Assembly (NCBI RefSeq): GCF_000151315.2 | Contig: NW_011887308.1 | Coordinates: 633,131 to 697,130, forward strand | Direction of reading: 5' to 3' | DNA: 64,000 bases | Source of the DNA: Capsaspora owczarzaki ATCC 30864 | Taxonomy: Eukaryota; Opisthokonta; Filasterea | Part shown: positions 1 through 64,000 of the stretch, one piece after another | Layout of the letters: each line of letters opens with the position of its first letter | How positions within the stretch are numbered: the stretch's first letter is position 1 | Notes under the pieces: generated by a model | Seen by the model: only the letters and a program-made list of their open reading frames with translations | The model's database searches: none | Told to the model about the DNA's origin: nothing | Position numbers and translations under genes: made by a program

Positions 1-798
1 GAATGTCGTTGTTGCATTTCTCGCGACTTTGGCAAGGTGGGCTCGACCTGGGCACACGCGATTAGGCACCACTATGCGCTCGATGAAGTGGAGCCGAGCG
101 CACGTCATCGTTGAGGCGGCAGCAGGAGCACGCCAGACTGAGACTCCCCCGAACGTGTCGTCAGATTGGCGTTCTTTCTTCCCCGCACACCCCTTCACTC
201 TCCATCTCGCTATCTCACGCTTCTTGAATGGACCTCCATTGATACCAACCATATGGTTGCACACCCCTTCACTCTCCATCTCGCTCCATCTCACGCTTGC
301 CAATACGACGAAAAGGAACACCGCGTTTACTTCTTCAAGTCGGGCAAAATCGAGGTCTCCCATCTCGGATCGGTCGCGCGCTCCCATGGACTCGGTCGCC
401 TGCTGCGAGAGCTGAAGGAAGCGCTTGTTCAGAAAGTGGCGCTTGCTATCCAGCACGCTGCGTCGGCTGCTTGTGCCTGGCATTTGTTGCTGGGTTGGAA
501 TTCAAGAATGGCAAAATCACAAAATCAAGAGTGCGCAGGTTTTGCATTTGGAAAGTGCCATTTCCACGCTGTACGTCAGTCAGGTTGGTGACAAAGTAAA
601 GTAGATCTAAGGGCTTCATTGAGGCACACGAGTCGGTTGTTTCCACAAACAAATCCTCTGGGAACATCGAATGCATCGTTTATCATCCTCCGGACTGGTC
701 CATCCTTGACGCTTTGATCGCATGCAAGAAGCAAATTTACTCAACCAACCCAGACACCGCACTCGTGCACAACAGCTCCCCCAATGGCAAACAAACTC
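1..798 (+). other. No assigned gene; weak coding candidates
   Basis: I cannot assign a gene here. Two plus-strand stretches look mildly protein-like. One, about 300-430, reads in part YDEKEHRVYFFKSGKIEVSH. The other, about 614-760, reads in part IEAHESVVSTNKSSG and then YHPPDWSILDAL, and sits after a possible acceptor. They could be exons of a gene that enters from the left, but no family was recognised and no joined reading frame could be fixed. The second would run antisense into the fumarase 3' end. A direct repeat of about 38 bp (185-222 and 259-298) with unit GCACACCCCTTCACTCTCCA and following bases also lies here. Confidence 0.25.
185..298. repeat. Direct repeat, two copies 74 bp apart
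   Basis: The stretch that starts at 185 recurs at 259 with small differences: CTATCTCACGC in the first copy and CTCCATCTCACGC in the second. Both copies are pyrimidine-rich. No function is evident. It may be a local duplication. Confidence 0.6.
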
Positions 799-3718
<2,920 letters not shown>

Positions 3719-4100
3719 GGAGTTTCGATGAATGCGGCGAATGGACCAAGCCGCCACGTTGACTCTTGCTGCTGCCGTCGCGGCAGAGACGTCGATCAGA
3801 GAGATCGGGGTTGGAGCACGAGGCAAACACCTCAGTTCGCAAAGGTGAGCTGTGCAGGCGTTCAGCGTTCGCGTTCTTGTTGCGAGCATTTATTGCGACG
3901 ATGAAACAATTCAAAAAAAGAAAAGCCACACTTTTGGCAAGTAAATAGATCAAAAACGAGTGACCTGGCACTTGTTGACCATATCAGAGTCCAAAAAACA
4001 ACAACAACATCAACAACAACATCCCAATCCCAGATCGAATCAGCTCGTTCATCGAAAGCTCACTTGGTCGACGTCCTCCAAACACAAAAGTGTTACACTT
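3719..4100. other. Spacer between fumarase and transporter
   Basis: This holds the likely fumarase 5' region and the transporter 3' flank. A short CAACAACAACATCAACAACA stretch occurs near 3998-4021. No gene is seen. Confidence 0.4.
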
Positions 4101-6025
4101 TTAAACACGGGTGCTCTCGCGGCGAGCCTTGGGAGAGGTGGCCTTCTTGAACTCGCTGGTGACCTCATCGATGGTGCGGTTCTTGGTCTCAATGACAAAG
4201 AACCACACGAAAGCGGTGAAGATGGCGGCCAGGAACATGTAGGGCAGGAAGACGTACGAGTCGAGGCCCGACTTGAGGAAGCGGAAGGTGACCATGACCA
4301 CAAAGTTGGCGAGCCAGTTGATGACGACAGAAAGAGACATGGCGTTGGACTTGTACTCCATCGGGAAGATCTCGGCAATCACAATCCACGGCACGGGGCC
4401 GGGGCCAATGGCAAAGAAGAGCACAGTCATGATGGTGGAGACGATTGACAGGTAGCTCAAGTTGGAAACGTCGTGCATGTAAATGTACGAGATGGACAGG
4501 AGCAGGTATGCCACAGTCATGCCGCTGAAACCGACAATGAGCAACGTGCGGCGACCGAAACGAATCAGCAGGCCGACGGCCACGATCGTCAGAATGACGT
4601 TAATGGCGCCGAGAACGCAGGTGATCATGTCCGAGTCATCGACGCCAGCATCCTCGAAGATTTCAGTGGAGAAGCTAAAGACGGCATTGATACCCGTCAG
4701 CTGCTGTGCGAGCTGGAGACCCACGCCCACAAACACTTGGCGGCTCACAGCAGGCTTGAACAGGTCGAGGAACGGAGGTTGAACCATCGCGCGAGCGGTT
4801 TCGACTTCATGGGCAATCTCCAACGCTTCGGGGCCAATGTCAACGCCGCGACCACGCAGTTTGGTCAAGACGGCGCGCGCAGCTTCGCTGTTACCCTTGG
4901 AAAAGAGATACGCTGGGGTGTCGTCCAGGAAAAAGAGCGACAAAGACGTGGCAGCAGCAGGGAAGACCACCATACCCAGCAGCCAGGGCCAGCCAGAATC
5001 GGTTCCGAGAATCGACGAAATGCCAAGCACCTCGGCAACCAGAATGCCGACAGTGATGGCCAGCTGATTCAGCGTTCCCAGGGCACCGACCAAGCGGAGC
5101 GGAGCGTTTTCTTGAATGTACATGGGCACGACGAGCGTTCCGACACCTGGCGCAACAAGCGAGACAACAACGAAACCAAGAACAAAACAAAAGGGGGGGG
5201 GAAGGGGGCAGGCAAAGGTGAGCACAAGCGAGAGAAGAACAAGAAAAAAAAATCAAAACTCTTTGGTACTGACCGCTTGCAATACCGACAAAGAAACGAC
5301 CCGCCGCAATCATGCCCCAAGAGGTCGCGAAGGCGAGGAGGCCGCCACCCAAAAAGTAAATGACGGCGTTGAGCATGAGTGTTGGCTTACTGCAAAGTAG
5401 AGCAAAAAACAACAAAATAAAACAAAACCGCGAAGAGCGGAGGTTGAGCATCAACGACGCATGGTCTTTCGGGGGCGAACAGTGAGCAAAGCAACCACTC
5501 ACCGGCCGATGCGTTCAACGGGCCAACTGGCACCAAGGGCGCCAATCAGACCACCGATGCAAAAGATGGACACGCAAACCGACCATTCAAAGTCGTTATA
5601 GAGAATGGGGAATTCTCTTTCAAGGGGCTGCATTGGGAAAAAAAAAAGGGAGCATTGGGTGAGCGTTGTCCTGATGATTAAGGAAAACAACTTGAGCAAC
5701 AGATTCAAGTCTCTTACAAATTGAGCGTTGCTGATGACACCAATGTTGTAGCCATAGATGAAGGCAGAGCAGCAAGCGGCGGCCACTGACGCTGCGAGAC
5801 GTAGCGTGAATGCGCCATACTGCAACGGAACGAGATATACAGGTTGCACAATGCGTGAGTGTGTGAGCAAAGATGAATGACAGCGAGCGAAGACGAGGTA
5901 ACGAAAAAACACAAACCGAAAAAAAAAAACGAAAAAAAAAAAACGTGAGTCACACCTTTGACACCGACGTGAGCGTGAGCCCCGCTGTCTGCCCATTGCA
6001 CTCGCCACTCCCCCCCCATCTCCAT
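4101..6025 (-). CDS. MFS sugar transporter (GLUT/HXT type)
   Basis: A 12-helix hexose-type transporter of the plasma membrane or an internal membrane. Exons on the minus strand are 5819-5718, 5627-5503, 5389-5274 and 5146-4101 (stop 4101-4103), all with GT-AG introns and matching phase. Family marks are YGYNIGVIS in helix 1, ERIGRKPTL after helix 2, PMYIQENAP, QQLTGINAVF, RFGRRTLL, GPGPVPWIVIAEIFP and the terminal ETKNRT. The first exon is unsure. One option is 6025-5954 (24 codons, donor GTGACT). The other is 6898-6734, which starts MSDDHHDDDDHHDDH, has a good GCC-ATG-A context and also ends in phase 0. The product would be 486 or about 517 residues. The substrate cannot be told from sequence; glucose or another hexose is an inference. 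Confidence 0.9.
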
Positions 6026-7277
6026 GCATCCGTCGTACTGTAGCCACACACACACACACACGGTGTCCTGCGCCTGACCAGCCCCAGCTCAGCTGTCGCA
6101 CCGGTGGATTTGATTTTCGAATGATGCGGGTTTGTAGGATTGGAACAAGGAAAAAGAACCGCCGAGTTTAGTCAAGTAAGGTCCCGCACAGTGTGCGCTT
6201 CCCCAGCGTGGTGCGTATGGGTGTGCGTAGTGTGTTTCGCTCAAAACCCCCTTGCTTCCGGCCTCTTGTCTGTGTCTCAGAGTCGTCCTCCGAACAAGAC
6301 AGACGAACGAGCAACCAAAAAAAAAAAAAAAAAAAAAAAAAAACGAAAAAAAAAAAAAATAGCTCGCAAGTGGCTGAGTCGCTGGTTCTGGCGTGCGCAT
6401 GTGCCTGGTCTTGTGGGATCAGCCAGAATCACGCCCCCACCTCAATGCACGCCTCAGTACACACCTCGACCTTCAGTTGCCATTCCACTGCTCAAGGGCC
6501 CCCGATAGCAATAAATAGGGGCAAGAGAATGGTGAAATGCGCGCATTTCGATAAAAAATAAAAAATAAAAAATTAAATTTTTTGTTTTTAACTTTGCAGA
6601 GAAGCGAGCCAAGATGAGAACGGCATCGCAGACGGGTGTACAGAGCGAGTGAGCGCGATTGGAATGGGCGAGTGCGAGGGGGGGGGTGCGTGGGTGCGTG
6701 GGTGAGTGTGAAGCAGGAGCGAGAGGGGCGTACGGTGTCCGGGAGCGGCGCAGAGCCAGGTGCAGAGAGCGAAGCCTTCGCTTGGGACGCGCGGGGGATT
6801 AGTGGGTCGGACGAGCGTTGCTTGGGGGCCGAGGCTGCCTGGGGCGCGGCAGGGTGATCGTCGTGGTGATCGTCGTCGTCGTGGTGATCGTCACTCATGG
6901 CAGAAAGAGAGAGCGAGCGAGCGAGAGAGAGAGAGATCAAAGGAGTGAGTGAGATCCAAGAAACGTGAAACAAGCAGACTGCATCTTACCTCACCGCAAA
7001 AACCTCACCTTCAACTTTGCGCACTTTCGGCATCACACATCGCATCATCCTTCAAGCCATTTGGCCCGTAACAGATAGCTTGAAAGCACGCGAGTGATTT
7101 GCAGCAATTTGCATTGAGTGTGATGGTTGTTGTTTTGAAGAAGCGAGATCAATTGATGCACGTTATGGCGTCGGAAAAGAAGTTGCTGACGACAATGCGA
7201 ACCCCACAACTGAGAGCTCGATTCAAAACCAAAACAAAAAAGCCAGTCGTTTTCTCTTTGAGCATACTGTTTGAAAG
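6026..7277. other. Divergent spacer between transporter and HELLS
   Basis: An intergenic region of about 1.25 kb, head to head between the transporter (-) and HELLS (+), so it should hold both promoters. It contains a CA run near 6048-6061, a poly-A tract at 6317-6359, AT-rich sequence at 6549-6595 and the alternative Asp/His-rich first exon of the transporter (6898-6734, minus). No other gene is seen. Confidence 0.5.
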
Positions 7278-10227
<2,950 letters not shown>

Positions 10228-10356
10228 AGAAGCTGTAAAGAGGGCTTCATTTTGTCAAAAAAAAAAAATACACAAAGTCTTTCTGGATTGATGTTGATAC
10301 AGTATTTGCCTCTCAAAAGCACACTGCAATGTCAAGCGGAAGATCACTTGAAATCG

Positions 10357-11158
10357 TTATGTGGTCTTTCGGATTTGCTGGTTGACGAGGTCTTGTGCTC
10401 GCGGTGCGCCTGCTCGTGAACGTGAAGGAACAAAACAAAAAAAAAAGGACAAACCAGGGTTCAATGCCAGAATGTCAATAGCGACGAAACTGCCCTGCGC
10501 CAGCACAGCCACATCCCCCCGGGGTGGTGATGCGACATTCAAACAAGCACTGAGATTTTCGTACTGAGTGCATTCTGAACCGATTGAGCAGTGATGTCGA
10601 GCGAGTTTTGTTCGTGAGCACCATAGCTTGCGCCAGACGTCGGGTTGTGAGGACCGCACCAAACCTACAAAGGCGAGCAATAAAATCCATCGCGTTTGAG
10701 TACTTGTTTGGCACAAAGTGATTGTTCACACCAGCTTTTGAAACACACAGGAAAACGAAGGGAAAAAAAAGAAAAAAAAAAGAAAAAAAAAAGAAAGGAA
10801 AAGAATTTGGCTCAAACACACAAACGACGCAATGGTTGCAATGTTTGGCGACTTTGTAGTTACCTTGTCATTGGTGTACTTGTAGTTGGACACGTTCAGC
10901 GGCCAGGTGCAGCCGGGCTGGGAGCATCTGCACAGAGACAGAAAAAGGTGAGCTTGAAGCCATACTGTTGCATCCACATTCTTTCATCGCCTCGCAACCC
11001 CCATCATGGTCGACGGCGCGCACCACCAGCAAGCAAGACTAGGCTTACTTGAAGCAGCTCTTGTGGAAGACTTCGACGTTGCGGGGAGGCCCGACGGTGA
11101 TGGCCTCGAGCTGGTAGACGGTCTTCTCGCAGCGAGCACACTTGCCAACAGATGCCAT
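10357..11158 (-). CDS. Small single-LIM-domain protein
   Basis: A 108-residue protein of one LIM zinc finger plus a short tail. Four exons on the minus strand were reconstructed: 11158-11049, 10927-10864, 10664-10565 and 10409-10357. The phases give one open frame. Zinc ligands follow the LIM plan: CARC, then HKSC in exon 1; CSQPGC in exon 2; and VWCGPH at the start of exon 3. The tail reads ITAQSVQNALSAPRAQDL and ends NQQIRKTT. LIM proteins of this size are usually adaptors for actin or signalling partners; the partner here is unknown. The second intron has long poly-pyrimidine runs. The gene is tail to tail with HELLS, with stops about 130 bp apart. Confidence 0.85.
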
Positions 11159-11485
11159 TCTTGGTAAGTATCGCAAACAACGGGAATCGATGTGGAAGTA
11201 GAGTGAGCATCCGGTTTGGCACGAGCTGGGTTCAGTGAATGCAAAGTCAAAGCCAATGTTGGAGAAAAGCCGATTGTTGGTTGTTTTGATATTTTTCTGA
11301 TTGAGACAAAGAGACAAAACGGAATAACAAAAAGCATGCAAGCACAAACATACACGAGCAACAACAGCAAGCCAGAAACAACAAGACATATTAACAAGAA
11401 AGAAAGAAAGAAAAAAAAAACAGTCAACGGACAAAATGAAGAGAAAACAAAGATTCGACAGTAATAGAAAACGGTTAAGAAACAT

Positions 11486-12992
11486 TCACATTACACGGAT
11501 CGAAGGCATGGGCCCGCACATAGACTGCTGGAACTGCACAACCGTAGTGCGCAGTTGGGCACGCACTTGGGTTCGAGTGGTGGCAGGGCTGCCGAGAGCG
11601 CAGGCAGCGACAGTGGCGGCAGTGGATCGGGCAAACTGAGCGAGAGCCTTTCGGTTGTCGGGGTTGACAAAGAGCCAGTCAGCCTTGGCAATGGTGAAGA
11701 CGACAACAGTGTTGGCACGGGTGGCGGCAGGGAGCAGTGGGTAGGCCTCGACCAGGGTTCGGACGTGCTCCTCGGACGAGCACCACACGTGCAAAATTTG
11801 CTTGCTCCAGTTCTCGAGCGAGTTCAGGTTGGCGTTGACGATACCGTTGAGCTTCTTGCTCAGGAGCTTGTGGGCGTCGTCGAGGGTGAAGGCGCGGTTG
11901 AAGTTCATGGCGCGGGTGACGGAGACACCGACGAGCGAGCCAAACATCCGGCACGTGTAATCGGTGATGGACCCGCCGTGGGGGAAGTATCGGACCTCCA
12001 TCTCAGTCTTGTGCAGGGTCGCGCCAAAGCAGCGGTTGATGACTTCGAAGGACAAGACCTCAGACTCGACGGACGAGCCACCGGCGTTGGGGCAGTCGCG
12101 GATGCGTCGGGCGGACTCGGAGAGCTGCATCCGGCGGTAGTCGCGGAAGGGGTCAAACCAGGTGACAACAAGACCGGCTTCCTCGTTCGACGAGACGACA
12201 CGCTGCATGTAGGCAATGGACGCAGTGTCGACAGGGACTTCGAGCGAAAAGTTCTCGGACAAGTGCACGCGGTTGGTGGTCGTGTTGCTGATGTTGATGT
12301 TGTTGGTGTTGGTAAAATCGGCAGTCGGGGTAACGGTGGTAGAGGCGGTGCGTTGGGTAACAGTAGTTTGGGTGCTCACATGACGGTTGGTGGTAGTAGT
12401 AGTAGTGGTTGTGGTATTAACTTGTAGTTTTGATGGGTGGGTTGGGGGTGCGGGAAGCGAGTCGGATTCAAGGGAGAAGATGGTAGCCCGGGCCGTCAAT
12501 AGCGCCATCACCGGAGGCGTCGGCAGAGTCGCCACAGCCGTCGCTGGACTCGGAGAGCGAGCCAGAGCCAGAACCGGTGCAGGTGGAGTCGGCCATGTCG
12601 ACGGAGGCGTTGGTGTTCTTGTTGTTGCGGGCGTTGTTGTTGTTGTTGTTGTTGTTCGAGGCAGATTCGAACGACGACGCTGAGATCGCCGACTCGAGTG
12701 ATGATGCTTTGGAATGAGCAATGCGACGACGGTTGGTACGGAGAGCGTTGAAACCGCGAGCTGATAGCTCAGACTTGGCACTCAAGGCCGACAAGGTCCC
12801 GACCGACGGGGTCAATCCGGACGCCAGCGCAAAGGCCAGCGCGGTGGTCGAAGGGCTCGCAGCATTGTTCTTGTTCATCGTGTTCCTCTTGGACTTTTTG
12901 TTGTTGATCTTCTTTTGAAACTTGGACTTGACATTGTACACGTTACGCTTGTTGCGTATCCTCAATGCGGTGTTTGCAGCCCTGAAGTACAT
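11486..12992 (-). CDS. Unidentified Ser/Asn/Thr-rich protein with conserved-looking C-terminus
   Basis: Two exons, 12992-12512 and 12420-11486, are joined by a 91-bp GT-AG intron in matching phase and give 471 residues. Without this splice the two frames look like shadows of each other. The first about 220 residues are basic, then rich in Ser, Asn and Thr (poly-Asn near 12640, poly-Thr near 12400). From about residue 240 the composition is globular: VVTWFDPFRDYRRMQL, SEVLSFEVINRCFGATL, a KTEME segment, TDYTCRMFGSLVGVSVTRAM, then ENWSKQILHVWC and VVVFTIAKADWLF. I could not name the family. The E...TDY...GVSVTR order loosely recalls a PD-(D/E)XK nuclease-like core, which is speculation. The gene is divergent from cathepsin B. 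Confidence 0.7.
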
Positions 12993-14064
12993 TTTTTGTT
13001 TTCTTGTGGTTGTTGTGGTTGTTCAGAAAAAAAAAATGACGAAATCCGGACTGCGCGGTTACGAAATGGTGGTAAGCTTGAAAAGCGACAGGGCTGCTTC
13101 TTTCGAGGGGGAGGCGGGGAAGCGAGTGGTTGGGACGAAGGCAGGGTCAACTCTGAGCTCTGTGTGTGGTGTGGCTCAGACGCTGTGTTCTTGGCGCCGC
13201 TTCTTCGTTGCAGTAGTCAGCAGGGTTGTCGAAATAGACACAAGACTGAGCTTTGTTGCTTGTTTTGGGCGAGGGCTATTTGAATGCAATTTGGTGTCTG
13301 ACGCAATGTTTGAAAAATCAAACACCGAAACTGATGATGTCATTTTGTGTTGTTGTCGTTTCCAGCAGCTTCTATTTCGTGGTCGGATCTGAGCTGGCAA
13401 CTCGGCAGCGATGAGCACTCAGTGTGGGTTTGATTGTGTGTTTTTGTGGCACGGCAGAGAAGGGGGTGGGGTGGGGCGCGGAGGATGGCGATGCGGGGAT
13501 GAATGCGTTTGTTTTAGCGCAAATCGAGTTCGCTGCCGATTGACGTGTTGTCGGCGACTGCGCAGACCGAGTGCGTGTCATGTCTTGCTTTTGCTCTGTC
13601 TTTAGGTGTGCATTCAGCGCCCAAAGCGAGCCATCTGCCACGGGGATATGACGAGATGCAGGTGAGGTGACGGGTGAAGTTTTTTTTTTTTTCGTTGTTC
13701 GTTTATTTTGCCTTTTTGGCCCTTCGATCGCCATCCTACCCCCAATAATCTTCGCAGGTGCCCTCGCAGCTCACTCAAGCGCAGTGATGACTTGCTCTGG
13801 TTTTCGTTGCCGTTCATTTTGAGCGTTGAGTTGTTGTTTGCAACATTTCTATCGATTTGTTGAGTTTTTTTTTTGCTTTCGTCCATTGTGGATTGCCAAG
13901 ACAACCCTCGTTACCCGCGTATTGACAACACATGCTCGTGCACTGCTTCTGCTTTTATTGGATGACTATTCCGAATTTCATTTCACCCTTTCATCCTTCT
14001 GACTTCCAAATGCAGAGCTTGAGCTCAAACTCTCAGTCTTTATCTTTTCTTCCCTCTTGTGACG
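12993..14064. other. Intergenic, no gene seen
   Basis: About 1.07 kb between the divergent unknown gene (-) and cathepsin B (+). Minus-strand open frames at 13372-13734 and 13614-13904 show no recognisable domain and read like spacer sequence. Poly-T runs lie near 13681 and 13866. Confidence 0.4.
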
Positions 14065-14423
14065 ATGCGCACTTTCGCTTGCCTCGCTCTTCTCGCTCTG
14101 CTCGCCACCGCGGCGACTGCCGTGCCCGTCGACCCCATCGGCGACATGGTCGACCACATCAACAGCCTCAAGACCACCTGGGTTGCCGAGCGCCCCACCC
14201 GCTTTGGCTCCTTCGACGAGGTTGCCCGTCTCTGCGGTGCCCTCGAGACCCCCGAGGACCAGCGTCTTCCCCTCAAGGTTGCCCCCATCGCCGAGGCCAT
14301 CCCCGACACCTTCGACTCGCGCACCAACTGGCCTGCCTGCCCCACCATCAAGGAAGTCCGTGACCAGGCAAGTTCACACAGTGGAGGATGAAAACGAAAA
14401 AAACAAAGAAAAAAAATGTCACG

Positions 14424-14459
<36 letters not shown>

Positions 14460-15870
14460 CGGTTCTGTTGAGTTGCGAGTCATGATGCTCTCCTGCTACA
14501 GTGTGACGAGCGTGTGGCTGTGGTTCTTTGAGCTCGGCGTTTGTTGCAGTCAAGCAGCACAACAGCAAAACAGCAACAAACAGCCACATCAAACACAGCC
14601 ACCTTAAAAAAAAAAAAAAATCTTTGAATAATTTGATGAGTCTCATGTGACTCACACCTCATGACATTGCTTTTTTTAAAATGGCCAACCTTACGACGCA
14701 CTAACTAGTTTGCCTTGTTTGCCCGTGACTTTGCTTGCCTCTGCGCATTCTTTCCTCTTTTGCATTTTTTTTTTGTTTTTTTTTTTTTTTGGTTTCCGCG
14801 TCCTCCTCTCGTCGGTCTGCGCATTCGATGCGAATAGTCTGCTTGCGGCAGCTGCTGGGCTTTCGGTAACGCCTTTTTGCGCAATGCCGCGCGTGCTTTG
14901 AAGTGTGGAAGAGGGCCAAAAGCTCACCCTTTTGTGATGTTTGCTTCCATGCGTTATTAGGCGCCGTCGAGTCCATGTCCGACCGTATCTGCATTGCCTC
15001 CAACGGTATGTCCTCTCTCAACCATGTCCTTGCTCGTTGTTGTTTCGTTTTTATGCCGCATGTCTGACTTTTTGTTGCTTTTTTTGTTGCTTTTTTTTTT
15101 TGTTTTTTTTTTGTTTTGTTTTTTGTTTCTTTCCTTTCAGCCACCAAGATCGTCCGTCTCTCCGCTTCCGACCTCCTCTCGTGCTGCACCTCGTGCGGTG
15201 ATGGTTGCGACGGTGGCCAGCTTGGCCCGTCCTGGGACTACTACAAGAACAAGGGCATTGTGACTGGCTACCTCTACAACACCACTGGCTACTGCAAGCC
15301 CTACGACTTCCCCGCTTGCGCCCACCACGAGGCCAGCCCCGGTATGCATGTTCTGCCTTGATATTTGGGGGGGGAGGGGTGTTTGTTTTCTCTGTTGCTT
15401 TCCTCTGTCACTCACTCTTCTCGAAAACAACAACAACAAAAAACCCAGACTACCCCGACTGCCCCTCCACCGACTACAGCACCCCCAAGTGCACCAAGTC
15501 CTGCGTTGCCGGCTACACTGCCAACACCTACACTGCCGATCTCCACTACGGCCAGTCCAGCTACTCTGTTGGCCGCACTGACGCTGCCATCCAGACCGAA
15601 ATCCTCAACCACGGCCCCGTTGAGGCTGCCTTCACTGTCTACTCTGACTTCCCCACCTACCGCAGCGGTGTCTACAAGCACACCTCCGGCTCCGTCCTCG
15701 GTGGCCACGCCATCTCGATCGTCGGCTGGGGCACTGAGTCTGGCTCCCCCTACTGGCTTGTCAAGAACTCGTGGAACCCCTCCTGGGGCGATGGCGGCTT
15801 CTTCAAGATCCTCCGCGGTGACTGCGGCATCAACAACGATGTTGTTGGTGGCCTTCCCAAGCTCGCCTAA
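14065..15870 (+). CDS. CTSB: Cathepsin B-like cysteine protease
   Basis: A papain-family (C1) lysosomal or secreted protease of 332 residues. The start ATG at 14065 opens a signal peptide ([19 protein letters not shown]). Exons are 14065-14367, 14838-14865, 14961-15005, 15141-15341 and 15449-15870. The propeptide lies in exon 1, which ends TIKEVRDQ. The catalytic cysteine motif [10 protein letters not shown] comes from a 28-nt micro-exon. The cathepsin B occluding loop is visible as [14 protein letters not shown], with the paired His. The catalytic His is in [11 protein letters not shown] and the Asn in [11 protein letters not shown]. Intron 1 (14368-14837) begins GCAAGT and so is a GC-AG intron; the other introns are GT-AG. 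The occluding loop predicts dipeptidyl-carboxypeptidase as well as endopeptidase activity. Confidence 0.95.
14838..14865 (+). other. 28-nt micro-exon with catalytic Cys of cathepsin B
   Basis: This sits between AATAG at 14833-14837 and GTAAC at 14866. It supplies SACGSCWAF plus the first base of the next Gly codon. Without it exon 1 (phase 0) cannot join exon 3 (phase 1) in frame, and the protein would lack its nucleophile. The preceding donor is CAG|GCAAGT, a textbook GC-type donor. Confidence 0.88.
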
Positions 15871-16586
15871 GCGATTTTCCCGCAATTTCGCTTGAATCTG
15901 CCTTTTGCTCTCCGAGGGCCCCCCCCTTTTTTTTTTGTCTCGTTGTCTTTTTCATCAAATCTCGTCGGTCTCTGCTCTCTTGTTGATTTGATTTGTTGAG
16001 TTTTGAAAAGAAGCGAAATTGACAAAATTGAGCAAAGTGATGAAGGTTTGACAGTTTTTTTTTTTTTGAAACCAAAAGCAGCGTGAGGCTTTCCCCCCCC
16101 CCCAACACACACACAACTTCAACGATAGTGCTCCGACAGACGTTTTCTTGGGGGTCGGCTTGCTCGCGTAGATTTGGCGAGAGAGTGTCGAGCGAGTGCG
16201 CGGCCGTCTTCTGCAGGGAGCGGAGATGGCGAAACGGACGATCGGCGTTGTGCTATTTCAGCAACTCGTCGGCCGCCCTTCCCCGCTGCCCCCTCCGCTG
16301 ACAACAACCACGGCAACAACCATCACGACTTGATCTCTCACCCAGTACTAGTGTCGGAAGGAGGACTGCACCGGTTGCTTGTGACATTGACTGGTTTTTG
16401 GCGGGTTTTTTGTATTTGTATTTTTTTTTTTTGAAAAACGGTTTGAAACACTTTCCGATTCACTCACTTTCGAACCTTAAACGCGCTCTCTCAGTCCTTC
16501 TCCTCACAGTCAAGGCTGCTCTACACGGGGACTCGTATCACAGCAACAAGACAAAAACCGGGGATACATATCACATCTGCTCGAAA
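15871..16586. other. Intergenic between cathepsin B and WRAP73
   Basis: About 0.7 kb with the cathepsin B 3' flank and the WRAP73 upstream region, both on the plus strand. Poly-T (15928-15939, 16054-16065), C-run and CA-rich stretches are present. No gene is seen. Confidence 0.4.
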
Positions 16587-19193
16587 ATGGCCAATCCTCA
16601 AGGAGAAAGCAATCCTGCAACTGCTGTTGCCGAAACCGCTTGGTTTTCCGACACAATCGCACTGGCCCAGCCGCAGCTCGTGCAGCTGTCGCCCAATGGG
16701 CAGTTTGTTGCGACGGCAGTCCAAACGCGCCTAGTTGTGCGCTCCACAGAGTCGATGGAGACGGTGGCATTGTTCGCATGCGGAGACGAAATCGACGCGA
16801 TTGAATGGGCGGCGGACTCTGTGCACATTCTGGCTGCGTCGCTGAAAAAGGGCAGTCTCCAAGCATTCCGCCTGCAGTCGACCTGGTCTGCTCGAATCGA
16901 TGACGAGCTTACCGGCATCTCGGCGTGCCGCTGGGCTCCTGATGCAAGCGCTGTTCTCTGCACGAGCAACTATTCGGTAAGCGCCGCACCCGCTTTTTAA
17001 AGCGCAGCGCACTCATGCGTACACCGGAACGAGCGACTCACTTTCAATCACTGCACCGATCAGATGCGAATTATCGTGTGGCACATTGCAACCGGGGTTG
17101 CGTACCAAATCAAAAACCCCAAATCCGCCTCTGGTACGTTTCCCTCCCCCCCCAAAAAAAAACACCACTTTGCTCGGGGTCAAATCGAACAGCAATGATG
17201 CTCACCTGACGATGTGCTGTATGCTATGGCAATACGAATGCAGGCATGTCCTTTTCGCCGAACGGCAAGCTCTTTGCCATGCTGCAGCGCACAGATTGCT
17301 CTGACACTCTGGAGATCTTTAGCACCACCACTTGGCAGCTGCTTCAGGTATGTGATTGTCGCCCCTTCCTCCCTTCATCCCCCCCCCACACACACCCCAT
17401 GACACTGTGAACACACTCGGATTCCTCTCCCAGCTAAACTGGTTCCGCATGCAAATCGCTCACACCTCTCTCTCACCCAACCTCAGCGATTTGCGATCGA
17501 CCTGAGTGATGCTGCAGATTTCGTCTGGGCTGCCTCGAGTGGATGTGTGTTCATTTGGAACAGCAGCACCAAGTTTGCCATGATGTGCTACGGGCTCGAA
17601 GGCACTGTCATGTGGCGGTACAACGCAAACGATACCGCGCTCGGCATTCGAAGCGCGATCTTGTCATCGGACGGCCATGTTCTCGCCATCGGCAGCTGCG
17701 ACGATAAAGTAATTTTGATAGCGGGAGCCCAGCATCGAGGTCAGACGCGTTTTGTGTACATGTCCTCACGTTTGATTCCGGCGTCATGAAATTTAGGTTC
17801 GTCTGGTTAACACGCTCACCGGAGCGTTGATTGCCGAGTTGGATCACTCTCTGGGATCGTTTGTTCCAACCACCGTACGTCGCACACACAAATCTGCTTA
17901 TGGCCCATTTTCAGTCAAGACGCTCATTGTTGTTTTTTTCTGTTGGGTGCTTTTGCTTTGTCGTCAGACTGTCGTTCGAGAACAAGTTGGAGATGCTTCT
18001 CATTCAGCAGTCTCGAGTCAATTTGTCTCTGCGAGTGCTCGTGCTGCAGCAATTGCCACAAGTGGACCTTGTAAGAGTTGCAATCGCCTTTTGTCAACTG
18101 CTCTCTGCGCTCGCGGGTCCACATGCGCTCTGACGGATGGCTCTGGAACTGATCTTGTTTGGTCATTCTTTGGCAACTATCAGATAAAGTTGATCGAAAT
18201 GCAATCACCTCGTTGCCGTCCAGGCCAGAACCGGCGGCGTCCTCTTCTTCGACAAAGCCCGCACAACCGGTGAAGAACGGCGTTGGCTGGTTGCTGTTTG
18301 ATTCTGGCCACAATCTTCTTGCCACGAAGCATGGTAGGTGCCTACACAGGATGGTGGATTGAGCAAAAATCAAACAAACAAACAAACAAACAAACAAACA
18401 AACAAACAAACAAACAAACAAACAAACAAACAAACAAACAAACAAAAAAAAAAAAAAAAAAAAAAAAAGAAGCCCTCAGAGCGCTGACTGGTCTGTGTGT
18501 TAGACAACTATCCCAGCGTGATTTGGATTTGGAGCACCGTGGAAGCAGAGTTGCTCGCTTGCGTCATTAGCAATGCTCCTTGCCGAGGCGCGCAGTGGCA
18601 CCCGTCTCTTTCGCAACTGGGCTTGGTCGCTTCCTCGAACAAGCTCTTTGTGTGGAGTGCACGGGAAGAGCCACGCACTGTTCTGCTCAATGACGGTAAG
18701 TGTGCTGTGGCGGTTTGGCGCAATCGTTGCTCAAGTTCTCATCTCACAAACCAAAAAAAAAAAAAAAACAAAAAAAAAAAAAAAAACACAATGATTCCCA
18801 TGCATGGCAGAAACCTTCAAGGTCCAGAGCATTGCTTGGAGCGCAGATGGAACCTTTGCTCTTCTGGCGGCCGCGGATCGATGGTGCTTGTCTTGGCCGA
18901 CTTCGCAAAATGCAGCAACTGCACAACAGCGCCAGCAGCAGCAGTCTGCTCCGACGGCATCGGTGGGCCCCAACAGCAAATTTGCTGCCGTCTCAACTGG
19001 CATTCCGACCGAAAACCGAGCAATCAACGGAAGGACTGCCACTCAGTTTGCGCCGACCACCAGAGTCCCCACCGGCACCCGCAGCAGCAGCAGTGTTGCG
19101 TCGAGCACTTCAGGTCCCAGTGCGCGCACAGTTTCCTCGTCCGCTCGACCTTTGTCGACGTCTGCGAATCCCACAGGAACACGACGCGTGTAA
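16587..19193 (+). CDS. WRAP73: WRAP73 (WDR8) WD-repeat protein
   Basis: A centrosome or spindle-pole WD-repeat protein; in fission yeast and animals the family works with Msd1/SSX2IP in microtubule anchoring. Nine exons join in phase to 563 residues: 16587-16976, 17064-17133, 17244-17347, 17487-17708, 17797-17874, 17968-18070, 18184-18333, 18504-18695 and 18811-19193. Recognisable stretches are QLSPNGQFVATAVQTRLVVR, ACGDEIDAIEWAADSVHIL, the MRIIVWHI repeat, GVGWLLFDSGHNLLATKH followed by NYPSVIWIWS, and FKVQSIAWSADGTFALL. The last about 90 residues are a Gln/Ser/Thr-rich tail. Intron 7 carries an (AAAC)n array with poly-A, and intron 8 two poly-A runs. Assignment rests on the order of these blocks along the family. 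Confidence 0.88.
18371..18468. repeat. (AAAC)n array followed by poly-A
   Basis: About 19 units of AAAC (18371-18446) run into more than 20 A residues. It lies wholly in intron 7 of WRAP73. Confidence 0.95.
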
Positions 19194-19567
19194 TGGCACG
19201 GTTTGGTGCTCGTTGGTGCGTTGCAGTCCGACGATGACGAGAGGAGAATGCAGAGATTTGTTCGCCCAACTCCAATCGCAATCGTGCATCTATTTTCCAG
19301 ACCTTGTAGATTGGGGGGGGGGCAGGTTCAGCTTGTCGAAGCACTGTCGAGATGTGCTGTATTACAGGATGGGATCCAACTTGTTGCCGGTTGCAGTGAA
19401 CATCTCGCACGCTCGCAGATTCGTTTCTTGAATTGTTTCAGACCGTCTGAGCATTTTCATAGCCTTCTTCCCAACATGGACTTCTTCACTTCTGAGACGT
19501 CACTCCTTTTTTTATTTTATTTTTTATTTTTTTCTTTTCTTTCCATTTTCCACTTCTGAAACACTCA
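19194..19567. other. Spacer between WRAP73 and DNA-PKcs
   Basis: Same-strand spacer of 374 bp, with a G-run at 19314-19321 and a T-rich stretch at 19507-19545 just before the DNA-PKcs start. No gene is seen. Confidence 0.4.
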
Positions 19568-22500
19568 ATGGGGTCGACGACAGCAGAGGCGCTGGGCCGG
19601 ATGCTGCAGGACCTGCACGGCACCCTCGAGCAGACCGGCCCAACGAGTGCGCAAGACGCCAAAACCATCGCGAGCGACCTGGCCAGCATGTGTCTCGGCA
19701 CCCTGTCTGAGGTTGATCTCTGTATGTGAAACGCGCGCAAAACGAGTGGATTGCAAAAAAACTCCTGACGACGATCAAGCTCTGCAAGAACCCGGTTGTG
19801 CACCAAGTACAAAGTCACACGTCGATTCGATAAACTGGACGACGACGGTTTGTTAGGGGGGGGGGGCGGCGACGCATGGGGATTTGAGCGAGAAGTCCAG
19901 GGGGAAAACGAACGAATGGCGTTCTGCAGATGAGCGGCCGAGACACGCTTTTGTGCCGGGTCGCCGTGGGGCTTGGCCGAGCTGCCATCACAAGCCAGAG
20001 ATGTGCTGCTGCACGGTCATGCACATGCACCTTCTTCCCTCCTTGCTGCTGCTCGTCCCGTTTTCGAGTTCAGCGCACTTGATGACTGCGCCATTTGTTT
20101 TTCTTGCCAATTTTTTTTTTTTCGTTTGTTTTCGCGCCAAAACCTCTGTCGTTCTCGTCGCTTGCCTCTTTTGCCTGCCTCTTCGCTTGCCTCTGGTTGT
20201 CGCGATGGATCCATTGACGACTGTTGTTGACCAACATCTTGCCGCTTGTTGTTTGGCGGATTCCAGCTCTCTGCATTTCCAAAATCTTCAGCAAGACGGA
20301 CGGCATCCTCAAGTATCTGCGCGACTGCAAGTTTGACGAGTACGAGTCGGCCAAGGAGGAGCTGTTCCGCTTTCTGGGTGCGTTTGTCAAGCGGCACGGC
20401 CGACGTTTATTGCCGCATGCGGTGGAAATTAAGGTTGGGAACCAAAGCACTGTGCCAAATTGTGATGGAATTGTGCAGCACTCGGCTCACACTTCAAAAC
20501 TGAAACACTTGCGTTGGTCTTGCGTTGGTCCCGGTCTGTCCCAAACCACTCCTTTTGTTTTTGGGAGGTAGAATGTGGCAATGAGTCTCTTCAGTCGCGA
20601 CAAACGGAGTAGAGTGAAGAACGCCTCGTTCAAGCCTCTGCGACACGTGCTGGAACTCAACCTGCGAAGCGAATTTGGCGACCAGCTCAACGTACCAGCA
20701 ATGATTGACAAGTATTGGAAATCCCTCTTTGAAAAGCACCAACCGACGGTGCAGTCCAACCTGTTCCAGCTCAACGGGCTGTTTGCCCAATTCTTTCCGC
20801 TGGAAATGGCCGCCAACACTGCTCGCCTCCTGACGATTCTCCTCAGCGCGTTGCAGCAAAACATGACGGACAGCAAAAAGCCAGACACCCAGCTTATTGT
20901 TGGCAGTCTGAAAGGGATTGCCAGTCTTCTGGTGAACTTCCCTCAGCCAAGTTCTGGTGGCTCGGCTCACGCCGTGTCGATCTACAGGTTTGTGCGCATG
21001 GCCATCCAGCCATTGCAGTCTTACACTCGATACGACATTCCGAAAGGTATGACCCAGATTGCCAAGTCTTTTTTTTTTTTTTTTTTGTTTGCTGCGCTGG
21101 ACATTTCCAGGACTGGCTGGCGTGACAGACCCTTTTGAATGCTGAACCACTTTTTTTTGATGATTCTGCTCGCAGCTGGTCTCCGTCTCATTTCAATGCA
21201 TGCAATGCAGTTCAAGGAGTTTCTTGCCGACGATTACACTGTCGTGCATAATCATGTGAGCGCGTGGTGCCAGCATAAAAACCCAAAAGTCCGGACCGCC
21301 AGCTTTGCGGCCTTTGAAGCTGTTCTGCAGGCCATCGCCGCCGTGATTGTGCGCCGTGACGGAACTGGCGCAAACGATGGTGTCATGTTTCAGGTAACGC
21401 AGAGACAAATCACACCTCATCAATTTTTTTTGTTCGGAAAAACAGAAAAAAAAAACCCGGAAAAAGTACAAAATGCTCAAAAAAGCTCCAACGCACTCAC
21501 TTGCTTTGCTTGCTTCCCTTGTGTCTCTTGCGATTGTAAAATGCCAGTTTTTCGTCACGGCCTTTCGAGACATTATGAATGCCAAAGACAGCGAGCCGCG
21601 CGACTTGGCACTCGCTGTGCGTGGCTATGGGTACTTTGCGGCGCCATGCCGCATCTTTTTAAACCAGGCCGATGTCAAGTTCATGTTTGACGAAGTTGTG
21701 CAACGGAGCGAGCAACTGTACACCAATGTGACGCTGCAAGTGGTGGACGAAGCCAGTCTGTCCCTGGTACCGAGCTACATTAATGCCCTTGCCAACATTG
21801 TCATGCAGCTGGACGAGTTGGGCGATCCGCAGCTACGAGCTTTGGCGCGGTTGGCCATTTTCTTGTTTGAGGTCTTCCCTCGGGTGCACTACAAGCAGCG
21901 CGATCCTTGCTACTTTGCAATCATGCTGCTCTTCAGCTCACTCTATCCCAAGGGTGCCCTTCTCCGCACATTTTTGGCCGATGTCGGTACGTGCTTGTTT
22001 TGGTTGGCTTTGGGTGTTCTGAGAATGGGCGGGGGGGGCGGGGTTTGTTCCTGCGTTGGCCTAACGTGTCATCTCCCCCTTCCTTCCTTTCTCTGTTCCT
22101 CTGTTGAACCTCGTTGCCGCCAGTCTATCAAGGCGTACTGCGAACATGTTCGTTGCCACAGGCAGCGGATGGGAATAGCGACGAGGTGGCCGATGCAATC
22201 TCAAATGAGGAGGAAGGCTCCTATGGTCATTACCAGCTTCTCTGGACGTCCTTGTTCGATACGCGTTACCTTCGCAGCGACATTGAGCACATGCGGCCAC
22301 AGGACCGAGAGGAGCTCTACACGGCCATGTATGATGAATTCATCTCGTCCCTACTGCGCATCCTCGGTCGGCTGGACATGACGGTCTTGATGGTGCCTCC
22401 GGCGTCCTCCTCCTCCTCCTCCGCCGATGCCGGTGCCGCTGCCCTGCCGCCTGCCCGCGACCAAATTGCGCTTGGGGTCCTGGCAAAGGACTTGCACATT

Positions 22501-23093
22501 TTTGTCAACCTCGTGAGCTTTTGCAAGGCCGTGCTACCCGTCCTTCGCCCCGAGTTGTTTGAGCGTTGGGCGTTCATTTTTTCTCGTGAGCTGATTGTTC
22601 TCGCCAACTCTACTCCGCTCGTGTCGGGGTTTTACCGGCTGCTTGCCGTCACCATGTCGCTCTGCGAGTCACTTGGCTATTTCAACGACATTGATCCCGG
22701 TGTGGTGGATGCCCTTGTCCGCAATACTCGCGTCGACCCACCGGGTGCCTCGCTGGCAGCCAGCCGACAATCTGCGACACGTGCTGGTGAAAGTGACTCC
22801 GAGCTTGGCGCGGAAATTGCTGCTCTCGAGGTCGACGCTGATTTCGCCGACCGTCGGCCCTCCAAAGGCCGTCGCCATCCGGGTGGTGCCTCGAGCTCCG
22901 CTCAGCCTTCCACTCAACAGGCTCCCAAACAGCACCGTGACGACAACGACGACGCCACGGATGTGGACACGGACGAGGACGATGACGTTGTCGAAGCGAA
23001 ACCGCCCCCGAAACGGAACAAGGCCTCCCAACAACGCGCGGACGATGAGGACGCCATGAAAGTGGATGTCAAAGAGGAGAGCTCACCGGCCCA

Positions 23094-23126
<33 letters not shown>

Positions 23127-26100
23127 AGGACCCAGCCAAACAGGCGATGTTGTCATTTGCTTTGTCGTGATTCGCAAGTTTGTCAAGGAACTCTTGCTGC
23201 GCCTGCGCACGTACAAGGACGAGTTGCTCGGCGCGAGTCTCGAGTTTCTGCTCTCTTTGCCCAAGCCGTTTGTGCTGGCACACTTGCGCGACATTGTACC
23301 TGCGTTGCAGCTCGCCTTCCGACTCGGTCTGGGGTACCTGCCGCTCGCCATGAATGCCCTGGATGCGCTCGAGCAGTGGGCTTCCACCCTCCCGCGATCG
23401 TTGCTGGCAGAGCATTTGCCAGCCATTCTGCCCTTGTTCAACGAGTACCTCCTCGAGAGTGCAGACATTAATCTCGGAGACTCGGCGGACGAAGAGGTCC
23501 ACAAGGTCGTTCAACGCATGACAAAGGTAGCGCTTCGTCGATCCCGGTCCAGTCTGGCCGGGCCCAAGTTTCAAGACGACGACGCGACCTCGTCTTCTGG
23601 CATTAGTAGTGGCAAGGCGCCCGTCGTGGCTTCGGGCGAGTCGCCCCTCCAGCTCGTCCGGCGTCGCATGATTGGGTTTCTCGGGCGCATTGGCGGCAAG
23701 CGAAGCGGCGACCTCGTCCCACCCATCAACATTGCCGACCCGAAAGCTGGGTTTATTGTCTGGGATGAGGATCAGCGCCTCCATATTGATTTGCCCTTTG
23801 CAGACCTCCGCCCTCGCTTGCTCCTTGATCCCATGCTCCCGCGCATCGTCGAGCTTGCCGAGCTTTCAAGTGACCGACCCACCAAAGTGGCGGCGTGCGA
23901 GCTGCTGCACTCGATTATCATTTTCATGGTTGGCCGTGGAGCAACTGCGTCAGACTCGTTTGGCAGCGCCTCGACCGGAGCTGCCGCGGGTGGCAGTGGC
24001 CAAGGGCCGAGCCAAAAGGCAACCACACGACATGGTGCAGGCAGCGCTGCAGCGACCGCATCTTCGAGCAAAGGCGCGGTTGTCACAGACCGCGAGTCCG
24101 CCTCCATGTTCCGCTTGTACCGCAAGCTCTTTCCTGTGCTCGTTCGGCTGGCCGTGGATGTCGAGCCCGTGGCCAAGCAGCTGTTTGCACCTCTGCTTCT
24201 GGAGGTGATTCACTGGTTTTCACAGAGCGCTCGCTACGAGTCGCCCGAAACTGCAGCCCTGCTCACCGCCCTGGTGGAAAGCTTGACTGATCCCGACCAC
24301 AGCAGTGTTCGCGATATGGCTGCACTCGGCGTGTCTGAGTTTTTGGCGTGGTCCATTCGCCAGTCCACCGACAAGCAGCTGCGTCAAAATCCCGTCAATT
24401 TCCAATCGCTCCTCAAGCGTCTGTACTCTCTTGCGCTCCATCCAAGCCCGCAGCAGCGCCTCGGTGCTTCTCTGGCATTCAATGCAATCTATCGCATCTA
24501 CCGCGAGCACGCTGTGCTAGTCGACGTGTTCATTTTTGAAATTTTGGTCAACAATTTGCACAGCCTTCGTCTTGCCCACGCGGACGATCCCTCGCTTGGC
24601 ACCCAAGAGCAAGCCAAGCTGGCTGTCGAGAACATTGTGCGAATCGTAATTGGCCACAAGGACTTGCTCGTGCAAGACCGCGTTCGACGCTTGCCTCGCG
24701 GTTGGTCGCCCGCGAGCAGCAGCCAATCTACTGGCAAGAGCAGCAACAGCAGCAACAGCAGCAGCAGCAGTAGCAGTGACAGTGGCAGTCGTTCGCGTCG
24801 TTCCTCCGCCGCCAAGTCGAATGAAGATGACGCTGCTGGGACCTTGGACGGCACCAAGAGCGGCCCTGAATTTGTCGAGGTGAACTTTACGCTGGGAAGG
24901 CTCGTGTCTTGGCTGTTTGCTCAGTGCGCTAGCGCGGAAACAGAGTATCGTCACCAGTGCATGGCACTTTTGCACTCGTTTGCGCCGCTGTTGCCCGGAG
25001 TTTCTTCTTCTGCGGCGTGGATTCGCGCATGGGCTGACAAGGAGGGTGCGTCCTACGTTTTAAGCATGGTCGAACCGACGAGTGCGCCGCAGTGTCCTGT
25101 TGAAGATGCGAGCACCTTGAAGCCCGAAGCGGCCTTGGCCTGGTTTTCGAGCTTGGAAGCGACTCTGGACTGCTTGAATTGGGTGATTGGCCAAGGGTAT
25201 CTTGCACCCGAATCCTTTTTGCAGAATGCCGCCATCTTTGCCTCGCTCGGCGCCTTTGTGGACAAGTTTGCGCTGTTCGATGCTTCCACTTCCCCTCAGC
25301 TGCAAGCGCTGTCTCCTCACGAGCTGGCTCGCTACAATCGCACAAAGTGCACAGTTCTCGTGCGCGCTTTCAACTTTCTGAGCATGCTGCTGGAGCACCA
25401 TTCCGCATTTGCCGAGCAACACCTCGTCATCTGGACGCGCCCGATGCTAGAGGCAATTCTGCTTTGTGTGTTGGATCCGGCGGCTGTTGGATTCGACATG
25501 GGTGACGTGGAGGTTGTTCGAAAGCTGCCTCGCGAAACGGGCCACTTGCTGTCCCTCCTTGTCAACTTTGTCGAGAGTGCACCGTTGAAGCAGCATCGTC
25601 TTGCGTCCGTGCTACACTCGGTCGTGACTCCGATGATTTCCGACTCCTCCAAGCCAACCAGCGTCCATGTTCTGTTGAATGTGGCCACCCATTTGTCGAG
25701 TGCGGCCATTCCTGGATCGACCCCTACGTCTGCGCTTCCACACAGACCTCCAGCAACGCGTGACGCGTTGCGCCTGGGCGCTCTCATCACGGGCTACGAG
25801 CAGCTTCACGCCGTTCGCTTGTTGTCGTGTCTCGAGGGGAATGCCACCAACTCTGGCACGCTCGCGATGCAGTTCTTGGATGCGGCGGTCGCGCTCAGCG
25901 TTCGAGCCACCCAGCACGGCAGCGAGCCGCTGGAGCTTGAAAATGGCGGTCGTTTGCTCGAGCTGGCTTTTGTCCTCAATGTCCAACCCCAGCGCCTCGT
26001 CAACCTCCTTCTCGACGCTCGCATTGTCGAATCCCCGGCCCGCACTTCTCGTCCTGCGCGCGGCGAGGTGTTTTTTGCCAGCTTTGCCAGACCTATCGGC

Positions 26101-29100
26101 GACTTTTTGATTCGGAACTTTGACCTGTTTGCCGACTTGATTATGGCCAAGTGCATCTCGAGCCCAATTGCCCTGCACATTTTGCAAGCGCTGCTCGACA
26201 TGGTCTTTTCCGACAAGCGGCTCAAGTCCCGCCGTCGTCCTTTCGTCTACATGGTGGCATCCCGCTTGCAGCTGCTGCTTGGCTGGGCCTCTGCAACCTC
26301 GTCGAGTAGTGGTAGTAGTAGTAGTAGTAGTAGCAGCAGCAGCAGCGCGAGAGGCAATTCCAGCAACACGAGTGCGCGCGGAACAGCAACCACCACCACT
26401 GCAAACGGCGTGCCAGCGTCAGAGCAACGTCAAACTGTTTTGGAGCTCCTGCGCAAGTGTCTGCTGATTGATTGGCAAGCAACGTTGCACCACGACCATT
26501 TCGATGGCGTGTACAAGCTCTTTGTTGCGCTCCTGTCCAACTTGGAGGCCCCATTGCCGTTCTTTGTGGGCGTGCTCGAACTGCTGCCCCGGTTCTTGGA
26601 GACCTTGCAGCTGCAGCTGACGAACGCGGAAGCCTGGCTCTCCACGCCATCACCGTCGTCGTCGTCGTCCGTCGCGACTGCGGCCGCCCCAAGCAGTTCT
26701 CACAGTCGGGTAGCGCTGCAACGAGCAGACACGGCAATGGACACGAGTACTAGCAGTAGCGGCGCACAACCCGGTGTTTCATCCGCCAGGTCTAAGCGCC
26801 AGCAGGTGGCAGTCAACCCGGCCACGGTCCAGCATTCGGCAGAACAACGGCATGTGCAACTCGAGCAAGTGTTGCAGCTTTTGATTGGCAACAAATTCCC
26901 CGTTTTGTCGACCGAGTTTAAGCGCGGCTCGTCCAAGTTTTTGGACTACGCGACAGCCATGGAGAGCTTGCTTTCGGCGCTCTCCGCCACCGGTTCCATC
27001 CTGCTTTTGCGCGTCATGCTCCCGATGCTGTGCCGAGAGTCCGTACATGCACTCGAAGAAGCCATTCAGCGCCATTTGCGTGCCTTCATGGGTGTGCTCT
27101 CGGCCCGCTACACGGCCCCTCAGCAGCAGGCACCACATTCAAACCCCACGACCTCCTTTGTCAACTCTGTGGAGGTGGCGTTTGCGTTCGTTCTCGACGT
27201 TCTCAACGGTCGTCATCACCGTGCAGCGTTGCGCCGCGCCGCAGGTCAGCGTGTGCTCGTCACGTTTGCGCGGGCGCTCAAGGAGACGCCGCTGGTGGAT
27301 GTCCTTGCGCGACACATTCCCGCCATCTGCGAGACAATTGCATTGCCTCCGCCACGGCGCGACAGTCGAACCACCGACGACGATGTCGAGGCCGCACTGA
27401 TTCATCGCACCACGTTCTTCAACCTTGTCGAAATCATGTACCAGCGCATCCCTGCCAAGGAGCTCAAGGGCCAAGGGCGCATCAATCTCGCCTTCCTCGG
27501 CGACAAGCCCGTCGACAAGGGCAATGAGCTGACACAGGCCATCACGAAGGCTGCGCACATTGCCAAGTCGGAGGCTTCCACTGCGAACACCGCATCGACG
27601 GGGTACTCCGTTTCCAGCTCGCTGGCTGTGGGCGGAGGAGGCGCCATGAACGCTGTCGCGCAACCAACCTCGGCTCAGCAGCAGCAGGCGGGTGACCAGC
27701 AGACCGCTCTGCGAACCGCGCGACTGGCCTACCATCGCGCGGCGTACAATGCTCTGGCGTCCTTGCTGCTTGCGACCCAAAACCGACCCGAGCTGTTTGA
27801 TTACTTCTTGTTCAAGGAAAACCGCGGCAAGGGCGAGTTGCTGTGGGAGAATATCATTGACACTGAGCGGGTGTATGCCTTTGAGCCCGAGCTTGTTGTT
27901 CCCATGACTCGGCGTGATAGGCTTGCGCAAATACGCGATGCCCAGGGCACTGGCGGGCCGTCCACGGCCTCTTCCGTGCTCTTTGACGATTCAGCATCGG
28001 CGATGGCTGACACTCGCCGACGCCCAGCCTACTTGGCCTCGCAATACCTCGCCGAAAGCTCCTTCAGCGATGACCTCGGGTTGTTCCACGCGGCTGCCAA
28101 CCAGGTCGGTCGTGGAAGCGAGCCACAGCTGCAATCTGGCGAAAGTGCCGACGCAACCAACAAAGCGGCACAAGGAGGCGTCAAAACGTCTGGACCACGG
28201 GGCGCTGCTGCTGCTGCTGCTGCTGCAAGCGGCGACGCTTCTGCCAACTCGAGCGGCTCGCTTGGAGCGCCCAACTCTGCAAGTGCCGTTGATGAAGAAC
28301 TGTCCGTGGCTGTCATTGATGCTGACGGGCACGAGGTCCGCACGCAAACCTATGTTGTTAGCAACTCTGCCCTCGAGCTCGACGATTTCAACGCAAACGA
28401 GTGCATGCCCACCATTCTGCGTTTGATTGATTTCATGGATGCCAAGTTCAACCCTCTGGCCCAGCAAGGGACTGCCACCGCGGTGGCTGGTGGCGGCGCC
28501 AACACGGCGGCGGCCGCCTCGTCAGCTGTGCCCATGCAGACCGATGCATCGGATGTCGTTGAGGTGGTGCGGCTGGCCGACGCAATGCCGTCATGGATGA
28601 GTGAAATCCACCGCAAGTTTGAGCAGCTGGACACGCCACTGAACGTCAAGATGTTTATTGCCAAAATTCTCGTCAATCGGCAAGACCTCTTCCGTCCTTA
28701 CGGCCTCTTTTGGATGCGCAGTCTACTGCAACTGATCACGGCCGGCCCTGGCGGTTCGGGCATTCATTATTACCTCGTGGACTTGTGCGTGCTCTTGTTG
28801 TCGTGGGCGCCGTACGTCATCCCTGCCGACGACTTTGAGGACAAGCGCCTCGCGTCTCGTGTCCTGGAGCACCTGATGAAGCACGCATGGCATCCAACAC
28901 GTGCTGTTTTGCGCAACAATTTGGAAATCATCAAGGCGGTCGTCGAGTGCTGGCGGCAGCGCGTTCAGATTCCCTACCGCGTCATTTTCGAGAGCTTCAA
29001 GGACCGCAATCCCGACACGACCATGAATTCGACTGGCATTCAGCTGTTGGCTGTGCTGATGGCCAACCAGCTGCCGTCCTTTGTTGAGAGCCAAGCAAGT

Positions 29101-32100
29101 GGAGTGGACGCGCGCGAGTTTTACGACGCCCTATCGCAAAACCTCCTTGCCCGTCGGCGAGAGGTCTATTCAGCGGCCGCAGAAACGATCGGAATGGCTC
29201 TGTCCGAGCAACACGCAGTGAATCGGGCTGGAGGCAGCAGCAGCAAGAGTCGGCAACACCGCGAAAGTCCGTTGCAACAGCTCGCTCTCGATCGGCTCCA
29301 CCAGCTCGCCCAGCACGCTAGTGGGGCTGCGGCAGGCGCCGTGGCGGCTTCACGCAGCTCGAGCAGCAATCCGACAGACAAGTTTTTGATTTGTCTGCAT
29401 CGCATGGGCAAGTACTTCCCCGAGATGTGCGACCACTTTTTCACCATTCTCATCTTTATGCTCCCGAGCTTGCATGGGCAGTTTAAGGAAATGACGCTCG
29501 AAATGATTTCCTGGCGCGCCACTCAGACGCCAGCCTTGTTCCAAAATCTGCGCGCCAAAGACCTGCTTGGTCTGTTGACGCATCGCGAAGAAGGTGCACA
29601 GCTGTTCACGCTCCAAACGCTCAAAGCGCTCCTGCACTCGCTCACGACGGAAGAGATTGAGTACTTTATGCCAACAGTGATCCAGACCTTCAGCAAACAC
29701 GACAGTCTGGAATGCCGGCAAGTCATGTACGACATGCTCATCTCGCTGTTCGATCAGGGAAGTGCAGACCTACGCGAGTTGGTGCAGCCGCCGCTCGTGC
29801 AGGGCCTCGCCGATGAGAGCGAAGCCATTCGCGTGCTGCTTCAGGGCTTTTGGCACAATCCCAATCGCTTGTCGCACAACACGTTGCAGCGGCTCCGGGG
29901 CATTTTCGATTTCATGTACACTCCAGAGGCGGAGGCACGGTTCATCAACAATGGCGCGAATCTGATGCTTGAGCTGGCTCGCCTTGCCCGTGACTACGAC
30001 GAGCCCCTCTTTGATCTGCCACTTGCCGAGTGTCCGTTCGAGGAGTATCCGATCGACGCGGCATGGCATCGACGCCACATTCCGATGAGCATGGCGTATG
30101 GCATGACGCAATTTGCTTCCCAGCTCCAGCAGTCGCAGCAAAGCGGAAGCGATGGAGATGCGCGCCCAGTGGGCTTTTTGCGCGCTACCCAGCAGTCCCT
30201 GCTGTTCACGCCAACAATGTCGAATGTGATTGGGTCTCTTGCCAGCTCGAGCCTTGGCCCGATGTCGAGCTATCAGTCGCAACCCGGCTTTTCGTTTGGC
30301 TACGGCGGCTCGTTTGGCGCTTTCGGAGACGCAGGCGGCCAGTCCCAAAACATGGATGAAGCGTCGGCGGCGCGTCGCTTGATGGCCTTGCAAGATGAGG
30401 AAGGGTCCAAACGCTCGTCCCTGCTGATCAAGCCAAAGCCACTGGGCGTGAACTTTGGTGCCGCAAGAAGCGCAGGAGCCTCCTCCTCTTCCTCCTCCTC
30501 CTCCCAATCCACCCGCACCGGCAGCAGTCATTCCGGGAGCGTCTCGACTGCTGTTGCGCGTCGCGAGGTTCTTCGGCTCAAACGTCGCTTTATCAAGGAT
30601 TCGGCGGAAGCAGGCTCGCAGTACCACATGATGCAGGCCGTCAAACGGCGCTCGCACATGATGGATTTGCAACGGCGCCAAAAGATTGCGCGTGCCAACA
30701 AGGTTGCCCTGTACCGACGCTACAAGTTTGGCGAACTCCCCGACATTCAAATCAAACGCCGCGAGCTCATCCAGCCGCTGCAGGCCCTGGCACAGAAGGA
30801 TTCGGTCATTGCCCGCGCCGTTTTCGCTCAGCTCTTCAATGGCGTGTTGCACGAGAGCCAGTTCAAGATTGACTCCAAAGACCTGGACGCGGCCGTTCTG
30901 GCCCTGAGGCGACGCCTTGGAAACATGCTGAAGGACTCGCGCTACTTTGTTGCGCCGTTTGTGGCTTGCCTCGAGGACATTTCGTTCCACGACTCGCGAC
31001 TGGAGCTGAAAGCCACCGTCGTCAGCACGGCATCCCTCAACTCGTCCAACTGGCACAACGGCGTGGCCCTGCTCGAGAAGCAGATTTTGGCCGGCCAATC
31101 CGCAGAGGTGGTGCAGCCGTCAAAGCGCGCACGCCTTCTTGCAGCAAACCCAATCCCTCAGGGCCTGGACTGGCTCGAGCTGACCAAGCTGTATCGGGCC
31201 ATGGAAGAGCGGGACACCATCATGGGAATTCACGCGACGCAACTCTGTGCGAACAATAAGGAAACCCTTGACGCGATTCAGGCCGAGGCCGAAGGAGATT
31301 ATGCCAAGGCTGGAGACCTCTATGAGGATTTGATCAAGGAGAGCATTGGTAACGAGGGGAGCCCCACGTCGGAAGAGCAACTCGATGTGTGGGAAATGGC
31401 TCGCTTTGAGTGCTACTCGAAACTGTCTCGATGGAACACAATCCGCGACATTATTGACGGCTCCTTGTACGACGCGCACGATGACAGAATTCATTACGAG
31501 CAGCTTTGGGACCCTGGCATGTCAAAGGATGTGCGTCTTCCATTGTTCATGCGCGCCTGGCTGCAACAGCAGCCCTCCTCCACGTCTGCCGCCCAAGATG
31601 TTGCCGAGGACGCTGCCCAAAACCCGCTGTTTGAATTTGTGTCGCAAACGTTCGCCATCGGCAGCCCCCAGCAACGCTTGTTGCTCGAGTCTCGCTTTTC
31701 GTACGAGCTCTCGCTCGTGGCTGTCCTGCGAAACGACTTTGAGCGTGCCAAGTACCACCTCGCCCATTGCTACACCAACTTTGTGCAAGACTGGTCGTCA
31801 CTGCACCCGCTTTTGCACCAAGCAAGAAAGGCTCGCGTGGGCGAGGTGCAGGCCACGGTGGAGTTGGACGAGTTCCTGCAGCTCGTCACCTCCCCCAGCA
31901 AGGTTTCTTCGTTGAGCACCGTGCGCAAGCAAATGCTAGCGTGGCGCGGCCGTCTTCCCAGCAAGACACTCCAGTCGATGGAAGTTTGGGATGGCGTGGT
32001 CAATAGCCGTCGCATTTTCTTGCGAAAGCTTGCCGACCAGTTTGTCGCAAGCCGCACCAAGTTGAGCGCGCGCGGAGACGGCGGTCCGGCCACGTTGTCA

Positions 32101-35100
32101 CTCACCGCAGCCAATGACGACGTTGCTCCCATGCTGATCGATGCTGATAGTGACGCTGCGAGCGGGGTTGCAACGCTTTCGGACGACGCCAAGTTTCGGC
32201 GCCAGGCGGTTCTCGTCCGGCTGGTCGTCGCGGAAGAGCAAGTTCACTTGGCCTTGGCCATGGGAAAGGCAGCCATCAAGCAAAACAACCATGCCGTTGC
32301 CAAGGATTGCAAGGAGCACGCGTATGCTCTGCTGAAGCAAGCTCGCGAAACAGATGTCGGCAAACGACACGCCAAGCTGAACGAGCATCTGCTTGTGATG
32401 TGGTATCACTATGCGCTCCGCATGGCCTATCAATGTCCGCCAGCCGAGCAAGCAACCAAAATCAAAGAGCTGCTCAGTGGGTTGACGAATTGGGCTTCGT
32501 TCTGTGGCAAGGTGCAGCACGATCCGTTGCTTGCACAGCGGCACCAGTTGTTCCGATTCGAGCTGCTCCATGCATTGTCGTCCAATGCCACCAATCTCGC
32601 AACTGTACTCGGTTCGTCCGAGTTCACCGCCAGCTTGGCAAAAGCGCTGCAAATTCGCTCTGTCAGCGGCGTGAGTGTCGACCCCGTCGCGAGTGCACCC
32701 AAGTTGTCCAGCACCGATTCCACCAAGGATGCCATTCGCAGTGCCGCGTTTGACGCGCTGACTGCTGCGATTGGGCTGGCGACAAGCGCTGACGAATCAT
32801 CGACTCGTCCTGCAAAGCCCCATGCGTCGGCCGCCCCCATTGGTCGCGCTGCTGTGACGGACGCGATGGCTCTTGCCTCGTCTGCGATTGTGTCGAATGC
32901 GCGAATGGCGAAAGCTCGCGTCAAGCTTGCGGCCTTCTGTGAAGAGCAGATTGAGGAAGTGGTGCAGCTACACGAGCAGCAGCAGCAGCAGCAACAACAA
33001 CAACAGCAGCAGCAGCGTTCCAAGCCCCGTGCTCTGGGCCAAGCGGACGCGCCTGCCTTGCCATCATCGATGCGACATTTGCCCAAGCTCATTGTGGAGA
33101 ATGTTCTCAAGGCCATGGCCCTGGGCTCACCCGATGCTCGCGACAGCTTCCCACGGTTGCTCCAGTTGCTCGCCCAGTTTGGTTCGTCGTCCCCTGAGCT
33201 TGGGAATCTGTTCAAGGATCTGTCCGAGAAAGTGCCTTCTTGGATGTTTATTCGTTGGATTGCCCAGATTGTCGCCGTGCTCGACAAACCGGAGGGTCTC
33301 AGTCTTTCGCGCATCCTCAAAAACCTTTGCCTCAACTACCCTCAAGCGATTGTCTACCCGTTCTTTTTGAGCTGCGAGCAATTCTCATTTGCTCCGACGC
33401 GCGATGGAGAAAAGTGCAGAATCAACGTCAACGGCGCCAAGCGACTCCTCGGCCAGCCACTCACCATCACGTTTGCGAGAGAGCTGGAGCAGTTTTTGCA
33501 CCCGGATCTGGCGCTGAAAGATTGGGTTGAGAGCGAGCTGAAGGCCTTCATCGACCAGCCTCCATCCAGCCGCGCCGAGCAGCTGCCGGCGCTCGAGGCC
33601 AAGTATCAGGCGCTCAGAACCGAGCTTTTGGATGACAAGAACAGCGCGCTGGGCAGCTATCGTCGCGCTTTTGCCGTCCAGTTGCAAGCGGCAGTGGACG
33701 AACTCGTCGACGTCATTCAGAGTGCCGCTGGGTCGAGCAAGGCCGGTTCAGCAGCGTCCAAGTCCCTGACTACACTGCTTGATGAGCGCTGGAAGCAAAT
33801 TCGCGAGCAGATGGAGAAGCACATGACGGCCAACCCGGCGCCGACCAGCCTCAAAGCGTACTCGCCATGGCTTGCTCGGTATTCTGGTACGATTGGCATG
33901 ATGCAGGCAAATGGTGCGGACGGACATGCGCTGGCCGGCCTTGAAATCCCGGGCCAGTACACTGGCCTGTCGGAACCGTTGCTCGAGTATCACGTCAAGA
34001 TTGCCGGCTTTGACGATCGCGTCGAGACGCTGCAGTCCATCCGCAAACCCAAGGCCATCATCATTCGTGGCACCGACGAGAAAGAGTACAAATTCCTGGT
34101 GAAGGGCGGCGAAGACTTGCGCCTGGATCAGCGTGTTCTCCAGCTGTTTGATTTGATGAATCAGATCTTTGCCAAGGAGTCGACAACGGCGCAGCGCCAA
34201 CTTTCCTTGCGTACCTACCAGGTGGTTCCGACAAGCATGCGTGCCGGCATTCTGGAATGGATGACCAACACTCGCACGCTCAAATCATTGCTGGAAGGCT
34301 CGTTGACGCCAGACGAGAAGATGGCGCTGTCGCGACCGACCACGATGGGCGCGCAGTACCAGCAGTGGATGACGAGCAAGGTGGCCAAGGCAGACGCTGG
34401 TCACCTTGCTTTAATGTATGGCAGCATGTTCCAAAATGTCACGCGCAGCGAAGTGGAGTCGTTCTTTGGCAACTTTGAGCGGCAGGTGCCAGGCGACCTG
34501 CTCAAGCGATCCGTGCTTCGACTGTGTTCGTCGCACGAGGCGTTCATTACCGTTCGTTCGGGCTATGCGCGCAGTGTCGCCACACTGAACGTATGCCAGT
34601 ACGTGCTGGGCATTGGCGACCGGCACTTGTCCAACTTGATGCTCGACATGACCACTGGACGGGTGGTGGCCATCGATTTTGGCCATGCATTTGGCTCTGC
34701 GACGCAGTTTTTGCCCATCCCGGAGCTGATGCCGATGCGCTTGACGCGCCAAATGGTCAACTTTTTGCAACCGCTCACCGTTGATGGCTTGGTCAAGCAA
34801 AACATGGTCCACACGATGCGAGCGCTGCACCGGCACCAACAAATGCTCCTCGCCTCGATGGAAGTGTTTATCAAGGAGCCTCTTTTGGATTGGAAGCTGA
34901 ACGCCAACAAGCAACGCAAAATGCAGCAGCAGACCGTTGCCGCTCTCAAGCAAGCGGATGGCCGCAGCGGCGGTGCTGCGATTTCAAGTGGTGGTGCTTC
35001 TTCCTTGGATCGCGGAGGGCGGGACGCTAGCTCTCGGAGCACCGGCCAGCAGCAGCGAGGGGCCTCCGGGTCAAGCTCGAGTCGCGGCTCCGCGCTCCCA

Positions 35101-35448
35101 TCTTCCGTCGAAAACGCGATCGCCAACGTACCTGGCTGGGATGCCTATGCCGACGGCGATGCCAACGAAGAATGGTATCCTCGGCAAAAGATTGAACTCG
35201 CCCGCCACAAGCTCAACCTCTGGAACCCCGCGTATGTCATGCGCGATGAGCTCACTCTGGGTCACGCCAGCAAAAAGTGGTTTAGCTCGGTGCTCAACAT
35301 TGTTATGGGTGACCCCGATCGCGATTTTCGCGCCAAGAATCCCGAAAGGTGCGAGAGCATCGAGGCTCAAGTGGATTGCTTGATTGAGCAAGCCCGCGAC
35401 CCCAACATTCTGGGCCGAACCTGGGCTGGCTGGGAGTCGTGGATGTGA
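19568..35448 (+). CDS. PRKDC: DNA-dependent protein kinase catalytic subunit (PIKK)
   Basis: A nuclear Ser/Thr kinase of the PI3K-related family that binds Ku-loaded DNA ends in non-homologous end joining. Exons are 19568-19721, 20267-20433, 20572-21046, 21176-21393, 21548-21986 and 22124-35448. They join in phase to about 4925 residues, against about 4128 in human. N-terminal marks are HAVEIK, AGLRLISMHAMQF and RGYGYFAAPC. The middle has SSDRPTKVAACELLHS, FKRLYSLALHP-like LKRLYSLALHP and YGLFWMRSLLQL. The FAT region holds DIQIKRRELIQPLQALAQ. The kinase domain starts near residue 4460, with LVKGGEDLRLDQR, GIGDRHLSNLMLD and IDFGHAFGSATQFLP. The C-terminal FATC ends DPNILGRTWAGWESWM, close to the animal DNA-PKcs end. 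Extra length comes from Ser, Gln and Ala-rich inserts. The first exon (51 codons) and the 545-bp first intron are the least certain parts. Confidence 0.96.
22124..35448 (+). other. Single 13,325-bp coding exon of DNA-PKcs
   Basis: One uninterrupted frame from an acceptor (CCGCCAG at 22117-22123) to the stop at 35446-35448, encoding about 4441 codons. The first 484 codons of the same gene are split by five introns in 2.5 kb. Family-matching blocks recur along the whole exon, so it is a real reading frame. Confidence 0.95.
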
Positions 35449-35853
35449 GGATGTTGCTTTTTGTTTTGTTTTTTTGTGGTTGTTGTTGTCGTTGTTGGTT
35501 TTGTCGAAGTAGTTGCTGTTGGTGTTGGTTTTGTGTTGTTTGTTTTTGAAGTGCATGCAGTATGTCTTGTCTTTTGTTGCATCAAAAAGTTGCACGATGG
35601 AGGTTCTTTTCGAAATTACCGTCGACTACAACTTGATCATCTCACAAGCAACACGTTCTACCTTGCCATTTTGCCAAGAGCATAACACTGACAGTTTTTT
35701 TTATCAAGACTTTGGAACAGGAACACACACAGGGATCAGTGAGTAGAGAAAGGCAATCGCGAACTGCCTCTTCACCCAAGACAACGGATAACACAATGAT
35801 AAAGAAATGAAGCAAACAAACAAACACCCCCCTTGGAGAGCACAATGTCTCGC
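35449..35853. other. Tail-to-tail spacer
   Basis: Between the DNA-PKcs stop (+) and the PX-protein stop (-). GT-rich and T-rich, with no gene seen. Confidence 0.4.
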
Positions 35854-37086
35854 TTATCGCGTGGCCGCTGGAGGGGGTGATGCAGGTCGCGACAATGGCG
35901 ACGAGTTGTTTGCGTTGCCCGAGCTGGAGCTCCCGGAAGGGGCCAGTGCGCGCTCGCCCGTGATGAATGTGTGGTAACCCGAGAATTCGTCAATCCGAGG
36001 GAGATGCATCAGTCGTTGCAGATAGTTTTGCAGGCCGACCTTACGCTCGTTGATAAACTCGGGGTCCTGGTTGAAAATAACAAGAAAAAGGAAGCGAAAT
36101 GCATGGCACCAAAGAGCATCGACAATAAAGAGCAAACAAGACAGGTGAGTCAAAAAGGCGCACGCGGAATCAGCAACACGCTTGAATTCCCCACCTCATG
36201 GTCAAAGAACCAGCGCCATTGCTTGGGCGGCATTTCAGGGATGTTTCCGACCAGGTGAGGCAGTGCGTGAGTGTAATACGCGCGGAGCTGCGGCAAGATG
36301 ACGGCAGTAACAATCACAGCAATTAACAAGTGAGTTTTTTTTTTTTGTTTGTTTGTTTGTTTGTGAGATCTGGCGAGGTTTCCTCCGTTTTGATTCCTTG
36401 GACTTGCGTTTGCTTCTAGACCTCGGTCATCTCCATACGAATAGATAGAGAGTTGACCTTCAGGTCTCATCACCACAAGCACCTGTCAAAAAAACGACCA
36501 AAAACAACAAACGAATGCACGTACCCCGCGATCGAGCTCGTCAAACGCAGAATAGCGTCGCAGAGGTGTAAACACACGGCCTTCCGGAGTTGTCGTCTGC
36601 AACTTGTAGAACTGGTTGAAGCACAAAATTGCAACACATGTGAGAACGACAAGTACATAACCCAAAAAAAAAAAAAAAAAAAATCAATGCCAATGCAAAA
36701 TGAGTGAGTTTTTTTTTTTTTTTTTTTCAATTTTGCCGGGAAAATTCGCGCTCATAACTGCTGGGGGCTTTGTTTCGCTGTCTGCCCATTGAAGATGGAC
36801 GTGTGTCCGAGCCAAGATGCGGCGTGGAAGGGGATGGGTGGGGCGCGACAGTCACGGGCACTTGGAATGACCGCCGAAGCCTGGCACAGGGGACACGAGG
36901 TTTGTGATGCGCGACCGGTGTTGTGTGCCAACTCACCGTGACGCTGGGCTCGGTGCCGGTGCGTGCCTTGACAGACTCGGCAATGACGACCGACCAGCCC
37001 TTGTACGGCGCAACGACGGCGGCTTGGCGGTCGTGCAGGCTTGGCGAGACGGTCGCAAACACACTCTGCACACCACGAATTTCCAT
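35854..37086 (-). CDS. PX-domain protein (small sorting-nexin-like)
   Basis: A 180-residue protein that is nearly all PX domain, so it probably binds phosphoinositides, typically PtdIns3P, on endosomes. Exons on the minus strand are 37086-36937, 36611-36525, 36287-36195 and 36066-35854, all in matching phase. The PX marks are the RRYSAFDEL block (the R-Y-S-x-F phosphate-binding site), a Pro-rich loop (GNIPEMPPKQW) and INERKVGLQNYLQRL. The last about 35 residues are Ser, Pro and Ala-rich. It differs from SNX3, which lies elsewhere in this window. The loop between RRYSAF and the Pro-rich segment is short. I cannot place it in a named SNX subfamily. It is head to head with the AIMP2-like gene. 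Confidence 0.82.
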
Positions 37087-37558
37087 TCAATGCAAGATGC
37101 AGCTTTTCTGTAGCAAAGACAAGGACTGGTTATCTCAATCCGTTCGTTCCATCAAGGTCAGAGGTACATTCAATCCAGTGGAAAATAAATCTACGTGCAA
37201 TCGCGGTCGCTGTGCAAAAAAGCGCAGACAGCAGCCCGAAAAACTGAGGCATTTCCAGTTCTCATGCGCGTTTGACAGCAAGAGGGTTGTCCAGTGCACT
37301 GCAGTTCTATTGCATACATCACCAATTGCCTTGTCGTTTGTTTTTGAATTATCTTGCTGCTGGGATGGTCGGAGCTGTTCTCGATCTAACTTTGGTTGTT
37401 TTTGTATTCCAACCGTTTGCTCTGCTCATCCCCATGACCTCGCTTCCTCCACGGTGTACTCTGCTGATTCATTTTCGACAATTCTCCTTCCCTTTTAGTT
37501 CTTGTGAGCCGCACTCCCCCTTCTTGCCCAAGCAGAACGCCACTACTCTAACATTGCA
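37087..37558. other. Divergent spacer, probable shared promoter region
   Basis: 472 bp between the PX-protein start (-) and the AIMP2-like start (+). No gene and no firm promoter motif is seen. Confidence 0.4.
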
Positions 37559-38851
37559 ATGTATTCCATTCGCCCTGTTCTCGACTTTACGACGCCCGCC
37601 CAGACCGGTGTCATGTACGCCGTGCGCCCAGTCTACGACGAGCCCGCCCTCCTCACCTCGTCCCGCATGCTGGCCAGCGCCGCGTCCGCCGGATCCAGCT
37701 CGGGCGCAAGCTCAAGCAGCTCAAGCGTGAGTGTGTGTGTTTGCTCGGCCAAGCCGCGTGCTCTCCACACAAGCCATCCCCCGTCAATCCGCCCACCGCC
37801 CACCCCTCGCCCACCTCCCCTCTCCCCCACCGCAGCTCAGTCTCAGTCTCAGTCTCAGTCGCAAACAGCCAGAGCGAGCAGAGGCGGACTGGCGANNNNN
37901 NNNNNNNNNNNNNNNNNNNNNNNNNNNNNNNNNNNNNNNNNNNNNNNNNNNNNNNNNNNNNNNNNNNNNNNNNNNNNNNNNNNNNNNNNNNNNNNNNNNN
38001 NNNNNNNNNNNNNNNNNNNNNNNNNNNNNNNNNNNNNNNNNNNNNNNNNNNNNNNNNNNNNNNNNNNNNNNNNNNNNNNNNNNNNNNNNNNNNNNNNNNN
38101 NNNNNNNNNNNNNGAAAACGAAAGAAAACACAGGACCAGTTGAACCAAACTACCCCCCCTTTGTGTCACCCAACAAGACTCCCCAGGAACCACCCCGCGT
38201 TGTCATTCTCCCGCGTTCCCTTCGCGCGGCAGCCGCACGCCTCGCTCGCAGCGTTGGGCTCCTGATCTTTCGGGATCGAGCTCTGGCGCTCAGCTCACCT
38301 GTGCACCACTCACTCCGTCGATTGCCTGCCGGCAACCGCAGTTAGCCCGCTGCCCCCTGCTGGCTGCAAGCTCGAAGGAGAGCTCGCCCACCAAGTTCCA
38401 CTTTATCTGGTCGGAGACTGGTCGCAGCCAGCAGTCGCAGCCCCACGCGGCTTGCGGCCCCATGCACCCGCTGCTCATCGTCTCGCCGCGCACTCAGACG
38501 ATCGTCTACGGCGACGCCAACATTCTCCGCTACCTGGCCCGTCAGTTCCTGCCCACGCTCTACCCCGAGTCCGACCCTATCGCTGCCATCCAGATTGATA
38601 CCTTCCTGGCCCTTGCTGCCCGCGCCACGGCGCACGCCGGCAAGGAGTCTGCTGCTGCCGCCCTCCTCGAGCTCAACGCTGCCGTCGAGCCCGTCAAGTC
38701 TGGCAACCTCGTTGATGGCCGCATCACCATCGCCGACCTTGCCGTCTTTGGCGCGCTCCGTGCTCAGCAGAAGGGTGCCATTGTCAAGCTGACCGCGCTG
38801 ACTGCCTGGCAGTCCAAGGTTTCGGGCTCGCTCCAAGCTCTGTTCCAGTAG
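37559..38851 (+). CDS. AIMP2: AIMP2-like tRNA synthetase complex scaffold; interrupted by gap
   Basis: In animals AIMP2 (p38) is a scaffold of the multi-aminoacyl-tRNA-synthetase complex, with a C-terminal GST-like fold. Exon 1 (37559-37726) starts MYSIRPVLDFTTPAQTG, like the MYxVKP start of AIMP2, and ends in a Ser run at a GTGAGT donor. The last exon (38342-38851) follows a GCAG acceptor in phase 0 and contains KFHFIWSETGR, YGDANILRYLARQFLPTLYP and DGRITIADLAVFGALRA, the GST C-terminal pattern. An N gap (37896-38113) lies between. Any middle exon, such as the AIMP2 coiled-coil part, would be hidden there. EEF1E1/AIMP3 or another synthetase-associated GST domain is the main alternative, but the MYxxRP start favours AIMP2. 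Confidence 0.7.
37896..38113. other. Assembly gap (218 N)
   Basis: A 218-N run between the two visible exons of the AIMP2-like gene. The odd length suggests a size estimated from read pairs. Flanking sequence is C-rich with short CAGTCT repeats (37836-37860). Confidence 0.95.
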
Positions 38852-39039
38852 AGAATTTCGTTTTATTTCGATGACTTTTTGTGGCGGTGAAGAGCGCGAG
38901 GCTTTTGTTTATGGTTGATGCGCTCTGCCCCGTTATTCTTGGTCTCTTGGTCTCGGATTGTATGAAATCACACACATCAGAGCAAACCTTTTTTTTTCTT
39001 CGTTTCGCAGTCTTTCTTTTTCAGCAGATTTGAAAAAAA

Positions 39040-40218
39040 ATGTTCACTGGCATTGTTCGCGGGCTGTGTCCCATTCGCAGTGCGCTGTTAACGGTGAGCA
39101 GCACCCCTTCTCTGATCTGGTCTGAGCAACAATCCTCTTCTGCTCTGAGCAACAATCCCCTCGTTCTCTCCCCGATTCGATCCCCTTTGTTTCACTTTCG
39201 TCATCACGAGTGAATCGATGCCAGCGTGAGTGCGACGAGCGTGACCACTGCTCCGTATTGATCAGAAAGCGCCGTATTGATGAGAAACCTCCGCTTTTCC
39301 ATCCTGAAAGCGCAATCACACAACTGTGTGTGTGTGTGTGTGTGTGTGGGCACTGCATTTTGGCTGCTGTGCTGCGTCGCTCGTCCTGTCTCACTTGCGT
39401 TTGGCTTGTCGCGTCAGGGCGGAATTCTGCGCCTGCAGGTCGAGCTGCCAGCGGGCGATGCGTCTGCTGGGATTGAGCTTGGCGCCAGCATTGCCATCAA
39501 CGGGACGTGCCTGACCGTCGTGCACTTTGACGCCGCCACACGCATTGTGGACTTTGACGTCATCCAGGAGTCGCTCAGCCGCACCAACCTCGGCTCGCTC
39601 CAGGCCGGATCGCGCGTCAACATGGAGCGCGCAATGAAGTTTGGCGACGAGATTGGCGGTCATCAAGTCTTTGGCCACGTCGATGCGACGGGCACGATCG
39701 AGCGCGTCGTCGCCACGGAAGGCAATCGCGATGTCTACTTTCGATTTTTCGAGGTGCGTGTGTGGTCGGGGAAGGGCGGAGGAGGGGGTGGGGGTGGGCG
39801 CAGTTTTGGTTTTGGTTTTGGCTTTGGCTTTGGCTTTGGTTTTGGTTTTGGCTGCGGAGATTCTGAGCTTCTTTTAGTCACTCACACATGCCACGTTGAA
39901 ACATTGCTGCTTGTCACAAAAAAAAAAAAAAAAAAAACAAATGCGATGCTTGTCGTTCGCTCGCAGGAATGGAGCAAGTTTGTTGTGCCGAAGGGATGGA
40001 TTGCCGTCGACGGCATCAGCTTGACGATTGTGCACGTCGCGCCAGGACTGCTCTCGGTCTCGCTCATCCCAGAAACCCTTGCGCGCACCACCCTCGGCTT
40101 CAAGAACGAAGGCGACATTGTTAATCTCGAGTTTGATCCTCAGGCCAAACTCGTCGTGCTCACGATGGAGCGGTTACTTCCAGGAATGCTCGAGCGGCAA
40201 CTGGCAGCTCGCGCCTGA
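39040..40218 (+). CDS. Riboflavin synthase (alpha type)
   Basis: Converts two molecules of 6,7-dimethyl-8-ribityllumazine to riboflavin, the last step of vitamin B2 synthesis. Exons are 39040-39093, 39418-39753 and 39967-40218, giving 213 residues, the normal length. It starts MFTGIVRG, the family N-terminus (MFTGI[VI]). Two lumazine-binding repeats follow: the first with GASIAINGTCLTVV and SLSRTNLG, the second with WIAVDGISLTIV and LARTTLG. The link GGHQVFGHVDATG is also typical. Intron 1 holds a TG run and intron 2 a GGTTTT-type array plus poly-A. Animals do not make riboflavin; fungi and many protists do. Confidence 0.95.
39324..39348. repeat. (TG)n microsatellite
   Basis: About 12 TG units in intron 1 of riboflavin synthase. 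Confidence 0.9.
39800..39852. repeat. (GGTTTT)n-like hexamer array
   Basis: Nine or so units of GGTTTT or GGCTTT in intron 2 of riboflavin synthase. The unit resembles some telomere repeats (G2T4), but the array is short, internal and preceded by an unrelated G-rich stretch. Confidence 0.9.
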
Positions 40219-40586
40219 ACTTGACAAAGGTCGAATGTTGTTCCTGGCTGGACAAAGACCCAGAGTCGGTTTTGGTTCTAGTTTTGGGTTCTTTTCTGGT
40301 TAATGTACTTCTGACAAACGCATTTTCAGACACAACAACAACACAGCATGGCCACAAACGCCCAATAGACTGACCAAAAACTAACACTCAAGCCAAAAAC
40401 CGTCAATCAGAACAAGGAGAGTATCATGAGTAAAATGATGGATGCAACAAGCAACGAATGAGACAAAATAATTGTCGGAACGAAAGAGAAAACCCAAGAA
40501 AAACAAAGAAACAAAGAAAGCAAAGAAACAAAGAAAACAAAGAAAACAAAGAAACAGTGAAAAGAAAAAAAGTACAGAAGGTCTGA
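40219..40586. other. Tail-to-tail spacer with AAAGAAAC-type repeats
   Basis: Between riboflavin synthase (+) and the MRTF-like gene (-). A purine-rich imperfect repeat of AAAGAAAC units occupies about 40497-40570. No gene is seen. Confidence 0.5.
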
Positions 40587-43079
40587 TCATGCAGCAAAGT
40601 CCATAATGTCTGCAGGAATATCATTCATGTTGCCAGAACCCATGAGGAAGGTGGCAGCAAGTTCATCAGGCAGGGAGGAGCCAACGTTGGGATCTGAAAC
40701 ATGAGATTGTGATGAGCGCCCATGTTTGCTTGTTTGTCTTCTCCAACCTGTCATACAAACACACACAAGCGACAGCCTTACCGTGCAAACCACCATGTGG
40801 ATTGAAAAAGGTGTTGTGTGCAGATGAATCGTTCGCGAGCAAACGCGCGCCACCGTTGAGCACAAGCCCGGGTGATGGCGCGAACGAATCCACATAGCCC
40901 GAGTGCATTGGGTCTGACATGAAGCAATCACATCGATGCGGTTAGACGCAAAAAAAAGGAAGAAAAAAAAAGGAATAAAAAAAAACCAAAAAAAAAATAC
41001 ATCATCTCACGCGCTTCAAACCATACCATCTTGCATGAGACTTTGAATGAATTCATCCGAGGTGGCAAACGACGAATCCATGTGATCGTTGAGAAAATCA
41101 GACCCGTGGTCCAGCTGTTGTTGAGTGGGGTGCGAAAACGGCGCCTGGTGGCGTTGATGTAGCTGCTGTTGCTGAAGCTGCTGCTGCAGGTGCATCTGCT
41201 GTTGGAACTTGGTTTGCACCTGTGCCATCGTCTGAGCGTTACCCATGTAGACACCGTTCAAGTGGTGATGACTGCCACTCCCATTGGCGGTGGTCATCGG
41301 CGGGATGTAGGCTTGGCTCGGGTCCGCAACGACAGAGGCCAGCGTTTGGTCGATTTCCGCTTGGAGGTTGTGGTCCTCCTCGGGAACGCCAAACTCGACA
41401 GATTTAGAACGCAGCATCAGGGGCGACCGCGCGCTGCTGGAAATCGGCGTGGTGCTGACAGCGGTGCCAAGCGCCGACGCAGAGCGGCCGCGCGGCGAGG
41501 ACAGGTTGCTCGCAAACGCACCACCCATGACACCGAGAGGCATGGGCAACGAGCCAACACTGAACTGAGCCATCGAGGGGATGGCGTTGAGGCTTTCCGA
41601 GCTGCCAGTCAGGCTGGTCAGAGACTCGGTGGAGCGATGATGTGCGAGCTGATTTTGCAGCTGGTGCGGGAAAATGCCCAAGGCCTGCTTGAGACGCTCT
41701 GCCAGCTGGGCCTTGCTGCCAGAGTAGGACAGGCCGAGGGCTCGCAGTTCGCTCTTGAGCTCGACAACCTTGAGTTCATCGACCCGCGCAGAATCGAGCA
41801 AGGCTCGGCCCTCGATGCTGTCAAACCCAGGCGCAGGGGTGCTGCCACTGCTGCCCGACCCGACACTGCCGACGGACATGTCCATGTTGGACGGGCTCTG
41901 TTGCTGCGATTGAGGGTGCTGCTGTAGCTGCTGTGCTAGAGCGTCAATCGATGGCGATGCGCCGGTTTGGAGGAGCGACAGGGGGTCTTGTTGCGAGCTT
42001 GGGTAACGCGGTGATATTGGCGGTTGCTGAGCCTGTAGACCCAGCTGGGATGGCTGAGGCATGCGCGTGAGCGATTCGTGCTGCTGAAGCGCAAGCAGGT
42101 ACTCTTGTTGTTTTTGCAGCAGGTGGTTGTACTGCGCGCCGGGCTGCGTGCTACTGCCAGAGTTTACAGTCACCGTATCTTCTGGGGCGGAGGGCGCCGT
42201 CAAGAAGCGCGGGCCGACGCGATTGCCAACGGGTGGTTGGTATTCGTGGTACCTGAATTTGAGTTTGCGCTCCTTGGGAGGCTTGATGGGTGAGCTGGGA
42301 GTGTTTGAGCCTCGTCGACTGGATGCAGCCGAGGACGGTGCGGACATGGAGCTCCCCACTGCCGCCGGTGCAGCAAACGGAGCCACCGTAGCAGCAGCAC
42401 CAACAGGAGGATGAAGAGGAGGAGCGGCAGCAGCGAGATTCTGTTCAAGGAACTGTTGCTGCTGTTGCTGCTGTTGCTGCTGCTGCTGGCGGAATTGCAA
42501 CAGTATTTGCTGTTGCTGCAGTGCTTGTTGCTGCTGCAGTGACTGCTGCTGTTGTTGGTGCTGCTGTTGCTGCTGAAGCGCTAGAAAGTCAAATGGTTGC
42601 GGGTCGACCGTCATAATGTTGTCCTCGAGGAGGTCCATTGCGCCCGGGCGGTTGATGATGCGGTCGTTGAGGAATGCCGTGACCTGAGCTCGCCGCAGCG
42701 ACTCTTGTGAGGCCTGGAGCGCGGGCGAGGCACTCGAGTCTGGCAGAATGTGATGCTCGACAAGCTCCTGCTTCCGTGGGCGCGACTTCATCTTGCGAGC
42801 AAGCGTCTGCTCGACCTGCGCCCGCACAAGCGCGTCGTGCTGGGCATGCAGCGCAGGAGCCACTGTCGTCGGGTAGCTCCGCAGAATGCCCTGGTCCACC
42901 AGCGAGTCGCGGTCTGGCCGCTGCCGAATCTTGCGCTCGAGCGCCTCCATCGACCGCCGCTTGTCTTCCCGCGACGTCGTCGCCGTAATCACCGCACCCA
43001 CGTCCAGCTCGTCGTCGTGCTGGTAGTGGTGCTGCTGCAGTCCCTCCGAAGCAGAGACAGCGTCGTAGCCAGACGACAT
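40587..43079 (-). CDS. Myocardin/MRTF-like protein: RPEL repeats and SAP domain
   Basis: In animals MRTFs sense G-actin through RPEL motifs and switch on SRF target genes. Exons on the minus strand are 43079-41027, 40913-40782 and 40693-40587, and join in phase to 763 residues. Near the N-terminus there are three RPEL-type repeats, around RQRPDRDSLVDQGIL, KSRPRKQELVEHHIL and INRPGAMDLLEDNIM. A long poly-Gln region follows, then a basic block KLKFRYHEYQPP that resembles the conserved KLKYHQYIPP block of MRTFs. A SAP domain is near residues 430-465 (VVELKSELRALGLSYSGSKA). The C-terminus is acidic and hydrophobic (SDEFIQSLMQD and SLPDELAATFLM), fit for an activation domain. No leucine zipper stands out. 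Target and SRF partnership are inferred from the family. Confidence 0.88.
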
Positions 43080-43102
43080 TTATTGCACACACAACAAAAG
43101 CC

Positions 43103-43142
<40 letters not shown>

Positions 43143-43817
43143 AGAAAAATTGAAGAATAGAAAAAACGCAAATCAGAAATGAGCCGTGACTTCAACAATC
43201 ACAGTGCAGTGCAGTACAGCAGAAACCAGATTCCACAAGCAATACTGTACAAAAAAACGAAACGAAAATTAAAAATAAAGCACAAGCGGACGAGGCGAGG
43301 GCTGAATGGGTTGGTTGTTGTACGTGGATCAGGACCGCAATGCTAATTGCAGGCTGCTTCTTCAGGACGAGTCTTCCTTGGAGATGATGTAGTAGTTGCA
43401 CATCCAGACAACGGTCGAAAGTTTGTTGACAAAGCAACACAAGTAGGAACCGGCAGTGACTGCGGCCTTCCGAAAACCCCGTCAGAGCTGAGCAAGTACG
43501 AGCGGGCATCCAACGAGCACTCGGCCTCTCAAAAGTTTTGGGACTTGAACAAAGTGCGTAAGGCACGCATACGTCCAGCCTCGCAAAAGCGTGAGAGGGA
43601 GCTGATGCCGAGGCAGCGCTGCAGAACAAAGTAAAACCAAACACCGAAAAACCCACCGCTGTCAAACTGTATCATTCTCTATTGTTTCATAAAGCCGAGC
43701 ACGAGCAGCAAACTATGCACACAACAAACACATAAAAAAGACTTATAAAAACAAACCACACAACGAATTTGACAACGCCCTATTTTCAAGAAGGACGTTT
43801 TCTGTCGTGTCCAGGCT
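43080..43817. other. Spacer between MRTF-like gene and DEGS
   Basis: Starts with a poly-A tract (43106-43140) just upstream of the MRTF-like start. A minus-strand stretch 43466-43362 could encode a 34-residue C-terminus with a hydrophobic part (LSTVVWMCNYYIIS) and a KEDSS end, but no upstream exon could be found. A plus-strand open frame at 43347-43634 overlaps it and has no recognisable domain. Confidence 0.3.
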
Positions 43818-46006
43818 TTACTTTGCTGCCAACTCGGCCAAAAGCTGTTTTTGACGGGCTTCGCGCTTGACACGACTGTACAGGGTGATCTTGGGGTCAA
43901 ACACAAAGTCCCAGATGCATCGCACCCAGGAGCGGCACTGTGGGAGATCCGAGTAAAACTCTGGGGCAGCCTCGCGAATCTTGTGCAAGCGAGTCCCTGC
44001 GTGGTGTTCGAGGAGGTGATATACAGTGAGAGCCCAACCAAGATCATTCACAACCAGACAAAAGCACCAGAGAAATCAAGCATACACGGGACGTAGGGGA
44101 AGTCGTGGTGCTCGTTGTGGTAGCCGACGTTCAACATGATGTTGTTCAGAGGTCCATAGTAGGAATAGGTCTCGGCGCCAGCAGCAAATTCTGTAGTAGC
44201 GTAGAGATCAATCACATGTGAGCAAACCGGACAGCAGAAACCTTACATACACCGAAAACAACAACAACCACAACAACACCAAAGCGCAGAGTCAGCCGCG
44301 CGCACCGAAATGCTCAGCAATAAAGTGTGCTGCAGACGGGTGATAGCTGCTGCCGAGCCAAAGACCGCCAAACAGGTAGAAGAGCGAGCGCCAGCCCCAG
44401 AAGTGGTAAATCAACACGTCAATGGTGATGATAAAGGCCTGGTTGATGTTCTCGGCAAGGATGGGCGAGCGCGGCTTGACAAACATGGGGCGAAGAGTGT
44501 AGAAGAGCGGCACAAAGAAGAGCCAGAGCGCCTTGAGGAAGCGACCACGGACGTACTTGCCCTCCAAATCGGTGGGCAGGTCGACATCGACGCCATCCAC
44601 GCCTTGCGAGGTGTGGTGATCGAGGTGGTAGCGGCGGAAGGTGATTGAGGACGGGACGCAGGTGGGAATGTTGGCAATCATGCCGAGCACGGCGTTGTAC
44701 GGGCGGTACTTGAGCGCAAGGCCATGGGCGCACTCTGTTTGTGACGAATGCAACGAATGGCAGAGCAGCGAGAGGGGCGAGAGTGGAGAGAGCGGAGAGC
44801 GGGGGGGGGTTAGTTGACGGGAATAAACAAAAAAAAAAAAATCAGCCATCATAGTTATCGTTCAGGAGCATCCACAAAGGCTCGGAATTTGCTTACCATG
44901 AACAACCATGTTGAGGCAGCTGTTGGACGAGCCAGAGATGGCCCAGGCGAACGGCAGGATAAACCAGACGGACGAGTTGCGGAGCAGGTAGGCCATGGTG
45001 AGTTGGAGGGTGACCAATCCCAGGGTGATCCACACGGTCTTGTGGTCGTAGCCGTACAAGTCGCGAATATGGGGATACTGCGAGAATCACAAGTGAGGAA
45101 TGAGAGTATTCCAACAAGTGAGAGAATTGAACAACAAAGAAGAAGCCTTTCGTTGTCCAAAATGGCGCGTTCGTTTGAGCGTTTCGAGTGTGAGGTTTTT
45201 TCAAGTGTGAATTTCGTGCTTGTCGTCGAGTGAACGAAAACACTGTCGGTTTTTGCCTCTTCTTGTTTTTGATGTGCTTGCTCTTCCTCTTCCTCTTCAG
45301 CGTGATCAGGTTCTCGGTCGACAGCCAAATGTGTTGACGTGGTCGTTCGATGATGTTGTACTTGTTTTTTTTTTTTTGGTCAAACCGCTTCGTCGCATTC
45401 GTTCTGGCTGTGGCTCCACCTCGCTCACTGGGCGCCCTCTACCCTAGCATCTCGTTCTTCGTCTTGTCTCACTCGCTCATCCCTACCCCCTCCACTCGCT
45501 TGTCGTGTTCGCTCCACCGCCCGCGTCATCCGTCGTTGCCGCCCTCGTGCGTTTCTGTTATCCTTTCTTTTTTTTTTTTCTTTTTTTTTTTTTGTTCGTT
45601 GCAGTGGAGATCGTCCGCCCCACCCCCTCCAACACTGATGGCTTGGACTCGGACTGCCGTTTACCTTGGCGAGGATGAGCTTGCGGCGTGAGGCATGCGG
45701 CTCGTCAGTGCCAACCCAGTGGAAGTCGGTCTTGTGGAGGGCCGCGCCGTAGCCGTCGGTGAGGTCGGCTGGGCTCGGGTTGGCCGTGGGTGCGTTGTGC
45801 TGGAAACGTTTCAAGCGGTGGCTCATGTCGTCCGACTCGCTCGAGCCGACCGTGCTGTCCTTGCACGCCCGTTCTGACGAGGCAGGGGCAGCAGCAGCAG
45901 CAACAGCAGCAGCAGTCTTGCGCGCGCGAACGCCGGCATCATCCGCCGAAGCCGCCGAAGCCACCGAAGCCGCAACGCCCGCCTTTTCAACAATGCGCGC
46001 AGTCAT
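43818..46006 (-). CDS. DEGS1: Sphingolipid delta-4 (dihydroceramide) desaturase
   Basis: An ER-membrane di-iron desaturase that turns dihydroceramide into ceramide. Exons on the minus strand are 46006-45665, 45077-44897, 44734-44306, 44190-44086 and 43996-43818, with consistent phases and 411 residues. The DEGS start motif [23 protein letters not shown] spans the exon 1-2 junction. Three His boxes are HECAHG, HLDHH and HNEHHDFP. Other marks are [20 protein letters not shown] and [18 protein letters not shown]. It has about 80 extra residues at the N-terminus, rich in Ala and Ser, compared with animal DEGS (about 323). Intron 1 is long for this window (587 bp) and includes poly-T. The symbol marks the family; a one-to-one relation to DEGS1 rather than DEGS2 is not implied. 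Confidence 0.95.
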
Positions 46007-46292
46007 CGCAAGCTCTATGAAGTGCTAGTAAGGAAAGCAAAAGAAAGGGTAAGGCGTCGAATCAAAGGAGAAGAAGAAGAAGAGGGAGAAGGAGAACAAA
46101 AAGAGGGAAAAGCAAAAGAAGAGTGAAATCGGAAAAAAACAAAAAAAGTGTTGCATTTATGAAATAAGAAATCATATGCAAAAGACAACAACTAAAACCA
46201 CTGCATCGTCACCACCTGATTGTCAAAACAAATACAGTCATAATGAAGAAAAAATAGGCTGGAGTCAAAAGGAACCAAACTACCTGCTCAGC
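46007..46292. other. Spacer, purine-rich
   Basis: Between the DEGS start and the kinase stop, both on the minus strand. GAAGAAGAAGA-type purine runs occur near 46068-46110. No gene is seen. Confidence 0.4.
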
Positions 46293-49200
46293 TCATGCTT
46301 GTGATGGAAGAATCAATTCCGGAAGGTTGGGGCGAATGTCGGTCAGCGAATCTTCCTCCACCATCTCTTCGATGGCGGCTATGAGTTTGCTAAAGCTAGC
46401 ACGAGCGGAGGGAACGGGGTTGTGGCATTTTGTCAACAGCGCCGTGACCTTTTCACTTGCTCCGGCGGGGAGCTCCAGCCGCTTGCCGGCGTCCAAGTGC
46501 GCCTTGATTGCTTTCTCCGTGTTGAGCTCCTCGTACGGCAACCGTGCGCAGTATGTGAACACCTCCCCTGTTGGATCACGGAAGAGAGGCCAGAATGAAG
46601 CAGTGTTTGGTCAGCGCGCCGCAACCAAACTCTCACCACAATCCAATGCGGGCCCCCAAGACTCATGGACGTACAAATAAGCACACCGTAGGACCACACG
46701 TCAGTCTTGGCGTCAAATGTTGCGTGATCGAAGCACTCTGGTGCCAAATACTGAGATAGATTTTTATGTGTGCGTTCAAAGTCAGCCTCGCGTCGTTTTG
46801 CAGCGCCGCAACGGATGCACACTCTCCCAACAATCTCTACAATGACCGCGCGCAGTAAAGCTTACCCGCACTGGAAGTAACGTTTTCGATTTCAACGCAT
46901 AGATGGGTTCGGTTTTCGCGAGACCAAAATCGGCGACTTTGACATGCAGCTCCGCACCCACCAAGCAGTTTCGGGCGGCCAGGTCGCGGTGCACGATTTT
47001 CATCGACACGAGATACTGCATGGCGGTGGCAATCTGACCGAGAACGCTTACTTGCTCGCTCAGATTCCAGGCAATGCTGCGTGTTGTGGAGTGCTGCAGC
47101 AGCTTTTGCAGATCGCCATACCGCACAAACTCGAGGACAAGCAAGGTTGGCGAGGCTTCGTCCAGAATCTCCACGCATTGCACAATGTTGACATGCCGAA
47201 GTTTCCGCAAAGTCTTGGCTTCCGCTTGGGCGTGGGTGTCGGTCTGGAGGGAAGTGTTCAACGTCTTCACGGCGACCTCCAACGCTTCGTCCTCCAGGCT
47301 ATCCCTGAACTGTCGCGGGATGAGATCCGCCGTGAGTGTTGCCTTGGTGACGGTACCAAAGTTTCCCTTCCCCAACACCTGCGCCCCAAGCACGGCTTGC
47401 CGAATGGCAGCTCGAACGTCGGTTGGCGTCGATGGAGGCGACAACGGGCTGCGTGGGGCAGGCTCCAGGTGTTGCGCCAGATTTGGGCGAACAGATAGCG
47501 GAGGGGGAGGAGGAGCCGACGCCTGGCGCGTAGTTTGTGGACCAATTTCCGAGTACAAGTGAACCGGTGGAGTGTCGCCCACATCGGATGAAGAAGCTGC
47601 CGGTGTTATGGAAAGAGGCGCCGTTGCCGCTTGGTCTCCCGATTGCGGCCGAGGCACGGCACGCGTTGGACGACCAGGGGGCGAGACATACACAGGTTCT
47701 GCTGCCGTGACAGAATTGGGCAGGAGCGAGGTTCTTTTGGCCACCGGGGGCTTCAGGGCGGCTGCACTGTCGTCCTGTTTGGGGTCGAGCGGCAGAGTGT
47801 TTGTTGTGGTTTTTGGGTCGCTCAACTCGTTGATTTGCTTGACCCAACTGTCACGGCAGAAAACAAAAACAAACAAAACAAAAAGCACAAAAGGGGGGGG
47901 GGAAGGGTGTACGATTGAGACAATCAAGTCGACTGCCTGGATCCAAGAGAGTGCACAGATGCGAAAAAAAAAACCCACACAAACAACACAAAACAATCCA
48001 CACGTACTCTTTTGCGTCTTTGGCTTCTGCCGACCAGAAGGTAAAGACACGACTCTTGTCCTTGTCACTCGGTGTTTCCTTGCGATTGTCTGCAGCCGCG
48101 AGCTTGCGGACCTGTGCTGTGCGAGGTGTGCACGTAAACTTGTTGGGGTCTTTGGCGTCCAGTTCTGCGCGATACTTTTTCGCATTGAAGACACCTTTTG
48201 CAACAAACATCTGTGATGCAACAATGCGAAGCGCATTGAGACGAAAATCCAGGAGCGCGAGAGCAAGACAGCATGCAGACTTTTTTTTTTTTGACCTTTT
48301 CTGTATCTTGCTCGTAGTAATAGAGCAGCTCCTTGTCCAAAACAACCGTGCGGTGCTTCCAGCCTCCAACCATCTTGCCCGGCGCCTGCTTCTGCAGTTT
48401 GCCCACTTTGGTTGGGCGCACAATGTACTGGTATGCGAAGAAGACGTTGTGTGCCGTTCGACCTCGCAACGCCTTGGCTAGATCGCAAGGCTCAGTGGAT
48501 GCCAGGGATTCGCGGATAGCTTTCAGCCAGCTGGAATGGGGCAAAGCAATACCACACGTGAGCAGACAAGAACAAGCATAGAAGACGGAATGACTCTTTC
48601 TGGTGAAACCCACTAGACACGGTCGCCAGACTCGTTTGCGGCAAAGGTAAAGGTTAAAGTCTTCGTGGTCACTTTGAATGCATTCTTCATTGTCAAATCA
48701 GCAAGTTGCCTCGGGTCGGTGATCACCGCGCTCGTGTCATCAAAGGGAATCGCCATGTCAATGGCCGAGTGAATCTGTGCTCGACAAAAAGGCACAAAGG
48801 AAACCAAGGTGTTTTTGATTAAGCCAAACAACCCTCGGCGCCCTTTTCATCACGACGAACGTACGTCAGCAGAAAGATTCTTGAAAAATAACAACACCTT
48901 GTCTTGAATAAACACACGATAGAGCTGCCACTTTTTGTTTGCATAGTAGTGGAGCTCTCGACTCTGCATGAGTCTGTTTTGTTTTGTTGGAAACCCAGAA
49001 GCCGTGTTAGCACAACTCTCCTTTGACACTATACAAAAACGACGACGTACCCGACACCCTGCTGCTGCTGCTGCTGCTGGTGGTGGTGGTGGTGGTCGTT
49101 TGAGCTGTTTGCGTCACTTTCCGTTGGGTCGGATAGACGGATGCCGTACCCGGCCGCCGACGAGCACGAGAGGGCTTTGGCTCGGAACGAATCAGAGCTG

Positions 49201-50063
49201 GCTTCGTTGAGCTCCGGGGGCGGGCGGTTGGGCGGCGGTGGGGTGTTTCGTGTGAGATCCGAGGCCTCAGGAAGCTCAGCAAGTATGTTGGACGTGGAGG
49301 CGCTCTTTGTGAGGGATGGGGCTGAGGAGGCGAAGGTGTGACGGCGGTCTGCGGCCTCTTTGCGTTGTTTTCCCTTGATTGGCGCTCGCGAGCGGGTCCA
49401 GAGGCGCTCCTTCTCGAGGCTCAGGTAGTTGGGCGGCAGTTCTGCCTCTGTCGCGTTCGCTGCCGGCTGCGGTGAATCTGCTGCTTGCTGGTCAGAGTTG
49501 TAGTCCGAGTTGTCGGAAAGGTCGGCGACGGCGGCGGCGGCAACAGCTCGTGATTTCGGTTCGATTTGATTTGAGCTGTCCTCATCGGAGTCGTCCTGCT
49601 CTTGGGACGCCAGCTCCTCGTCACTGGTCGACTCGCTACTGTTGCTGCTGTAGCTGTTGTTGTTGCTGCTGCTGCTGCTGCTGCTATCCTCGGGCATGTC
49701 TGCGGACGCTGCCTCGTCAGCCGCTTCTGAGTCAGTCGAATTCTCCTTGGCTGTTTGCTCATTTGTTTCCAAGCCCGCTTTGGCTTGTTGACGCTGTTGT
49801 TGTTGTTGCTGCTCCTCCTGAATGTCCTCTGTGGACTCTGTTGTTGGTGGCGATGACGAGGAGATGCTGCTGCTGCCGTTGTCGAGCTCGGAGGTGGTGC
49901 AGGACGTGCGTTCCGTCACTTGCTGAGCGACTGGGTCGACTCGCTCGCCTTCGCCGTCCTTCGCTCTCCCTCCCACGCTGTCGCTACTACTATTACTACT
50001 ACTACTTTTACTACTACTAGCGTCGTAAAAGCTCGGCATCGTCACTGCCGTTGCACTCAGCAT
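46293..50063 (-). CDS. Cytoplasmic tyrosine kinase with two PH domains, no SH2
   Basis: Eight minus-strand exons join in phase to 1006 residues: 50063-49051, 48973-48898, 48774-48614, 48530-48296, 48210-48008, 47847-46866, 46750-46675 and 46567-46293. Residues 1 to about 337 are low complexity (Ser, Glu, Gln, His). A first PH-like module spans about 338-425 (HYYANKKWQLYRVFIQDK to VYWLKAIRESLAS). A second, about 450-575, has VGKLQKQAPGKMVGGWKHR and ends KDWVKQINEL. A Pro-rich linker carries Tyr sites (EPVYVSPPG, HLYSEIG). The kinase domain, about 715-985, has GKGNFGTV, VAVKTL, HRDLAARN (the tyrosine-kinase loop), DFGLAK and WSYGVLIWEVFTY. All catalytic residues are present. No SH2, SH3, signal peptide or membrane helix is seen. 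Tec kinases have PH but also SH3 and SH2, so this is not an obvious Tec. Confidence 0.85.
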
Positions 50064-50300
50064 GGTGAAAACTAATAATAATCACAAATGATTTGATTTT
50101 TTTCGACTGTTGAGTTTTATTTTATTGTTTGAATTTGGTAAACACACTTGGCCTGTATTTGGTTTGGTTGTATTTCCGTGACGACACAGCTCGCGCAACA
50201 TGCTGCGCTTGTGCGCACGGTGCATTGTCCGGGCTTGATGAATCAACCAGTGTGAGTAGGCTGATGAGGGAAGGGCGGCAGACGATGCGAGGCCATCCAA
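50064..50300. other. Divergent spacer
   Basis: Between the kinase start (-) and the glycosyltransferase-like gene (+). T-rich near 50090-50130. No gene is confirmed, though an upstream exon of the next gene might lie here. Confidence 0.35.
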
Positions 50301-51070
50301 ATGACACTTTCCCCAGGCCGGGGATTTGCTATGGACGCGTTTGCCACTGGCAGCCCCATGTGGTGGCAAGGGCTTTTGCCGCATCCAGCATGGATTCAAG
50401 GTTGTTTGCCAACCAGAAATGCGCTCTGCTTCAGCGGCCAGTACCGCACCGGCTCGCTGACGTTGCCCTCTGTCAAGGAGTTTGTTCTTCCATACATGGG
50501 CCAGGTGGATATTTTTATTGTGACCGACGACACGAATGATATTCGAGCGCAAGCTGAATGTACAACGCAACGCAAGCTCGATTCATCGAGCCCGGAAGCG
50601 AAACCCCCGTTCCTGTGGGCGACATGTTCGACATCCCACATTGGTGGGGTAGCAAGATCGAGAACTTTTACCTTCATGCGCGTCATGCTGCCGATTGCGT
50701 GGATCTGGTCGACGCGTACGCACAAGCTTCCAACATCTCCTACAAGTTTATCGTCAAATCGCGGTTTGACCTCGTATGGAAGTGCCCGTTTCCAGACTTG
50801 AACAGACTGCCTGATTCCCACGTCTATGGCCCCAATTACCAAATGTACGGCGGCCAGAACGACAAGATGCTGATTATCCCGTACCGATGGCGCGGGCTGT
50901 GGCGATCCTTCATGCTGAGCATGACAGACCACAGCACAAGGCTCGATCGGGATCCTGTATCTGCGGAGCAGTACTTGGCAGCCCATATCTACCGGGAGAG
51001 GATTCCTCGCAAGCCCATTGAGTTGTTTGTACGAATAATGCTCTCGAGTGGCAACCTTGGAGTGTACTAA
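50301..51070 (+). CDS. Glycosyltransferase-like gene with apparent frameshift
   Basis: The coding sense is clear in two frames. From about 50411 the first frame reads NALCFSGQYRTGSLTLPSVK and then VDIFIVTDD, a start typical of a loose group of putative glycosyltransferases. Near 50560 it breaks, and the rest continues in another frame: DMFDIPHWWGSKIENFYLHA, then ISYKFIVKSRFDLVWKC and YGGQNDKMLIIPYRW, ending at 51070. One missing base near 50558 (GAATGTAC where GAAATGTAC would keep frame) would account for it. This may be a sequencing error, an inactivated copy or an unseen tiny intron. The true start is not fixed; ATG at 50301 is only the first in-frame one. Acceptor and donor sugars are unknown. 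Confidence 0.6.
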
Positions 51071-51764
51071 TCGCAGTAAACCTTCGACAATCGTGGATGC
51101 AGTCTTGTTGTTGATTTAACGTGGTGCTTGCCATCTCTACCCCGACTTGCAGCGTTTGAACTGATCACACAAGCTTCTCAACATATTCAACGATTCGATT
51201 TCACCGAGGTCGAGGGTCGGGCTCTTTCAAAATAGCTCTGTTCACGATCGCCGGATGACTGATGCCATGATGCCAACTCACTCTGCACTCACGACGACAA
51301 GGACATTCAACTGATCCATTGAACGACAAGTCGAAACAACAAAAGCAAGCAAACAACCAAACAAACAGCAGACAAACAGCGACTTCTTCCCGACACCAGT
51401 ACCCCGACGCACACACACACACAAAACACAACCAATCAATGAAAACGCGACGCTTGAATTTTGATGGCGAGATAATCAGCGCGGGCGTTTGACAATCGAC
51501 TGGTGAGTGACAAACCGAGACAATGGACATGCGCGTTGAGGATCAGCCCAGCGCGAGGGGAGATGGCATGTGGAAGGCCGAAAGAAAACCAAAAACAACG
51601 AGGCACAGCGAACATTGAAACAACAGAACATAAAACACAAACAAACAAAAACAAAAGTATGAAGAAAGAAAAAAAATTGGCCGCTTTTTTTGTTTTTTCC
51701 TTCCGCCATTGAACCGGCGAACAGCAGAGGGCGACCAGATTCAAGAAAGAAACGCTCGAGTCAT
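51071..51764. other. Tail-to-tail spacer, no gene seen
   Basis: Between the glycosyltransferase-like stop (+) and the SNX3 stop (-). AC-rich and A-rich stretches occur (51340-51430, 51580-51680). Open frames here show no domain. Confidence 0.4.
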
Positions 51765-52806
51765 TTAGCGGATCTTGCCAGGGGTATAGTTTCGGTCAAT
51801 ACGGCGGTCAACGAGGAACATGTGGAGGCATCGTTCGTTCTGAGCAAGCGGATGGCCAGCGATTCTGCGTTGGCAATTGAATTTCAAGAAAAGAAAAAAA
51901 GCAAGAGCATGCCAGCAGTAGATGACGACATTGCAAGAAGGTTGTTTCGAAACCGTCAGCTTCTACATTGAATCTCGGAGAAAGAGACAGAGAGAGAACG
52001 CAACAGGGAATTGTAGTCGCTTAACTTGTTGATGAAAACTTCGAGACCCTTGCGGCGTTCCTCGATGAACGCATCCTCAAAGATGCCTTCGTCCTTTGTC
52101 AATAGCGGCAACTGTTCAAACCATGAAGTCGGGGGAGGGGGAGGGGTTGTGAGCGGAGCTTAAAATGGAGTGTGAATGGGGCGATCGTCTCTCTGCATTG
52201 CTGCCTGTCGGCCTGCCCTGCTTGCTTGCTGCTTGCTTGCTTTCCTTTCTTGCTTTTTTTTGATCCCCCAAGCGTTGCCTACCTGCTTCATGATGGCCTT
52301 GCCCGGGAGCGCAGGGACGAGGATTTTGCTGTCGCGTTCGAGCTCGTTCTTCAGCCACTCAAAGTCGCTGTATCGGCGGCGGACGACGGCCTCCTGCACC
52401 TTGAAGACGGGCAAGTTGGTCTGGATCAATCACAGCACGCGACAGACAGACAGCCGAAGGGAGAGGCACAGTGTGAGCGGGTGAGCGGTCCAAGGTCGGC
52501 TTTCACAGCAATGCGCCCGCCTCTTCCTTCTGCTGCTCCTCCTCTCCCGCCGCTTGCAAACGCCACACACTCCGAAGTCCCCCCCTCGGACCAGCCAACA
52601 AGCGGCGCGCGAGGACAGATGCGCGAGTGCAGAGCGAACAGTGGCAGCGAGACGGGGGCAGCGGATTGGCCGCACATGTCAACCCAGACTGATTGTTTTT
52701 GCTATGAATTTTTGTTTGGTTGAAAATCGAGCAAAGCCTCTTACTAAAATTGCTCACGAAAAAAGTGAAGAAAATGTGAAGAACGAAATGCTTTTTTTTT
52801 TTTCAA

Positions 52807-52849
<43 letters not shown>

Positions 52850-53017
52850 CCTATCAGGAATAACACTCACGCGCAGCCGAATCTCGTAGTCCGTGTAGCG
52901 CGCCCGACCGAGGCCGTGGGTCTGGGGATCGAGCACGTCAATCTCGAGGAAGTTCATGGGCTCGGCGTAGGCGTCTTCCACACCCTGGCGGTTCATCGCG
53001 ACGCGTGCAGTCGACAT
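51765..53017 (-). CDS. SNX3: Sorting nexin 3 (Grd19/SNX3)
   Basis: A PX-only endosomal protein that binds PtdIns3P and works with retromer in cargo recycling, such as Wntless in animals. Four minus-strand exons join in phase to 156 residues (human 162): 53017-52871, 52420-52283, 52111-52026 and 51864-51765. The start is MSTARVAMNRQGVEDAYAEP, then FLEIDVLDPQTHG and YTDYEIRLR. The PX site is VVRRRYSDFEWL, followed by VPALPGKA, FIEERRKGLEVFINK, and the highly conserved end AGHPLAQNERCLHMFL with YTPGKIR. Intron 1 contains a CT run (52817-52846). The gene is head to head with the mitochondrial carrier, 328 bp apart. Confidence 0.95.
52817..52846. repeat. (TC)n microsatellite
   Basis: About 15 TC units in intron 1 of SNX3, next to a poly-T run. 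Confidence 0.9.
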
Positions 53018-53345
53018 GGTGAATAGGAAAGGAAGAGGGGGGGGGGGAAAAAAAACAAGAGTGAAGAGTGAAGGATCTCAGACATCATGATGAATGAGTG
53101 TACAGTATGACATTAAAATAAACAACAAGTCAACAAGAGAGCATAGATCCAAGGAGGAGCGGGGTGGCCGGGGGGGGGGGTGAGATTGAACGATGCATGG
53201 CGCGAATCATTTCTGCATTCAAGCAAGCGCATCCTTGTTGCGTTTTCTTGCTACGTTCATCCAGTCAAGATTTTTTTTTCTTTTTCTTTTCTTTGCCACC
53301 AAAGCCTCGTCGCAGAATTGGAGCTGCCGGAAATTGAAATTGACG
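53018..53345. other. Divergent spacer SNX3/carrier
   Basis: 328 bp that should hold both promoters. Contains G-runs (53037-53047, 53170-53179) and T-rich sequence at 53271-53292. No gene is seen. Confidence 0.45.
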
Positions 53346-55321
53346 ATGGAGGACCACTGCAGGCGAGTCGTCCCATTGGAGACACTGGCCAACGCGCGTG
53401 CGCTGCGTTCCGTCATGGCAGCAGCAATGGCACCTGGCTCTGCTGCGCACTCACTCGCTGGTGCTGTTGCGGACGTGGCAGTGACCTCGCAGCAGCAGCA
53501 GCAGCAGCCAAACCAGCACAGTCCATGTGCGGGTCCAGCGCCGCTATTCGGGTCGACCCATGCTGCCCCTCCTGCTGCCGATGCTGCTGCCAGCGACGGA
53601 CGCTGGACTCTGCGCAGTGGACGCCCAGTCCCATGGATGCAAGCACTGAAGGCGGGCAGTGCGCCGCTGCTGCTGTGGCCCTCCTGCTGGCGTGGGAATG
53701 CACCGCCTGCCAATCGCCAAATACAGCAGGCTTCTTGGTCTGCCAGTACTCGAGCGGCAACCCTCGAGCAATCCGACAACAGCAGCAGCAGCAGCAGCAG
53801 CTACAGAAGCAGCAGTGTGAATCAGATCCATCATCATGCTGCTGCTGCTACGTCCAAACGCGCTGCTCTTGCCGCCTCAGTCGTGGAAGGTCCAGGCGCC
53901 ACGGCGACCAATCCCCAGAGCACAACGCTGGCTCCAGCGCCCGATCCAAAGTGGGAGCGCGTCCGACTGACACGTCACATGCTCACCACCACGGAGAGCG
54001 CCATTTCAGGCGCAGTTGCTGGCGCCGTGGCTCGATGCGCGATTGCTCCGCTCGACGTGCTAAAGATTCGGTTTCAGCTCCAGCTGGAGCCTGCTGCCGG
54101 CAAGGTGAGTCGAGTTTGCATGTGCATGTGCATGCGCGTGTGCGGGTAGTTTTACTTTGAATCATTTTTTTCAAAAGTGCTGGATGATTGCTGTGGACCG
54201 ATGTATTCTTTGCGGGAACGCTTAATGGGTTTTCGCGTGCGCTGTTCAACTCACCTCGGTTCAACTTGCGTTGGGCACAGGCAAAGTACACAGGTATCCT
54301 GCAAGCGTTGAGATTGATTGTTCGAGAAGAAGGCATCAGCGCTCTGTGGAAGGGCAACCTGACAGCTGAACTCTTGTACATGGCGTACGGCGCTTCCCAG
54401 TTTGCATTCTTCCACTCGTACAAGTCGATGATCTTGACCCTCCAATACGGCCACATGCCTGTCGGCGAGCGTGGCACCGAGCTGGATCCTGTGTCCTCGT
54501 TTGTGGGAGGTGCTCTTGCCGGCATGCTGGCAACGGTTGTTTCATTCCCGTTCGACACGATGCGCACGCGCTTGGCGTCGCAAGGAGAGCCTCGTGTCTA
54601 CCGCTCCTTGTTTCATGCAGCACAAATGATTGCACTGAACGACGGCCTTCGCGGGTTCTACAAAGGGTTGGTTCCTGGCGTCATTCAAATATTTCCCTAC
54701 ATGGGCTTGCAGTTTTGCTTTTACGAGTCTTCCAAGCGAACCTTTCGATGGATTCTCAATCCAGTAAGCCAGGGAGCTTTTCTTGTGTTGAAAAGTACCA
54801 TTGGATACGATTGGGGGATGTGTTTTGCTCATGCGCTGTGTGGTTTTCTTTTTTGTTTTCTTTTTTGTTTTCCTTTTTGTTTTTTGTTGTTGTTGTTGTT
54901 GTTGCTGTTGTTCAGGAACATCCGCAACATGTGAACTTGTCACAATTGCAAGTCACCGCTTGCGGAGCCGTCGCCGGGGCGCTCAGTAAATTCACCGTTC
55001 TACCTTTGGACATTGTCAAGAAACGTTTGCAGGTGCGGTTGCGGCGTAGTGCGTTTGGTGTTGGTCGTGTTTGAGGATGACTTATTGAATCGATCCTGGC
55101 AGGTTCAAGGGTTTGAGGAGCCGCGGTTTCGCTTTGGACGACAGCAGACGTACCTGGGTATGCGAAACGCAATGCAAATTATGCTCGCGCAGGAGGGCGT
55201 GCGCGGTTTTTTCAAAGGTGGCTTGCCAAGCGTGCTCAAGTCCATGCCATCTACCGCCATCACCTTTGCCGTATACGAGTGGATGTGCACGTGGTTTGCA
55301 AATCGCCATGTGCCAGAGTGA
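53346..55321 (+). CDS. SLC25A19: Mitochondrial carrier, thiamine-diphosphate type (SLC25A19)
   Basis: An inner-membrane carrier of the SLC25 family. Exons are 53346-54104, 54281-54763, 54916-55032 and 55103-55321, in phase, giving 525 residues. The three carrier repeats show the P-x-[DE]-x-x-[KR] signatures as APLDVLKIRFQ, FPFDTMRTRLAS and LPLDIVKKRLQ. After the third, VQGFEEPRFRFG and YLGMRNAMQIML match the thiamine-diphosphate carrier branch. The first repeat begins only near residue 215. The N-terminal extension is Gln, Ser and Ala-rich and unusual for the family (about 300-320 residues in total). The upstream ATG at 53193 is in the same frame, but the stretch between includes a pyrimidine tract that looks non-coding. 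Substrate assignment is from family resemblance. Confidence 0.85.
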
Positions 55322-55644
55322 GCCGATCGCCCATTTTGTCCTTCGCCGTACCATTCTTTGCTTTGGACGAACCAAACAGGCAGCATCTTCTTCTCGGTTG
55401 ACAACGTCTTCTCGATACGCTTATCTTCAGGGGCTCGTGATAGACTCGACCTTCCAGCGGTTTCTTTGTACTCTAATACAATATTTATTCGGCAATCGCC
55501 TCACAGCTTCCGCCACACTTTGAATGTTAATGTAAATCATGTGATTGTGTTACAAATCTGATGCAGAATAGAATAAATCGAAAGACGAACGACCCTTTCG
55601 GGATGCATCGCCATCCTTAAAAGAACTATGGTTTTTTTTTTTTC
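55322..55644. other. Tail-to-tail spacer
   Basis: Between the carrier stop (+) and the POMK stop (-). No gene is seen. AT-rich sequence lies near 55480-55580. Confidence 0.4.
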
Positions 55645-57749
55645 TCAAGACGAGTTTGATGGGCTGCTGTTGACGGCAAGCAGCGCAGTATCAAACGCTT
55701 GGAGAAGCTCACTCGCTGGCGGCCGTTGCCTTGGATGAGCGTGCTTGCAGCGACTGAATAATCGGTCAATGTGACGGAAAGCCTCCTGCACGGCAGGAGT
55801 GCAGCTCAAGCCGCTCGGACGGACGGCTTTGTGTTCGGCTGCAGCAGCCTCACAACTTTGTAGATAGGGGAAGAGCACTTGTACAATCTCTGGAAGTTTC
55901 CAGATGTCTGTCTTCTCGGTGTATGCCGGCATGAGCTCGTCCAAAAATGGGGTTGAAAACGGCCACTTTTGCTCTGGCGCCACGAATTGACCTAAACTCG
56001 TGTAAATGTTGTTGGAGGAAACGGAAAACGTGATGCAAGGGATTCAGTTTCGTACTTGCGCAACCACCAGCAGATCTCCTCCCAGCATATACAAATACTA
56101 GAAGCTTTGAGACCCACCTGACAACTCGCGATGACCGCATTTGACTCCTCGAAGAACCGCGCCACGCGTGCCGTCAGCATAAATCACTTGCGGCAAAGCA
56201 TCAAGGTCGTTTGCTTTGAGGGTGCCGTCTTCCGAGATCTAAACCGCGGGGAGGCGGCAAGGCGTCAAGCGTTCAAAAACAAAACAAATGGTCAGCAACC
56301 TGGAAACGATGCCAACCTCCTTCTTTCCCCGCCCCCGGCGTGCCCCACGTCACAGATGCTACGTACCAAGTACTGAGACAACGCCTTGATTGGAGTGTTG
56401 CCGTCGCACATGACGCGAACACCAAGTGGACTGTTGTGCAGGTAGCCCAAGACGCGCACATACTCTTGCGCCAGTCGCAGACGCGTCCGCAACAAATCTA
56501 GGTCTCCAAAGGAGGCAGGTAAGGCGGGTGTTCCAGCGGAAGTGGCCAGAAGCGCATCGACGTGGGATGCAGCCCCGTGCGTGACCCATTCCGTCACAGA
56601 CAGGATGGACTCGACCGAGTCGCAGTAGCCAACGGGTTGCGTGATGTGCGGGTGCGGCGATAGCTGTGTCAGCATGGAGAAGCCGTGTTCAAAGTCGTCG
56701 GCAACGATGGCGGTTGCAATCATGACTGTGTGAGTGAGCTTTTCTGTAGGATTCAGAGTCGTGCCGTCCACAACGAGCGGTGGAAGACGGAGCACGCCTT
56801 GCTTGATGTGCTTGACGCCTCCATTCGTAATGCGCCGCGTCTCTGAGACAATCGCGTTGGGACCGTCGAGCGCAAGATCAGAACACGTCAAGAACGGTCG
56901 GCAGGCCAGCATCCCAGGCAGCGCGAAGGTGTGCGGCGGGCAAGCACGGCAAATGTAGTTGGGCCGCGTTGCCGCTGACGGTGCTGGCGCACCATGATCA
57001 AGAGCTTTGAGCAGAATGCGACCAGTCTCCTTGGCAACGACGCTCGTGTGCAATGTCAGTGGATGTGGGATGAATCCAGCCGAGCACATGATTGGGCGCG
57101 CGGAACCGCCGCCGTCGTCGTCGCCGCGATCGGACTGCTCTATTGCTCGCCAACGCTCATTCACAGCCCATTCGGCGACTTCGGCAGAAGTGAGTGCGAG
57201 GCGCAGGCCAGTGTCGAGTTGATCGCCCATCAAGGCTGGAATTTCTTGAGTGGGTTTGCCAGTTTGGGCCGCTGCACTTAGGCTGGCACGGACGCGCGCT
57301 CGCAGATTGGTGGCAGGCTGTTGGGCGGCAGGACCGACGGTGGGTGTGACCTTGATGCTGCGAAAGTAGTGGTCCAAATTCCTGCGGGCTCGCGTGTCCG
57401 GCGTGAGAACAGGGGTTGTGTTGCGACCGTCCAGGTGGCCCGGCGAGTAGAAAAGCGCCGCACACAGCAATAGCATCATGATGCAGCTGCCGCCAAGACA
57501 CAGAGACCATGCAGCACGGCGGTTGTGGCCGCTGAACGACCATCGGGATCGGCCGACGTTGAGCTGGCTTGGGGCAGCCATGCCGACTCCTGACGTTGCC
57601 TGCGCGACCTCCCGTTGCGCGAGCCTGTGTAGGTGATCCCGAGATGTGTGTTGATGCTCCAGCCAGCTGGGCTCGGGAGCGGCGGGCCTGCGCACGGCCA
57701 CGTCCGCGGCGGCCGACGCGCTACCTGCCAAACTACTCACAACGGTCAT
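55645..57749 (-). CDS. POMK: Protein O-mannose kinase (POMK/SGK196)-like
   Basis: A type II ER/Golgi membrane kinase. In animals POMK phosphorylates O-mannose on the core M3 glycan of alpha-dystroglycan, a step needed for matriglycan. Minus-strand exons are 57749-56367, 56238-56118 and 55991-55645, in phase, 616 residues. An in-frame upstream ATG at 57842 would add 31. One membrane helix lies near residues 80-105 (SLCLGGSCIMMLLLCAALFY). The lumenal part has a Cys-rich entry (CRACPPHTFALPGMLACRPF), then the atypical kinase fold: GVKHIKQGVLRL, HGFSMLTQLSPHPHI, YLHNSPLGVRVMCDGN, ANDLDALPQ, VKCGHREL and FVAPEQKWP, then PAYTEKTDIWKLPE. These match animal POMK block by block. It is about 270 residues longer, mostly as the stem after the helix. 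Confidence 0.9.
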
Positions 57750-59520
57750 TCCAGAGTTATTTGATTTTCCGTGACCTGCGTTTTTGTTTTGCTTTTGTGC
57801 TGAAGGGACACGACGAGTTTGACGCTCCTGCAGCGACAGCACACCCAGTTCAGCATCGAGTGAGTGTGAAATTCAACGATGGTGATCACGAAGGAGCGCC
57901 ATGAGAAAAAAAAAAAAAAAAAAACAGACGAAAACCGCGAACCATCAAAAAAAAAAAAAAAAAAAACAAAAAAAACAGGTTTGCTTTTAAACGAACAACG
58001 GGCTTGAGGTGACTCACTAGCAACAAGACTCGGGGCGGAAAGGGCCACGCCGGGACCAAGAGGTAGCAGTAGCGGGAGGACTTTGGCCAGAGCGACAACC
58101 AGCCACGTGTGATCACAAAGAACAAAAAAAAAACCCTTGGTATGAGAATGTGGAAAATAGAGCACAGGAGCAAGACTGAATTTGGGAAGTTGAAACATGG
58201 AAAATACAAAAGAACAATTTTTTAATAAAAAAACAAATAACAAATGCTGATGAGTTTGGCAAGCCCGTTTTCGTTCGCATTCTTCTGTGAACCGGCTGCC
58301 GCTCTCGCTGCTCCTGGCTGTGCATGTCGCTCGCTTCTGCGTCTGCATGCATGAAGTGAGGGCGAGCTCACGGGCGCTTGGTGGCTGCGGTGCGACCATG
58401 AGTGAATCATAGGAAAGCCGAATCATAGGAAAGCCGAATCATGAGTTATGCGGCACGTTTTCGTGGCATGCGTTCGAATTCAACCGTCGTCCCTCACCCC
58501 CCGCTTCTGCCATCTCCCGTAGCATTCGCAGCACCAGTCCTGTATCGTAATAATCCGCGAGCTGCCCGTGTCCAAAAAGCAAAAGAAAGAAACAAAATAA
58601 AGCAAAGAAACCCAAAAGAAACCAAGGAAAACATCAAAAGGGCGCGTGTGACCTTTCAACACACGCCTCAGATAGAGAAACCCCAGGATCCAAACCCCTC
58701 CGAACACGTTGTTGCCAAGTAACAAAGCACAGTGGTTGTCATGCTGTCAAAGGACCTCATAGTCTCAGCAAGCCTCTATTTGGCCTCGCATTTAGAAAGA
58801 CAAGCAACGCCAAAAAACCTCTTGTCCGATCCGAACCTGATTCCCTTGTCAGACCGCTTTGGTCGATCTAGAGCAACTGGAACGCAAATTTGCCACGAAT
58901 TCTCGTGTTCCCCCTTCAACCTGACTTGTATGACACGCATGGGGGTCCAGCTTTGTGTCCAATAGTCGTTGCACTGGGTTTTCTCGGATTTCGAACTGAT
59001 TTTCGTCCATTTGACTGCGCAAGTCCGGCTCGAGCTACTTTTTTTTTTGCAAGCAGGCCACTAAACGCTTTGAGGAGGCTTGGATTGTTCGGATTACAGA
59101 GTGGGTGGGGAGGAGGGTTTCGTGCTGGCTTGGTGGGTCCCACTCTTTATGCTGTTCGATACATCGCAACTGACTGTGACATTTTCACAGTTCAGACTCC
59201 CTCTCCCTCGGTCCCTTCGTCACTCCAGCCTCCTTGCTTTTTCGCTGTTCCTTCTCTCGTGGAATTCTGCTCTTACTGTGGAGGAGGGAAGAGCCAAAAG
59301 CCGGTCGATTCCCAACCCACACCAAGTATGGTTCTTTCTCACTCGTTTTTTTTTTTTTTTCTTGTTTTTGTTTCTCCTTTTTTTGGTTTGTTTGTATTAT
59401 TATTTTATTATTTTTATTATTTCTCAACCCCACTTCGTTCCCTTCTTTCCCTTCCTTCTTTCCCTTCCTTCCTTCCCTTTCTTCTTCTCCCGCTCGTGAA
59501 CCAGCCAAACAACAACGCTC
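57750..59520. other. Divergent intergenic region POMK/desaturase
   Basis: About 1.7 kb. Holds poly-A/T tracts (57904-57923, 57947-57979), a 16-bp tandem repeat at 58404, and T-rich sequence at 59347-59425 just before the desaturase. Open frames here have no domain. Part may be 5' UTR of the flanking genes. Confidence 0.4.
58404..58442. repeat. 16-bp tandem repeat, 2.4 copies
   Basis: The unit GAATCATAGGAAAGCC occurs at 58404-58419 and 58420-58435, and a partial copy begins at 58436. A local tandem duplication with no known role. Confidence 0.85.
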
Positions 59521-60909
59521 ATGACGCGCTCAGCTGACAACGCACCGGCTGCCCTGAAGCAACTGAAGCAACGCACTGCTGCGGCTTCGGCTGCAGGTGG
59601 CTCGATTCCGTCGTCCCCCACGCCGGACTCTGCTGCCTCCTCTGCTGCTGCTTCGGCCAACGCTGCCGACGCTGCGCCCATCCGCTTGGACAAGCAGGGC
59701 GCTGCGTTGCTCTCGTTCGACAAGGGCCTGCTGTCCACCGCAGACCTGCCCGAGGTGGCCGTGAACAAGGACCTCGTGCCGGACTTTGGCCCACAGCTGG
59801 CGCACGTCAAGGAACAGCGCTTCCTCGCAGACGACCGCATTGCCGCGCGCACCCTCGCCGTGACAGTCGCGGCCTGGCTTGGATGGACGCTGCTCGCCCC
59901 GCTCAGCTTTGCCGGATACAACGCGGCGGCAGTCCAGGGAAACGCAACTGCACCTCCGTCGGCGTCGGCCGTCGAAGCCGGCCTTGCGAACGGCTACCCC
60001 GTGCTCTACTTTGCCCTCGGGTTTGTCTGGCTGTTTGTGGCTGCTGGACTCAAAATCCGCTCCTTTATGATTCTGCACGACTGCGGACACGGCTCGTTCT
60101 GGGCGACCCGCGAGTGGAACGACAAGACGGGCAAGCTGCTGCAGATGCTCGCGTACACCCCTTTTGCCCTCTGGCGCTACGGCCACAACCGCCACCACCT
60201 CGTTCAGGGCAACCTCGACGTGCTTGACGAGGCGGCCACGATTGCACACACTACCGACGACTGGCGCAAGCTGGCGCTCTGGAAGCGCGTCCTCATTCGC
60301 GGCATGCGCGACCCCATCGTCTTTATGCTCGTCCTCCTGCCCTTGTATGTGTGGTTTGTGCACCTGCCGTTCCACCGTCGCAGCTCGTGGCCCGCGCGTC
60401 TTTGCTTCCTGATCCAGGCGACCACGCTGTACGCGGCCTTCGCCGTCCGTGGCGTCCCGCAGCCCTTCCTCTACGCCGTGACTCTCGAGTTTTTCACTGC
60501 TTGGCTGGCTGGCATCACTGGCATCTTCCTCTTCCATCTCCAGCACTCGGTCAACACGGGCTACCGCGCTCCCGCCGAAAAGTTCTCCCCGCACGCCGCC
60601 GCCATCCACGGCTCGACCATGCTCCGCGTCCCGGCCTTCCTCAAGTGGCTCACCCTCGGCATCCAGTACCACCACATCCACCACCTGTCCACTCGCGTTC
60701 CGTGCTATCGTCTCGCAGCCTGCCACGAGGTTGGTCAGGAGCGCGGACTCTGGTCTGAGGTGAACGTTGTCGACGGACCCAAGGCCGCCACCTCCTTCTT
60801 TAACGTCTTCTGGGACGAGCCAACGCACCAGTTTGTGACCTTCTGGCCCTATCAGATTGTTGGTCAAAACCTCGGAGAGCCGAACATGGCCTACGCCTCT
60901 GTTTTTTAA
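59521..60909 (+). CDS. Membrane fatty acid desaturase, intronless
   Basis: A 462-residue di-iron acyl desaturase in one exon from ATG 59521 to TAA 60907-60909. The first about 100 residues are Ala and Ser-rich. Hydrophobic spans alternate with three His boxes: HDCGHGSFW (near residue 185), HNRHH (near 222) and HHIHH within QYHHIHHLSTRVPCY (near 385). The HDCGH form and the HxxHH third box place it with delta-12/omega-3 type front enzymes rather than with delta-9 or cytochrome b5-fused enzymes. No b5 domain is present. Position of desaturation cannot be read from sequence. It is one of the few genes here without introns, and is strongly codon-biased toward C- and G-ending codons. Confidence 0.9.
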   Translation: MTRSADNAPAALKQLKQRTAAASAAGGSIPSSPTPDSAASSAAASANAADAAPIRLDKQGAALLSFDKGLLSTADLPEVAVNKDLVPDFGPQLAHVKEQRFLADDRIAARTLAVTVAAWLGWTLLAPLSFAGYNAAAVQGNATAPPSASAVEAGLANGYPVLYFALGFVWLFVAAGLKIRSFMILHDCGHGSFWATREWNDKTGKLLQMLAYTPFALWRYGHNRHHLVQGNLDVLDEAATIAHTTDDWRKLALWKRVLIRGMRDPIVFMLVLLPLYVWFVHLPFHRRSSWPARLCFLIQATTLYAAFAVRGVPQPFLYAVTLEFFTAWLAGITGIFLFHLQHSVNTGYRAPAEKFSPHAAAIHGSTMLRVPAFLKWLTLGIQYHHIHHLSTRVPCYRLAACHEVGQERGLWSEVNVVDGPKAATSFFNVFWDEPTHQFVTFWPYQIVGQNLGEPNMAYASVF

Positions 60910-61358
60910 GCTGGCAGTATTTTGTATTCTTTTTCTTTTTCTTTTTTTTTCATGTCGTTTCTTTGCTTGCTCTTCTTTTTTTTTCTTTGTCCCTTCCATC
61001 CACGTTTCCTTTTTTTTCCATCTTCTTTTATTTTCTGACACGCTTTGATGCGAGTCTTTAGATGCACGGTTTTTGTCTCAGATTTGCATGAACCTGTCGT
61101 GTGTACATGGAGGGGTTTTGTTCCAAAGGGCGCATCCTGGTCGATGCTGTGACTTTGTGTAACAAAACCGATGCAATAAACCCCTTCCTGCATGCGCACC
61201 CTCTGCCGTTTAACATCCATTTGAGCACCTGTTGCTGCACTCTGCTTTGGTCTCTACATCGCACTGAAAGCACCAAATTGGACGAAATGCTACTCGTACA
61301 GATTGAATTGGGACACAAGAGGAACACGAATCGAAAAAAAGACAAACAATAACAGCGC
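60910..61358. other. Tail-to-tail spacer
   Basis: Between the desaturase stop (+) and the RPB2 stop (-). Pyrimidine-rich 60928-61035. No gene is seen. Confidence 0.45.
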
Positions 61359-64000
61359 TCATCCTCTTCGGACTCGGCCGCCAGTCCTCGGCATCAATCG
61401 TGGCGCAATGCTCATGGACATGAGTTCTTGGAAGAGCAGCTTGGCTGCATATGGCAAGAAGATTTGCGAAATCTGTTGTGGGCAAAAAAAGGGGGGGGGA
61501 GAGGGGAAATCGACACGCACACGAGGATGAGAAATTCAAACTGAGCAAAGAGCGACAAAACCAGCATCAACACGAAACGACGCTTTTTTTACCTGTGTCT
61601 TGTTGCGACAAGCGCGACATTCAAACTCATTCTTCTTCAGATTAGCAATCGCAATAAGACCGCAAATGTCGCAGACGTGGACGCGCGAAAAGTCAGACTG
61701 CTCAAACAGACGCTCGCGGAGGAATTGGGCGGCACCGTGGGCAATCATGCAATTGTGGACGGCGACGCCGTTGGCGATAAAGTTGTGCGCGCCGGGCACG
61801 CTGATGTCGAAGGTGAGGTGGCTGCCCGCGGGCTTGGAGCCCATGAAGGTCGCGCTCCAAGTGGGGAAGCCGTCGAGGCGGTGAGCGACCGCGGACACGA
61901 CAGAGCTTTGATCGAGCGTGGACTCGGTAAAGAAGGCGGCGGCGTCGTGCTGCTGCAGCCAGAGCCGTGGCACGACCTTCGTCACCTCAGACACGCCCTT
62001 GAGCGCATCCTTGACGGCCTGGTAGCTCGGCACGGCGTGCTCGCGGCGAATAAAGATCTCGGCGGCCTCGAACTCTTGCACAGTCTGAGCGTAGGCAGCC
62101 TGCAGCGTCATGAGGAGGCGCTTGCGCTTGCCGCCCGCAGGGACAGACGCAGCGGTGTAGCCCGTCAGCGCATCCACGCGAGCGATAAACTGGCGACGCT
62201 GCTCCTGCGAATACGCGCACGCGCGGTAGAAGGAGGCGGCGACCGAGGAGCGCTGCTGCTTGTGGCAGCACAGACGGAAGCCAACTCGCTCCTGGAACGC
62301 GACCAACTGCTCAACGGGCAACATCAGGCGGCCGGAGAGCACCGTGGCACCAGCTTCGGGGTGCTTGTTGGTGACGTCCACAAGAGTCTCCTGCGTCGCG
62401 CCGTTGATGCCAAAGCGCGCAAGCAGAGCAGCGATCTGGTCGAAGGTCGCGCGCAGCGAGGCCGCGTGCGCCTCGACCTTGCTCATCGCAAAGCCCACCG
62501 AATGCCAGCCGTGCGCCATGGGCTGTGGCGCCAGGCCGTCGCCGCCAAAGAGGCCGCCCAGGAACTCGCGTACCACCGACAGCGGACACGAGTCGGCCAG
62601 GATGAAGGCAGGCAGCGAGTCGGCCTGCAGCACACGCTTGCCAGGCTGTATGTGCAGCACTTGGTGGCAATCGCGCAGCAGGTCCGACGGCAGCCAGACT
62701 GAAAAGAGCTTGGAGGTGGCGTTCGGAGCCTCGACCTGACACTTGAGTCCGGTGGCCTGCAGCACATCGGCCACAGCGCGCTCGGCGTCGATGCGGTGGC
62801 CAAGCGCCAGGCAGCCGTCATAAAAGTCATTGGCGGCGCTGTAGCTCATGGAGCCAAGGTTTGTGAAAAAGTAGCCGAGCACGCGAGCGAAAGCATGAGT
62901 GCGTGCAACCTCCTGCGCGTCACCCATGCGCAGCGTCGCACCAACGCGTGGCAGGTGCAGCGCGAAAGCGGAGACGGCCGCCGCGTCATCGGCGCTCGCC
63001 GAATATTCGGGCGCGCACAGCCCGACCGTGACGCGGGTTTCTCCGGGCACCAGCGCGCGAGCGTGAACCCATTCGCCGTCGGCCGTCAGAACAAGATGCT
63101 CGGGTGTGCACACAAGGTCGCGTCCGTCGCTAAACACGAGACGGATGCAGTCCTTCAGCTTGGGGCGAGGCAGGTGCGCGGACGGGGCGATGGGGACCAG
63201 CGTGAGGTTGTCGCCACGCGCCAGCACCTCGGGCAGGTGCACAAGGTCGCGGATGCGCATGGACACGCCAGTGGCGAGGGTCACGCGTGCGTCGCCGTGA
63301 AGACAATCACGCTCCATCTCACCGAAACGCAGACCGCCGTCACGCGCACGACCCTCGACGGGCTGGCGAGTCAGGTTGGTGAGCGGACCGCGCTGACGCG
63401 AGTGAATCTTGTCGTCGACCATGTGCTTGAGGCGCTGGTAGTAGGTCGGGCCAAAGTACACTTGCGTGTTCATCTTCTTGCCAGTGTGGCCGTTGAAGAG
63501 CACCTCGTTGCCGTAAGGGTGGTAGCGGAACTCTTTGAGGAGATCGGCAATGCTCTTGACCGTCACGTCAGTGTTGAACGGGGTGGCGTCACCAATTTTG
63601 CCGGTGAGCGCAGCAACCTTGCCCTGCAGACACTCAATCAAGTGACCGATGGTCATACGCGATGGAATGGCGTGCGGGTTGATGATAATGTCGGGCGTGA
63701 TGCCCTCCGCGTTGTACGGCATGTCCTCTTGACGGTAGGTGATGCCGCAGGTACCCTTCTGACCGTGGCGCGAGGCAAACTTGTCGCCAATCTGCGGAAT
63801 ACGAATGCCACGGACGCGGACCTTGACGAAGCGGTGACCGTCCTCGTTCACCGACAGCATGACCGTGTCGACAATGCCGTTTTCGGTCGAACGAAGGGCG
63901 GTGGAGGCGTCGCGCTTGCGGTAGCGCTTCATGGTCTGCGCCAGCTCGTTCTTTTCATCGGGGATGGGAGTGGTCTTGCCAATGATAAAGTCATCGCCAC
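61359..64000 (-). CDS. POLR2B: RNA polymerase II second-largest subunit RPB2, 3' part, with intein
   Basis: The beta-like core subunit of RNA polymerase II, nuclear. Only the C-terminal part is in the window; the frame runs past the right edge. Minus-strand exons are 64000-61593 and 61472-61359, joined at [10 protein letters not shown] by an intron with a GTAAAA donor. Family marks are the switch and hybrid-binding segment [69 protein letters not shown] and, after the intein, [15 protein letters not shown]. The zinc-binding clamp follows ([13 protein letters not shown]), then [20 protein letters not shown]. The host protein is interrupted in frame by a 518-residue intein between MERD and CMIAHG, so it must be protein-spliced to function. 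[19 protein letters not shown] and the KTQIS junction favour Pol II over Pol I or III. Confidence 0.96.
61752..63305 (-). mobile_element. Intein in RPB2 with LAGLIDADG endonuclease region
   Basis: A self-splicing protein insert of 518 residues, in frame with RPB2. It begins with Cys1 ([13 protein letters not shown], block A) at 63305-63303. Block B follows as [20 protein letters not shown]. The end is block [23 protein letters not shown], with the penultimate His and last Asn at 61754-61752. The next residue is Cys of the host. The splicing residues all look intact. Between lies a DOD-type homing endonuclease region: one motif reads [13 protein letters not shown] and keeps its acidic residue; the other, [10 protein letters not shown], lacks the usual Asp. 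The host site is the invariant GEMERD|C of RPB2. Codon use matches the host gene, so the intein is not a recent arrival by that measure. Confidence 0.93.

Follow-up and report, generated by a model that had tools for sequence, protein, structure and literature searches.

What is a segment of more than 500 open codons doing in the middle of RPB2, among the most conserved proteins of life? In the filasterean Capsaspora owczarzaki ATCC 30864 the RPB2 reading frame departs from the family sequence, continues in frame and returns to it. This poses the question whether the segment is an intron that happens to lie open or an intein, and, if an intein, how it reached this site. Nuclear inteins are few, and the route by which they jump between distant eukaryotes is an open question. 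Here, we analysed a 64,000-nucleotide stretch of contig NW_011887308.1 (the window; all coordinates refer to it unless stated otherwise).

An open insert in the conserved core of RPB2

The insert measures 1554 nt, or 518 codons without a stop, and runs on the minus strand from 63305 to 61752. Its Cys1 codon occupies 63305-63303 and its Asn518 codon 61754-61752, and the open frame that includes it encodes 1656 amino acids. The RPB2 locus is laid out as follows.

63306..64000, minus: last part of the RPB2 N-extein within the window, running past the window end (frame, RPB2 alignment)
61752..63305, minus: intein of 518 codons, Cys1 to Asn518 (frame, profiles, alignment, predicted fold)
61593..61751, minus: first piece of the RPB2 C-extein, opening with the +1 Cys (frame)
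61473..61592, minus: predicted spliceosomal intron in the C-extein, 120 nt, GT...AG (splice signals, RPB2 family sequence)
61359..61472, minus: predicted last RPB2 exon, to the stop codon (splice signals, RPB2 family sequence)

A reading of the bare letters had placed a 518-residue insert at 61752..63305 without naming a strand; its coordinates and residues were correct, and the strand is minus. It had also claimed that the family sequence is left exactly at GEMERD and resumed with Cys. Alignment to solved Pol II RPB2 chains bears this out. The frame 5' of the insert matches these chains through the final residue of GEMERD, the counterpart of yeast Rpb2 residue 1136 in the alignment (placing the site at yeast 1136/1137), and the RPB2 sequence picks up again at CMIAHG after the insert. 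The best chains score 1584 bits and are presumably mammalian; the yeast chain 1i3q_B scores 1420 bits. The insertion point is GEMERD/C: the insert starts with Cys and ends in Val-His-Asn, and the +1 Cys follows.

In 2000 base shuffles of the insert the mean number of in-frame stops was 11.2 and the minimum 3. Codon usage of the insert frame correlates with that of the RPB2 N-extein at r = 0.88, compared with 0.32-0.76 for the other five frames. The open 518-codon frame of the insert exceeds chance.

Only one RPB2 locus was found in the assembly. A further two loci match at 50% and 45% identity, and we take them for RPC2 and RPA2. Capsaspora may be diploid, as the authors of PMC9170242 reason; the assembly is perhaps a collapsed diploid, and an RPB2 allele free of the intein may exist. 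An assembly artefact or a contaminant is a very improbable source of the insert. A single assembly was examined, and two coYki queries (a 90-mer and a primer) have no match in its 27.46 Mb, which may stem from a gap in the assembly or from a differing strain. Against this, both borders of the insert join host RPB2 precisely, its codon usage is host-like, and it is a single-copy segment of the genome within a contig of 780,791 bases.

Several other features of the window and assembly may be recorded here. A fatty acid desaturase gene (59521-60906, plus strand) converges with the 3' end of RPB2. A single open frame of 4444 amino acids (22114-35445, plus) encodes a kinase resembling DNA-PKcs, in which every Pfam DNA-PKcs domain is present along with the kinase domain and FATC. 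The protein encoded at 41019-43079 (minus) has RPEL repeats and a SAP domain, which we take as resembling a regulator of the MRTF/myocardin type. Elsewhere in the assembly, a published coWts sequence (PMC10959527) matches over 100 of 100 bases, and both GAPDH primers given in PMC9170242 match, facing each other in a GAPDH gene. Three of five queries with published Capsaspora sequences therefore matched, those that failed being the two coYki ones.

The insert has the architecture of an intein

All residues expected for protein splicing are present: Cys1, the block B motif T67-P-E-H70, D500 and H507 of block F, H517, N518 and the +1 Cys. Those that had been picked out from the letters alone (block A Cys1, block B TxxH, the penultimate His, the terminal Asn and the +1 Cys) could all be located. 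Between and around these motifs we distinguish four parts.

63006..63305, minus: N-terminal part of the Hint splicing domain, about residues 1-100, with block A Cys1 and block B TPEH 67-70 (motifs, model)
62283..62918, minus: two-fold LAGLIDADG endonuclease domain, about residues 130-341 (predicted secondary structure, fold matches)
61947..62246, minus: extra helical region, about residues 354-453, predicted with low confidence (model)
61752..61910, minus: C-terminal part of the Hint domain, about residues 466-518, with blocks F and G, ending His517-Asn518 (motifs, model)

Profile searches point the same way. The intein_Cterm profile scores above its cut-off. Pfam PF14890 matches the insert with an E-value of 5e-8 and a score of 33.3, below the 35.8 cut-off; intein_Nterm (TIGR01445) reaches 24.0 against a cut-off of 24.5, and 27.8, above the cut-off, in the genome search. 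LAGLIDADG_3 scores 18.8, below its gathering threshold of 22.5. An AlphaFold model computed from a 64-row alignment (the window intein and 63 viral inteins) reached a pLDDT of 68. A single-sequence model, with a pLDDT of 36, was useless and discarded. The predicted model contains a Hint fold, and its putative endonuclease is of the two-fold LAGLIDADG kind, and its best structure matches include I-DmoI and endonucleases of inteins. When the endonuclease region alone was compared with solved structures, no relevant match was obtained, and the insert had nothing below E 0.26 in PHROGs. Three inteins of solved structure, the TliVMA intein, PI-PfuI and PI-SceI, are 13-18% identical to the Capsaspora intein and sit in other hosts at other sites.

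The sequence-only reading had called the insert an intein and suggested comparing it with intein collections. Curated intein profiles and viral inteins do match it, and the assignment is supported by motifs, profiles, alignment to viral inteins and predicted fold, two profile scores lying slightly under their cut-offs. Taken together, these indicate that the RPB2 insert is an intein with a putative Hint domain and LAGLIDADG endonuclease, and we infer that it splices.

Could the segment instead be a spliceosomal intron, open in frame by accident and removed from the mRNA? The genome does use spliceosomal introns, the predicted one in the C-extein following the insert after 159 coding bases, and in G+C-rich DNA some introns will be open by chance. 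However, when the 60 bases around each insert end are searched for GT-AG, GC-AG or AT-AC boundaries, no pair restores RPB2 exactly. The 54 non-exact removals that keep the frame would all alter the conserved RPB2 core, and the insert encodes Hint and LAGLIDADG domains with catalytic splicing residues. We regard an intron as exceedingly improbable.

Splicing of inteins proceeds through a thioester, transfer of the N-extein, cyclisation of Asn and ligation. Applied to Capsaspora, the insert, with its open and host-like frame, would be transcribed and translated within RPB2. A thioester would form at Cys1 in the Hint domain, aided by block B TxxH, and the N-extein would be transferred to the +1 Cys, giving a branched intermediate. 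Asn518 would then cyclise with the help of His517, and the exteins would be ligated as MERD-CMIAHG. Because only one RPB2 copy turned up in the assembly and the insert interrupts the conserved core, Pol II would need this splicing to be efficient. The intein would persist because only its exact deletion is tolerated.

The homing endonuclease is probably disabled

The two LAGLIDADG motifs were located by alignment.

62850..62879, minus: motif 1, residues 143-152; Asn149 in place of the usual catalytic Asp, and Leu150 added (alignment)
62529..62561, minus: motif 2, residues 249-259; Asp256 kept (alignment)

The acid position of motif 1 is D in 37 of 48 aligned viral inteins, E in 5, N in 4 and another residue in 2. 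The position of D256 in motif 2 is D in 43 of 52. In the Capsaspora intein a catalytic acid is present in the second motif and missing from the first. Double-strand cutting by LAGLIDADG enzymes normally requires both acids. Since the first catalytic Asp is gone, homing has probably been lost, and the Capsaspora intein is, as judged from its sequence, probably dead for homing with splicing retained. The insert would formerly have spread by homing via its LAGLIDADG domain, and homing at present is unlikely.

The loss of one catalytic Asp might also mark the beginning of a wider decay, in which the intein no longer splices and RPB2 is either non-functional or retains the insert. Degenerate endonucleases have been described in several other RNA polymerase inteins, nuclear ones included (PMC1635734). 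Against such decay, the splicing residues are intact, the frame is open, no second RPB2 copy was found in the assembly and the site is in the conserved core. A dead intein is thus highly unlikely.

The insertion site matches a known one by deduction

The sequence-only reading had suggested comparing the site with known RPB2 intein sites. We take yeast Rpb2 residue 1137 to be a Cys and the sole Cys of the anchor domain; a search of the literature for the limits of this domain found none. As described by Goodwin et al. 2006 (PMC1635734), the RPB2-a intein of Chlamydomonas lies in the anchor domain, has a +1 Cys and sits 32 alignment columns past the RPB2-b site. In Capsaspora RPB2, GEMERD/C is 32 residues past KIH/S, counted by eye. 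The corresponding KVH/S holds an intein in a giant-virus-like RPB2 gene in which GEMERDC is empty (L004, minus strand of IMG/VR 3300044986_001148). From the anchor domain, the +1 Cys and the 32-column spacing we deduce that GEMERD/C is the RPB2-a site. The comparison thereby gave a site, deduced to be that of Chlamydomonas, and a known site lowers the weight of what had been presented as rare and new.

By its published description, the Chlamydomonas reinhardtii intein (Cre RPB2) resembles the Capsaspora intein in being a nuclear RPB2 intein with Cys1, a +1 Cys and a LAGLIDADG domain at what is deduced to be the same site. It differs in length (431 against 518 residues) and in ending Gly-Asn rather than His-Asn (PMC1635734). 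Goodwin et al. group it with inteins of threonyl-tRNA synthetase (ThrRS). According to the same paper, the inteins of RPB2-b (Coelomomyces, Spiromyces), RPB2-c (Batrachochytrium) and RPC2 (Dictyostelium) have RPB2 or a homologue of it as host, at different sites. The RPB2 inteins of Salmacisia and the Tilletiales (PMC10849329) and the RNA polymerase inteins of Bodo saltans virus (PMC5871332) likewise sit in RPB2 or a homologue of it and are likened here by their published descriptions.

The text of Green et al. 2018 (PMC5784728) counts 21 nuclear RNA polymerase inteins, and Filasterea are absent from the groups given there; Prp8 inteins are already listed for Choanoflagellida. The latter reduces the weight of the claim that nuclear inteins are rare, while the question of how they spread, raised along with it, is strengthened by the same-site inteins of giant-virus-like genes described below. 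We found no earlier account of the Capsaspora intein in the literature covered. Supplements and most subscription papers lie outside that scope, and an earlier notice is possible.

Considering all of this, it is very probable that the sole RPB2 gene found in Capsaspora owczarzaki carries, at what is deduced to be the RPB2-a site, an intein of the Cys1/His-Asn/+1 Cys type that would splice by the steps set out above.

Giant-virus-like RPB2 genes carry inteins at the same site

Scanning IMG/VR for GEMERDC codons returned 17 loci, 13 of them RPB2 genes and some near-duplicates. The site is empty in 11 of the 13 and occupied in two, L224 and L235.

L224:7410-8951: same-site intein, 514 aa; 170.7 bits, 28.5-28.8% identity to the Capsaspora intein
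L235:11454-13007: same-site intein, 518 aa; 215.6 bits, 30.2-30.3% identity to the Capsaspora intein

Both lie exactly at GEMERD/C, and their alignments to the Capsaspora intein span the whole length. A comparison with 77 further viral inteins, of which 73 had been gathered and 4 occupy other RPB2 sites, gave 28.8 bits as the next best score. Parts of the predicted helical region, about residues 354-453, are conserved in both. Apart from an identity of about 30%, they differ from the Capsaspora intein in retaining both LAGLIDADG aspartates, each reading ITDG at motif 1.

The RPB2 genes of L224 and L235 are single open frames on A+T-rich contigs, with neighbours that include uracil-DNA glycosylase and helicase-like genes. 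No viral hallmark gene besides RPB2 was identified on the two contigs, and we call the genes giant-virus-like. The RPB2 gene of L235 (IMG/VR 3300010885_043880, 6423-13259) holds three inteins, at GDKYA/C (RPO-a-like), KQH/C (RPB2-b-like) and RPB2-a, and that of L224 holds two. Despite their different sites, the RPO-a and RPB2-b inteins of these genes are akin, and they form a lineage separate from the RPB2-a intein.

The two viral inteins are 47.6% identical to each other, compared with 38.9% for their RPB2 exteins, which suggests from sequence comparison that the intein moved among viruses. Compared with the RPB2 extein of Capsaspora, that of L224 is 41.1% and that of L235 46.8% identical (two other viral RPB2 genes reach 42.6% and 42.8%). 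Since identity to the viral genes is lower for the Capsaspora intein than for its extein, any transfer between virus and cell would be old. Over the central 30 bases of the site, Capsaspora DNA is identical to one viral gene at 24 and to the other at 20. In a viral structure library, giant-virus ThrRS, RNA polymerases and ribonucleotide reductase took the top ranks. This ranking is in line with the ThrRS grouping of the Chlamydomonas intein by Goodwin et al.

A related intein in a prokaryotic aconitase gene

Searches for further relatives started from single sequences and junction patterns gave little. The Capsaspora intein alone found no relative among viral contigs. With tblastn it matched 12 phage records at the Hint ends only (best E 0.02) and nothing among plasmids. 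Junction patterns for same-site inteins returned 3 viral and 38 genome loci, with no RPB2 or RpoB among them, and a pattern with Leu or Phe after the Cys returned two loci, neither occupied at the site. These first patterns were too strict, since the looser GEMERDC pattern then found the two viral inteins; the empty junction scan of prokaryotes is weak evidence for the same reason.

An alignment of the three inteins, used to scan viruses, recovered the L224 and L235 contigs again and three loci that match residues 43-121 only. As a profile against prokaryotes it hit 0 of 7 genomes in one set, and two phyla were then covered by samples. In the phylum of a Bathyarchaeota record 18 of 398 genomes matched, one strongly at 277.5 bits and the next at 50.8; in that of a Streptomyces record 38 of 396 matched, the best at 54.7. 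The strong match is an intein.

L241:1387-2955: intein in an aconitase-like gene of prokaryote genome G345, 523 aa, between GYGCTT and CIGNSG

It shares lineage and architecture with the Capsaspora intein, at 29.3% identity over 491 aligned residues, which is as close as the viral inteins. It differs in host gene and site, and its motifs 1 and 2 read DDG and ADG. The idea of exclusively viral closest relatives was given up once this intein proved as close and the trees ambiguous. A splicing-domain tree of 80 rows groups the Capsaspora and both viral inteins (99/98), the bootstrap not having settled. A tree that includes the aconitase intein pairs it with the Capsaspora intein (99/84). In a smaller tree this pairing has 76/77, and a group of the Capsaspora and two viral inteins is not rejected (p-AU 0.22). 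As the composition of these rows differs from that of the rest, neither pairing is trusted for the branching of the four inteins. A lineage of about 515-523 residues would be found in RPB2 of Capsaspora, in giant-virus-like RPB2 genes that carry it at the same position, and in an aconitase gene of a prokaryote.

How the intein may have reached Capsaspora

We argue for exchange between virus and cell from the common site and not from the tree: the site suggests that viral and cellular RPB2 exchanged the intein, in one direction or the other, at some time. A more specific proposal, to which we give somewhat less than an even chance, is that RPB2-a inteins homed directly between giant-virus and protist-host nuclear RPB2 across near-identical site DNA, reaching an animal relative and perhaps green algae. 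The Capsaspora copy would then be a stranded or domesticated remnant, which kept splicing and lost homing.

Alternatively, the intein may have come by vertical descent or by an ancient move between eukaryotes, with no giant-virus step, the viral copies having been taken from eukaryotic hosts. The host-like codon usage of the insert agrees with this, as does the lower identity of intein than of extein noted above, which gives no sign of recent transfer. The very patchy distribution of the intein speaks against it, as do the mark of movement among viruses left in the L224 and L235 inteins and the top-ranking giant-virus proteins of the structure library, which point to an intein kind at home in giant viruses. 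We hold this alternative to be tenable and likewise a little short of even odds.

The interest of the case lies in a host related to animals, a homing enzyme that is probably disabled, and homologues that giant-virus-like genes carry at exactly this position; the site itself was probably known. Since a relative of animals and giant-virus-like genes hold homologous inteins at one site, which by deduction a green alga uses as well, giant viruses become a concrete candidate vector for such jumps. The same site also offers both intact-looking (viral) and disabled (Capsaspora) endonucleases. Capsaspora can be transfected and edited (PMC9170242), so that precursor splicing, its speed and any effect on the supply of Pol II would be testable in a living relative of animals.
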